NCBI GenBank assembly: GCA_963682055.1
Contig: OY821745.1
Coordinates: 12,841,501-12,905,500, forward strand
From: Primula veris
Lineage: Eukaryota > Streptophyta > Magnoliopsida > Ericales > Primulaceae
Length of the DNA: 64,000 nucleotides
Direction of reading: 5' to 3'
In this document: one piece after another, positions 1 through 64,000 of the stretch
Numbering within the stretch: position 1 is the first letter of the stretch
How the letters are laid out: every line of letters begins with the position of its first letter
The notes under the pieces: generated by a model
The model's input: only the letters and a program-made list of their open reading frames with translations
Databases searched by the model: none
What the model was told of the DNA's origin: nothing
Position numbers and translations under genes: made by a program

Positions 1-1600
1 GTCCTTTATTTTGCAAATATTATTTTGCATATTTGTCTTCATCAAATTGCAAAGCGGATAAGTGTGGTGACAGGAGCGGACCAGGGTTGGCTGTCGGTGG
101 CCGTGGCCACCCTCGGCGACCCCGGCGGCGATTTTTAATTTTATATATGTAATTTAAATTTTTCTAATATATATATATTGATGGTCTTTCCTAATTAAAC
201 AAAATAGTTGTTAATGTAATGGTAAAATTGGATATAAGGTAGTGGAATGTTAGGAGTTCAAATCATGTTAGTTGTTTTTTTCTAAAAATTTCCGTTTTTT
301 ATCTTAAAATTACCAAATTTCATAAATCACCATTCTATTTTCCCAAACAAATATTACTAAAAAATATATTTTATTGTGTAATATCATTTGCATTTACTTC
401 ATATTTATTCTATGTTATGTTAAACATAGAAAAAATTCTTTATTTTTGTATTAAATATTATTTATTTTATTCTCTATTCGACATATTTTTTAACCCACAC
501 CCCACCCCCACGAACCTGTAATAACGTACCTTTAGGTTCAAATTTTATCATGTCTTTGTTTTTGGTTTTTTGATATGTATTTATAAAAATATTTTTTTTA
601 AATTAACTTAATATTTATTTCTAAATTGTTTGTTCAAAAAAATCTATAAAATTTGACCTATATATATTTGTTTATGTTTAATTATTTGTTTGACAATTTA
701 TAAGGTAGTAATATTAATAAAAATCCAAAAACAAATATAAAAAGTCAAATTTTACAGTTTTTTTTTTTTAAAAAAAAAAACTTCAGAAATTAAACAATAT
801 GTTGATTTAAAAAAAAAAAAATTTAAAAAATTACGAATACATATGAAAAAATCAAACATCTGAAACGTGACAATTCGAACCTGATAAAATTTGAACCCAC
901 CTTTAAGATATTTTCATGAGGGTCAATAAAATTAATTACCTAAATTTTATGACTCTTCAAGCTCCGATGATGAATCAACCTTTGATTTTATTTTGGAAAA
1001 ATATCAATTTAATACATATTAAGAGATTTATTTACAAAAAAACCCCAGTGATTTTAAACTTTAGATCTTATTTACAAAAAATACGGTATATAAGCTGGTC
1101 GAACTATGTTATAATTCATTTACCCAAATTACTCTCTCACTCTCTCACTAGAATTTCAAAACCTATATACACCACCATTCTCCACTGCTCCTCTCCGAAG
1201 TGGCACCGCCGTTATTCTCTATTAACTACACTGTTGTATGCAATCATTGTTGTAGGCAGGGTCACTGGTCGCTGGATCGTCTAATTGAGTTGTTTTATAG
1301 ATGAAGATCGGTATGTGTGATCATATCACAGTGGTTTTTCATTCAATTTATGGTTCAATGTTGATATATAGTTGTTAGGGTTCTTAAATCGGTACCAAAA
1401 TTTAGATATATAGCTCAATTTGTACATGTTAACCTTTAATTTGTAACAAATTTAGATATATAGCTCAATTTGTACATATTAACCTTTAATTTATGTTACA
1501 AATTATTAGAATTAATCTCTGCATTGTTTCAATTATTATATTTCATTGGTTGTTCTATAATTTGATCAGTTTTTTTATTTTTTGTAATAAGATCAATTTT
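1..1600. other. AT-rich intergenic DNA, no gene seen
   Basis: Mostly A/T homopolymer runs and low-complexity sequence. A short GC-rich patch near 75-130 (a run rich in GGC/GCC) resembles the end of a dispersed plant repeat, but I cannot assign it. The only open frame of note (916-1284) has no recognisable domain and an unbiased composition. I see no supported gene. Confidence 0.6.
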
Positions 1601-1607
1601 TAACACA

Positions 1608-3050
1608 AGTAATATCACATGATTAACACAAACAATATCATATGATTATATGACTACTAAGCAGGATTATAGACAAACAAATAGGATTAGATGACTAACA
1701 AACATGATTAGATGAATAACTAGCAGGATCAGATACTAACAAACATGATAAATGACTAACAAACAGGATTATATGACTAACAAGCAGGATTAGAGACTAA
1801 CAAACATGATTAGATAACTAACAAACATGATTAGATGAAACAAAAAGGATTAGCTACTAACAAACAAGATAAATGACTAACAAACATGATTAGATGAATA
1901 ACTAGTAGGATTAGAAACTAACAAATATGATTAGATACTAACAAACATGATTTAATACTAACAAACATAATAAACACGACTAATAACACATAATTAGACA
2001 TGATTATAACGAAAACTAATGCAAGACTTGATTAAAAAAGTTTTTTCCAAACAGGATCAACACAACTACTAGCATTGGATCAATATTAAATGATTTACTT
2101 CCTGTTTGGCTCTTGTTTTAGGTTTTTTTTAGGCTTTTGTGTATGTGAGGGTTTTGATTATGTAGACAATTATCAAGAAACTGCTATAAGCCTAAAGAAC
2201 TTAATCGCAAATATTTAGATTTTCATGTTTTTAGATTTATACCATCATAACTACAAAGCTTTTGCCTTACTGTGATATTGGATTCCAAGATCAGATTCAC
2301 GAGCTTATGAAACGGACAGTATGCTTTGATGTGTGCACTGTGTTCCGATGTGAACTTCGTACTTAAGGTTGTCAAATCTGTAATAACTCCTTTTAAGTTT
2401 GAACGGTACTGTAATGTAGGGTCCGCCTAACAAACAAGATTAGATGAATAACAAATAGGATTAGTTGACGAACAAGTAGGATTATATGGTAACAAACATG
2501 ATCAGATGACTAATAAACAAGATTAGATACTAACAAGCAAGATTAGATGACTAATAAACATGATTAGATATTAACAAGAATGATTAGATGACTAACAAAT
2601 AGGATTAGATACTAGCAAACAGGATTAACACAACTACAAAGAGGATTAGATGCATAACAAAAAGGATTAGATGAATAACCAGCATGATTAGATAATAACA
2701 AGTAGGATTAGATACTAACACACATGAGTAGATGACTAACAAATAGGATTAGCTTACTAACAAGCAGGATTAGATACTAACAAACAGGATTAGATTACTA
2801 ACTGACTAACAAACATGATTTGAGACTAACAAACATGATTAGATACTAACAAACAGGATTAGCACGACTATAAAGAGGATTATATGCCTAACAAACAGGA
2901 TTAGATGAATAACAAGCAGGATTAGATGAATAACAAGCAGGATTAATTAGATACTAACAAACATGATTAGATGACTAACAAACAGGATTAACACGACTAC
3001 AAACACAAAATTAGACAGGATTATAACGAATGCTAACGCAATACGGGATT
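1608..3050. repeat. Degenerate GATTAGA-type minisatellite
   Basis: Dozens of imperfect units of about 16-24 bp built around GATTAGATGACTAACAAACA run from 1608 to about 2010 and again from about 2424 to 3050. The gap between is non-repetitive. Units differ by small indels and G/T swaps, so the array is old. No long open frame spans it, and nothing suggests a coding repeat. Confidence 0.75.
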
Positions 3051-4170
3051 AGATTTTTTTTCCAAACAGAATCAACACAACTACTTTGGATCAAGATTAG
3101 ATGATTTGCCTCCTTTTTGGCTAAAAGGGTTTCTTTGAGACTTTTGTGTAAGTAAGGGTTTTGATTTTTTCTCAGGAGTGGGGGTAGAGCTTCTCGATAT
3201 CATGCCCACAACCTAATATATGACAACATAAAAAAATAAAAATAAGAAACCCTAAAATGATCAATAAAATACCAAAACGACACTTTACAACACAAAATCA
3301 AACATGATCAAAACGACTATTAGCATAAGATCAAACATGATTAACACGCCTATTAAGAGAGGATCAGACAAATCAGGTGAGTTTTTTAATTAAAAAAATG
3401 TAAAATACAAGGATTTCCCTTATGCTTAACTAAAATATTAGATACATGACATTTTTTTTTAAAACATATGATAATAAGTTGAAAATCATGCTAAAAAATA
3501 TACGCTCGTGATCACTTGATATTCCACAGGATCAAACATGATTAACACTTCTAACAAGACAGGACCAGGCACTTGATATTCCACAGGATCAAACATGATT
3601 AACACTTCTAACAAGACAGGACCAGGCAGGATTAGGTGAGTTTTATTGAACAAAAAATACAAAATGCAGGGATTTTCCATGTGCTGAACTAGAATAAAAT
3701 AGTATAAGATACATGATAATTTTTTGAATATCTCATATTAAGATAACATTCCAAAATATATAAACTTGGGACCGCACAATAATACACAAGATCAAACAGG
3801 ATTAACATGACTACTAGCCATTATTAGACAGGATTATAACAAATACTAACACAAGACAGGATTGAAAAAGTTTTCTTCCAATAGGATCAACATAACTACT
3901 AACATTAGATCAAGATTAGATGATTACCTCTTTTTTGGCTCTTTGTTTAGGGATTTTTTGAGACTTTTGTATAGGCATTGATCTCATACCTAAAACCTAA
4001 TATATGAAAACATTAAAAATCCCAATATAAGAAACCCTAAAATGATCAATAAAATACGATACAAAAACCATACGTTACTACACAAGATGAAACATGATCA
4101 ACACGGCTACTAGCACTTGATCACACAGGATTACATGTTTTTATTTGAAAAAAAGTGCAAAATACAAGGA
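2021..4170. repeat. Three long-period copies of a ~130 bp module
   Basis: A module containing TTTTTCCAAACAGGATCAAC, then a GATTAGATGATT box, a TTTTTGGCT box and GAGACTTTTGTGTAAG, occurs near 2021-2160, 3042-3165 and 3850-3990. The sequences downstream of copies 2 and 3 also match (CCTAATATATGAC, AAACCCTAAAATGATCAATA). The minisatellite was therefore amplified in larger blocks of roughly 0.8-1 kb as well as in short units. Confidence 0.6.
3513..3626. repeat. Perfect 57-bp tandem duplication
   Basis: Two head-to-tail copies (3513-3569 and 3570-3626) both start CACTTGATATTCCACAGG and end at ACAGGACCAGG. I see no differences between them, so this is much younger than the surrounding degenerate array. 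Confidence 0.9.
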
Positions 4171-4788
4171 TTTACATGTTTATCGCGAAATAGTTGAGTG
4201 CCTCGGAAACCGCCATCACCTGCCGCCTGACATGTCACTTCTCTATCCATATTTCGGTGCGAGAGGTGGAAAATGAAAATGATTTTAGAGAGAGAGAGAG
4301 GGGCGCGAATGAAATGTGAGATATTTAGCTGTAAATGTATTTTGAATGCTACGTACCTGACTGTAAATAAGTTTATGTATCTAATTGTAAAGAAGTTGTC
4401 GTAGGTGGGGTTTTTATAATTAAGTTGCTAGATATGTATCTATTTGTAAGTTTCCCTTATGTTTTTTTACTCTTCAATCTCTCTCTATCTACCTACTTTG
4501 GTTTGTTATACGAACCCTACATGCATTCTTATATAAAGTCTATGCGGCTATGTTTTTTTATTAATGCAATATTTTCAAAATTTTGAGGATTAATCTCAAC
4601 TGATTTCGCTATCCTCAACAGAGAGATATTAACTCTTACAGATGATTGTATTTAAACAAAAACTCCCTTCATTTCTCACCAGGAGCGAAACTAGTGGGGC
4701 AAGGGGGTGCCGTCGTCACCCCAAAAAAATTTAAAATAATTTTTGTATATAGAAAAATTCAGAGATTTAAGGTTTTATACATTAATAC

Positions 4789-5173
4789 TGTTGAAGTTTG
4801 GCTTAAATTACAATGGTATAGTATTTGCTATTATCCCACATAGTCGAAGAATATATTATAGACTAATGGGAGTCTATATATATAATTATGTATCTCACAT
4901 CACCTATGAAGGTATTATAGCCTCACCTAGAGTGTATATTATGTTTTGATGTTTAGGACAAAAGAAAGAAAGTGTGAAGGTTAGAAATATAATAAGTTGG
5001 TTTTGTCGGATAGGTTAGTCTTTTCCTTTAATGTTTTATTTGTTAGTTTAGTCGTTTGTTTGCTATTGTAAGGATGGCTTGTTTGGTTAGAATAAAGGAC
5101 TAGTTTGTTTGGTTAGGTTTATATTTTGTTTATTCCGTATCTATTTATTGGTAATTGGTGCTTCCGTACAACA
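4789..5173 (+). repeat. 5' LTR of the deleted copia element
   Basis: It is 385 bp, bounded by TG and CA, and matches 6507-6899 along its length with scattered substitutions. It is followed immediately by the primer-binding site. Confidence 0.85.
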
Positions 5174-5189
5174 AATTAGTATCAGAGCT

Positions 5190-6324
5190 ATGGCTACGAA
5201 TCTAAAGTTTGAAATCGAAAAGTTCGCTGGACACACCAATTTTGGATGTGGCAATGTGAGATGAAGGATGCGCTTAGTTATCAGATTTTGGATGTTACAT
5301 TAAAAAAGGACAAATCAGAAAATATCAAAGATGATGAATGGAAAAAATTAAACCGTCAAGCATGTGGTGTGATTAGATTGTTCTTGACTGAAGAAATCAA
5401 ATATCCATTGATGAAATAACCAATGCGCATAAATTGTGGAGCACATTTGAGAACGGGTAACTGATTAAAAGTATAGAAAATCGACTTTATTTGAAAAAGA
5501 AATTATTTCGATTTGAATATGAGTTCGGAATCTCTATGGGTGAACATCTCAACAAGTATAAACATATACATACAAATTTATTGAATTTAGATGTTGAAAT
5601 TGGTGATGAAAATAAGACATTATTGTTATTGAATTATTTGCCCAATTCTTATGATTATCTTACCACTACTTTATTGTATACTAAAGAGAAAATAAAGTAT
5701 GATGATGTTTCGAATGATAAATAATGAGTATAGAAAAAAAGATTTTAACATGTAAAGAACGGTTGATCAAGATGAAGCATTGATAGTCAGGAAAAATAAA
5801 AATTGAAAATCTAGAGATAGATTTAATAGTAACAAGGATGGTAGAAGAGATGTAGCGATTGATAAATGTGCTTTTTATCGAGGGAAAGGACATTAATCCG
5901 AGTCTGACTTTGTGTTAACAAACTCGATGAAACTGAATGACTGTTCAGATTGGATTTTTTATTCTGGAGCTTTCGTTCACATGTGCTCAGATAAAAGTAT
6001 ATTTTTTTTGAAATGAAAGAAGTTAATGAAGAGAAAAGTTATAAGGCTGATGATAGTACTTGCGAGGTAAAAGGTATAGGAAGTATTCGATTATAAATTT
6101 CTTGTGGAGTATTTGCAACAATGAAACATGTCAGGTATGCGCCGGAATTTAAAAGAAATCTAATATCATTGGCAAAATTGGATGACAAAGGTTACATAAT
6201 TACTTTAGCACGTGCAGGTATCAAAGTAAATCTTGGATCGCGTTTTGTTATGAAAGGAACTCAAAAGAATGAATTGTATTTTTTGGATAGAGGAGGATGC
6301 GCAATTACTGCTCAAGCTATTTGA
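5190..6324 (+). pseudogene. copia gag / pre-integrase remnant
   Basis: The start MATNLKFEIEKFAGHTNF at 5190 resembles the opening of plant copia Gag. It soon shifts frame. An open segment at 5491-5724 carries the UBN2-like Gag core (EHLNKYKHIHTNLL, LLLNYLPNSYDYL). Around 5870-5990 a degraded zinc knuckle and the protease-region signature are separated by stops. The segment 6121-6324 matches the gag-pre-integrase motif (VRYAPEFKRNLISLAKLDDK). After this the sequence jumps into the 3' LTR, so the rest of pol has been lost by deletion. It is broken by several frameshifts and stops. Confidence 0.8.
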
Positions 6325-6506
6325 TTGAGAAAAAATAAATATACACTTTATGAAGATGATTGGTTGATGGATAGTTCGCGTTTATGTGTGCACGATAATG
6401 TTTTATTGGAATGGTGGAGTATTTGTTTATGTTTGATTGATATTTATGCAAATGGTGGAGTATGTTCGAAAAGGTTTGCATTGGAATTGAAGACAATGTG
6501 TAGATT

Positions 6507-6899
6507 TGTTGAAGTTTAGCTTAAATTATAATGTTATAGTATTTACTATTATCCCATATTGTCTAAGAATATATTATAGACTCATGGGAATCTATATATA
6601 TAATTGTTTATCCCAAATCACTTATGAAAATATTATAGACTCAACTAGAGTCTATATATAATTTATTATGTATTAATGTTTAAAACAAAAGAAACAAAGA
6701 GCGAAGGTTAGAAAGATAATAAGTTGGTTTCGTCGGAGAATTTAATCTTTTACTTTTATGTTTTATTTATTAGTTTAGTCGTTGGTTTGTTATTGTAAGT
6801 ATAGTTTGTTTGGTTGGAATAAAAGATTGCCTTGTTTGATTGAGTTTATATTTTGTTTATTCCCTATTTATTTATTGGTAATTGGTCTTCCGCACAACA
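6507..6899 (+). repeat. 3' LTR of the deleted copia element
   Basis: It is 393 bp, starts TGTTGAAG and ends CGCACAACA. It pairs with the LTR at 4789 and is followed by AATAT, close to the AATAC in front of the 5' LTR. Confidence 0.85.
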
Positions 6900-7150
6900 A
6901 ATATCCTAAATAAACAAATAATAATTTAGTTAAAATGGTAAATATAAAGTTTTTGTGTAGTCTGATAATCATATTACAAAAAAATTTAAACTAATAAATT
7001 CGTATTTGTAGTCAATTTTTATATATGTATTGTTTGAATTTTTTGGATCAATGGACAAGTCATATAAGTAATAGGCTCCAAATTTCTTTAATTTTTTTTC
7101 TATACCGTTTATTATTGTTATTGTAATAAAAAAAGAGGGTGGATTAATTA
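6900..7150. other. Short AT-rich spacer
   Basis: No coding or repeat structure beyond A/T richness. It may continue the older repeat that the copia element entered (4680-4788 carries a GGGGTGCCGTCGTCACCCC-like terminus). Confidence 0.5.
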
Positions 7151-7165
7151 ACTACATTTAATCTT

Positions 7166-7241
7166 AAAAAACGCTGAAACCGTAGATTAAATCTACGGTT
7201 TACAGTGATTCACTGTAAACCGTAGATTTAATCTACGGTCT
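7166..7241 (+). repeat. Left terminal inverted repeat (palindrome pair)
   Basis: It starts AAAAAACGCTGAAACC and contains two 21-bp near-perfect palindromes, CCGTAGAT...ATCTACGG, at about 7179-7199 and 7219-7239. They are separated by TACAGTGATTCACTGTA, which is itself an inverted repeat. The whole TIR can therefore fold into successive hairpins. A likely role is transposase binding. Confidence 0.9.
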
Positions 7242-7330
7242 GTGTAATTTCTGCAGAAATTACACAGTCAGTCCCTGCTTTTCAGAATTACACAGTCAGT
7301 CCCTGCGCCAAAATTACACAGCAGGTCCCT
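7241..7330 (+). repeat. Subterminal short repeats next to the left TIR
   Basis: AATTACACAG followed by TCAGTCCCTGC or CAGGTCCCTG recurs three times (about 7256-7330). Short subterminal direct repeats often flank transposon ends. The right end lacks an obvious equivalent. Confidence 0.6.
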
Positions 7331-7549
7331 GAAAAACAGAAATTTACGTTTTTTTTTAAAAAAAAACATTTTTTATACTACATTCTCTCTCTTTCTCTCA
7401 AAAACCCCCAATTTTCAACCCAAAAAATCACCCAAATCAATCAACCACATTAACTATCAAATTTATTAACAAAAAACCCCAAATCATCAATCAAACTTAT
7501 CCATAATTGAAGCTATATCTTTTATTCTCTAATTTATTATTTATTTTGT

Positions 7550-7861
7550 GTAATTTCTATTTGTAAAATAGGAAAAAATATATAAAATATGCAAATCCAT
7601 AATTCACTTAGCTATATATAATTGTTTGTTGTTTGTTTATATTAATTATAGAAATTTTAATAATTGTTGATATTTGTCCCATTTTTGCATGTTTTTTTAT
7701 TTTTTGTAATTTTAATTTGTAAAATAGGAAAAAATATATAAAATATGCAAAACCATAATTCACTTAGCTATATATAATTGTTTGTTGTTTGTTTATATTA
7801 ATTATAGAAATTTTAATAATTGTTGATATTTGTCCCATTTTTGCATGTTTTTTTATTTTGT
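7550..7861 (+). repeat. 156-bp tandem duplication inside the MULE
   Basis: The block beginning near TTGTAAAATAGGAAAAAATA (7561) recurs at 7717. The two copies extend through the GTCCCATTTTTGCATG box with very few differences. It is non-coding and AT-rich, in the leader region ahead of the PMD gene. Confidence 0.85.
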
Positions 7862-7899
7862 TTGGTTAATTTTAATTGTTGATAATGTGTTTGGTTATG

Positions 7900-8815
7900 A
7901 TTAAAAAATTGAGTTATTATTGTTTGGTTTATGATTAAATGTGTTTGGTTATGATTAAATGTGTGTTTGGTTATGATTAAAAAATTGAATTATTATTGTT
8001 TGGTTTATGAAAAAATGTGTGTTTGGTTATGATTAAAAAATTGAATTATTATTGTTTGGTTTATGAAAAAATGTGTGTTTGGTTATGATTAAAAAATTGA
8101 ATTATTATTGTTTGGTTTATGAAAAAATGATTGTTTGGTTATCATTAAAAAATTGAATTATTATTGTTTGGTTTATGAAAAAATGTGTGTTTGATTATGA
8201 TTAAAAAATTGAATTATTATTGTTTGGTTTATGAAAAAATGTGTGTTTGGTTATGATTAAAAAATTGAATTATTATTGTTTGGTTTATGAAAAAATGTGT
8301 GTTTGGTTATCATTAAAAAATTGAATTATTATTGTTTGGTTTATGAAAAAATGTGTGTTTGGTTATGATTAAAAAATTGAATTATTATTGTTTGGTTTAT
8401 GAAAAAATGTGTGTTTGGTTATGATTAAAAAATTGAATTATTATTGTTTGGTTTATGAAAAAATGTGTGTTTGGTTATGATTAAAAAATTGAATTATTAT
8501 TGTTTGGTTTATGAAAAAATGTGTGTTTGGTTATGATTAAAAAATTGAATTATTATTGTTTGGTTTATGAAAAAATGTGTGTTTGGTTATGATTAAAAAA
8601 TTGAATTATTATTGTTTGGTTTATGAAAAAATGTGTGTTTGGTTATGATTAAAAAATTGAATTATTATTGTTTGGTTTATGAAAAAATGTGTGTTTGGTT
8701 ATGATTAAAAAATTGAATTATTATTGTTTGGTTTATGAAAAAATGTGTGTTTGGTTATGATTAAAAAATTGAATTATTATTGTTTGGTTTATGAAAAAAT
8801 GATTGTTTGGTTATC
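7900..8815 (+). repeat. 56-bp tandem array, about 16 copies
   Basis: Unit of 56 bp (for example starts at 8521 and 8577) containing GTGTGTTTGGTTATGATTAA and TTGTTTGGTTTATGAAAAAA. Most central units are identical; edge units are shorter or carry GATTG or ATCATT variants. A decayed tail of GGTTATCATTA motifs continues to about 8965. The array ends just upstream of the PMD start codon, so it lies in that gene's promoter or 5' UTR. No spacers differ between units, so it is not a CRISPR array. Confidence 0.9.
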
Positions 8816-8974
8816 ATTGTTTGGTTATCATTAATTGGTTATCATTGAGTTATCATTATTTGGTTATCATTACTTGGTTATCATTGAGTTATCATTGTTT
8901 GGTTATCATTAATTGGTTATGTTATCATTTTTTGGTTATCATTAATTGAGTTATATTTGGTTATCATAGTTAGG

Positions 8975-11357
8975 ATGGCAGACCCAGGTCCACATATTAA
9001 AGGGAGGTTGGGTATTTTACGACAGACTGGTCACATTTCTAATCAGACTTGGGATGCTGGCAGAGAAGCGGGTAGAGGAGATGCCAATAAGATTAGGGTT
9101 TATAATTATAGTTGGCAGATACCGACGCCTGAAAGGGTAGTTCAAAATATCATTAGGGCTGGTTTTTACGGTATTTACAGTATAGATAATTATACCGTAG
9201 ACCGAGGGTTGATTACAGCCTTAGTTGATAGGTGGCGTGATGAGTCGCACACGTTCCATTTTGTCGGGGGAGAGTTGGGGATATCTTTACAGGATGTAGA
9301 GATTATGCTTGGTCTGAGGGTGGATGGTCTTGCTGTGACCCGGTCGGAGCGGAATGACACGAAGGCGAGCAGGTTGGCTATGATGGAGAGTTTGTTGGGT
9401 GTTAGGCCGGCTGACAATCAAGTCGATCAAAACTGTCTGACAGTTAGACTTGATTGGATGTTACAGACCTTCGGTGAATTACCCCCCAACCCTAGTGAGG
9501 AGCGTTTACTATATCAGTCTAGGGCTGCCATGCTATTATTACTGGCTGCACATGTGTTTTCGGATAAGAGCAGTGATCAGATTCCACTCTGGCCTCTGCC
9601 ATTTCTGGAGGATTTTGACACATGTGCTGAGTATAGTTGGGGATCAGCTCTTCTGGCCTGGTTAGAGGCTAATCTATGCAGGGTGGTACGTTGTAAGACA
9701 ACCGGAGTAAGCGGGGCGGTGATGTTTCTGGATATGTGGGCGATTACCAGACTACTGCCGGTTAGACCGTGTGAAGAGCTGCCGGAAGATGTCGAGCCAC
9801 CGGAGGGCTTGCCTAGGTTCCCCCTCGGTTACAGGTATGATATTTATTTAGTTTTTGAATTGGATTTGCTTTTTTATATTATTGTGTCATCTATCATTTA
9901 CTTAGCTGCCGGTTATATTTATTGTTTATCGGTTTTTGTTTGTATATTACAGATGGAAGATGTGGAGGCAAACTAACCTTACGCCATATGTCTACGGACA
10001 TAATGTGGTCCACATACGTGACCAGTTTGACAATATGTCGCCTGAACAGGTAAATTTTAATTTTCGTATTATATGTAACTTACGTATTATATGTTGTATA
10101 TGTTTGCATTTGTCTTATGTTCGCAGAATTTATTACTCGTCTATTTTTAAACCATTGTTTATATATTCTAATTTAATGATTACAGATAGTGTGGCAACCT
10201 TACGGGGATCTCAATCAGTATCCGGAATACTGCACGCGGGGCCGTTATATGTGGCATTGTTCTGTGCCTCTCATTTGTAATGAGAAGATTGAGTACCACC
10301 CCGCAGACAGGTTCATGAGACAGTTCGGTTTTGTGCAGCGGGTCCCTACATATATTTGGAAACCCAGACATGGTCACGGCAAGGATAGAAGATATGGGAT
10401 TGGGCAAAAACACGACTGGCCTTTACTAACCGGAGAATTTATAGCCGTGTGGAATGACCGCCACACCCGTCTTATTAACGGCGAATATGGCACGGGGACG
10501 TCACCGGATTACATGAAATGGTATAGAGAGCGGACCCGCATCTTCATAAACCCACCTGAACTTGCCCCGCCATCTCACGGTTTCCGGGAGCATACAGGGT
10601 TGTTCAGTAAAATGGTAACAACTAATTAAAGTTCATTAATATTTGATTGTTATTTTTCTGTTTGTATATTTCAATACTTATAAAATCGTTTTTGATTGGT
10701 TTTTATTTTCAGAAAGCGGTATTGCGCCGAAATTTCAAATCATTCAAACAGCATAAATTGAAAACGGAAGTGGACTTACTACGAAAGGACTTCGCTGAAA
10801 TGGGATTGAATCCGTACGGGTCAGCTGATGAACAGTCGGATGGGGAGGATGACGATGACGACGACGACGACGACGATGGTGATGACGACCTACGTTACGA
10901 CCCAAGAAATTACACTAGGTCGGCAAGTTGTCGGTGTCCCGACGAAAGAGGCAGAGGGGAAGGCGAATCTAGTAGCGGCGGTAGAAGAACCAGTGGAGGT
11001 CGACCCCCGACTACAGATCAAGGTCCGGGTCCGAGTTCAAGCGGTCATGGTCGTTGTGCTTCTTTTGCTGGGTCGGGCTACGTTCAGGATGATGTCCCGT
11101 TCGATCATCATAGACAATCATTTGGGTCGTACGAGCATCATCCTAGTCATCAGTCAACCGACAGTTGGAGTCGAGGGTTGACAGTTACATCCCACGAGCG
11201 TGCGCCGCATCCAGAATCGCAGCAGCGACAAAGACGGCGTACGGAGCTAAACGAAATCGAAGAGTCTGCTGAGCCGTCATCCGATAGATTAACATCGGCG
11301 GGAAAGATGCTCCCTATGTCCAACTTTAAAACATTTAGTCGTTACAAAAAAAAATAA
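8975..11357 (+). CDS. Plant mobile domain (PMD) protein carried by the MULE
   Basis: Four exons give an uninterrupted 676-aa product: 8975-9834, 9953-10049, 10186-10614 and 10713-11357, all with GT-AG introns and matching phases. I chose the ATG at 8975 (MADPGPHIKGRL) rather than the in-frame ATG at 8957 because the latter lies in the repeat tail. The protein shows the PMD fold seen in MAIN/MAIL1 and 'phosphatase 7 long form homolog' proteins: YGIYSIDNYTVDRGLITALV, then a WRDESHTFHF block, ELGISLQDVEIMLGLRVDG, and VWQPYG with RRYMWHC-like aromatic patches in exon 3. Exon 4 adds a coiled, basic stretch, a run of about ten Asp, and a disordered Ser/Gly/His/Arg-rich tail. PMD proteins are nuclear and linked to transposon silencing; they also occur inside transposons. 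The exact role of this copy is unknown. Confidence 0.88.
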
Positions 11358-11570
11358 ATGCACTGTTTTTGTATTTGATTTCTATGTTTGATTTGTCAGT
11401 TTTATTCTTAGCTAGGGTTGGAATATTATAAATTCGTAGGTTTAATTTGATTTCTATGTTTGATTTGTACGTTATAATTTCGTAAGTTTAATTTGATTCG
11501 TATGTTTGATTTGTATGTTTTAGGGTAAAAAATATTATGTATTTTAATTGATAGGACCAATATTGAGTTT
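11358..11570. other. PMD gene 3' region
   Basis: AT-rich, with repeated TTTGATTTCTATGTTTGATTTG motifs. It probably contains the 3' UTR and polyadenylation region. No gene seen. Confidence 0.5.
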
Positions 11571-12005
11571 TTACAAACCCTAAACCCTAAACCCTAAACC
11601 CTAAATTACAAACCCTAACCCCTAAACCTTAAACACTAAACCCTAAATTACAAACCCTAAACCCTAAACACTAAATTACAAACCCTAAACCCTAAACCCT
11701 AAATTCTAAACCCTAAACCCTAAACCCTAAATTACAAACCCTGACCCCTAAACACTAAACCCTAAATTACAAACCCTAAACACTAAACCCTAAATTCTAA
11801 ACCCTAAACCCTAAACCCTAATTTACAAACCCTAACCCCTAAACCCTAAACCCTAAATTACAAACCCTAAACCCTAAACCCTAAATTACAAACCCTAAAC
11901 CCTAAACCCTAAATTACAAACCCTAACCCCTAAACCCTAAATTACAAACCCTAACCCCTAAACCCTAAATTACAAACCCTAAACCCTAAACCCTAAACCC
12001 CTAAA
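11571..12005 (+). repeat. Interstitial telomere-like CCCTAAA array
   Basis: About 430 bp of plant telomere-type heptamers (CCCTAAA), in runs of two to four, regularly broken by ATTACAAA and by CCCCTAAA or CACTAAA variants. It sits inside the MULE between its two genes, far from any chromosome end. The regular ATTACAAACCCTAA blocks show it grew by local tandem duplication rather than by telomerase alone. Confidence 0.95.
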
Positions 12006-12027
12006 AACTAAATATTCTGAAATATAC

Positions 12028-12606
12028 ATACAAACCGTACATTTAATGTACGGTTTGTACAGATTTCATACAAACCGTACATTAAATGTACGGTTTGCAT
12101 GTTTTATGTGCAAACCGTAAAAGTAATGTACGGTTTGCACCCCTGATTTGAGCAGCGACGTTTTACGAATGTACTTTTTACACGGAATCACCGTTAATAA
12201 CGTAAAAAAAAAATAAACTACAAACCGTAAAAGTAATATACGGTTTGTAGTGTAAATTACATTGGATACCATATCTATCAAAATAATTCCGACAACACAT
12301 TATCACTTTTGAATTATTATGACTTGACAACCCTATCCGAAAATGACTACTCAATGCATTATTAAAGTTTCGAAATGACTACACCAAAAAAAACACTACA
12401 ACCCGTAAAAGTAATATACGGTTTGTAGTGTAAATTACATTGGATACCATATCTATCAAAATAATTCCGACAACACCTTATCACTTTTGAATTATTATGA
12501 TTTGACAAACCTATCCGAAAATGACTACTCAATGCATTATTAAAGTTTCGAAATGACTACACCAAAAATTCACTACAAACCGTAAAAGTAATCTACGGTT
12601 TGTAGT
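12028..12606 (+). promoter_or_regulatory. Cluster of six palindromes upstream of the transposase gene
   Basis: Six imperfect palindromes of the form CAAACCGTA-N9-TACGGTTTG lie at about 12029-12059, 12070-12099, 12111-12138, 12217-12250, 12396-12428 and 12571-12605. They share the CCGTA...TACGG arms with the palindromes in both TIRs. The last one ends about 140 bp before the transposase ATG. The last three include a ~178-bp tandem duplication (12217-12394 and 12395-12570). A reasonable reading is that the transposase binds the same motif at the ends and at its own promoter, allowing autoregulation; this is inference. Confidence 0.7.
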
Positions 12607-12743
12607 GTAAACTTACCCTATAAATATGACTCAATTTTGCCAATTCTAACAAACCATAAAATCAAACACAAACACATTTCGGAAATCTCTAAAAAAATCC
12701 TCATTTCTCCCCAATAAAATATACAAACAAACACTTTTCGAAA

Positions 12744-15440
12744 ATGAATTACAACTATGGTTATGACAACAACCAATGGAATAACAACAACAATGCGAAT
12801 TCATCCAGTGACTCAAACGATGAGCTAACTGATTATTCGGAGCACTTTGAAGTTGATGAATTGACTTGGGAAACAAGGGATGAAATGCTTGCTGATCTTG
12901 CTGATGTGGCTGGAAATTGGGGTTTCATTATTACGATTCGTAGGTCTGGAGGGGGTGATGGGAGCAGAACACCGTATGTTGATATTGTGTGTGATAAATC
13001 GGGGGTTTACGAAAAAAAGAAACCATCTTCCGTAAAATCAGGTACAAAGAAAAAAGACTGTCCATTTTTCATTAAAGGTTACGTAGTTAATGGTGAATGG
13101 ATGTGTCACGTAGAAAATGGACAACATAACCACCCACCTCCAACTTACCTCCAAGGTCAAGCACGACGTGCTCGTTTAACCCAAGATGAAAAAGAAATTG
13201 TTAAAATTTTAAGGCAAAGTAGTTTTAAAGTTGGTGCAATATTAGAGGCCATTAAAAATCGAAATCCTGACAATGTATCAAACACTAAAACGATACATAA
13301 TTTTTTGGCCGGACTGAAATTTAAAGAACGAGATGGTAGAAACCCGACACAGGAACTTTTTAATTTGTTGGATAGACATCGCTACACATTCTACTATAAT
13401 ATGAACCCATCAACCCATTGCCTTGAGAACTTATTTTTTGCACACCCCGATTCTATAAGGATGTTCAAAGCTTTTCCTGATGTCTTGTTAATGGATTGTA
13501 CATATAGGACAAACCGTTTTAATATGTCATTTCTAGAAGTCGTAGGAATGACATCAACGAACCAAACATATTGTTTAGGTTTTGTTTTCATGAGTGACGA
13601 GACACAAGAAAGTTATATATGGGCATTGGAAAATTTTAAAGTTACATTGGAGGGGTGTATACTACCTAGGGTGTTTGTAACCGACAGGGAAATGGCCTTA
13701 TCAAATGCTTTATCCGTTGTTTTTCCCGATTCTCATCATATTTTGTGCACTTTTCATATTGCAAAAAATGTTTTGAAAAACTGCCGTAAAAAGATCCCTG
13801 ACGAGGAGTGGCAAACGTTTCTAGATGATTGGGGTTTATTGGTTGATTCTGAGTCGATAGAGGAGTACAATTATAACCGAACTAATTTCAATTCCTCTTA
13901 CAAATCGTACCCTGCTGTGATTAAGTATGTAGACAAGCTTTTAAATGATTATGCTGAAAAGTTTGTTGCATGCTATACCAACCACACAACACATCTAGGT
14001 AACAGAACTAGCAATCGAGCCGAACAACAACATGCTAAGCTGAAAAGATCCCTTTCCACAAATACTGGCACGCTTGAAACTGTTTGGGTAGAGGTGAATA
14101 GAATTCTAGAAAAACAGTTTGAGGATATTAAGACGAAGTTGGATAAATGCAAGTCTTATTTTCCACATTCTGAAAAAACGCCTCTATTTATAAATCTTAG
14201 GTCGTATATCACACACTATGCCTTTGATTTATTATTCCAAGAACACAAAAAATGTAGTGGCCAGGCTGATGAGAATTGTTCTTGCGGTTTTAAATTGTCT
14301 CACGGTTTACCTTGTCATCATATTATTAGTGAACATATTTTATTCGGGAAGCCTCTTCCTCTAGAATATATTCATCCATTCTGGAAAAAATTAGACGTAA
14401 TTGATGATAATGGGAACACCGATGATTATGGGGTAGAGGGTGATCTAGAAGAGTTTAAAAGTGTTTATGCTAGCAAAACGAATGTTGAAAAACGGCGTAT
14501 GAAAACACAACTCCGAGAGATAACCGTACCATCCAGAACATCCGTCAGTGACCCCGAAGTGAGAGCAAATAGGGGGAGACCTAGAAAAGGCGACAAATCT
14601 AGTAAGAGGGATAAGTCAGGATGGGAGTATGTGGAGGAACAGAGTGCTGGTGCTAGTAGGGAAAAGGGTAAAGGCAAGGCGGATGAAACACCGGAGGTAA
14701 GGGTAAATCCAACTAGGAGGCCGCGAAACCAGAACCCTAAACCCACCCCCAATAGGGCAACCTTCCTGTACAGTGACCAAATATGGGTCATGTTACATAG
14801 TTACATCGAAACAGTTTATGATGTGCGTGGGGATGGTAACTGTGGGTTCCGGGTACTTGCAAATGCGACGGGTAAACAGAATGGGGAAGATGATTGGTAC
14901 GCGATAAGATGTGAGTTGTTTCAAGAGCTGCAGCAAATGAAAGGTGTTTATTATGAGCTGTTTGAGAATCTTGACTTTGAAGCTTACCGGTATGATTACA
15001 TTTTATCAAGTTTAAATTTTTATCATCCTACAGATCCCGCACCTATTGACAAATGGATGAGATTTCCGTCTTATGGGTTTTTAATTGCTTCTCATTACAA
15101 TATGCCAATTGTATTGTTGTCCTTATGGGAAAATCAAAATGGAGGGGTAAACGTGTGGAACAGTACTTTTTTACCGCTTTATACTGGTCCGCCTCAGGGA
15201 ACGACATATTACATCCCGACTGTAATGGTGTTCGTCAACAGTTGTCACTATGCTCAGGTTATTCCTAAAGAAGGGATCTTCCCAATGCCAGGAATTATAG
15301 CACGGTGGGAACAAACACGCACTGAGGCAGCTGCGCCATGGAAGGAACTTTTTCGACCAAATTTCAAATTATATATGGCGCTGGAAAAGCAATCGGGAAA
15401 GAAAAAAGCAAATGAAGAACCTATAGACCTAAGTCCATAA
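12744..15440 (+). CDS. MULE transposase fused to OTU cysteine protease
   Basis: Single-exon, 898-aa ORF starting at the first ATG after the palindrome cluster. An Asn-rich N-terminus is followed by a FAR1/WRKY-GCM1-like zinc cluster (C83, C106, H128, H130). The MULE transposase core has D251 (MDCTYRTN), D314 (VTDREMA), the CxxH at 335-338 (CTFH) and E427 (NRAEQQHAK), consistent with an intact DDE set. A SWIM zinc finger follows at 512-526 (CSCGFKLSHGLPCHH), then an AT-hook at 610-615 (RGRPRK) and a basic linker. The C-terminal ~200 residues form an OTU domain with D697-G-N-C700 (GDGNCGFR) and catalytic-type H835 (NSCHYAQV). The protein would cut and paste the element; the OTU part would be expected to cleave ubiquitin or a ubiquitin-like protein. 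All key residues are present, so it may be active. It lies inside TIRs to which it probably binds. Confidence 0.92.
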   Translation: MNYNYGYDNNQWNNNNNANSSSDSNDELTDYSEHFEVDELTWETRDEMLADLADVAGNWGFIITIRRSGGGDGSRTPYVDIVCDKSGVYEKKKPSSVKSGTKKKDCPFFIKGYVVNGEWMCHVENGQHNHPPPTYLQGQARRARLTQDEKEIVKILRQSSFKVGAILEAIKNRNPDNVSNTKTIHNFLAGLKFKERDGRNPTQELFNLLDRHRYTFYYNMNPSTHCLENLFFAHPDSIRMFKAFPDVLLMDCTYRTNRFNMSFLEVVGMTSTNQTYCLGFVFMSDETQESYIWALENFKVTLEGCILPRVFVTDREMALSNALSVVFPDSHHILCTFHIAKNVLKNCRKKIPDEEWQTFLDDWGLLVDSESIEEYNYNRTNFNSSYKSYPAVIKYVDKLLNDYAEKFVACYTNHTTHLGNRTSNRAEQQHAKLKRSLSTNTGTLETVWVEVNRILEKQFEDIKTKLDKCKSYFPHSEKTPLFINLRSYITHYAFDLLFQEHKKCSGQADENCSCGFKLSHGLPCHHIISEHILFGKPLPLEYIHPFWKKLDVIDDNGNTDDYGVEGDLEEFKSVYASKTNVEKRRMKTQLREITVPSRTSVSDPEVRANRGRPRKGDKSSKRDKSGWEYVEEQSAGASREKGKGKADETPEVRVNPTRRPRNQNPKPTPNRATFLYSDQIWVMLHSYIETVYDVRGDGNCGFRVLANATGKQNGEDDWYAIRCELFQELQQMKGVYYELFENLDFEAYRYDYILSSLNFYHPTDPAPIDKWMRFPSYGFLIASHYNMPIVLLSLWENQNGGVNVWNSTFLPLYTGPPQGTTYYIPTVMVFVNSCHYAQVIPKEGIFPMPGIIARWEQTRTEAAAPWKELFRPNFKLYMALEKQSGKKKANEEPIDLSP

Positions 15441-16120
15441 TCGGTTTTTTATTTTTAATTTTATGTAAATTACTATTTTTTCCAATTTGTTGTAAATTTA
15501 TATGATGTAAACAAATGTTTAATAAATTTGTTTTATGAAATTTAGTTCTATGAAATTTTGTTGTAAATTTTGTTGTAAATTTTGTTTAATAAATTTGTTT
15601 TATGAAATTTATAAGTTGATATTCATGTTTGCATATTGCGTTATACAAGTGTTAAATACAAACCAAAAAAACTTCACAAAAATTGACGATTTAGTTAATG
15701 ATACAATAAATATCAACTTATACACTTGACAAAAATATAACATGAACCAAAAACATAAATTTTATCAAATCAACTTTTTTTGTGTAAATTTGTGTAAATT
15801 TTGTGTTTATTTTTACAGATTGTTAGAATATTCGTAATTTATTTTATGTAAAATTTTAAAAATAAGTCATTTTGTTTTTAAATTTGAAAAAAACAAAATG
15901 TCTTATTTGAAAAAAATATCAACTTATACACTTGAAAAAAAATCAACTTATACACTTGAAAAAAATATCAAATTATACACTTGAAAAAAATATCAAATTT
16001 TAAACATAAGGCATTTTTATGTAAAAAAAAATCATGTTTAATTTGAAAAAAATATTCAGTATTTTAATTTTAATTATTAGAATTTTAATTTTAATTTTTA
16101 ATTTCAAAAAATCTGTGAAA
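15441..16120. other. 3' non-coding part of the MULE
   Basis: AT-rich, with a small tandem repeat of AACTTATACACTTGAAAAAA at about 15905-15990 and short repeated TTTGTTGTAAATTTTG motifs near 15540-15590. It probably includes the transposase 3' UTR. No gene seen. Confidence 0.6.
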
Positions 16121-16128
16121 ACACAGAG

Positions 16129-16257
16129 ACCGTAGATTAAATCTACGGTCTACAGTCATTGACTGTAGACCGTAGATTAAATCTACGGTTTACAGTCAAT
16201 GACTGTAGACCGTAGATTTAATCTACGGTTTCAGCGTTTTTTCAGAAATTATGTAGT
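16129..16257 (-). repeat. Right terminal inverted repeat with three palindromes
   Basis: Bases 16167-16242 are the inverted counterpart of the left TIR, with three mismatches in 76. The right end carries one additional palindrome at about 16129-16149. Each CCGTAGAT...ATCTACGG unit alternates with a CTACAGTCATTGACTGTAG-like inverted repeat, giving a chain of nested dyads. The ends are thus slightly asymmetric (two palindromes left, three right). Confidence 0.88.
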
Positions 16258-18415
16258 ACAATAAGTGCACCTCATAAAAAAAAGGCGAAATTAAGTCTCA
16301 CCAAAGAAAGTCAATGACAGGCTCGGGCTTGACTAATTATAGAACTTTTTTGTGGCTCAAAAGTTTTAACTAATTAAGAAGTAATCTATTTCTTTGAATA
16401 TTTTAGTTAGTATTATAATTTGGTAGAAAATAAATGTTTGTTTTAAATGTTTGGTGTTAGTAAATTACAAAATCTTTTGAGGTAAATGATTGGCAGGAGG
16501 GCTTTTTTTCAACTTTAGCATCCTACCGAAATAAATATTTCAGAACCGGCCGGTGAAGGATTGCAATAAAAAATTCTAAGTTCACTAAAATCATGATTCC
16601 CTTTATTTCAATGATTCTAATTCTAGATGAGCCGACGAGCTGTATCCGCTCAAAATCTCGCAAGATTTTGATGTTATTTTGGAAACTGCATTTTCAATCC
16701 AAAATACATAACCTTATTGGTTTTCCATCTCTAGTTAAATACATTTTTTCTAGTCAAATTCCCAAATTACTAATCTTTTATTCATCTAGTAAATATTTAA
16801 TTTACACTATGTGGATTGAGGTATATGGCTATTTTTAAACATTGCACATTGTTGGATAAAATGCTCTTAAGTTGAATTTTATGCAATTCCAGCATAAACC
16901 TTATGCATTTTTAATCGAATATTTCTTATTTTAAAGTGAAGAATTATGTGATTTTAACTTGACCACATGCTCATTTGACTACAGTGTCTTTTTTATCCTC
17001 ATGCTATAACAATAATAGGTGAAATTTTAGTGCCTTTTTTATTTTTGTTTTACATTGTATGAAGGCTGCATATTTTTGCTTAATAAATCTACAAACTCAA
17101 ATTAAAAATAGTAATAGTGGTGGCACGAGAACTTGGATTCAAGATATTGGCGGTTAGGGTCACAAGTTTTTCCCACTCATTTGTATGCCTTTGAACTTCA
17201 AATTAGGTTGGGAGAAACTAGGTATAAGCTAAGTACAGGTTAAGTGGGTTAAAAACACCCATATATATTTTGATAAAAATTTAAATATCATAAGCTTTCA
17301 ACACTTGAATAATTAAAAAAAGTTTACATATGTAATACAGTCTCACCCACATCAACACCCCACCATTGAAACTATGAGTGTGATTTGAAGCTGAACTCCA
17401 TTTTTCAGCTTACTGTCAATCAATATATTTGGTGAAAATGTCTATTTTTTATCGAAAAGGGAAGCTTTTGGATAAAAATGCTGTTTTTTTTTGTGAGAAC
17501 GCCAATTTTAATGAAAATAATTATTATTTTTCTGAAAAGATTGCTATACAACTTTTGTCAGAGATTGTCCTGAAAAAACATCTAGATTCGGAGATTGCTG
17601 GAAGAGACAATTACTAAAAAAGTACCATATTTCCTAAACGTGATTATCTCAAAACTTTTCTTTCCAAACATTGTCACTTTCTCATTACGATTGTGTATAT
17701 ATTTTATCGGAGGGACGACCCATTAGAGGTTCGACAGAGCTCTGGTAACCTTCTTGTTAATCTGATACGAGAAAGAGTATGCATTTAGAAAAGCCATGTA
17801 CTTTTCACGGAAATTCTATACATTACCTAATTGTGTAAGCAATTTGTCGGATCATCACCACCGCCGTAACTCATGATCAAGTGATGGGTGTGTGTGTGGG
17901 GGCAGGGAGAAAAGTATAATGTGATTAAAATTAATTGTCAAGAGAAAGTTGGATATGTTGTGCTAGGTTTGAGACCAGCAGCGAGAAAATTGCACTTTTT
18001 GGAAAGAAAATGTTTGGATAATATTTTTTGATTATTTAGTTTAAAAATTGACACTTAATGTGAATTTACCTTTGTTGCAGTTAAGTATTCAAATCTTGAA
18101 TATTAAGCTAATGTTTTTCAAAAAGTAACTTTTAAAGATTACATTTAATTTAATTTTTAACTCATTATTTTGGATAGAAAAAAACGAGCTATATGATTCT
18201 GATCTTGTCTTGTCATTTGTATTGTTGACTCAACTTCTTTCGAACCGTATTATACATTTGTTTATGCATGTCCATTCTGAAAAATAACGGTGTACACCAA
18301 ATTGTGTGCAAGTGAAACGTTGGTGCGTTTTAGTATGTTTGATGGCATAAATTTGAAAAGTGTAAAATTGGGTGTATCAAACTGTAATTTTAAAAGAAAT
18401 TAGGGATAATAATCA
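16258..18415. other. Intergenic DNA between MULE and RDR2
   Basis: AT-rich, with no coding signal that I can support. Small open frames (16593-16838, 17429-17617) match nothing I recognise and have no splice context. Part of 17100-17950 is less AT-rich and may be an old repeat. Confidence 0.5.
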
Positions 18416-18417
18416 TA

Positions 18418-18655
18418 CTCTCCCTCCATTCCCATTTATTTGTCAATTACAAAACTACGTGCAATTTTGACTGACTTATAACTTATATCAAAATTGTCGA
18501 AATGAAATTTTTTTAAAATCTAATTATAAAATTTAACATTTGAACTATAGGATCAACTTTTGAAAATTTTCATTCCGATAATTTTGATACAAATTATTGG
18601 CCAGTCAAAATTGCACGTAATTTCGTAGTGGACAATTAAATTGGAACGGAGGGAG
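18418..18655. mobile_element. Stowaway-like MITE
   Basis: About 238 bp with inverted ends: CTCTCCCTCCATTCCCATTT on the left and AAATTGGAACGGAGGGAG on the right. TA flanks both sides (18416-18417, 18656-18657). The arms remain complementary well inside (AATTTTGACTG / CAGTCAAAATT). Length, TA target duplication and CTCCCTCC-type terminus fit Tc1/mariner Stowaway MITEs. It is non-coding and sits downstream of the RDR2 3' end. Confidence 0.85.
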
Positions 18656-18855
18656 TAGCGAAGATTTATGCTTGTAATCATTTTACCGAAATCTGATTAC
18701 AGTCATCATGGATAGTTGCAGTCTAGAGGATCACAAAACTAAGTACAGTGATACATTTATTCCTTTTCTCCACATTGTTTTGACCGACTGCAAGACGCTT
18801 TTTTCCGGTCTTTACACCCCAACTGCCACCCGGAGAGACAGTCTTATTGTGGCAG

Positions 18856-21800
18856 TTAATCTCTAGCTGCCTTAAGAGACTTGATGTTCAACAAAATATG
18901 ACCCATAATCCAAGGAAATCCCAAACAATGAGAACTTTCATGGAAATAGGTCGGGTGATAAGCGACATGATACCATGCAGACGCCAGCTTCTTATGTTGC
19001 TCCTCCTCGTCCCCCTCTTCCTTACAGCAGCTACTTTTGAACCATCCTTTTGCCTCCTTGAAAAGGCTTTTGATGGAAACCGTAATCCTCTCTCTCATCT
19101 CAGTATACTTCCGGTTATCTCTTTGTAGGTAGTTTGAACGAGTCCGCAAGTTACCAGTCAATATCTCATCTTCGCTTTCAGCAGCGTAAAAATTCATCAG
19201 AGTAGTCATCTTATCACAGTACATATCTTTGTGATTCTTTGCAATCTCAACAAATTCTTCAAAGCCCTCCGCTAGGAGATCATTATCATAGTAAGCATCC
19301 TCCTCCTGGTTTATCGTCGTCATATCTACATCTGAATTCTTGTTTCGGTACGAGGATGAGCTCATGAGGGCACGATAGAGTGCACCAAGTACCCCATTGG
19401 AAACGTAACTAGGTCTCTCAACTCTCTCCATAAAATCTGGAAACTCCTTTGGTTTCAAATAGTTGGGCATCTCAGCTGCTGCTCCTGTTTTTGCAAAGTC
19501 AACGGCCATTGAATGAAGATTTGCCAACTCAAGGCATTTTGGACTCAGGGCTTTGTCCGGCTCACGGTCTGCATGTATTAGATGGGCTGTCGAGATGATT
19601 CCCAGGGTATCGTTCACCATGTAATCCACAAAAAAATTATGAATTTCCTACAAGGAAGAAACCGATTACTTAATTAGGTATTGTATGAATCAAGTAAAAG
19701 TTTCTGTATTACAGAAAAAACGAATTTATTTACTTCCAAAGATACATCATGGTCCATTATACGAGGCCTCCGTCCGGAGTAGTCCATAGGGGCCACAGTC
19801 TGGCTTGGGATTAGGTGTTCATCCCAGCTTATGAAGTACAAGTCTCCATCAAGATCACCGCCGGAACACTCGTTAGGATGAGGCCTGTGCATGTACACAT
19901 ATACATATCAGTATTAAAGGCAAATATCAAATAATCTAACACGTCACTTCAGAACAAAAGAGCAAAGGCAACACATTTGTTACACCACTATTCTGGAGGA
20001 TGAAGGCTTCCATAAAAAATGAACTTTACTTTTTGTGTAAATACAACCTGGGACTATTGAAGCAGATAAACTTAGCTCAAGCTCAGTTGAACATGAGAAT
20101 AGTTTCTGAGAACAAATGGATGCAAGAAAGTATTATTTGTATCTAGCGTCCTTCTAAAACAATAGTACTATAATCAAAAGTAAAGAAATTACGGTTGTGG
20201 TATAGTACCTTTTACCCTTTTGGGGGAAGACAATGCAATTGACCAAACCTTTGTCAACCAATCCCACCTCACAAATGGCCTCAAGAACTCTAACATCTCC
20301 TGGGTGAAGACACGGATTCTTTGTGACCACAACCTTCCCAACCACTACTGAGGTTGTCTTGTCTACTTTCTTAAAGTAGCTGCTCTTCCCTTCTTCACAC
20401 TCCATCAGCTCACTTTTAGTCATCGTAATTCGTGCATAAACCTGTCCATAATCTAATATACCAGTTTCGTCCAAACACCCTATCAAGATTCGTCCCTTTG
20501 GAACATGAATTCTGCACCTTACCTTTAAATCGTACAAAAGATTGTCATGGTGGGCTTTGAGCATCATATGGAGATACGGTTCCTTATTAGGCTCATAGCT
20601 CTGTTGTAACATCTTTCCGAGGATGTTTTTAGCATCGTTTGAGGCCAAGCTTTCAAGTACATTCATTGCAGCGTCTCTAGACGTTAGCATTTTATCCAGA
20701 AGACAAAGCTGCTGGTCTTGCATTGCCACGAAAACCGAGTCGTCAATCCCTAAAGTAGACAAAAGGGAGAGAATCTCGCGGTTCAAGTAACAAGGCATAG
20801 AATCGCAACATTTAGTAACATTCAACATTCTGTTTTTTGAATCAAATTTAAGCATGCTCCGGCGCAAAGAGAGTTTTCTGTACGAATTACGGTCAACAGC
20901 TATGACACCTTTATACCCTCCGTATCTAATCTGGAATGCTGACGGAGTAGGTTTTGACTCCAACCCACACATGTCAGCAACTTGTCTAGCAAAGGAGGGA
21001 GATATCTTCCCAATCCCATCAGAGAAACAGTACGAAACACCGTCCATAGTAACTTCAATATCCGGAATACTTTCGACTTCGTGAGGAAGGACTTCGAGTG
21101 TCTGCGTAGAAGCACTGAATAGCTGACCCATCCTAGCAGCACATTTAGACACGCTTCGGATTTTGTTAAAGCAACCCATCCACTCTCTAATATCTTCGGC
21201 TTTCACATTTTCATTTGAAGCAAACATCCACACAGCATTCGACCGGAGTTGGCTTGCCGAGAATGCCAAGAATTGGAATCTCTTGTTTCCAATCACAATC
21301 CCGTCTCGAAGGACCGACAAGATCCTATGATAAATATCGGTTTTGTATGTTTTTCCGAATATACCTTGCTGGATGGTAGCGGAGACCGCGTTAGCCGGAA
21401 GCTTGCTCCAATCTTCTTCGACAAAAGTGACCCTCATGAAATCCGATGCATACGCGGAGAAATTTTTAACAACATGATTTGAGGTTTCGAGCTCCGGCCC
21501 CAAACAGTATATCTTTGTCGGAGTGACTAGGACTCTGTGACACCTCATCATATTATGATTTGTCAACCTGCTAAGGGAGGTCGAAGGGAGATTCTTGCTG
21601 CTTGCTGTAAGTAAATGCTGGTGGACCTTGATAAACTTGAAAGGATCGTAACATATATGTTCTCTTTTGTGTAGCTTTTGAAAAACGAGCACAGCCGTGT
21701 CCATGTTTAAACTGCTAAGGAGGTTGATGAGATCGTCATCCACCGAAGCGAGACTGATCTTGTGGGTATGAACAAGGGAACAGAGCTGAAAAAGGATCTC

Positions 21801-24099
21801 ATACGACAATTTATAACCCGATGGGCAACTGACAAGTGGAACAAGGTCGGACGCAGAAGATAAACCAAAATCGACCCCTTGTTCGAGAACTATATGGTGT
21901 ATCGACACTTTATTAAAATACGGTAATCTTGCGAAGACATCTAAAGGCGCTTGGTCTTCTCTGAATTGAAAGCAAAGGGAACTGGATTGGCCAATTGACT
22001 TGATGACGGAGAAATCGGTTGTGCGAACCCAAACAAATCCTATGTCCTCCTTGCACATGAAGTACCGATTCTCACTTAACCTTGAATTCACATTAGGCCC
22101 TGACATCCTCTTGAATATCTTGGGTGCGTACTTGAGCTGAAAAAATAAGAAAACGAGAATGTGAATGCAGTAACAACAGGTAGCACGACCAATGGTCTAA
22201 AATAAAATAAATCTAAATTCGGCAGATCTAGTTACTCCTCCGTACTTATAGACGAAGTAATTGGGTGAAAACAATGGACAGAACCCCATATTGTTGCTAT
22301 TCAAAATAAAAAAAGTACCTTTAGCATGGTGCAATTTAAATTATAGCTGCTACCCCATTAATAGATAAAACCAGTCGACATACGAATTCCGCTATCTCCC
22401 CCACAACAATCATGGAACATTAATTGTGTTTTAGCATAACATCAAGTTCTTTTATTTAAATTCCGAACGAACAAAGTCTTATAAGAATTTTTTGCTATTT
22501 ATATAGAATATAGATATGGTTATGTCGTGCATTTGCTGATATTTGCCTAGTTGATGATGATATTCCTATTTTTCTCACTACTTGTCGCTTTTTTAAGTTG
22601 ATTTACACTTTTACTTCTGCCAATGAGATCTTTAAATAAGCTAGATTTTGGGTGAGAAAAACTAAAAAAGCTCAAAAGCTAGGATTTTGGTGCTTCACCT
22701 AGCTTTTTCGCGACTATTTTTGAACTTGAAAGAAGCGTTTCGCAGGTAAAACAAAATACTCTTGATCAATGTGTATCTAAAAGGAAAATCTAGCAGCAGC
22801 CGTCTACCTGCCTAATAATTTCAATTCACATAAGGGCAGCAGCAATTGTATCCCCCGCCCTTAAGACATTTGCTCAATGTATCAAACCAATTTTGTTTAC
22901 ATATACGAGGGTCCTTTTAAATTACAAAATCCAGGCATCCGTTTTTTACCTTTTACATAATGAAAAAATAACGCACGCCCAATCTGGAATTTCGATTTTG
23001 TGAATTGGTTATGTTTTATAACATTACATCATGGAAAATCCAGCTTTTTAAAGATGGCTGCGAGACACTCCTCGCAGCTCTTTTAAAATAAGTTTCCTAT
23101 AATAAAATTTCTAATAACGAGCTTACCCCCCCCCCCCCCCCCCCAAAAAAAAAAAGAGTTGATCCCAAACAGTACCTGTCTACCTGAGTTTTACAAGCAG
23201 ATGATTATTTAAGATTTTACACAATAACGACGGTAATATCCTAATGTAATAATTTCATAATAATTAACCTTCCCTCCGGTACGACAGGGTATAAAATAAA
23301 ACTAGATGAACAAGAAGCAGCACCAGAAATATCCTCATCCAAATTGAAAAAATCAGAATAAAATAAAACAAAAAACCTCACAAACAATTAATTCCAAGAA
23401 GAGTAAGTAATCTTTCGTTACCTTAAAAAGGATCGCATCGGGTTTGTTATCATACGTATCCGCTTTTCCATTGGTAGGATCCGAACAAGAACACAAAGCA
23501 GCAGATGCCTCGATTATATAATCAATCGGAATCTCCAACTTATAAAAACCAAAACTATTATCATCACTATCATTACTCTTCACTTGAAGAAAAAACTCAA
23601 TGCTGTTTCTTTCTGGCATGACCGAAACGTTAACGTTTTCCCATGCCTCAAGAACCGGAAAACAGCAATTTTTATTATAATTCTCCTCACCCAAGAAAAG
23701 ACCGCAATGCAGGGTCCCTCCACCCTCGTAAACCGCCCTGTTCAAAGGGTCCATCGGCCTAGCAACAATATCATCGAACGAAGGGGTTAACGAAAGGGAA
23801 AAGTTGTTAAACACGAGTTTTCCCTTTTCTGAAAGGCTTAAAGCTGTGTTCTTAGCTTCTAGGGTTTGGAACTGTATTTTCCCATACCCTCTTGACTTCC
23901 AGTTTTTGTGCTCGCTCGCTATATCGCAAGCGAAAACAAACCCGCCTTCTTCGCCTTTTCCTCCTAATGATCCTGCTTCTGTGTTGTAGGTGATTAAAGA
24001 GTTTTCTAAAAAGTCTAGTAATTGTTTAGCAGTGGATGATTTGGGAATGTTGTTTACTCTCACTGTTAGCCTCCCCTCATTCCCCATTACTCCAACCAT
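18856..24099 (-). CDS. RDR2: RNA-dependent RNA polymerase 2 (RDR2)
   Basis: Four coding exons on the minus strand: 24099-23422, 22136-20209, 19884-19734 and 19647-18856. All introns are GT-AG and phases match, giving about 1,182 aa, slightly longer than the usual ~1,130. An N-terminal RRM-like segment (about residues 8-110) has an extra Gly/Glu-rich loop. Exon 2 carries the long RdRP region (EDWSKLPANA, FLAFSASQLR, CFSDGIGKIS, FQIRYGGYKGVIAVDR, VTKNPCLHPGDVR). The catalytic DLDGD loop is at about 879-883 at the start of exon 3. The MCKEDIGFVWVRTTDFS stretch and C-terminal FPWIMGHILLNIK favour RDR2 over RDR1 or RDR6. RDR2 makes the double strand of Pol IV transcripts for DCL3 in nuclear RNA-directed DNA methylation. 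No frameshifts or stops seen. Confidence 0.95.
22137..23421 (-). other. RDR2 intron 1 with poly-C/poly-A tract
   Basis: This 1.3 kb intron splits the RRM-like exon from the main polymerase exon. It contains a run of 19 C followed by 11 A at 23126-23155. Such a tract is prone to slippage and sequencing error. No other element is obvious. Confidence 0.7.
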
Positions 24100-24109
24100 C
24101 TTTTAATTA

Positions 24110-24152
24110 TTTTTTATGTCTTTATATATAGAGAAAGCTATATAGATAAATC

Positions 24153-24184
<32 letters not shown>

Positions 24185-24225
24185 CACTTGTGTGTGCACT
24201 TTTATATATATATATATAAGTACCA
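24110..24225. repeat. AT/AG microsatellite in the RDR2 5' flank
   Basis: Alternating TATATA and GAGAGA tracts directly upstream of the RDR2 start codon. On the minus strand these give CT-rich and TA-rich sequence typical of plant core promoters and 5' UTRs. Transcription start not determinable here. Confidence 0.6.
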
Positions 24226-24743
24226 GGCTTTCCCAACTTAAAAATACAAGAACAAGAAGTCAAAAGAAAGTACTTTACTAAAACACATTAGTCAAATCCT
24301 CTATGTTTCTATGTTTTATTATATCCTAATAGTTATTTCATAGCCCTAGTTTAACTTAAAACATATATTTTTTTAAATTGTGAGTATTATGCTATGAAAA
24401 ATTATATCCATTCGAAATTCTTTAGATTTCTTAAATTTAAAAGAACACAAAATTTACTAATATATATGATTTACTATATTAATATAATAGTAATAAAATA
24501 TCATTGTGTCCATATTTTTGTGGTTGTAATATTGTTATGATTATTAAATGATAATAAACAAATAAAATAAATAATGTAGGGTTATTATAAGAAAATTAAT
24601 AGGAAATCTGAAATTTTGTGTAAATGTAAACGGTTCATTAAAAGATATAAAATGTGTTAAATTTAAGAAAATGGTTAATGATGTTGATGCGATTGCTCTG
24701 CTTACTCATTTAGTATATGAAGACATGGAGTAATAGACTAATA
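24226..24743. other. AT-rich spacer upstream of RDR2
   Basis: No genes or repeat boundaries seen. Probably contains the distal RDR2 promoter. Confidence 0.5.
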
Positions 24744-24748
24744 TAAAC

Positions 24749-25477
24749 TGGCGAGCCTATTTTTCTTCCTAGACTCGGCTTATTCTATAACACGCGTCGG
24801 CTCCGGGTTTGTTAGGAGGTCGGTGGAGATATGGTCTGCTTCAGCAACGGATGCATGTCGTACCTGCACAAGAAACGAACAGGGGGCCCGGGATGATCCC
24901 ATGATTTTTCTCTCCGACGATCAAGTCAGTACGGTGGAAAGGGACCCAAAAGCTTGATACAGATACTTAGCTAAAGGGAGAGGTGGATTGGGCTGGTTAC
25001 GTATGGTGGAGTGGTTCGGGTGGTGAAGCCAGTTTCTCCGAGGTGCAGTTGTGTATATCGGGTTCTATTGTTCCTCTCTCTCTCTTCTGTTTTTTCTCCG
25101 TCCCCCTCTAATGTGGTATTGGTGGGGGTATTTATAGTATGATCTAAGGACATATCAACCCTTGGATCACTGTACCGTTAGATACTGATCTAACGGCGTC
25201 AGAGCTATTTAAGACTCTGACAAGGGTACAGTCCTTGAACAGGCCTTACAGTTGGTGGCTTGAGACTGGGCCAAGTCACTTGAACGTCGAGGGCCCCCCA
25301 AGGGGGCAGCAACATTAATTGAAAAGCGTGTTCGATACGCTTCTCTAGGCCGGCGTAGGCATGGTTCGGCCTGTCAAGGTCCGGGGCAGCACGCCGTAGA
25401 TCCGTTAGAGGCCCGGACAAATTGTTTTGGTAGTGATACGGTCCTGGACAAAGGGGTACCGCGACATTCCATCGTCA
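24749..25477 (-). mobile_element. Solo LTR of a Ty3/gypsy-type element
   Basis: A 729-bp solitary LTR in minus orientation, beginning TGACGATGGAATGTCGCGG and ending GGCTCGCCA on that strand. It is flanked by perfect TAAAC target duplications (24744-24748, 25478-25482). Read on the minus strand it shares many blocks with the 5' LTR at 62685: AAGCGTATCGAACACGCTT, CCCTTGTCAGAGTC, ACAGTGATCCAAGGG, a TATAAATACCCCCAC TATA box (25129-25136), GAGGGGGACG, TGACTTGATCGT and CGGGCCCC. No internal region remains, so the rest was lost by LTR-LTR recombination. Confidence 0.93.
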
Positions 25478-25482
25478 TAAAC

Positions 25483-26060
25483 GACTAATATGAGTTATAA
25501 TTATATTTGTATCTTTAAATCGATAAAAATTACTCTCTTTATTTCGAAATAAGTGTCATATTTTTTTTTATTTTAGGACGTCCTGAAATTCACTTTCCCT
25601 TTTTTAATAAATTTTAAATTTTGAAATATCTGTTTTTAGAGTTAAATCATATCAAATTTACAATAGTGATCTCATATTTTAAGTAAGAAATAGTTTTTGT
25701 TTGATTTTTTTATATATATTTTTTTTGTTGAATTTTAAGTAAAATTGTTTTAAATCTTTCATAGTTTTTGAAGAATCACAGTTATTTCAGTACCGACTAA
25801 ATAAAAAGTTGCATGATAACAAATGACATAAGGTATTATGACATCCTATCTTAATCCAAAGTAGACTCGCATTTGAAGAATGAGCATAAATTACGATAAA
25901 ACCTTGAACATTGTCAAAAAGGGACGATGGGCTCTTTTTTGAGCTTATTCAATTATCACGAAAAAAAAAAGAAAGAAAATTTTGAGAGTCTAATTTGTAT
26001 CCTCAAATTCATTCTCTACCTATTTATGAAAGTTATGAGCCAACCTATGTATACACTTGA
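25483..26060. other. AT-rich spacer
   Basis: No gene or bounded element recognised. Confidence 0.5.
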
Positions 26061-26240
26061 GCAAAGAAAAATACTAACTTTTTGTTTTTGTTTTTTCTTC
26101 TTTTAGGTAAGCTTTGTTGCTTCATCATTTCGTTGTTTAGTTTCTGATCTGAAAGACTGAAAGTGTGTATCTGTAACAGATTTGAGATTATCTCTCAATT
26201 GTAACCATCATTTATAGTACAGATGTGATCTTCCGACCAG
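26060..26240 (+). repeat. Left part of a duplicated intron segment
   Basis: Contains TTTGTTGCTTCA, TGTTTAGTTTCTGATCTG, GAGATTAT..TCAATTGT and ACCATCAT in the same order as 38515-38610, which lies in intron 2 of the zf-4CXXC/DDT gene. The similarity resumes at about 33540, beyond the copia insertion, so the two halves are one paralogous copy. Confidence 0.7.
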
Positions 26241-26301
26241 TGGCAGAACCAGCAATGATAAATGAGGAGTGATAATTTTCTATATTATAAAAATATATAC
26301 C

Positions 26302-26506
26302 TGTTGTAGTACAACTATTAGCTACGTATTTAGGGAGACAGAAGTAGAGAGAGGGGAGAACAGTATCGTCTTTATTATGAATGAATATCTGAATAAATGT
26401 AAAATACAATACCCCTAACCCTCTTTATATAGATAGAGGGGTAGGGTTACAAGCCCACTTGGGTCCATAAAGTATAAGCCCAAGAGTCCAACAATATCTT
26501 ACAACA
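26302..26506 (-). repeat. 3' LTR of the minus-strand copia element
   Basis: 205 bp; ends TGTTGTAGTACAAC and TCTTACAACA on the plus strand; preceded by ATACC. Paired with 33133-33337. Confidence 0.93.
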
Positions 26507-26559
26507 CTCTCCCTTTGGACGTCTTGAATTCTTCGTCTTCATGCAGTCGATCTGAGTCG

Positions 26560-27060
26560 AGTTCATTCGCAGTGCTAAACACATAAAAACCTTAGGGACG
26601 GAAAACCCAGTGTGGGACAAAACCGATACCTAGGAGAAACTGTGTAGCCGAATGATATAGGCCGAAATTCTATGTAATTAACTAACCACAAAACAGTGTG
26701 CCTCATCAAAACCTTGCCGGAACAAACCCAATGGGAAAATCTCTGATCGAAAGAAAAAAAGTGCAACAGTGGTAGTAGTAGGGGATCAACCACAAAACAG
26801 GTGCCTCATCAAAACATTGCTAGAGTAAACCCAGTGGGAAAAACCTCTAGTCGAAGGACAAAAAAGTACACAGTGGTAAGAAGTATACAACAGGATACTC
26901 CCCCTAATTTTGGCAATCTTAAGTGAGGTATGATGGGAACGTGTCTCGCTAAAAACCTTGCCAAGGAAAACCCAGTGGGAAAAAAAACCTTGGTCTAAGG
27001 ACAAAAAAGAGTACACGAGCATGCGACTGGATGCTCTCACTCACTTGCACACGACAGAGT
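26560..27060. repeat. Imperfect repeats in the copia 3' untranslated region
   Basis: Blocks of the type CCTCATCAAAACCTTGCC, AAACCCAGTGGGAAAA and TCGAAGGACAAAAAAGTACA recur about four times (near 26580, 26700, 26805 and 26950). These are the usual decayed repeats between RNase H and the 3' LTR in this kind of plant copia element. The open frames here are by-products. Confidence 0.65.
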
Positions 27061-27379
27061 GCGAAGATTTCGACTAAGTAGTAATTAGTGCAATAAGCAT
27101 TCACTTGGATGCTCCCCCTCACTGGCACACGACTGGGTGCAAAGATTTCATATTCCAAGAAAGAGTACGAGCATTCGACTGGATGCTTCATTTACTTGCA
27201 CATGACTGTATGCAAGAAAATATAACGTGGAATAAAACGAGCATTCGACAGGATGCTCTTAAACTTCATATGTGAAGATTTATTTTGGCAAGAAATGATA
27301 AATAGTATAATCTAGTCATGTCTCTCTTGATCGATAATAACAAGTTGTTCTCAAATAAAACAAGTGTTTTATCTAGATC

Positions 27380-29105
27380 GTGAGACAGAGCATATGTAAT
27401 TCAAATATGGCTAATACTAGCTCGAAGCCATATACACTCTCTAGTCGTCTCATAGAGCACGAGCAGATCATAGTGATTCGTTTAGAGTCATTCCAAGACC
27501 TCCAAGATATCGCCTTATTCCTAATGGTAAAGACATACCATGTTAGGAATATCCCTTATGCGGGTCTGATAAGTAACCAGCATCGGTATAACCGAAAAAG
27601 GGTTGCGTTAATTTGAGTACCGAAGGCGATAGGTACATTCGATGACGCAAAATGGGATAAGACAAACCCTCATCCACAGTTACCTTAAGGTAATGGGAAA
27701 ATGTCTTTTATGCCATTTCGATGGCAGCGTGTTAGCGCGATGCTGTGTCGAGCTATACCATTCACAGCAGACGAGATGTTCGTTTTAGCACATTAGACCA
27801 AGTACAATAATGCGCTTATTGTACTTACATATGAACATCATGGTTCAATATCTCTTCATCGTCACATCAGGGACGGACTGGGTCTATATCAATGTCTAGG
27901 TATCGAACGATCATGGGAGAATTTGACGACTTAGCGTCATGATGACTACAACGTCATAACACCTTCTGGGTGTAGTCTGAATCATGGACTTAGATTCAAT
28001 CTTTACGGGACTCGATCATCAGGTCGAGTCACTACCGTGTCTTCCCAAAATCCTTCATCTCGAAGGCAAATCCAAAAATGGATCGCGTAATAAAACACGC
28101 AAGGGCATAATACTTGTTCAAGTATCCCAAGCTAATCAAGTACTCACTTAGGCGGGTATACCACATCCGCTCGGATTATATTAATCCATATAGTGAACGT
28201 CTCATTAAATTGAGATCGTGTTCCGTGGTCAGGAACTACTTGATTCAAGCACATTAAGTCACACAGGGACCTTCATCTATATCTCTTTGTCTAAATCCCC
28301 ATAGAGATAAAACCGTGACCACATTCATAGCTGCATACTCAGTTTTTCGGAAACTACTAAACTGGTAAAGTAGGGGACTATTATAATGTCCATTACGAGG
28401 GAATCAACCATCTCGTAATCAATTCCAAGGTGTGAGAGAAGTCTTGCGCTACTAGGCGACCATTCTACAATCTCATTATTCTCATCACTTTTCCTTACGA
28501 ATAACCAAATAAACAAACTCGTTTAACATTGGTGGTGTTGGAGCTACAAGTCCGAACACACTTTCGCTAAGGAATCTACATGGATTGCAAGTTTCCATTA
28601 GTCAAGTCTATTCTGTGTTGACTTTAGGCAACGGTACATGGTTCTCTGTCATAATTTGCTCAGATTATCAGTCGTCACTGAATATATGAACAAGTAATCA
28701 ATGACAGTCTCGTTTCGCTTCAATATCGTCTAAGGTATCATGATCGACAGATATTTCGAGATTTTTAGGATGAGGAGGAAATCACACACCTCCTTGCTCC
28801 TTTATAATTACGTGCGACAAACGTGTTTCAGTTCACCACCTCTGGGGCTGAACGAATTAAGAACCGGTCAACTTCCTCATATCTTGGGAAGGACGACAGA
28901 CTGACGGCCGACGGCAGCGTCCTTTGCTTGCCGGGTTCGGCCAAAGCAACGTGTTACGACAGGAACACGACATCCGCCAGGGACGTCTATCCTTGCAAGC
29001 ATTTTGCAGCAGGTATAAATGATCTCGTGACATCTCATAAAGTCATTAAATGCGTTTGGCATTTTGTTAGACTTGAGGGAGTCTATGCACTTACTTATCA
29101 CTAAC
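27380..29105 (-). pseudogene. copia reverse transcriptase / RNase H remnant
   Basis: On the minus strand, 27600-27550 reads FGYTDAGYLSDPHKGYS, the RNase H signature of Ty1/copia. It is followed after a frameshift by VFTIRNKAISWRS and LYETTRECIWLRA (to about 27415), matching the remainder of RNase H. Farther upstream on the same strand (about 29100-28880) a frame resembles the linker between integrase and reverse transcriptase. Stops and frameshifts throughout make it non-functional. It shows that the element's orientation is minus. Confidence 0.75.
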
Positions 29106-32100
29106 TGCAGTTTTGGGGATCAAGCTAAGACTGAGTGAGTTATGCCACGTTATTTCACGTCGTTCCTTATCAACGGTAACATGCAAATCTCCCCCTGACG
29201 ACGGGGAGAACAATCTTAGTGATGTCACTTTCGCATATCATGCGGTAAAGAGATCGCTTGCCAATGTTACTCTATGAAATGATAGGCAGGAGATTCATAA
29301 TCAACTTATGTCCCCTTTAAAGGTCCATATATTGATCGCTAGAGCGGCTCAATCAAAATATGAGACTTCTGGCTCATAACCAGTAACCAGATGGTACACA
29401 TATGGTGTTTGAGTGTCTATGAGCCTCATAACGGACCAATGCAGCAAAATAGCATAACCCCACACGAAAATATAAATCTTGGTGCGCAAGACCAAGAAAT
29501 GCCTGCAATCATTTGCAGTCGCATCATCAAACTTTCCGTGAGTCCATTTGGGCCTGAACATAATCGACAGGATGTTCAATTTCAATTTCCAAACTCAAGT
29601 AATTCAAATCGAAATTTCGATTATTACTCTTCGGAATTATCAAGTCGACTAGACTTTTCAGGATAATCCGGATCATGAGCCATCAACTTAATGATATGGC
29701 TAAAAGTTTGGAAAGTGTTGTATTTATGTGGACAACATTAAAATGTGACCATATTATCGATGCATCAACCATAACCATTTATATTTATGGTCCGTCTTAT
29801 GGTTGGATAAGTCCACAATAACTCCTTCAATTCTTTACAAGAATTCTACGAGTTCATTTCGTGATTTTTACACATACTAGTCTTTCAAAGTGAGCATTAG
29901 TGGCATTAATTTCGGATTAATCACGAAATATATCCTCAAAGAGAATCCAAATGAGATGCGATTATAAATCAACCATCGTCTTTTGACCCGGGAATATCTC
30001 ATCCGGTCAATGCCACAATATCAAAATGCTTTGATCAATCGACGACAGGCGAATGATAGTATAGACAATCATGTCTTAGCATCTAAATCATTTATCATTT
30101 CGACGACATGCGAAATGATAAAGTAACTTTAAATGCTTTAAAGAATGTGGTAGCAACCATTTGAAAGACATTTCAACTCCTCTAAAATACGTTTTTTGAG
30201 TGGAGGCTATGTAAAGAAATTTTAATTCTTTCATGAGCTATTACGGATAACATTGGTTTTCTCGAATATTTTATAACTCAATTAGGTACAGCAGGACCTA
30301 CATGAGTATAATACCTCATATTTGACAAATCAATTTGGTTTTACCAAAGATTTTGATTTGGAATGACAGGTCCAGAATCGTTGTCACTGAGTACTCTTTT
30401 AGGCAAATAGTTGGTGAAATTATGTGGTACACTGTTACCCAATATTTCTAAAAAAATCAACTACCCCACAAGTATTGCCTAAAATTTCATAATTTAAAGT
30501 TTGGTCATATTTGTCAAAGGAATTTGCTCAAAACACTTTAAATTATTTCGAGAAATTTCATAAACAAGCAAACCATAATCCAAAAGTATGTCCAAATGGA
30601 AAAATCATAATTCAAATGGAAAAACATAATCCAGATGAGCGAAAAAACGGCTCAATGATTTATCAAAATCAATAAAGAAAGGTATCAAACTCATTTGAGC
30701 CATAAAATCGGGGGTCTCAAGAGTTTCCTTTCAATTAACTTTAACCACATTAGCATCGGTTTTTCCACCTTTATAATAGTTGTGAACTATTTAAGGAGTA
30801 ACCATGCATGACCTTTGTCTTTATAGCAAAGAGTTGGCTCCTTAAGCATTATCTCTTGCTTTGTGACAACGGGCCATATTATTCCTTTCAATTACTGTCT
30901 TGGAGCCACAGGTTTTCGATTTTGACGATTGTCTAAAATCTCGCTTGGCTAGGCGATTCATCGGGATCGCGACAGTTCAAGACAAATAACACTTGTCTCG
31001 GTTCTCGATTCGTGGAAAAAAATGTACACGAAGAGCATTAATATCAGGCAAACAATTTGCCATTGTCCCAATAGGATTAAAACTACTCACCGGGGCAATT
31101 TTCTTATCCAATAACAGATGGGCGATAAAGGAACATGGTGAATATAAATTCACGATACTACTTATGAAATACAATTTTCAAGCTAGTATTTTGGTGAAGG
31201 ATTGCTCCAATATGTCAATTTCAGACATTTGTTCACCATAGACGTCATCACATCTCAAATGTGGCGGCGGAATAAAATCAACGTCTTAGCATTCATCCTG
31301 AAGGTAACAACAAACTCGTGTTTTACTCATCAAAGATGGCATCCAAAAAAAAATATGGGCATCACATTTTCACACATCAGGGAGAGTAACATGTGGTGAC
31401 GGATTAAAATCAACGTTTAAACAGTCATTTCTCAAGTATGTTTTATGATTTTTTTTTCATCATAGATGGCATCCAACATGTGTTGGGAGTTCTGGATTAT
31501 TTATCATATAAAACGACTGGTTTATATGTTTATGGTTTGCATAAGCACAAACTTTATTTCGAAACGACAGGTTCAAAAAAATAGTTTTGCTTTTAATGTG
31601 AATAGGTTCTCATTGATCGAACGACAGGTCGATACAGAGACACCAATTCGGCGAAACATACATCACTATATAAACACACTCGGGGAAATTATTATTTAGT
31701 CAAACCCTTTCGGTAGCTCTACTTGAAAAACGACCAGGAAAGACGGTGAGGGTGAAGGGCACGAATGCCACTTAAAACCCGACCTCATTAGGACATCGAC
31801 TTCCGCCTATATCTTTCCTAGACATCGTATCCAAATAGGTAAGCCTATTTAGGGAAGATTCATAATTTTTCCAACTTAAATGTTAATATATATGATTTCG
31901 CAAATTATCATATTATACATATGTGTACATGGCAATAAATAAATTAGTACATGATTAACTAATATTTTAGATTGTACCTGTTTGCATGATTAACATATAT
32001 ATTGCAATATATATTTACTAATAAGGAAATCAAATTAATCAAGATTATCATCAATCTAGAATTTATTAGTAATTATCAATTTACACTAGCAAGATTTAGT

Positions 32101-32385
32101 CAATATTTTATTATTATATTGCTATATGTGTAAGTTCTATGCATGGTAACTAAATCATTCATGTACGTAATATATTTTATTTACCAATTTACAATATACA
32201 CGCAATTTTCATACATGGTAATTTTAACATGCAAGCAAACAATATATTTTTAATTACCAATTAATTCTATATATGGTAAATTTTTTTAACATGCAAAGTG
32301 GTTAAATTTACATGGAAACATATCAATTTATTCAATTAACATGCAATTTTTTTTATTCACTTGCCTTTTTAAAAAATAAAAATAA

Positions 32386-32434
<49 letters not shown>

Positions 32435-33130
32435 TGTGGGTGAATATTTAGACTGAATATTGACTTTTATAACACGTATATACTGTTTTTATACATGTAA
32501 TATATTACAGGGACTATCCGTGTAATTTCAGCAAACTATATATCTATTTACAGCATTATTACAGCTTCAGTCCATAATTTCAGACAAGTTTCAGTTTAGT
32601 TCTTTAATAATTAACATGCACAGTCAATAGTTTCAGCGAATTACAAAACAGTCCCACTGTTTTCAGTTTTTTTTACAGATTTAATCCCACAGATTAAGAC
32701 ATGTTTTACAATTACATGATTTCCGATTTACAACCCAATTATATGTTTTTTACTGATTTTGTTTGTATAAAAATACAATTTTACAGTACACTATACATAT
32801 TACATATAATTTGGTTTTTATAGACAGATTGATTATGTTAGACAGTAAAAAAATCTATCACGAATAGTTTTTTTTTCTTCAACAAATACATGCAATTTGG
32901 GTTATTTTGTTACGATCATGTATAGTTATCCATACAAGTAACAAAATCTAATACACATGGATTATATACTACGGGATATTTATCATGTTTTAGTTATCCA
33001 TAAAATAATGCGTGCGATCACATACCGGATAAACCTCAAGGTTTATAAATACCCAATATCCGAGCATTTACCAAAAATCTCCAATATCCGCGAGCGTATA
33101 TCCTATTCTCCGTGAGCAAAGTGCCGATAA
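29106..33130 (-). pseudogene. Degraded 5' half of the copia element (integrase, gag and leader)
   Basis: By position this should hold gag, protease and integrase read from about 31800 down to 29100 on the minus strand. I find no frame long enough to identify them with confidence; short open stretches are interrupted everywhere. From about 31860 to 33130 the sequence is very AT-rich leader-like DNA with no coding appearance. Confidence 0.45.
32385..32433. repeat. (TA)n microsatellite
   Basis: Uninterrupted TA dinucleotides of more than 40 bp inside the copia leader region. Likely length-polymorphic. Confidence 0.9.
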
Positions 33131-33132
33131 CG

Positions 33133-33337
33133 TGTTGTAGTACAACTATTAGCTACATATTTAGGGAGACAGAAGTAGAGAGAGTGGAGAACAGTGTCGT
33201 CTTTATTATGAATGAATATCTGAATGAATGTAAAATAAAAGACCCCTAACCCTCTTTATATAGATAGAGGGATAGGGTTACAAGCCCACTTGGGCCCATA
33301 AAGTATAAGCCCAAGAGTCCAACAATATCTTACAACA
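33133..33337 (-). repeat. 5' LTR of the minus-strand copia element
   Basis: 205 bp, about 96% identical to 26302-26506; followed by ATACC, the target duplication. Confidence 0.93.
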
Positions 33338-33539
33338 ATACCTTATATATAAGTTATTTTATAGAATGAGTGGCTAAAACACTCAAATTCAAATGTTTTG
33401 ATCAAATTACATAAAAACAATCTATTTTTTTGTCTATTTTTTTCAAAATAGAGGGGGATTCAACCCCCAACTGTGTCTACCTAATTTATTGCATGCTTCC
33501 AACATTGATGCATATATATTTTAATCTATAAAATCATTT

Positions 33540-33740
33540 TCTATTAGATTTAGATAATCTCTGATTTTGTTGGTCAGTTTTTTAGCTAAACATAGTGCAT
33601 GAACTGAAAATGTAGAGTGTTAGCTATTTTGATAATTATTCTTAATTGTGGCCATCATGCTCCTATGTTGCAAAGGGTATATGGTAAAATCTTGTTGATT
33701 TTGTGCTATGGGCTTGTCTGGATGCAGCTTTTCAGCTTGT
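33540..33740 (+). repeat. Right part of the duplicated intron segment
   Basis: Matches 38680-38860 in order: TCAGTTTTTTAGCTAAACATAGT, CATGAA, TTAGCT, TATGGTAAAATCT, then a TATGGG..TGTCTGGATG block. It continues the copy begun at 26060, interrupted by the copia element and perhaps an older hAT-like repeat (GGCAGAACCAGC near 26240; GGGGGATTCAACCCCC near 33455). Confidence 0.7.
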
Positions 33741-35089
33741 TTTATTTGTTCGTCTTGTTTATAAGTTGTAGTGCAATCAGGACCGGTTTCAGAGTTTCGG
33801 GGGCCGTAGCCCGTATGCCGCCATAAATTTGGGGCTTTTATTCGTCGTAGACTAGAAAAATTATTTTAATTAAATATTTTGATGTACACTTGCGATGATA
33901 ATAAACACACTTAAACAGACAATAATGCCAATTAATTTTGTCAAAATCCGGACGTAAAAACCGAAGACAAGTCATATAACCAAAAATAAGGTAGTATTCT
34001 TCTAAATAAATGACCAACAATCCTTACAAAAACAAGCATTCTTTTTTTACATTTAAATATTTAATATATGGGACAAGAAAATACCTTGTTTGAAACTTTT
34101 TGTGTGTGTGTGTGTTGATAATACCTTATTTGAACCTACCTGTAATAAAATATGTGATTATACAAATAGATTCAAAATCAAATAACAAAAATAGAAGATA
34201 TTTTTCTTAAAAAATGTTAAATCTGTGAACTTTTCTAAAAAACAGGTATTTTTGTGATAAATGTAATATGTGGGTTTTTAGGTATGTACTCTTGTTTTTT
34301 CCTTGACAATTAGTACCACACTTGGACAACAACAACACAAACTCAAGTAGGCTAACAATTGCTTTTGACAAAAGATTCATATCAAACTGGTAAGACAAGC
34401 GAGAGCAAGATGAACTCGTTCACTTAAATCGGTCAAACAAAAGCCTAGGAGGCTGCTAACAACAATATACGGTTCCGTGTGGTTCGGTATATCAAAAAAA
34501 ATCGGTACGGTTCGGTTTTGAAGAAAACCAGAACCAAACCGAAAATAATTTCTGTTTCGGTTCGGTTTGGCTATTTTCAAAGATAAAATCGTACCGTACC
34601 GAACCAGTTTTTCGGTTTGAAACGATTTTTTGATAATATTTATATACCTTAGTGTCTATATAACAAAAAATTAAGGTGTTCCTTACAAATTCTACTTTAC
34701 TCTTCAATTTTACCAGGAACAATGAGAAGGCGAGAATCAAGCAAACTTGTGAAAAAAAGATGATAATTGAAAACTAGTTAGCTAGAAGATCGTGCGCTAC
34801 AACCTTTTTTGATTTGCATTAAGCACGGAAACCTAGACCTTTATTAGTAGATTTGCTATAAAGTATAAAGTTTTTAACTCATGTATAACCAGGATTGGTA
34901 CTTCAGTGGATCTCTTTGAACATTGAAAATAAAACACAGGCTTTATCGCAAATGAACTTGACACGATTTCTCATCAACTTTGGTTGGTTTGCAAGTCTTG
35001 AAAAGCTGTCGAAGAAAAGCTCGGACACTATGTCTACTCATTTCGAATTTATAACTAGCTTTACCGTGCTTGAATAAAATAGTACTCTA
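33741..35089. other. Intergenic DNA with remnants of dispersed repeats
   Basis: A GC-richer patch at 33775-33830 (GGGGGCCGTAGCCCG) resembles a transposon terminus. At about 34465-34625, repeated CGGTTCGGTTT / AAACCGAACC-type motifs in both orientations form an inverted arrangement like a non-autonomous DNA element. I cannot fix their boundaries. No gene is supported. Confidence 0.5.
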
Positions 35090-35094
35090 TCTTA

Positions 35095-36419
35095 TGTTGG
35101 AAAAACATGTGAAAACATGGGTGTTTCCGAATGGTCACTGGACCAACTTCGAGTCATTATTTCGTGTAACAGCGCTGAGTTGTTTATACCGTACTCAACG
35201 TGTTTGAGTAGCCCGTGTGACGAGCTTCGTAACGGTATATCACATGACCTATTTGGAGAATGGGTGTGAATAAAAAGTGGCTTCAAAGTTGGTGTCTCGA
35301 AAACTCAAATCTGGAAAAACCGAAATGGTAAAGGAAAACCATTTAGTATAATCCCATATTGGAAGATTAAGAGTTAATCTTACAATATATATATCATACC
35401 AACCCATGTAGTTATTAAACTAACATGTCCACATACACTTAAAAGTATTAGTGTGTACCACACACGCTCGCTCGTGTCTCGTGTCTCGGGGCTCGGGTGT
35501 GGGCGTGGGCGTGGGATTTGGGGAATGTCTTGGGTCTTGGGTCCAAACCCGAATAGGGAGCAGTCCCGGTTTCAGAATTAATTGAGCGGATTCTGGGGGT
35601 GTAACTCCCAAAATTGATGACCAACATTTATGGTTGTGGTTTCATTAGAGGCTATAAAAGGCAGCCCTCCCCCTCTCATTTCAACACACCAGAATACACA
35701 AAACCTCACAGCATAAGCATCATATATAGAGAGAGAACCGCACCACCAACAGCTCGACCTGTGGTTCGGTGCCGGTTTCCATACGAGCCACTCTGAGATA
35801 GAAGTTGTAACTTGGGAACAAAGTCCCGAAACCAGAAACCTTTAAAGGTGGTTCGAGAAATATTGTTTAAGGAAAACTGCTCAGCAGTTGCCTCTTCTTA
35901 TATATTTTCTGTTATTTATTTTTCACTCATTTACATTCTGTCCATTACTTTTCTGTAATTTACTTTTCTGTACTGTTTACTTTCAGTCTTTACTTTCTGT
36001 AATTTATTTTTAAGTTCTGTAATTTCCAGTATTTACAAAACCAGTCCGGCAGTTTTTTATAAACAGTCCTGCAGTTTGTTTTATTTACAAAACCAGTCCG
36101 GCAGTTTTTTATAAACCAGTCCGGCAGTTTGTTTTATTGTTAAAACAGTCCGGCAGTTTTTTTATATTGTCAAAACAGTCCGGCAGTTTGTTTTATTGTC
36201 AAAACAGTCCGGCAGTTTGTTTTATTGTCAAAACAGTCCGGCAGTTTGTTTTTTTTTTTGTCAAACCAGTCCAGCAGTTTATTTTAAATTTTGTACGAGT
36301 CAGGAATTGTAATTCATATTCCAATTGTGAGAAATAAAGTGTTATTTCCATTGCGTTCCTGTCTTTTAATTTATTGTCCTTTACTTTATTGTTTGTTCGA
36401 AATAGTATCAAATCCAACA
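35095..36419 (+). mobile_element. Solo LTR, 1.3 kb
   Basis: It begins TGTTGGAAAAACATG and ends AATCCAACA, flanked by perfect TCTTA target duplications (35090-35094, 36420-36424). It contains a TATA box (GCTATAAAAGGC, 35651-35662) about where an LTR promoter would lie, followed by an A-rich leader and a tandem repeat. No internal retrotransposon sequence adjoins it. The TGTTGGAAA start resembles large copia LTRs, but lineage is not certain. Confidence 0.85.
36025..36285 (+). repeat. Tandem CAGTCCGGCAGTTT repeats within the solo LTR
   Basis: Eight or so units of about 30-35 bp with core CAGTCCGGCAGTTTGTTTTA, downstream of the LTR TATA box. If transcribed they would lie in the R/U5 part of the LTR RNA. 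Confidence 0.85.
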
Positions 36420-36424
36420 TCTTA

Positions 36425-36871
36425 CAATTCAACAAATTACACTGTAATGGTCTATCATGCCTTCCGTAGCTCTGAGATAGTCTAAAGTGGGTGTAACGAT
36501 ACCATTTCTCGCACTCTTGCTGTTTGTTTTGCTTTATTATAGTTTAATAATATCTCGATTGCTTGATAGGGTAAGATATGTAAAAAGGGAAAATACTTAA
36601 AGGCAATTTTACATTTTTTTTTTGTTACTTTCTCCAGTAATCCATCTAAAGTAATAAGAAAACGAATAAGGTTCGTATCTATTATTGCACATTTTATGAT
36701 ACTTAGCGTGTATTCTAATTATGCATAAGCGTTACGCTGACAAATCTACACGTCAGTCGTGCCAATCTTTTGGTGACAATTGTTAAGGCCCACGACTCGC
36801 AAACCCATTTGGGACTCGTATATAAACGAAGATGACGACTCTAGTGTTGATTACAATTAGATTACTTCCAA
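36425..36871. other. Presumed promoter of the zf-4CXXC/DDT gene
   Basis: AT-rich. A CTCGTATATAAACG stretch at about 36818 is a possible TATA element some 50 bp before the first ATG I use. No other feature. Confidence 0.4.
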
Positions 36872-37568
36872 ATGAATCACAACCAAAGTATCAGTGATGA
36901 TCGCAGTAATGAAAGTGGTGAAGATGGTGATGAGGATGAATGGAAAACACTGTCAATGAGTGCAAATGTATACGGAATAAGTGATTTACCATATAAAATA
37001 GGTAATCTTTTTTTTGTAATCTAATAGGTAATCTTCCTGTGCCTGGTTGATACAATGAATGTGATGCTCTCATCAAATTAGCAGAGAAAGGGCATTTTCG
37101 CTCTTTTATTTCTGTTTTCGTTGTCTAGGGTGCCACCAAGTGATATGTCCTTTTCTTCTTGGACAGTTTATCTTTAGTACCTTTTTAAATTGCAAAAGAC
37201 TAAAAAGAAAGTTTTGAAACTCAGGGGTAGAATTTTATTGTTAATGTTTTAGTATTGGTTAAACTGGTACTGAGTGGCTATGTATTGCTTAGGAAACAAA
37301 ATGCCCTCAAACTCCTCCATGAACGAGCTACTCGAATGCCATGTTTGTAAGACCCATATGGGTACACCCATTCATCAGGTACATCCTCTTAACCATGATT
37401 ATGATTGGCTGAGTTCCAATTTTGAGCTTGATAGCATATTGGTGAAATGTAGCCTTTTAATACTTAATTAGGATGGTTCCTTTATGATTCATTTATTTTA
37501 TGAAAACCTATATTGATATATGTGCTTGTTTAGTTGCAACTTTTCAAAGCCTTTTCTTTTATTGCTTA

Positions 37569-38395
37569 TGAAATAACTAAATGCCTTAATACTCTAAGAT
37601 TCAGTGACGCGTGTTTCAGTTACAACTGAACTTTATAGATTTCGGTTCTCAGTTGTAACTGAAACTCGATCTAGAATTACCTTAACAAACACACAATCAA
37701 ATGTACTGAATAAGAGTTGAACACATCACGTTTGATAACGGAGTTCGATCTAGCCTACTCTCCGGAGCTCTTGCTCAGATTAGAATATTGAGAAAGTTTA
37801 CAAAGTGTATTTGAGTCTAACAAATCAGTAGCTCTCTAACTGGTTAAGCATATACAATTATTGCTATTACTCCTCTCAACTATTCAATATAGTCTACTGC
37901 GACAGTTTATCTCTCTTAGCAAATAGCTCTGTATTCTTGGAAAATTAAACGCTTTTGTTCTGAATACATAATAAAACCCTACGGCTTATTATGCACTTAT
38001 ATATTGTGCTTACAAAATATGGTAACATAATATACTTAAGAATAAACTTTCCAAGTTTATTCATTGTGATTGATCTCTCAATCTTTTCTTCATATGTTGA
38101 CTTTAGTAGATGATTGTTTGCTGCGCAATTCTTCATATAATATCTTCTGAGATTGCATATATTCAATTATCTTCTCATCATGATATGCTTGATCAACAAG
38201 CTGCAATTCTACAGAAATTTTGACAAGTCTGTCAATATCTTTCAGTTGTAAAAGTCAGTTACAACTGAAAGTGTGACTTATAAAAGATCCATTAGTAACA
38301 AGATGAATATATGACTAAGTAAATGACTTAAGTGTTGTTTATCAAAATAGTGACAACCAAAGAAATTATTAGGTGCTATAAAATAGGTCCTAACA
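37569..38395 (-). mobile_element. Candidate solo LTR in intron 2 of the zf-4CXXC/DDT gene
   Basis: On the minus strand it would begin TGTTAGGACCTATTTTATAG, a common LTR start, and span 827 bp. GCTTA precedes it and GCTTT follows, a 4/5 target duplication. Internally, TTTCAGTTACAACTGAA-type inverted motifs occur near both ends (37616-37665 and 38240-38270). The left boundary is tentative because the terminal CA is inferred only from the duplication. Confidence 0.4.
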
Positions 38396-41300
38396 GCTTT
38401 TAAATTGCTGTATACTTGGTTGAACATATTTACTTTGACGTATCTAGTTTTCTGGCTTGGAAAAGATACAACTTTTTAAAAGCTTGGAAAAGATACGTAC
38501 CCAAATTCTTTTTTTTAGTTTTGTTGCTTCAGTATTAGATGTTTAGTTTCTGATCTGGAAATGTCCTTAAGAGATTTTGAGATTGTTTTTCAATTGTGAC
38601 CATCATATGTATTAAACATATAATCTCCCAATACTGAACATATATATTCTAATCTAGAAAACCAGTTGGTATAGCTATAGGTGTTGTTTCAGTTTTTTTA
38701 GCTAAACATAGTTCATGAATTTGTAGAGGTATTAGCTCTTTGGTAATGTTTCTCAACTGTGATAAAATATGTGGTAAAATCTATATAAGGACAATCTTGC
38801 TGTCACTGAGTTATGGGTTTGTTTGGATGAAGATTTAAACTTAACTTATTAGTTTACCGTGCTTAATGATGATTACTGTAATTATTTGAAATCTAGTCTG
38901 GGAACATTGATTTTACCTTGTACAACTTAGACTTGAGGATTGTGATCATTATTGTAAAAGCAATTGACATGTTTGGCAGGTTATCACGTAGCCTAAGTTA
39001 TGTTTAAGCTGTTATAATAAATGATCATGTGATTATGATTCTAATTAAACGTAATGGTTCTGCAGTGCCGGGAAAAGATTACAAAATTGGGTGCTCATTG
39101 CACTAATAAGAGAAAAGGCAAACCTTGTCCGAACAAGTTCTGTCATAAATGCCTCATGAACAGGTTTGACACTTATCACCTCTTATCTCTATTATTTCTT
39201 TATTGTAAGCTAGTGAACTTACTGAATTATTTTATATTTATGTTTAGATATGCCGAGCAGGCAGAAGAGAAATCTGTCTTGGAGGAGTGGATTTGTCCTA
39301 AGTGCAGAGGCATATGCAATTGCAGCGTATGCATGTAAGTATTTGTTTTATGGACTTTTACTTATTTTTATAACGAAATATTGGTTTTGTTTTAAAGAAC
39401 TGATCTTTCCAGGAAGAGACGTGGACAAGAACCTACTGGGAAACTTGTGGGCACAGCCAAGGCCAATGTTGTTGCATCTGTTTCAGAGCTGCTACATGGT
39501 GAAGGCCCTAAACAAGCTATTGTTTTCAACAAATGCTCAAAAGTAGCAGATGATGGGACCGAAGTTAGTGATACCTTTATTGATGTATACTGCTTTGCTC
39601 TTTTTTCTTTCAAGTGCATGAAACCTGCTTTCTAGAGCATATTTCTATTTGCTTATGTACATATTCATATATCTTTATTTTTTCTTCACTTGTTAGTCTT
39701 GTTACCAAAACCGGTGACAGAGAAAAAGAAGAAGAGGAAGCTCACAGAGCTAAATGTACTAGAAGGTAATAAGGCTGGTACAATTGTTTAGCGAAACACT
39801 ATTTATGGAACCTTTAGCAACTTACTGGTTCATTTTGTGAAATTGTTAGACTTTTCCATGCCTCGGGGAACTGAGATTACAAGTGTAGCTGGTATCAACC
39901 TTCCACCAGAGGATGTTGGTCACGCCTTATAGTTCTTGGAATTTTGTACAACTTTCAAGGAGGTAAGTGAATTTGTTTCTTTATTTCTTCGATCTAGTCT
40001 TTTGGCTTTGTTGGGTTTAATGTTAGGTTGGTCGCGGTTTGTTATGGTACCATGGTGGACTTAACTAGAAAAATATTTCTAGCTTTGGTATGTTAGGTTG
40101 ATTGCTTATCCAAATGTCAAATGTTCAAATTCTGTTCGGGTCCATTCGGGAGAAAACTGTACGCTGATAGAGAAAGACTAAAATAGTTACTTTTGTCATT
40201 GTATAATTCATGAATTATATATGATCTGTGTCCGTTATATCCAGAACAGACAACTTACTTCTAGATTCTTCTAGCCGTTACCATAGAACGTCATGTGTTT
40301 GCCTATTGAGTTTGCAAGATCAGCTCATTATCAATATTTAAATCTTTACTTGTCCATTTTCTCGTGTCTAATTTGCCTGCAAATTTCTGTCTCTTAAGCC
40401 TTCTATTTTCTCTTTTACAACGAAACACTAAATCGCATAATCTATTTTCCGTTTCAAAAAAAGATCGCTTCGATCAAGTTACTTTTTCCACGACTTTCCT
40501 ACGACAACCTATGTTATTATAGTTTTAGAAGATCAAGAAAAACAAAGCAAACTTTGAGCCTAGAAAGTAAGTAAAAGTAGCGAATCAGTTTGCTTTTCTG
40601 GTGTAAACTTTCTTCTTAATATATTTCTATAGTCTATAGTCTATTTTCTACCTTTAATTATTTGGTGTAACTTTGTTTTCCGTTTCTTCTATTTTTTATC
40701 TTTAATAAAACAGATAACGTACTAGGGTGCAGCTGTAAAGTTTTGGGACATCACCTTGATGCAAATCTGCCTTATATGTATTTGGGATCTCAGTTGTGTT
40801 TTTACGTTTCTATATGTTTGTTGTACTTTTCTAGTAGGATGTGCAAGTTAGAGAGGTCTATGAGCTTTGATTGTAGCAGACCATCTATCTTTGCTTTATT
40901 GTTTGACGTTAGTCTTTGTTGAAGTATTTGATACCCTAGTGAAAGAGACTAATTTGTTTGAAACATTTTAACAGGTTCTGGAACTAAAGGAAGGGGAGCC
41001 AATGGATATACTTCTCCAACTGATTTGTGGTGAAAAAGGATTCCGGGGAAAACAGTTCCCAGTTATCCGTTTCCAGATTGTTTTGCTCTCTATGATTCAC
41101 AAGGACTTAGAAAATGAGTATGTATTATAATTCTCAATGAGTCTATTAAATTCTATTCACTAGTATATACTAACATCTGGTTATTTATTGTTTAGAACTG
41201 ACAATGATTCATCATGGCTACAAGCTCTACAGAATTGCCTCTCCAAGTCGCAAGGTTTATTGGAGAAATTGAAGTTGGACGGGATTAATTTGGAAGTTGA

Positions 41301-41609
41301 TGAATATGAGAGTTTAAGCTCATCAACAAGGCTTTTGTTAGATTCCTTACTTCTCTATGTGATGAAGTTATGTGCCAAGTAGGTAAACAGTTTTGTTTTT
41401 AACCTTTTCTTTTTGTTCTTTATGAAGACTTAATTTATTTGTGTCAAATTTGCAGGAAATTTAAAACATGGATAGATGATCAGAACGGTGAACTCGCAGA
41501 AAAAAAGAAAGTATCAAAAGCAAGGATTCAGGAAGCAAAACAAAAGGTAGAAAATTTTGATTTCTTTAACTTTGCTCTAGACATTATAGAAATATTCCCC
41601 ATACCTTAA

Positions 41610-41890
41610 TCCAGATTTCAACGGTCCTCGTACTTTTATTCAAATGCAACACTCGTGGTCCTCATAATTTAGGTATAATTCCTTTTTGATCCGATAGTTT
41701 TAATCGAAATACAGTTAGACCCCGTAGGGATAAACCCCTGTGGAAGTAACTAGAACTATGGGAACTAGGACTGTGTAGACTGAAACTAAAACTACGGGCA
41801 CCACCGCTATAACTTAATCAAACTTTTAGTATGGAGAGTGTAGCAATTGAAATGATAGGGACCAAATTGAAGCTACTGACTGTCGATGTA
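41610..41890. mobile_element. MITE-like repeat in the penultimate intron
   Basis: Phrases such as GGTCCTCGTA, TTTAGGTATAATTCC and GATAGGGACCAAATTG belong to a plant dispersed repeat with GGTCC..TATAGTTTC-type boxes. A relative lies at 46040-46480 in a Toc gene intron. Boundaries and target duplication not resolved. Confidence 0.45.
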
Positions 41891-42263
41891 ATTCACTGAC
41901 ATTTATTTTTGTACTTAAAATGGGAAACTATACAGAAGAAGCAATTGAAGCCGCAGAGGCAAGATGAGGTGCGCAAAGATGTTGTTACTAGTAATGCTGA
42001 TAGTCTTTCAAAATCCAAGCATGAGACTATTGTTTCAGACATAAAAATTGAAATAAATAAAGCTCATGCTGAGGTGATGGAAGTTCAAAACAAGGCAACT
42101 GATGGTATTCTCAAGTTTTGATTTATTTGTTTTATAATTTTTTTGCAGCTATAGTTGATCGTTATCTTCATTGAAGAAATGAAAAATACAGCTTGTTTTG
42201 GTCAATTTTCAGACTGCCTTTCCATTCGAAATCATTAATTAATGTAAATTTGAATCTATGTTT

Positions 42264-42466
42264 AGTAAAGCGTGATCGGGTTGCTTAGTTACAGAGAAAA
42301 AGATTTAGACTGTCATTTCACAAACAATCAATCGACTGGATTGACGAAATGAATTAAATTAATAAAGGAGTAAAGCGTGATCGGGTTGCTTAGTTACAGA
42401 GAAAAAGATTTACTGTCATTTCACAAACAATCAATCGACTGGATTGACGAAATGAATTAAATTAAT
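42264..42466. repeat. ~105-bp tandem duplication
   Basis: Copies at 42264-42368 and 42369-42466 both start AGTAAAGCGTGATCGGG and contain AATCAATCGACTGGATTGAC, a short inverted repeat. They differ by a 2-bp indel. Located just past the last exon of the zf-4CXXC/DDT gene. Confidence 0.9.
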
Positions 42467-45156
42467 AACCTTTATTGATTTACTATGGAATCTGTTCAGA
42501 GAAAATTACTCTTTGTAAATGTAATCATTGAAGTCCTAAGTGAAACATAACCACTTATTAGTACCAGTTTACTCAGATGTTTTAAGACTATATCATGTTG
42601 AAATTTTTTAACCTACTTTTTTCATTGTTCGTCCATATTCTCCTTCAATTCCAAATTTTTATTGACAGGAATGCAAATATCATGTCTACACCTTTTTTAT
42701 TCTTATAAAAAGATGAAGCTTCAGCGGCTGAAGTTCACGTGTGTTACAAAACCAGACGCGATATTGTAATAGAAGCAGCCTTTTTCTTAGATAGCTGTAA
42801 TTAAGGAGCGGTAGATAAGTAAAACTCCCATAAAAAAAAAAGTGGTATATTTTGAAAACCTTGTAATATTCCATAAAAACAAATCTGATGGAATTTTTTT
42901 TTCTTCGGTGTAATATCCATCAGGATACTTAGATATTCGATATTTTTGCCATCCTTGTCATTTTGAAATTGTTGTCTTTAGCATATTACCTTTTCTCACC
43001 TCGTCACTACTCAGAGCGCTCATTGATACACACTTATCCATGATCACCAAAAGACAGTAGCAGTCCCAATCTTATTTAATTAATCCACCACAAGGGAATG
43101 TTCCGACGTGTTTTTTTTAATATAATTAATAAACTTCTATTTGAACATAACCTGCTTTGCAGGCGCTAAAGATCAAATTATGGTGGTAAGCATAGTATAC
43201 TAGGGTTTCAACCACTTTGACCAACTTGCTCGTGACGAGAAGTGTGGATGAATAAGTGCAAGAGCGGGTTCGCAAGAGGTTCCTTTTTTTGACAGATGTG
43301 AGAAAAATGGGAAATGGGTAAATTATGAGAAGGTTAATTTCGAATTTATTGTACTGCTGTATGGCGATATTACAAAATTCACTCCCATTATGTTTCAAGT
43401 TTCCCTCATACATCAATGGAAATCAATTTCTCATATCTTATCAGAAAGTTAAAGACTCGTAATAAATGGAAATAATTATTAATGTTTGTCATTTCATAGT
43501 TGATGATGTAGTAAACAATGTGGTCGAGGGAGAAAACTATAAAATACTTGAGGATTGCATGCCAGTAGTCAAAACAGTAGGGGTTTATTTGCATTTTGCA
43601 AATAACCTCTCATACCGTCATACATGGTGTTGTTTAGAAGTACTAGAAGTGTTAGAATAAAGCAAGCTCTCAAGATGGATGGTACAGAAGAAGACGGGGT
43701 GAATGAATACCAGTAATAGTTTCGTCCAAACTATTTTATACTACGAGTAAAAGATAGCTCTAACCCATATTAAAGCTGGGATCATCTGTTGGAAAATAGA
43801 TCAATACTTTTTTATATAAAGCTTTTACTCAAGAAAAAACTTTCAGGTCGTTTTTTTCTGGGAAATTGTTGGCTTGAGCTACTGACATATTGACATGCCA
43901 AGGGCATACCATGATCATACGTTGAAAACAAGAAAACAAATGGTAAGTTTCTTTTATAACATAACTAATGCAATTAAGATGAACAAACGAAATGGAGTGA
44001 GAGTTCCAAGTTCCAACAATGTCCCAAACACCATCTATAAAGAGAGAGCTTCCATGTGATAAAACACTCGTACTACTGTATATAAAATTACTCTCATAGA
44101 GTCTCATACTCCTCCGAGAAAATCAGAGTTGCTTATTGAGACTTGCTCACAAATCATGAATGCCTAAACACAAAACCAGTAACAGAATTGCCTGTCCTCA
44201 ATGAGAGGGTTAGCAAGGCTGATGCTTTCAAGCAACGAAAATTCTAAATTAACTTAAAAGAGTTAAAATGGTATACCAGATAGATTATAAGTAAAACGTG
44301 ACAGGCCAAAACAGAACACTCAAACTCGCCCAACATGAATCTGCTTACAGAAACAATTGCAGTAGCACAGCCTAAACAGTTTTAACGGTGCAATTTGATA
44401 ACTGAAAGGTGCAAGTAAAAATGCATCTATAAATTGAGCTTTCGAATCGCTTACGGAGAAAATGTTACTGCAAGTCTACAACGCGCTGGACTACTTGGAC
44501 ACAGTATTCCTTTGGAAAAAATTGTAAATATACAGTGGGCAACATAGACTCGCTACTATTTCTTAAGAGAAAACGCATCTAAACCGTGAAACACTCAAAT
44601 GTTAAGTTTTTTAAAATAAATAAATAAATTTTGCATTGCATAGGTACATTTGAAAACACACAAACCAGTACGTCCTGTGTATCTTGACAAATGACAATCG
44701 AATTTTATCGACCAATTAATATAGACTAAAATCAATCCAGATGAAAACTTATAGCTAGAGAAGGTCGACATAAGCCACTCATGTACCTATTGTCGATCAG
44801 AAATTAATCTAATTAATGCAAACTGATAGCACCTCATTCTATGAATAGTGATATTGTCGATCCGAAAGTAAATGCTTGAGTTCAAGACACGATCACAAAG
44901 AAATAGAGAAGAAAAACTCATATCCCACAAGAAAACTGCAATCCCTGTCCACAACCTTTGTGAATATAGCAACTGACAAAAGTTATACTACAATAGCAGC
45001 AAAAATCAGTCCTCTCGAGTCTAACCAATACAAATTTACTAAACAGGAATTATTTAACGACAAAACAAAACATCAAAGCATTAAAAGGCAAGAATATATT
45101 TTAAAAAAAAAAAACAAGAACAATACTCACGCATCGCCTAAGTTGCGAAATTATCG
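42467..45156. other. Intergenic DNA between the zf-4CXXC/DDT and Toc genes
   Basis: No exon chain, RNA gene or bounded transposon that I can support. Several small frames (43126-43416, 43466-43660, 43829-44107) have no recognisable domain. The part near 45156 probably contains the Toc 3' UTR. Confidence 0.5.
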
Positions 45157-48100
45157 TCATTGTCCAAATTGAGACATTTGAACATGACCCAACACCTTTT
45201 GAATCAACGGAATAAGAGCAACTAAAACAATCTGAAGCTGTTCCGAGCTATTCAAACGAACACTAACTTGCCCTGACCCTTTATTACTCAAATTAGCCCG
45301 AGCAATCAAATTAGTCGATCGCCCAACAGGTATTTGCGACTGTATATTCCCCCCGATAGCAAGATCCCCATGCCAATCCATCACTGAAAGCGATAAAGTC
45401 GTTAAAGAACGGCCCAAAGGATGATCTTTATCCCTCAACGTAGCCTCAAAACTTCCCCCGTACGCCATATCACCACGCCCCGTCATCGCACCCGCAGATG
45501 CAACTAATTTGAGCCGTTTACTCACAACCAACTGATCCTCGATTTTAACTCCCGTTGATATGGTATCACCCAATTTAGTAACGGAAATCCCCGCCGTCGC
45601 TTTATTTTTTTTGAAATTCATAAATTTAGTTTCAGAACGTAAGGTGTAAGACCTGTCTTTTCCCAGAGACTGCATATCTAGGCCTACAGAGGTAGATTTT
45701 CCCTCACCGTGCTTAATCGAACTAGCAACTTCCATTTGCATATTAGCGTCTTTTTTATCTTTTGTGATCTGGCCTGAGAAAGACAAGGGTATCTTTTCTT
45801 TAACCACAAAGAGTTTTTCAACGTTTATACCTTCGTAACCGATATCATGATCCCATCCATGGCTATCGAGAACAGGCCTAACGACCCACTGATTAGGAGA
45901 ATCGAGGTAACGGTACCTATAAGTCAGATTGATGATAGAAAAAGAAAATCAATCAAATTACTACATAAAACAGATTAAACCCACAATCTAAAGACCAATT
46001 AATGATGTAACAGACAACTTTTACCATAATGGCAGAATCAAAGGTGAACTACATCAATGGCTCCCATTGTAAGAGAGAAATATCAATTAGGTCCATATAG
46101 TTTCAGTTGCAACACTATTGGTCCTCGTAGTTTAAATAAGTGACGCTGAATTCCACAAAGTTTCTACAAGAGTAATGGTTCCCATAGTTTCAGTATTTTA
46201 CACCAGTTCTCCCTTCCTAAGAGGACCAATGATTTTATACATGGGGCCATAGTGTAGTTGTTAAATATAATGAGGCAATTGTGTAGTTATGTAAACAATT
46301 TAAAATGACGGGATTATTGGTGCAACTAACTCAAGCTATGGGGACAATTAGTAGTGTTTCAACTGAAGGGCCAAATAGGAACTCTACCTTAAGTATGGGG
46401 ATCATTAGTGAAGCAACTAAACTATAGGGAATCAAATGAAAATTTATCCAAGTATGGGAACTATTTCTGCACTTAACCCCGGAATTAAAGAATAAGAAAC
46501 ACGGAGTATAGACACAACCATATAGAATTAAATGTGAAAAGCTCAATTTTATGAGGATCTATGAATGAGAAACAATAAACACGATTATAAAGAAAATCAA
46601 TGTAGCGGGTAATTATGGGTTAAAATGATATAAAAAACAACTCAATCGAGTACCGAATTAGAAAAGTTGAACCGATAACCCAACATCAATTGATAATGTA
46701 AAAACCCCAACCTCTTCCAGATTTAATGAATAAGAGCTTGTTTTATAGTAACATTTCAGCAATAAGCTTGTCAGTCAACCAAAATCCAGATTTAACCAAA
46801 AAATAAAAAAGCAGAGCTTAAAACCTGTAACCAAAAGAAGGCCTTATTTATGCCATGAATTCACGAAACAAAATAACTTCTAACTTAGAGTTGTCTGCTT
46901 GCAAGCAAATAAGCTGATCAACCAAATAGACCCAGGTTTCAAGTAAAAAGCCAAAAAGAATTTACAAACAAACAAAACCTTAGTCCAGACATAAAACAAA
47001 TAAGAAAGTTTCCAGATAAGGGCTTGTGTTATGTGCAGCTTATGAGCAAGAAAGCTTGTCAATCAAAAAACATTCCAACTTTCTTGCAGAAAAGCTGAGC
47101 TTAAAAGCTGGCATAAAACAAGGGCTATGATACATAACCATAATGAATAATATGAAAAGACCAACTTTTACCAAAATCAATGTATACAAAATATAAATAT
47201 AAAGAAAACCATTGAAAAAAGTTTGAGAGGTACCTATGAGTCGGATTATCAGAATCAAAACTCGCTGGTAAAGCTAAATCTGGCATAGGAACCGGAACTG
47301 AAGCAGCAGCACCACCCTCTTCTTCATCATTATACTCACTCGGGGTTTCATTAGCCATTTCCGACATTTTCTTCATCATCTTCCTCCTTTTCTTCTCTTC
47401 CTTCAACTGCTTCTTCATAAATAGCTTCTCCCTATACTCCAACTCATCATAATATGCCTTCTTCTGGTTCTTACTAAGTTTCCCAATCTGCCCTTTCGTA
47501 AGCCTCTTAAATGGCGGCAGTTCATCATATTCTCTCTCATCCTCCGAATCCGTCAACTCGTCAGCATCATCGCCCAACACGTCGTCATCACCAAACTGCT
47601 CTTGGGGGAGCTGCAGTGACGGCCTTGATTGCAATAGTGAAGATAAAAGAAAGGGCAAGGGGGGTGCCCTAGTACGTGTTGGAAAAGGCCGTCCAGGTGG
47701 ACTATCTTGTAGCTTCAAAAGGGTATTGGCCTCGGCTAAGATCTTCGAAGCAAACGAGAGCAAAAGCAAATGTGGTTTCCAAACTTGACCGTTTGGTAAC
47801 ACACGCTGACCAGCTCGGTTTTTGCGACAGGCTGAGTGGTTTTCGACCAAAGAAACAGGGTTCATGAGACGCGCATCACCGGCTGCTTGTCGAATAGCTT
47901 GCTGGACAACGTGAGACCTGACGTAGGATAATAAACATATATCAGGCTTCTAAACACATAAAAAGAAAACGACACGAAGCAAATTAAATTAAAAGACACT
48001 GAAACACATAATTGAATTAAGTGTTTGTTTGGCTGATGGCTTTCAGCAAATAAGCTGGGTTATTTGAGTCGGAGGAAAAATGTAATTTGATTGAGCTTAA

Positions 48101-51100
48101 ACCTTTCTCAGCCATGTCAGGAAATAAGTTCAGCATTCTAACCGACCAACCAGATCAACGACTTATAAGTTACAGGGAAAACAAGTTTAAAAGAAGCCCA
48201 GTATCTAATCCCTTAAAAAGAAGCTGCTTTCATTCTGCTCAATGTTTCTACTAAGAGAAGAAAAACAAAGACCTCTCTTAGCTGGCTAACTAAATACATG
48301 TAAACTCAATAAGCTAAAAAGCATACAAAATTAAGCTTACAAGCTGCAACCAAACAAGCACAAATTATTTAAAATCATTACCTGTTAGTGACAAACATGT
48401 CATAAGTTGTAGCAGCCCCGTTTGCACCCTCTGGTGGGGCTGAGGCCGCATGAGTAAGGACCACAATTGCGTTAAACCAAATACCCTGTCCAAACACGTC
48501 GGTGATTGTTCTCAACAACGGCATATCACCGGAATCTCTCGTCTGCATATCCAACCGATCAAGATATAGCACAATATCCGGAGGAGTTTTCTTTATAAAT
48601 CGCTTAACAGATAATAAAATCTTCTCGTTCTGTCTCTGGTCCGACCACGACGGAAAAAGCCCCGGCGTATCTATCACACGTACCTTAATACCTTGTACTG
48701 TTCCAACAACATCTTGGACCTTTTTAGTACCCTGTTGAAAAGCATCAGTGTTGAATTTGACCTCGTCAAAAATGGAATTAATTGTGGCACTTTTACCCAC
48801 CCCGCTTTTCCCGAGAACCATAATTGTGCAAGAAAAGTCTAACGGTTCTTGGCCATTTGCCTCGAGTTGCTCGGCCATAGCGCTAGCTCGGTCAAAGCTA
48901 AAACCGGCTACTCGACCTCCGCTTCCCCCTCTAAGCTGTTCGGCTAGCCCTAGTCGGTACAAAACTTGAGCAACAACAACGTTGTGGGGGGTTTGTCCCA
49001 GTCTATGAGCGAGCCGCAAAAACTTTACCCTTATCATTTGGAGTTTTTCACGGGTTTCGTCATGTTCCTCGGCCTCTCCGTTAGGTACATCGTCAACTTG
49101 TCTTTGGACGTGAGATGTTGTTCCGTTGGCACGATTAGAGACATTCGATACAACACGAGGAGCTGTTTCTAATAGCGGAGCAGCGCGGCCAAGGCCAGCT
49201 GGACGAGCTGGTGGAGTAGCATGATTCACAGACACATTAGTGTTAGGTGCAGGTAAACTTGGACCATTTTTCCCGCGAGTATTTTTCTTATCCGCCTCAA
49301 CTGTTACTCCTGCAATCTCATCCTTTTTTGTGTCAGCATTAAAAGATTCAACAGCTGGCAGAGCAGTTGAAGTTGTGAACACGTCAGATACAGGCTTAAT
49401 TTCACTTGGACCATTTCCGTCCTGAGTATTTTTCGTATCCACCTTGGTTTTTTCTTCTAAAATTTCATCACTTTTGGTGTTGGCAATAAGAGATTCGGCA
49501 GTTTTTTCAGCATTAGCTCTATCAACGACTTTGTCAGATGCATTATCCTGAGCTGCCTCAGCTTTTTCTACCGCCACATCATAAAAAACGGGTGACGTTT
49601 TGATCTCTGAAGTTTCTTCTTTTTCTTCCACTGAAGATTCGGGATTCCCATTCGTTAGTGACTTTTTGACCTCTGGAGTTTCCTCTCTTTCTTCCACTGA
49701 AGATTCAGGCTTCCCATTTGTTAGTGTTTTTTTGACCTCTGGAGTTTCTTCTCTTTCTTTTACTGAAGAATCAGGGTTCCCATTCGTTAGTTGGTGATCA
49801 AAAAGTGGAGAGGCTAAATCACGCCTAAGCTCCTCACTATCCGTAAGATGGTTCACCGTTTCATCATTTTTGCCATTCTCATGCAAGGAATTGATGGCTT
49901 CTTCTCTGATTTCCCTACAATTCTCCTCACCTTCAAGTTTGGTATTCAAAGTAATGGATTTTTTTTTGGCTTCTACCCCAGAAGCTGCATCCCCTTCCTC
50001 TTCAAATAGTTCTTTATCTTCATGGCCATTGACAAGTGAGCTCGATATTCCCTTAGTTTGTTCGCTCTCTTCAGCTTTATCCAAGCTCTCAACTCGGTCA
50101 GTTTTTGGTTCTTCTTCAAGTAAAGTTTGCTCCACATTGGCACGCCCATTATCAGAAATTTCAGAAGCAACTTTACCCTCCAATTCTATAGCATCAGAAA
50201 TGCCGTTTTCATGTTTCTCAAAAATCACATCTTCTTGGATCTCCTTATCATAAACAACAGCATCATCTACCTCCATCACCACTTCCTTTTTCATTATTTC
50301 CTTATCGTCATCGGCAACTGTAGTGATATCAGATGCTTCATTTTTTCCTGTTACGTCATCCCCAATATTGACGTCCTCCACCACTGGATTAACACCAAGA
50401 GGTACTTCTCTCGTATTTTCAATAGTGGGTAATCTATCCTCTGGCTTATCATGTTCAATGGGATCTTCAACTGCCTCCAAAAAACTCTCAAAATCAATTC
50501 TGCTATCAGTTTTCTCATGAACAACCAAAACATTATCCACACTATCAATTTCATCTTTTTCATTTTTCTCCATTACAGCTTCCCCATTATTAACTTCATC
50601 TACACCTGGCTTATCAACTGGTTCGACACCCAAAAATACTGCTACTGGGTCTTCAAATTTGACCGATTTATCCTCTTGATTATCAACATCGACAGGAACT
50701 TCAACTGCCTCCTCAAAATTCTCAAAATCAACTCCGCTATCAGTTTTTACATGAGCAGTTATATCATTCTCCACATTTTCCTCGTTTTTCTCCATTATGC
50801 CATCTTCATTATTGATTTCCGCTACCTTAGGCTTATCAACTGGTTGCATACCTACAAATACTTCTCCATTATCTTCAGTACTAGCTGATATTTTCTCTTT
50901 ATCATCGACATCATTGGGAACCTCACTTGCTTCCTCAAACTGCTCAAAATCAATTTCACTATCGCTTTTCTTATGAGCATCTACTTTACTATACAAATTC
51001 TCAGCTTTTGCGAAGTCGTCATCTGGGTAGCTAATAACATTTTCTGAATACACGGATGATATTTCAGCTGCTATTGAATCCTCAAAGACTTGGTCTCCTT

Positions 51101-51224
51101 CAGAGTTCTTTGATTCATGAGACACAGCCTTAGCTTTTTCGTCTACCCCAAAATCCATTGTATCATTCTCCATGGCTTTATTCACCAGATTAGGGGTTTC
51201 TACACTCCCTAACCCATTTTCCAT
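45157..51224 (-). CDS. TOC132: Toc120/132-type plastid protein import receptor GTPase
   Basis: Three coding exons: 51224-48382, 47917-47234 and 45916-45157, all GT-AG with matching phases, about 1,428 aa. The start is the ATG at 51224 (MENGLGSVE). An acidic A domain occupies roughly residues 1-690 and is longer than usual because of repeats. The AIG1-type G domain follows, with P-loop GKSGVGKS at about 805-812 and DTPG at about 852. Exon 2 carries the coiled, Lys-rich middle (SHVVQQAIRQAAGD, NRAGQRVLPNGQVWKPHLL). Exon 3 carries most of the membrane-anchor M domain, built of beta-strands (VRPVLDSHGWDHDIGYEGI, MDWHGDLAIGGNIQSQ). The C-terminus LVALIPLIQKVLGH..QFGQ resembles Toc132/Toc120 rather than Toc159. 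It sits in the outer envelope TOC complex and favours housekeeping preproteins. The paralogue (120 or 132) cannot be decided. Confidence 0.94.
46040..46480. mobile_element. MITE-like repeat in a Toc gene intron
   Basis: Boxes such as TATAGTTTCAGTTGCAACAC, GGTCCTCGTAGTTTAAATAA and CTATGGGGACAATTAG recur in direct and inverted order. Related to 41610-41890. Non-coding; termini not resolved. Confidence 0.45.
49596..49792 (-). repeat. Three 66-bp coding repeats in the Toc A domain
   Basis: Encodes three 22-residue units of the form LTNGNPxSSVxEREETPEVK in tandem. Only a few residues vary, pointing to recent in-frame expansion of the disordered acidic domain. Confidence 0.88.
50324..50963 (-). 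repeat. Three ~75-residue repeats in the Toc A domain
   Basis: Each unit has (V/I)DFExFxEAxEVP, an acidic DxxD stretch, a GVxPVDKP-like box and a NNxxxxMEKNE-like box, at about residues 88-160, 161-238 and 239-300. More diverged than the 22-residue repeats, hence older. Confidence 0.8.
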
Positions 51225-51256
51225 CACAACTTTCTATATTCCCAAAAGAATATTTG
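51225..51256 (-). other. Toc 5' UTR exon end and intron acceptor
   Basis: On the minus strand a pyrimidine-rich TTTTTTTTGTTTCTTATTG followed by CAG ends at 51257, a strong 3' splice site 32 nt before the ATG. This implies an intron in the 5' leader. The matching donor is not certain: candidates are at 58067-58068 and 59012-59013, or a nearer GTATGC at about 51514. Confidence 0.7.
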
Positions 51257-52540
51257 CTGCAATAAGAAACAAAAAAAATCAATCAAGACATGATCTTTCA
51301 CCAACAAAAGACAAATCTAAGAATATGTATGAAAAAAGGAATAAATAGCTCATGCGACTTGCACTTTCACGAAGAAGAAAACTTAAATCATTGAACAATA
51401 AACTGATACAATAAAGAAAATTAATATACTATTCCAACCTAACAGAAGTCAAGTATAACAAAAGACATTAGTATTCTCTGCCCAAACGTATAATCAAAGA
51501 ACTCTCTTTACTTGCATACCCAGTTTTTTGTATATATACGATACGCTGAACACCAAATTACAATTATTTTACTTCTCTTTACTAAAAGACATTAGTACTC
51601 TTTTTTTTTTCTCTTCGGTAATCAACATCCATGGCCCATTTTCTCCCCCAAAATTTTCTAGACAAATTCTTCTAACCCTTTGTTGGTATTTCTTTTCAGT
51701 AGCCTAATTTGAATCCAATTTGTCTAATTGTTTTTAAGGATCAAGAATTTAAAACTTTCATTTACGAAAAAACTTAAATGATCCATAAAGCCGTCCCAAC
51801 TCCCAACTTTAGGAAAACATTTTAAGTTTAAGGTTTTTTTGTGATCTATGATTCTATGGCAAGGGAGATTGAGTATTTTGAGGATTGTGAATGGTTTCCG
51901 AGGAAGGGGAGAGAGAGTGCATAAGGTGGGATTGAGAGTTTTATATTATGCTTTGTGCTCATGGGGCTAAGAATACATGGAACTTTATTACTGGATGGTC
52001 AATAACCAAATGAAAAAGAGCACTAATTATTCCGTACTAAATACAACCAAAACATACTACCTGTTCTATACTGGATTGACGTCTCTTTTTTCTCAATCTA
52101 ATAAAGTAGCTTTTTCTAAGAAAGGAAACAATTAAGAACACAGATCTCAACGTAAATGGGAAGAAAATCAAGCTATAGAATATGAATTGGGGGAAGCCAT
52201 TATAGTCTAGACAACATTGTTGCATAAAACTTTCAACCTTATAATGACACATAATTACTCTAGTTTTATGAAATCAAGTTGAATACATCCCTTATAAACT
52301 AGACAGCAGGAGAAACTAAAGAGCCATTAACTACACACAATAGATGAATCAACTAAAGATCCATTAACTACACACAATAGATAAATCTATGAAAAACTAA
52401 TATTTGTACAGTACAACACTAAACCACAAAAAGGTAAATATAAAAAATAGAACCCTAGAAAAAAACCGCAAGTCGAGAAACACGTCATCACCCATATAGC
52501 TTTGTTTCATAAAAATTTATCAGAGACAAGGGTTTTGCAC
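51257..52540. other. AT-rich upstream region of the Toc gene
   Basis: Probably leader intron or proximal promoter sequence. On the minus strand a TATATATACA motif lies near 51530, which could support a nearer alternative start. No gene. Confidence 0.4.
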
Positions 52541-52559
52541 TCAAATCAGCTTCAGAAAA

Positions 52560-53835
52560 CACTGTAACACATAAAACAGAAGAAACCCATTATTCCTATA
52601 TACTCCTAAGGCCCTAGCTTAATTGCACAAAAATTATATTTTATCATTATAACATATACAAAAGTACAAGCATCTCTTCCCATCAAAAAGTTAGGTTTTG
52701 CGCATAGTTACACCATACAGATAAAACCAATTAGCAAAAAGAACTCTGCAATAGATAAAACAGGAGAAGCCCATTACTCCTATATACTCCTAGCTTATTG
52801 CATAAAAGTTATATATTTCTTTTTATAACATGCACAAAAGTACAAGCATCTCTTCCCATCATAAAGTTAGCTTTTGCACATAATTACACCATACAGATAA
52901 ATTCAATTAGCACAATCTGCAACAGATAAAACCGGAAAAACCCATTATTCCTAGATAGCTTAATTGCATAAAAATTACTATATCTTTTCAATATAACATG
53001 TACAAAAGTACAAGCATCTCTTCCCATCGGAAGCTTAGGTTTTGCGCATAGTTACACCATACAGGAAAAACAAATTTGGCAAAAAAGAACCCTGCAACAC
53101 ATAAAACAAGAGAAACCCATTATTCCCATATAGCTTAATTGCATTAAAATTATATCTTTTCGATATAACATATACAACGTACACAACGTACATAGGTTTT
53201 GCACATAGTTACACCACACAAATAAAATCAATTAGCACAAAAGAACACTGCAACAGATAAAACAGGAGAGACCCCATCATTCCTGTATAGCTTAATTGCA
53301 TAAAAAAATATCTTTTCCATATAAAAATTAGATCTTTTCCATATAAAAACTATATCTTTTCCATATAACATGTACAACAGTACAAGTATTTCTACCCATC
53401 AGAAACTTAGGTTTTGCACATAATTACACTATACAGATTAAAAAATATAACTATATATATACAGATAAAATCAATTAGCAAAAAAGAACCATGCAACAGA
53501 TAAAAAAGGAGAGACCCATTATTCCTGTATAGGTTAATTGCATAAACATTATATCTTTTCCATATAACATGTACAACAGCACAAGCATCTCTACCCATCA
53601 GAAACTTAGGTTCTGCACATAGTTACACTATACAGATAAAAAAATAGTGTCAATTAGCAAAAAAGAACCCTACAACAGATAAAACAGGAGAGACCCATTG
53701 AAACAGGAGAGACCCATTGTTTCTACATATCTTAATTGCCTAAAAATTGGATTTTTTTAATAAATAATGTAAAAGCATATACCAATCAGAAACTAGGGTT
53801 TTACAGAATTGGGGAAAAAACAATCAGGAGGGAGA
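52560..53835 (-). repeat. Tandem repeat array, left block (~160-240 bp period)
   Basis: Marker TAGCTTAATTGCATAAAAAT recurs at about 52615, 52792, 52957, 53131, 53288, 53530 and 53727. The same order of boxes follows each time: TTTTCCATATAACATGTAC, TACAAGCATCTCTTCCCATC, TTAGGTTTTGCACATAGTTA, AAATCAATTAGCA, AACAGATAAAACAGGAGA. It ends with CAATCAGAAACTAGGGTTTT and GAATTGGGGAAAAAAC. The T-rich minus strand looks like intron sequence. Confidence 0.88.
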
Positions 53836-54139
53836 CTTCACAGTCCACACTCGGTCTCAGATCCCAGTTCTCTTCTATTAATTAGAATGAATTTCGAAAG
53901 ATGGAAAAGAGTGAATCCATTCTAAAAAAAGGGTGCTTCACCGCCACCGTGCTTTCTTTTCTTTTTTCGTTGTGCTCGCTACTGCAGCAGCTAGTGAAAA
54001 GCTCCAGTATCCGCTTTGATTCATGCAGCTACTATGGTAACAGCTGGCGTTTTCATGATCAAGGTGCTCCCCTTTATTTGAATACCCACCTATCTCTCGC
54101 TTTTGGCATAGCGGGCCCCCAGTGGGAGGCTCGCACGAC

Positions 54140-54210
54140 GGGCTTTTAGCTCAGTGGTAGAGCGCGCCCCTGATAATTGCGTCGTTGTGCCTGGGCTGTC
54201 AGGGCTCTCA
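54140..54210 (+). pseudogene. trnI-GAU: trnI-GAU 5' exon and intron start, plastid-type
   Basis: Bases 54140-54176 match the 37-nt 5' exon of plastid trnI (TAGCTCAGTGGTAGAGCGCG, then anticodon arm CCCCTGATAA). The group II intron start TTGCGTCGTTGTGCCTGGGC follows. After about 54210 the sequence diverges and no 3' exon is found. One substitution in the acceptor stem (GGGCTTTT instead of the usual GGGCTATT) would disturb it. A non-functional fragment in the nucleus. Confidence 0.9.
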
Positions 54211-55031
54211 GTACCTTCCCGCTACTCGAATCCCTTTTCATTATAATGAAACGCGATCTGGTTGGCAATTGAATCCGATTTTCTCATTATTTTCATATAC
54301 GTAAAAGTACGAAAAGAAGGACCGGTGGATAATCATATTTCTTAAGAGGTACTAAATACAACTCCATGAATGAGCAAAATGAAGGTTGCATTAATGAGAA
54401 AGATCTCTGGGGAAACCGCTAAAAAAAGATTGAACATGTGGGGGAGGATCCGAACTACCTAACCAACCGACCGAGTTGGGCCGGGCGTCCATGTCACAGA
54501 ACCTTTATCTAGCCAAGAATCCCATTTTTTATCGAATCAGGGCAATTAATTGGCAAATGAAAAATCTACCGTTTTAGTCGTCTGAGGGGGTTGGACGACA
54601 TACATCTTGGTTGGTCCCACCACCACTAGAGATTTGAGATATATAGAATCTTTCTTCTAAAACTTCTAAAAAATAAAAAAAATTATTTAAATAGCTGCAA
54701 AACATGGCGGAAGAGAAAAGCAATTCAAAGGTTGCGAAGAAACGGTGTCGACCTACTGGATAGGTTTTAGAACTGGACTAGCACGAGAGGGAGTTCGCTT
54801 GTTCGGCCATAAGCAATGGGAGAGATTACCGGTAAGCCATATGCTTCGCGAACCATATTCCACTTTAAGGCATTTCGTTGCACTTGTTTCACCCTAAATG
54901 CCATCTTTCAGCTTCTCAATCGATGTTCTCGATGCCGGACCTTCTGGCAGCTAAAAAAAATCTTGATTATTGGTATATCGATCGGTCCAGCACGGATTGA
55001 AATAGGAGCCGGTTCGACAGGAAGCTTTTGA

Positions 55032-55109
55032 AAACGGAGAAATCTTTCTCTTCATAGATCTCTTTTTGTTCCTCAATCTTCGGAGAATGCGCCTTCGTTG
55101 CACCTGAGA
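55032..55109 (-). pseudogene. Fragment resembling mitochondrial rps4 N-terminus
   Basis: The frame reads QVQRRRILRRLRNKKRSMKR on the minus strand, similar to the Arg/Lys-rich stretch near the start of plant mitochondrial ribosomal protein S4. It then continues into unrelated residues. The open frame 55289-54951 is therefore a chimera and not a gene. Assigned from memory of the family; moderate certainty. Confidence 0.5.
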
Positions 55110-55916
55110 ACTCAAAAGAAGGTCCAGTTCATGCCCGGTTAGTTGGGCTTCGTGGTTTAAAGTCCCCATCGAGACTTGCTTTTTGCTCGGACCGCTAGCT
55201 CGGACTTGCTTTCTCTTGCCCTGAGGGAGGGTCTTCTCAGTCGAATCAGAATATGAATCGAAATGAATTCGAAACGCGAGACACGACACTCACAACACAA
55301 GACTCGAATCGAGGATCAACTCCCTTCCTTGGGTTACAGAGGGCGTAAGCAGGGCGAAAAGGGTTTTTCATGAGATGGAAAATGAAAACTATTAGCCCCA
55401 CGCGAGGTTTGTGAATAAGTGATTGTCTGATAATGAGCAAGAGATATCCGTCTTTCTGCTAAACAGGCCGGTACGGCACCTGAACTCGAAGCTACGATCA
55501 GATCCGATTGGATCTGATCCGTTCATAGAGCCACCCGAGAAGCAAGCTATTACAGCGAGTGGCTGGAGAAGTAGGGAGACGAGGAGCAAGGCAGTAGATA
55601 AGATAGAAGAAGGGGCCTGGCTCCCGGTGGAGCGGAGAAGACGGTTAGGATTTTCTGAAAGGTAACTATCTCGGTTTCATATAGAAATTGATATAGAATC
55701 TTTGAAAAAGACTTTGCTTCAGAAGAAAAGACTTACTGTCTTTGGGATCTGATCTTTCCATTTTTTTTACCCATTTCTTGGGTACTTTCTGGTTAAAGAA
55801 TCTCTTTCTAGTTTCTCTGCTGTTTTACTACCAATCACAAGTTTCATAGTATGAGTACTGGAAATTCTAATCAAGGATTACTTTATCAACCAGCATCGAC
55901 TTCAGAGACCCCTCGA

Positions 55917-55950
55917 GAGCCGTGTGATGGGTGACTATCCAGCACGGTTC
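55917..55950 (+). ncRNA. Group II intron domain V remnant (mitochondrial type)
   Basis: Exactly 34 nt with GAGCCGTGTG on the 5' side and CAGCACGGTTC on the 3' side, pairing as the conserved domain V hairpin. A domain VI-like segment follows (GAGAGCACTTTTAGTCTGCG). Which mitochondrial intron it came from (probably a nad-gene intron) I cannot say. Not expected to splice here. Confidence 0.7.
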
Positions 55951-57059
55951 GGAGAGCACTTTTAGTCTGCGTTGGTGAATGAAAGCCCCCCTATCAAGCA
56001 AGAAAGAAGCGGCTCTTTCACCTGCGCCAGCGCCGCTGATGATGCAAAAAGTGTTTTTTATAGAGATCGAGTCAAGGGGGCTTCTGCAGGCGATTCTGTA
56101 ACCTTCCTGCGCTTTTGCCGGATTGAGATACTCTTCCTTTACTGCTTGCGCTTATAACAGGTGAGATAAAGCTCGTTAACTTGCTTTCCTTGTTTTCTTT
56201 ATCTTTCCTGAGAAAGGCAGCTTTCTGTTGAGTTGTATTATTTCAGATTTTGTCGTAGAACCTGAGTTAACCAAACTAGTAATCTAATCACTCATCTAAT
56301 CTTAGGCTTCGCTACCGTACTTATCGTAGAACCTGAGTTAACCAAAAAAGACTTTCATCTCACCATCTAACTCTGAATCCGCAGACTCCAATATCTAATT
56401 TGTGTGCCCGTAACGAAAAAGTCTTTCCTAGCTTTATCTTGTGTCTCCGAAACAAATGATCCATTTATTGATGGGCGAACGACGGGGATTGCGTCTATTC
56501 AGATAGTAGTTCCCAAGTATGATATGAAATAGGAGGTAATAGAGTAAAGTCCTTGTCCTACTCTAATACAAGTAAGTAGCTAAGGTTCCCTTAATCCGCT
56601 GAAGCAAGGATTGGTAAGCTCCGGAGCAAGAGTCACTTTAGTTGCTACGTCCGGTCCAATAACTGCGGGCAGCTCGAGTTCTAGTTCTTTACAAGATGGA
56701 CCGAAGGGGACCAGCGCTTCTACTCCTCCACCGACTACTGGATCACTCCAGTGCTTCGGGTACTACGGACCCTCTGCCATCCATTGCAGCAGAGCCCTTT
56801 CATGAGCGGGGGGTGGCCCGAAATTGGCTTGGCTTCGCCAAAAGGCCTCGTCTCTAGAAGCCCGGCTCACGAGGCGTCCCTCTCGCAGTAGGGTTCCAAA
56901 CCTCGCCTCGAATTTGTCCATTTTTCGGGATCTCATAAGGGGCGTGAAAACACATAAGAACTCTTGAATGGAAATGGAAATGAGTAATCAACTCACACGA
57001 CTTCAATACAATGACAAAATGGATATGAATGTTTTTCTCAATCATCCAAATTTGATGGA

Positions 57060-57365
57060 AGAAAATATATTTTAAACCTAGACAATGAATATTATTTATT
57101 ACTATAAGAAGGTAAATTTACAATAAAGGGGACCACAGAGAATCACGCAATATAACAATAGAGAGTTTATTCTTATTTATAACTAGGCCCGGGTTGGGAC
57201 CGAGATTTTTTATGACTATAGAGAGGTTATTCCTATATAAAGTATTTCTTATAGGAGGTTTTGCGGTAGTTATACAAAGAATCTGTATATACACATTAGT
57301 GCTCCAAAGTAAGAGTATGAGTTATAGGAGGGGAGCTGTGGGAAATTAGAGGATAAAATTAATTA
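57060..57365. other. Segment between the organelle insert and the second repeat block
   Basis: AT-rich. Its end (AGTGCTCCAAAGTAAGAGTA, GGGGAGCTGTGGGAAATTAG) recurs at 58185-58240, so it belongs to the larger repeated unit rather than to the organelle insert. Confidence 0.6.
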
Positions 57366-58020
57366 GCAACCATTCCTATATAGCTTAATTGAATAAAAAA
57401 TATATATTTTCCATATAAAAATTATATCTTTTCCATATAACATGTACAACAGTACAAGCATCTCTTGCCATAAACTTAGGCTATGCGCATAGTTACAATA
57501 TACAGATTAAAAAATAGTGTATATACAGATAAAATCAATTAGCACAAAAGAACACTGCAACATATAAAATCAATTAGCACAAAAGAACACTGCAACATAT
57601 AAAATCAATTAGCACAAAAGAACACTGCAACAGATAAAACAGGAGAGACCTCTTCTTCCTATATAGCTTAATTGCATAAAATATTAAAAATGACATCTTT
57701 TCCAACAGTACATAGGTTTTGCACACAGTTACACTGTACAGATGAAATCAATTGTCAAAAAGAACACGGAAATATATAAAACAGGAGAGACCCATTATTC
57801 CAATATAGCTTAATTGCATAAAAATTATATCTTTTGCAGCAGTACATAGGTTTTGGACATAGTTCCACTATACATACAAAATCAATTAGCAAAAAAAGAA
57901 CAGTGCAACAGATAAGACAGGAGAAACCCATTATTCCTACATAGCTTAATTGCATAAAAATTAGATCTTTTTTGATAAATAATGTAAAATCATCTACCAA
58001 TCAGAAACTAGGGTTTTACT
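57366..58020 (-). repeat. Tandem repeat array, middle block
   Basis: Same unit as 52560-53835. It includes three short copies of AAATCAATTAGCACAAAAGA at 57530-57625 and ends with the AGAAACTAGGGTTTTACTGA box. Confidence 0.85.
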
Positions 58021-58068
58021 GAATTGGGGAAAAAGAAATCAGGAGAAAGAGAGAGAGGGAAAGCATAC

Positions 58069-58110
58069 CGTCTCCAAAGATGAGAGCAGCGTTGAATTAG
58101 GTGAATCTTA
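58069..58110 (-). promoter_or_regulatory. Candidate first exon / donor for the Toc leader (copy A)
   Basis: On the minus strand, CACCTAATTCAACGCTGCTC leads to CTTTGGAGACG followed by GTATGC, a good donor. A near copy is at 59014-59060. CT-rich sequence and TATATATAAC (about 58146) lie upstream. Suggestive only; no transcript evidence. Confidence 0.35.
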
Positions 58111-58239
58111 TTATCTCTCTCTCTATCTACATGTATGTATGTATAGTTATATATAGAATATGTATTGTATGTACACAATAGTGCTCCAAAGTAGGAGTAT
58201 AATAGGAGGGGAGCTGTGGGAAATTAGAGGATAAAATCA

Positions 58240-58980
58240 ATTAGCAACCATTATTCCTACATAGCTTAATTGCATAAAAATTATATATTTTCCATGTAAC
58301 ATGTATAACAACAGTACATAGGTTTTGCAAATAGTTCCACTATAAAGATAAAATCAATTAGCACAGAAGAATACTACAACAGATAAAACAAGAGAGACCC
58401 AGCATTCATATATAGCTTAATTGCATAAAAATTATATATTTTCCATGTAACATGTATAACAACAGTACATAGGTTTTGCAAATAGTTCCACTATAAAGAT
58501 AAAATCAATTAGCACAGAAGAATACTACAACAAACAAGAGAGACCCAGCATTCATATATAGCTTAATTGCATAAAAATTATATCTTTTCATATAAAATGT
58601 ACAACAGACAACAGTACATAGGTTTTGCATATAGTTACACTATACTAATAAAATCAATTAGCACAAAAGAATACTACAACAGATAAAACAAGAGAAACCA
58701 ATTATTCCTATACGGCTTAATTGCATAAAAAATATATCTTTTCTATATAACTTCCCATCAGAAACCTATGTTTTGCACATAGTTACAATATACAGATTAA
58801 AAAACAGTGCATATATAAACGTAAAATCAATTAGCAAAAAAGAAACACTTCAATATATAAAACAGGAGAAACCCAATATTCCTACATAGCTTAATTGCAT
58901 AAAAATTAGATATTTCCATATAAAATAATTGTAAAAGCAAATACCAATCAGAAACTAGGGTTTTACAGAATTGGGGAAAA
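58240..58980 (-). repeat. Tandem repeat array, right block
   Basis: Four or so further units. Two of them (about 58250-58395 and 58400-58540) are nearly identical, so local duplication was recent. It ends with the same AGAAACTAGGGTTTTACAGA box as the other blocks. Confidence 0.85.
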
Positions 58981-59013
58981 ATAAATAAGGAGAGAGAGAG
59001 AGAGAGAGCATAC

Positions 59014-59060
59014 CGTGTCCAAATATGAGAGCGGCGTTGAATTAGGTGAAATCTTATTCT
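59014..59060 (-). promoter_or_regulatory. Candidate first exon / donor for the Toc leader (copy B)
   Basis: Minus strand CACCTAATTCAACGCCGCTC then ATTTGGACACG and GTATGC, flanked by GA/CT microsatellite typical of plant 5' UTRs. A more decayed third relative is at about 59135-59180. If used, the leader intron would be about 7.8 kb. Confidence 0.35.
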
Positions 59061-59125
59061 CTTTCTCTCTCTCTATCTATCTATCTCTACTACACATGTA
59101 TGTATGTATGTATGTATATTTAATC
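59060..59125. repeat. CT, ATCT and GTAT microsatellites
   Basis: Consecutive runs TCTCTCTC, ATCTATCT and ATGTATGTATG. Shorter counterparts at 58110-58145. Confidence 0.8.
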
Positions 59126-61165
59126 AGGAGAGAAAGAGAGCATACCCTGTACAAATATTAGGTGCGGCTAATTTGCATTTATCCGATTTGGAAAGTTTTT
59201 TATAAAAAAATATGTATTTATTTGATTGTTTTTTTTGTATGATGTACATGTAATCTTCACATATTTAATTTTATTAATTAATATATAGAATCTGTATATA
59301 CAATACACAATGGAAGTAGTGTGGAAATGTAATGTGGTAGTATGAATTTAGAAGGATAAGAAAAAGATGGACGGTTGAGATTAAGTTTGCCTCGGATCCA
59401 GCGGCGTGTGGGTGGTGGGTGGGTCTTCGATGCTATGTGACTAACACTGCAATAGAGTAACCTCTAAAATTTTATGTTATTCACTTCATTTATTTAATGA
59501 TATTTTTTTATTGTTTCTTATTTTTTTTATTTCTTTCCTAATTTTATGTTGATTTATACAAAAAAAAAAATTAAGTTCTTTTTGCTTTTCATATATATAT
59601 TTTTCAATATTATGATTTTGTGTTCATTTTTTGTTAACTTATATAATGTTTAAAAGAAAATTATCAATTTTGGAATTTAAATTAATTTTATGTTTTTTCA
59701 TTATTGTTTTTGAAAATTTTATTTTCTTAGAGAAATGAATGAGAGACTGTCAAAGTGAATAAGATCAATAAGGCATAATTCGTTTATTTTAGATGCACTT
59801 AAAATAAAATGCCCCTTCAAAAAATGTCAAAATCTGCATAACGTAAAATTAAAAATAAATTCTAGAAAAATACCAAAGATTACTATACCGAAACGATGTC
59901 GACTTCTTTCTTATTATTCGTACCGGTTGTTAGTGTCGAAGTGACATGTTTGTTTTGGCTTATGTAGCATCGGATTTTGTTCACATACGAGTTGTATGTA
60001 TGTCGATAGAAATTTCAAATGCAAGAAATAATAGATATTGCGAAATTTAAGTAATTGGTCCTTGAATTATTAATTGCACCAACTTAGTTCTCAGCTCATG
60101 AAAATGGTGCAAATTTGTGCCCTATTTTGGAAGTAAAGTTATTCTAATTGGTATAAATCATAATCTAGGCTCACCCGGTGGGTGTCCAACAAAAAATTCA
60201 TACTGCTTTGATGTCCACGAAACGAATGACAAAGACAAAAAGGGTAAAAAATATACGTAAATTGATTCGTTTTGATAACTTGAATATATCTCATTCATGT
60301 TGAGTTTGGTTTGATAAGATGTTTCAAGTTGGTATTCCGATAAATAGTAACCAATATTATATTTATGTTGTATTTTTTTTACAATTTTGTACTATAAATA
60401 TTATAATTTTATTTACGGATCAAATACTAAGATTCTTTTGGGCTAAGGTGTGCATTCATTTTTTTTTTTTGAATACGCATATATTAGAAAGAACGATGAC
60501 ACGACCTTCAATACGTGGAGTTTTACATTGGAACGAGAAACCTTACACCATATCATACAAGACAACTACTACAAGACTGGGAACACCTGCAACAACACAC
60601 CCAAAAGTCGACATTGCAATTGATATGACCGGCTCTCGCATTGAGGTTGCATATGCTGCATTTTCTTGGGATTACTCTTTAACTCACCATCAGAGTTCAA
60701 TTTGATTGCAATCATTATTCTTGCTTATCAAAAAGCCAAAAAAGAAAATCCAAGGAGTTGCAACTTGCTACATTCTGCAATTTTAAAAATTTAAAGAGGA
60801 TGCCCGGTCGGATTCAAACGTTTTATTTCAACTTCGGGGACAAATGTGGACCTTAAGTGTCCTTAAAAACCACCAACCAAGGATGTAAATGTGCTTAAAT
60901 CGTTTCTCACCTAATTCCAGCATATTTTTATGTTTGGCTTTTGGAATTTACTCATTTGTATAGTTTCGTTCCACGTTCAACTTAATGAGAAAGGCACTAT
61001 ATTCCAATTATTATTTGACCTTTGTACAGTTTCTCAACAAGTTCCATTTGGTCATCAACGTCCTGATTGAAATACAAACAGTCTCAAAACCTTCGAAAAA
61101 AGTTTGGATATGGTCCACAATTTCAAAGCTAAAATACTAAATACCCATTTGGTGATATGCTTTGC
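59126..61165. other. AT-rich intergenic DNA
   Basis: Nothing with family similarity. The open frame 60319-60705 (128 codons) is unrecognised: a hydrophobic first half and a Thr-rich second half. Its codon context is AT-rich, and I do not call it a gene. Confidence 0.45.
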
Positions 61166-61173
61166 ATGTTACT

Positions 61174-62073
61174 TGGTGAGCCTAATCTTACTCCTAGACT
61201 CGGCTTATGTATTTCGCTTCAGATAGAATCCTTCTCTGCTCCAGGAGTGTCGACTAAGGACGAGGTCAGCTACGGCTCCGGTCTTCTTGGTGGTCTTTCT
61301 ATGATCTTGACAAACCTGCAAACGGGGGGCCCGGGTTTATCCCGAGCGTACCCTCTCCAACGATCAAGTTAGTACGGGGTGGAAGTAAGTGGTAGCTCAA
61401 CGAAAAGCATAGGCGAGATAAACAATGTGTGAGTAAGACGGGACGAAATCGGGTGGTTGCTCTGGCTTTTTCTAGTGAGAGATCTCCTCTAATGGAACAT
61501 TCACTACAAAATAATGTTTGATTTAGTGAGAGTCAAAAGCTGTCACAAGCCTGTCGCTAATTTAAAAAGTTGTCACAAATCTGTCGCAAATTGACTAAAC
61601 TGTCACAAAACCGTCACAAAAACCGTCGCTAATAAGCTCGTAACAAATAATACCGTCACTAATCCCGTCGCTATTTGAGTATTTTTTTATAGTGATTATG
61701 GGAGGTATTTATAGTATAATTAAATGTATAACAGCTCTTGGATTACTATGTAGTCCTTTCGTGATCTGACGGCGTTAACGGAATTAAGGCTCTGACAGCA
61801 GTACATGTGATCTGTACGGTTTTCCATGCGGTTATCTCGGATAGGACCACGATGAGACCGCAGAGGCGACCCCACATGCTAAAGCTGGGCCACCCCTCCC
61901 CTAGAATCGCGGTTGCTCGCACATGCGGAACCCGTGCCCGACCCTTATGGTAGCCCGGCTTAAGAGTTTCGGTCCGGGATGCTCAATCTGAATCCTATAT
62001 TCGCGGATTCGATATGGCGAGTCATGTCGGTGTTAATGGTCCCGATGGAGGGAATACCGATATTCCCTCTCCA
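61174..62073 (-). mobile_element. Solo LTR of the gypsy family, with nested CACTA MITE
   Basis: On the minus strand it begins TGGAGAGGGAATATCGG and ends AGGCTCACCA. It has perfect TTACT target duplications (61169-61173, 62074-62078). Shares ACTTGATCGTTGGAGAGGG, CGGGCCCCC, TATAAATACCTCCC and GCCGAGTCTAGGA boxes with the LTRs at 24749 and 62685. About 704 bp once the nested insert is removed, matching the family length. Confidence 0.9.
61502..61694. mobile_element. CACTA-type MITE nested in the solo LTR
   Basis: A 193-bp element with CACTACAAAA at the left and TTTTTTATAGTG at the right, and a 3-bp ATT target duplication (61499-61501, 61695-61697). The interior is filled with short subterminal repeats, TGTCACAAA and GTCGCTAAT types, in both orientations. 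The CACTA terminus with a 3-bp duplication defines the superfamily. No coding capacity. Confidence 0.93.
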
Positions 62074-62078
62074 TTACT

Positions 62079-62684
62079 TCTTGATTTGATCAGTCTAAAA
62101 CTGATTTTTGTTCGGACTACAAATGCACACACACTTGTTAAATTTCCTGTATGTCTACTTCTATCTTTAAATATTGTCAAACATAAAAACAAATAAATAT
62201 ATTTTCACTTTGCACGTGTTAGTCCCCCTAAACTTAAGGTCGGCCTTGACAAAGATGTATATAAATGTTTTTCAAACTATACCTTTCAAACTATACCTAA
62301 AATTAGGTACATTTATTGACACAGATTGCTTTATGCTGTTATAAAACATTGTTTTCCGTTAATTCACCTACCATTTCTTTATGTGATCGCATCCAGTATC
62401 GCATATTCTCGTACCAAAGGGTTCAAAATGTATTTCATACTTGGACAATCGACATATACACTTGGTTTTTCTTCTTCACTCTATTTAATACAAAAAAAAT
62501 AATATGTATATGTGTCTTTAAATACAACTGCGAGAAAATATTTATCGGAGACAAACCCGTATCTAATCATATTGGGGCCATTTTTACTCTCCCGATGACT
62601 AATTTGAAGGTTTTAACATGTTTATTGTTTTTTTTTATTGTTAGGTATTGTATGTAGTCAATCAACTTTAAATATTTATACTTT
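62079..62684. other. AT-rich spacer
   Basis: No gene or bounded element seen between the solo LTR and the next 5' LTR. Confidence 0.5.
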
Positions 62685-63385
62685 TGTGGCGAGGGAATGT
62701 CAGTGTCCCCTCGTCCGGACCGATATCACCACAGAAAGATACAATCCGGGGCCCTATACAGCGGATGTATCATCACCCCGGCTCAATACCAAACGGGGTG
62801 AAGCTAGGCCGGCCCAAAGAAGCGTGTCGAGTACGCTTCCCCAATTAATGCTGCTGACCCCCCCCTGGGGGACCCTCCTGGCGTTTCATCGACGTGGCCC
62901 AATCACAGGCCACCTCCCTGTGGGCCCCGGAAGAGGATAGTACCCTTGTCAGAGTCATAAATGACCTGACGCCGTTGGATCAGCATCTCACAGTACAGTG
63001 ATCCAAGGGCTAATACGCCTCTGATCACACTATAAATACCCCCACTAATACCACTTAGAGGGGGACGCGAAAAGACAGAGAAGAGAGATAAAGCCTACAC
63101 AACCCGGACCCCCCCTGAACACCGTCTGTACCACTCGATAGGACAACTTGTAACCGGCCCGGTCCCTCCCCCTTAACTATATTCCTACTTTCCGTTAATA
63201 CCGATACTGACTTGATCGTTGGAGAGGGAAAACCCGGTACATACCCCGGGCCCCTGTTTGTTTCTTGCGCAGGCACGAAGGCCACCCCGTCACCCTAGCC
63301 GTCGTATATTACTCCGGATACCGTGAAAGATCGGAGCCGACGCGAATTGATTAAGCCGAGCTTGGGAAGAAAATCAGGCTCGCCA
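62685..63385 (+). repeat. 5' LTR of the gypsy element
   Basis: Bounded by TG (62685) and CA (63385). TATA box TATAAATA at 63031-63038. Shares blocks with the two solo LTRs at 24749 and 61174. The open frames crossing it are incidental. Confidence 0.88.
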
Positions 63386-63387
63386 AT

Positions 63388-63406
63388 TGGCGCCGTCTGT
63401 GGGAAA
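63388..63406 (+). promoter_or_regulatory. Primer-binding site
   Basis: TGGCGCCGTCTGTGGGAA lies two bases after the LTR, the position and sequence commonly seen in plant Tat-type gypsy elements. Confidence 0.85.
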
Positions 63407-63446
63407 GAAAAACGCGTTAGCTTCGACACACAGGACCTAAATAAAC

Positions 63447-64000
63447 ATGTCTGGCAATAATCGCTTCGATACTCCGTCATCCCGACCCCCTCACGTCCTC
63501 GGATCGCCGAGGACACTCTCCTTTGATGAGACTCCCAGAACCGCGGGTACTAGTGGTCCGACCCCCTTAGCCGCGATAGCTGCGACCCCCCGATCGCGAG
63601 CCGAACTGACCGAAATGATGCTCGATATCCATCAAAAGGAACTCGTCGCGCTTGCAGCCCAGAAGGCACTGATAGCCACGCTGATGGCACCGGAACCCGA
63701 GCCCGTCCTCCAAGACGTAAGCCAAGGCGAACCGGCCCCCAGACCCACTAAGAGTGTGATGTCCCGACTAGGACCCCGCCGACGACCCCCCCTAGAGACT
63801 CCCAGGGAGCCAACTAGGGGTGAGGAGTCGGAGCACTCCCGCGAAGGGAATTCCCGTCAAAACGACGAGCGAAGCATACACTCCCGACTCCATAGGCACG
63901 AGGACAGCCGAAGCTCCCGACCGGAATCGAGTCGTGCCCATACTAACAAATCTCCCCGAACACGAAGAAGGGGACGCCGTGGACGACACGACGCTGCCGG
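63447..64000 (+). CDS. gag N-terminus of the gypsy element (partial)
   Basis: Open from the ATG at 63447 to the window end with no stop (184 full codons). The start, MSGNNRFDTPSSRPPHV, is the first ATG after the primer-binding site. The encoded part is Pro/Ser/Arg-rich and disordered, with a short helical stretch (ELTEMMLDIHQKELVALAAQ) and then an Arg-rich tail with RRRGRRGRH. This matches the usual low-complexity front of Tat/Ogre-type Gag; the capsid domain would follow outside the window. An intact frame suggests a young element. Confidence 0.8.
   Translation, partial: MSGNNRFDTPSSRPPHVLGSPRTLSFDETPRTAGTSGPTPLAAIAATPRSRAELTEMMLDIHQKELVALAAQKALIATLMAPEPEPVLQDVSQGEPAPRPTKSVMSRLGPRRRPPLETPREPTRGEESEHSREGNSRQNDERSIHSRLHRHEDSRSSRPESSRAHTNKSPRTRRRGRRGRHDAA

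What the first reader, a model, noticed from the sequence alone, without database searches (positions are those of the whole stretch)
7151..16257. A transposon that packages a DDE transposase-OTU protease fusion with a PMD gene
Seen: matching TIRs enclose two fully open genes, one a PMD protein and one a MULE transposase with an OTU domain retaining GDGNC (C700) and H835. Known: PMD proteins (MAIN/MAIL1) influence transposon silencing in plants; some MULEs carry anti-silencing genes; OTU proteins are deubiquitinases. Inference: the element may carry its own kit to resist host control. PMD could act as a decoy or modifier of silencing, and OTU could stabilise the transposase or strip ubiquitin from chromatin or the proteasome route. 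The three-part combination in one intact element is the best candidate for an undescribed system here.
Basis: partly seen in the sequence, partly recalled or inferred. Interest (0 to 1): 0.88.

Follow-up and report, generated by a model that had tools for sequence, protein, structure and literature searches.

The report
Jumping gene carrying VANC-like anti-silencer
This is a young, highly copied plant jumping gene whose second gene belongs to a family predicted to fold like VANC21, a transposon protein that lifts silencing from its own DNA, so the element likely carries its own means of escaping host control.

The parts
7126..7134 (.). left target-site duplication ATAAAAAAA
   Evidence: exact 9-bp match to 16274-16282; 16 of 17 testable fetched copies also have an exact 9-bp duplication
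7135..7241 (+). left TIR, begins GAGG
   Evidence: a GAGG left end is seen in 19 of 20 fetched copies, the 20th (L028) has no left end in its stretch
7179..7239 (.). two ACCGTAGAT..ATCTACGGT palindromes at 40-bp spacing in the left TIR
7942..8818 (.). 56-bp tandem array (15.7 units) upstream of the PMD gene
   Evidence: Tandem Repeats Finder; marker of the unit present in 22 of 22 sequences examined, 3-31 times
8975..9834 (+). PMD gene, exon 1
   Evidence: Pfam PMD E 2e-41 for the open frame covering it; splice model
9953..10049 (+). PMD gene, exon 2
10186..10614 (+). PMD gene, exon 3
   Evidence: Pfam PMD E 3e-10 for the open frame 10249-10626
10713..11357 (+). PMD gene, exon 4 (tail with an acidic run)
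11580..12005 (.). telomere-like AAACCCT array between the two genes
   Evidence: present in 21 of 22 sequences examined (absent in L026, whose PMD is mostly deleted)
12034..12599 (.). five perfect ACCGTA-N9-TACGGT palindromes upstream of the transposase ATG
   Evidence: 2-6 such copies in each of 22 sequences
12744..15440 (+). transposase-OTU gene, one frame of 898 aa
   Evidence: Pfam MULE E 5.5e-28; a 98% identical full-length protein, P0001, is known from an ENA contig of 3573 bp
13482..13769 (+). MULE DDE domain, residues 247-342
14811..15293 (+). OTU-like part, residues about 690-850; Cys700 codon 14841-14843, His835 codon 15246-15248
   Evidence: motif read from the sequence; weak VCPIP1 match; Cys and His in 21 of 21 sequences and in L038
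16129..16229 (.). three ACCGTAGAT..ATCTACGGT palindromes at the right end
16167..16273 (-). right TIR, ends CCTC
16274..16282 (.). right target-site duplication ATAAAAAAA

Best explanation
The 9,139-bp stretch 7135-16273 is a Mutator-like transposon with a perfect 9-bp target duplication and many near-identical copies in its genome, and its PMD gene, from a family predicted to share the VANC21 fold, likely acts as a VANC-like anti-silencing factor for the element. Shown: the element, its two genes, its copies, purifying selection on PMD, the match of a model of a PMD relative to DNA-bound VANC21, and arrays of short repeats in its non-coding DNA. Inferred: (1) the PMD protein binds a motif repeated in the element's own non-coding DNA; the leading candidate is ACCGTA-N9-TACGGT, which sits in both TIRs and just upstream of the transposase ATG, with the 56-bp and AAACCCT arrays as alternatives. 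(2) Binding removes repressive marks across copies carrying the motif, so the transposase is expressed. (3) The FAR1-like transposase then cuts at the TIRs. (4) The C-terminal OTU-like part would remove ubiquitin from the transposase or from chromatin nearby; this is the weakest step.
Against: The fold match is for a relative about 40% identical to the window's exon 1, not for the window's own protein, at 10% sequence identity to VANC21. A PMD profile search of PDB sequences does not find VANC21. The DUF1985 matches are weak (best E 0.0021, below Pfam's cut-off), and another model, DUF7745, matches 5 of 26 with a better best E of 0.0007. No binding, methylation or expression data were available. 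A palindrome shared by TIRs and the transposase promoter is equally what a transposase binding site would look like. The core count is of matches within 4 mismatches, so badly decayed cores would be missed (one 5-mismatch match was left out). All three copies that lost part or most of PMD (L018, L025, L026) keep exact target duplications, so PMD may be supplied in trans, may not be needed in cis, or was lost after insertion.
Confidence: 0.55

Rival explanations
1. PMD is a transposition helper, like the second protein of MuDR (mudrB, name recalled): it works with the transposase at the TIRs during excision or integration and has no role in silencing. It would also use a DNA-binding fold and the TIR palindromes.
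For: The palindrome lies in both TIRs; a second MuDR-type protein is described as apparently required for integration in maize (Dupeyron 2019 introduction, passage cut before the name); a DNA-binding fold fits.
Against: The closest solved fold is that of an anti-silencing protein; the same palindrome class also lies upstream of the transposase gene, a regulatory position; two copies lacking most of PMD (L025, L026) have exact target duplications, though help in trans or later loss is possible.
Confidence: 0.22
2. The ACCGTA-N9-TACGGT palindromes are binding sites of the FAR1-like transposase, which both cuts the ends and controls its own promoter; PMD binds elsewhere (56-bp or AAACCCT array) or not at all. 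This rival is about the target and does not exclude a VANC-like PMD.
For: Position in TIRs and upstream of the transposase ATG; palindrome symmetry fits a dimer; core arms hardly vary.
Against: Nothing found here separates the two proteins as binders; the TIR and promoter classes differ at 2-3 arm positions.
Confidence: 0.4
3. PMD is a decoy or dominant-negative form of the host MAIN/MAIL1-PP7L silencing complex, captured from a host gene.
For: MAIN and MAIL1 are PMD proteins needed for transposon silencing (PMC7156037 and PMC5418596 passages); Ikeda et al. read MULE PMDs as captures from host genes.
Against: No recent capture is visible in what was read: of six other PMD loci fetched from this genome, four (L037, L039, L040, L043) give no tblastn hit at E 1e-3, and the nearest (L042) is 38.6% identical; in a 46-row tree the element PMD is a long branch of unresolved place. 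The genome's MAIN/MAIL1 counterparts were not identified, so a closer host gene may exist.
Confidence: 0.1
4. The OTU-like part is a passenger without present function, riding on an active transposase.
For: Its substitutions are not distinguishable from neutral (N/S 2.85 against 3.25 expected, p 0.45; window against L038 p 0.12); Pfam and AlphaFold do not recover an OTU fold.
Against: Cys700 and His835 in 22 of 22 sequences; pairwise dN/dS 0.52 and 0.49; a Malus relative of the transposase (32% identical) carries GDGNC at the same place, so the fusion is not private to this genome.
Confidence: 0.35

Closest known systems
VANDAL21/Hiun with VANC21 (Arabidopsis; Hosaka 2017 PMC5735166 passages, Sasaki 2023 PMC10398659 abstract; structure 9LNJ, title only)
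   Same: MULE with a transposase gene and a second gene; the second gene's family is predicted to share the VANC21 fold and gives weak DUF1985 matches; repeated short motifs concentrated in non-coding DNA.
   Different: Long TIRs here, whereas VANDALs are described as lacking TIRs or having short degenerate ones, with exceptions (PMC6446971 passage); the palindrome differs from the published VANC21 motif YAGTATTAY; the transposase carries an OTU-like part; no anti-silencing test done here.
Plant MULE groups with a PMD gene (MUDR, MDR, MUDRAVI2, Monocots; Dupeyron 2019 PMC6446971 Table 1) and PMD-transposase fusions (Ikeda 2017 PMC5418596)
   Same: PMD as an accessory MULE gene. The same genome has a second PMD next to a MULE: L041, PMD on the opposite strand to a MULE-SWIM transposase frame.
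   Different: Here PMD is on the same strand as a FAR1-like transposase, to which L041's transposase is barely similar (E 0.05) and a Vitis PMD-MULE only weakly (E 1.6e-8). Table 1 lists no PMD for the plant groups with FAR1 (35, 36).
Jittery group (group 36 in PMC6446971)
   Same: FAR1-like N-terminus (weak, E 0.014), TIR length within 39-292 bp.
   Different: Group 36 is listed with one ORF; this element has two genes and an OTU-like extension. Group placement was not tested against reference elements.
MuDR-6_HM (Hydra), listed with an 'Ovarian Tumour Gene' in PMC6446971 Table 1
   Same: MULE associated with an OTU gene or domain.
   Different: Animal element, no PMD listed; sequence not compared.
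Kaonashi/KIU and other Ulp1 MULEs (review PMC13317346, passages)
   Same: MULE carrying a cysteine protease for a ubiquitin-like modifier; KIU sits in a VANC-type gene.
   Different: Ulp1 rather than OTU, and here the protease-like part is on the transposase, not on the accessory protein.

Membership tests
Mutator-like element (MULE) | MULE DDE transposase domain | tested here: met
   PF10551 E 5.5e-28, 97.8 bits against cut-off 27.6
Mutator-like element (MULE) | 9-bp target duplication | tested here: met
   exact in the window; 16 of 17 testable fetched copies, L020 the miss
Mutator-like element (MULE) | long TIRs | tested here: met
   about 107 bp, 89% complementary over 98 nt
PMD protein | full-length plant mobile domain | tested here: met
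   PF10536 positions 1-347 of 347, E 1.9e-65
VANC anti-silencing protein | VANC21 fold | tested here: met
VANC anti-silencing protein | DUF1985 domain | tested here: inconclusive
   E 0.018 for this PMD, 15.5 bits against cut-off 35.1; 7 of 26 PMD proteins, all weak
VANC anti-silencing protein | binds motifs repeated in non-coding DNA of its own element and removes silencing marks | not testable with these tools
   repeats are present; binding and methylation need experiments
VANDAL element | VANDAL-type transposase (VANA) | not tested
   no VANDAL transposase sequence was compared
Jittery group (36) | FAR1 domain at the N-terminus | tested here: inconclusive
   PF03101 E 0.014, 16.6 bits against cut-off 28.1
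Jittery group (36) | single ORF | tested here: not met
   two genes
OTU deubiquitinase | catalytic Cys and His | tested here: met
   Cys700 and His835 in 21 of 21 and in L038
OTU deubiquitinase | OTU fold | tested here: inconclusive
   Pfam no match; VCPIP1 E 0.036 and 0.67; AlphaFold model of no use
OTU deubiquitinase | cleaves ubiquitin | not testable with these tools
   -

The most novel reading that the evidence does not exclude
The plant mobile domain is the general form of the VANC fold: a sequence-specific DNA reader used by MULEs as a self-directed anti-silencer and by hosts (MAIN, MAIL1) in silencing, so that transposon weapon and host guard are two branches of one protein family.
Probability: 0.35. 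Interest if true: 0.86.

Novelty: new variant of a known kind. Interest (0 to 1): 0.68.

Why it matters
What the plant mobile domain does is an open question: in the passages read it is needed for silencing (MAIN, MAIL1) and occurs in transposons, and Ikeda 2017 says its function remains to be determined. A predicted VANC fold gives it one that can be tested directly: sequence-specific DNA binding that changes chromatin state. It would join two literatures, PMD silencing factors and VANC anti-silencers, and could explain why many plant MULE groups carry PMD. The family is a good test case, with many near-identical copies, some lacking PMD, and a countable candidate motif.

Tried and rejected
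Lone trapped host gene: rejected by the copies. Before the copies were read I could not see the duplication, because I anchored it on the wrong TIR end (note). OTU fold by AlphaFold with three sequences: failed. More OTU relatives: a protein search with the OTU region gave only P0001. Viral contigs: no relative. A link to the Arabidopsis DOWN motif: its letters are not in the text I could read. PMD tree: the element's place is unresolved and the row L037 is too long to trust. Listing further OTU copies by DNA search of the genome did not complete, so the share of copies with both genes is known only for the 20 fetched. By coordinates, 11 of the 39 other PMD exon 1 hits have a MULE hit 3.3-4.7 kb downstream on the same strand (distances; two of the 11 are L022 and L028); one search scored only 150 of 1681 candidates, so the other 28 are undecided. 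Bias: the 20 copies were picked by me from plus-strand MULE hits, mostly with long frames, so transposase intactness is inflated; PMD was not a criterion. For PMD dN/dS I dropped L018 and L028 (broken frame) and L025 and L026 (no full PMD). L022 and L027 have lost the usual stop codon and are counted as unbroken. L020 is counted as the one copy without an exact duplication. One of my notes is looser than the calls: says 18 of 20 copies have PMD exons at 95% or more, whereas one search shows all four exons at full length in 17 of 20, with exon identities of 92-100%. A first version of the copy-reading script failed and was replaced.
Full report
What is there. The finding's two genes and TIRs are real. 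Comparing the window with other copies moves the ends outward: 19 of 20 fetched copies show a left end beginning GAGG, and the 20th (L028) has no left end in its stretch. In the window this places the element at 7135-16273 (9,139 bp) with an exact 9-bp target duplication ATAAAAAAA. The PMD gene is not one open frame. Four exons with GT..AG introns give 676 aa, matching Pfam PMD from position 1 to 347 of 347. The downstream gene is one 898-aa frame with a MULE DDE domain and a C-terminal stretch with GDGNC (Cys700) and His835.

It is a family, not a single case. The window lies in a 436.5-Mb genome held as G000, taken to be a plant from its genes. I fetched 20 stretches around MULE hits (plus strand, mostly long frames, so not a random sample). 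All 20 hold the full-length transposase and OTU part, the OTU part at 97-100% DNA identity; 17 of 20 hold all four PMD exons at full length (exon identities 92-100%), L018 has part of exon 1 missing, and L025 and L026 have lost most of PMD. Of the 20, 13 have a PMD reading frame without an internal stop and 18 a transposase frame without one. Of the 17 with both ends in view, 16 have an exact 9-bp duplication; L020 does not, and three could not be tested. A DNA search with PMD exon 1 had 769 first-look candidates and scored 40, all over 859 or 860 of 860 bases at identity rounded to 100%. The TIR palindrome ACCGTAGATTWAATCTACGGT occurs at 3081 places, its reversed control at none. These are signs of a recent, large amplification.

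PMD is kept as a protein. Among 17 sequences dN/dS is 0.27 for PMD; among 21 it is 0.29 for the whole transposase gene, 0.18-0.20 for its N-terminal and DDE parts and 0.52 for the OTU part. With substitutions re-placed at random under the same mutation spectrum, PMD and transposase N/S ratios are far below neutral (0 of 2000 placements as low), but OTU is not (p 0.45). A diverged copy, L038, keeps an unbroken PMD gene beside a frameshifted transposase. Against the window its PMD has dS 0.158 and dN 0.042, its transposase dS about 0.045 and its OTU part 0.063. PMD and transposase have thus diverged to different depths within one element, which suggests that modules are exchanged between copies (inference).

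How it likely works. VANC proteins bind short motifs that form tandem repeats in non-coding parts of their own elements and cause loss of silent marks there (PMC5735166 passages; PMC10398659 abstract). This element has the same layout: a gene of predicted VANC fold and repeated short motifs outside its genes. The most striking motif is ACCGTA-N9-TACGGT, ten times in the window and only inside the element, in both TIRs and upstream of the transposase, with a half-site count of 21 in non-coding and 4 in coding DNA. In the TIRs of 22 sequences the core arms are perfect in 139 of 140 matches within 4 mismatches, while the spacers between cores take 40 forms. Those spacers are themselves inverted repeats (79% self-complementary against 29% when shuffled). 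I infer that PMD, or possibly the transposase, reads this palindrome. Which of the two does is open, and the rival is given nearly equal weight.

The OTU part. The letters support an OTU cysteine protease: Cys700 and His835 in 22 of 22 sequences. A Malus protein (P0002, 32% identical) has GDGNC at the same place, so the fusion is not private to this genome. But Pfam does not match it, VCPIP1 is a weak match, the model failed, and selection is not distinguishable from neutral. I do not claim an active protease.

What is already in print. Ikeda 2017 (PMC5418596, passages) reports PMD in MULEs, reads it as capture from host genes, and suggests an anti-silencing use. Dupeyron 2019 (PMC6446971, section 6 part 1 and passages) lists PMD in most members of several plant MULE groups, often antisense, and an Ovarian Tumour Gene in one Hydra MULE; its plant groups with FAR1 (35, 36) list no PMD. 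In the listings of searches, which asked for PMD and OTU words together with MULE words, no listed paper holds both 'plant mobile domain' and an OTU term; searches listed no paper whose title or shown abstract describes an OTU domain in a plant MULE. The library is open-access only. The two VANC papers held do not contain the words PMD or plant mobile. The paper behind 9LNJ was not seen; only its PDB title was.

Lineage. In this genome PMD lies with at least two kinds of MULE transposase. The window family's transposase, among the eight other MULE loci compared (L001-L008), is closest to L001 (E 2e-24), which has a clear FAR1 domain (E 1.3e-16). L041 has PMD on the opposite strand to a MULE-SWIM transposase frame that is barely similar to the window's (E 0.05); whether both lie in one element was not tested. 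PMD therefore looks like a long-standing, exchangeable MULE module rather than a recent capture, but only six other PMD loci of this genome were read, so that is a partial test.

Noticed in passing
window 18856-22196 (-): RNA-dependent RNA polymerase gene with an RDR2-type PH-like domain; its near end is about 2.6 kb from the element. RDR2 works in RNA-directed DNA methylation (recalled), so an insertion beside it may be worth an expression check.
   Followed up: partly
window 11580-12005: Telomere-like AAACCCT tandem array inside the element, between its two genes; present in 21 of 22 sequences examined, absent in L026 where PMD is mostly deleted.
   Followed up: partly
L009-L028, TIRs: By eye, the two TIRs of one element are often less alike than the genes are between copies, and the same TIR variants recur at left and right ends of different copies: ends seem to be swapped between copies. 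Measured only for the window (89%).
   Followed up: no
L009-L028, TIR spacers: Spacers between palindrome cores change in sequence but stay self-complementary (79% against 29% shuffled), as if symmetry itself were maintained.
   Followed up: partly
L037:2263-2656: Small inverted-repeat stretch with the same palindromes beside a PMD-family gene; looks like a short non-autonomous relative. Similar close clusters lie on C1 near 2.169 and 7.281 Mb.
   Followed up: no
G000 C7 5.96-6.20 Mb, C12 1.04-1.08 Mb, C6 23.4-23.7 Mb: Clusters of PMD matches, several with identical scores; two read (L039, L040) give no tblastn hit to the element's PMD.
   Followed up: partly
P0033 (Heliosperma pusillum): PMD fused to a linker histone H1/H5 domain in a predicted protein; may be a gene-model artefact.
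   Followed up: no
window 48378-51233 (-): 951-aa open frame with an AIG1-type GTPase domain, probably part of a TOC159-like chloroplast import receptor gene (name recalled).
   Followed up: no
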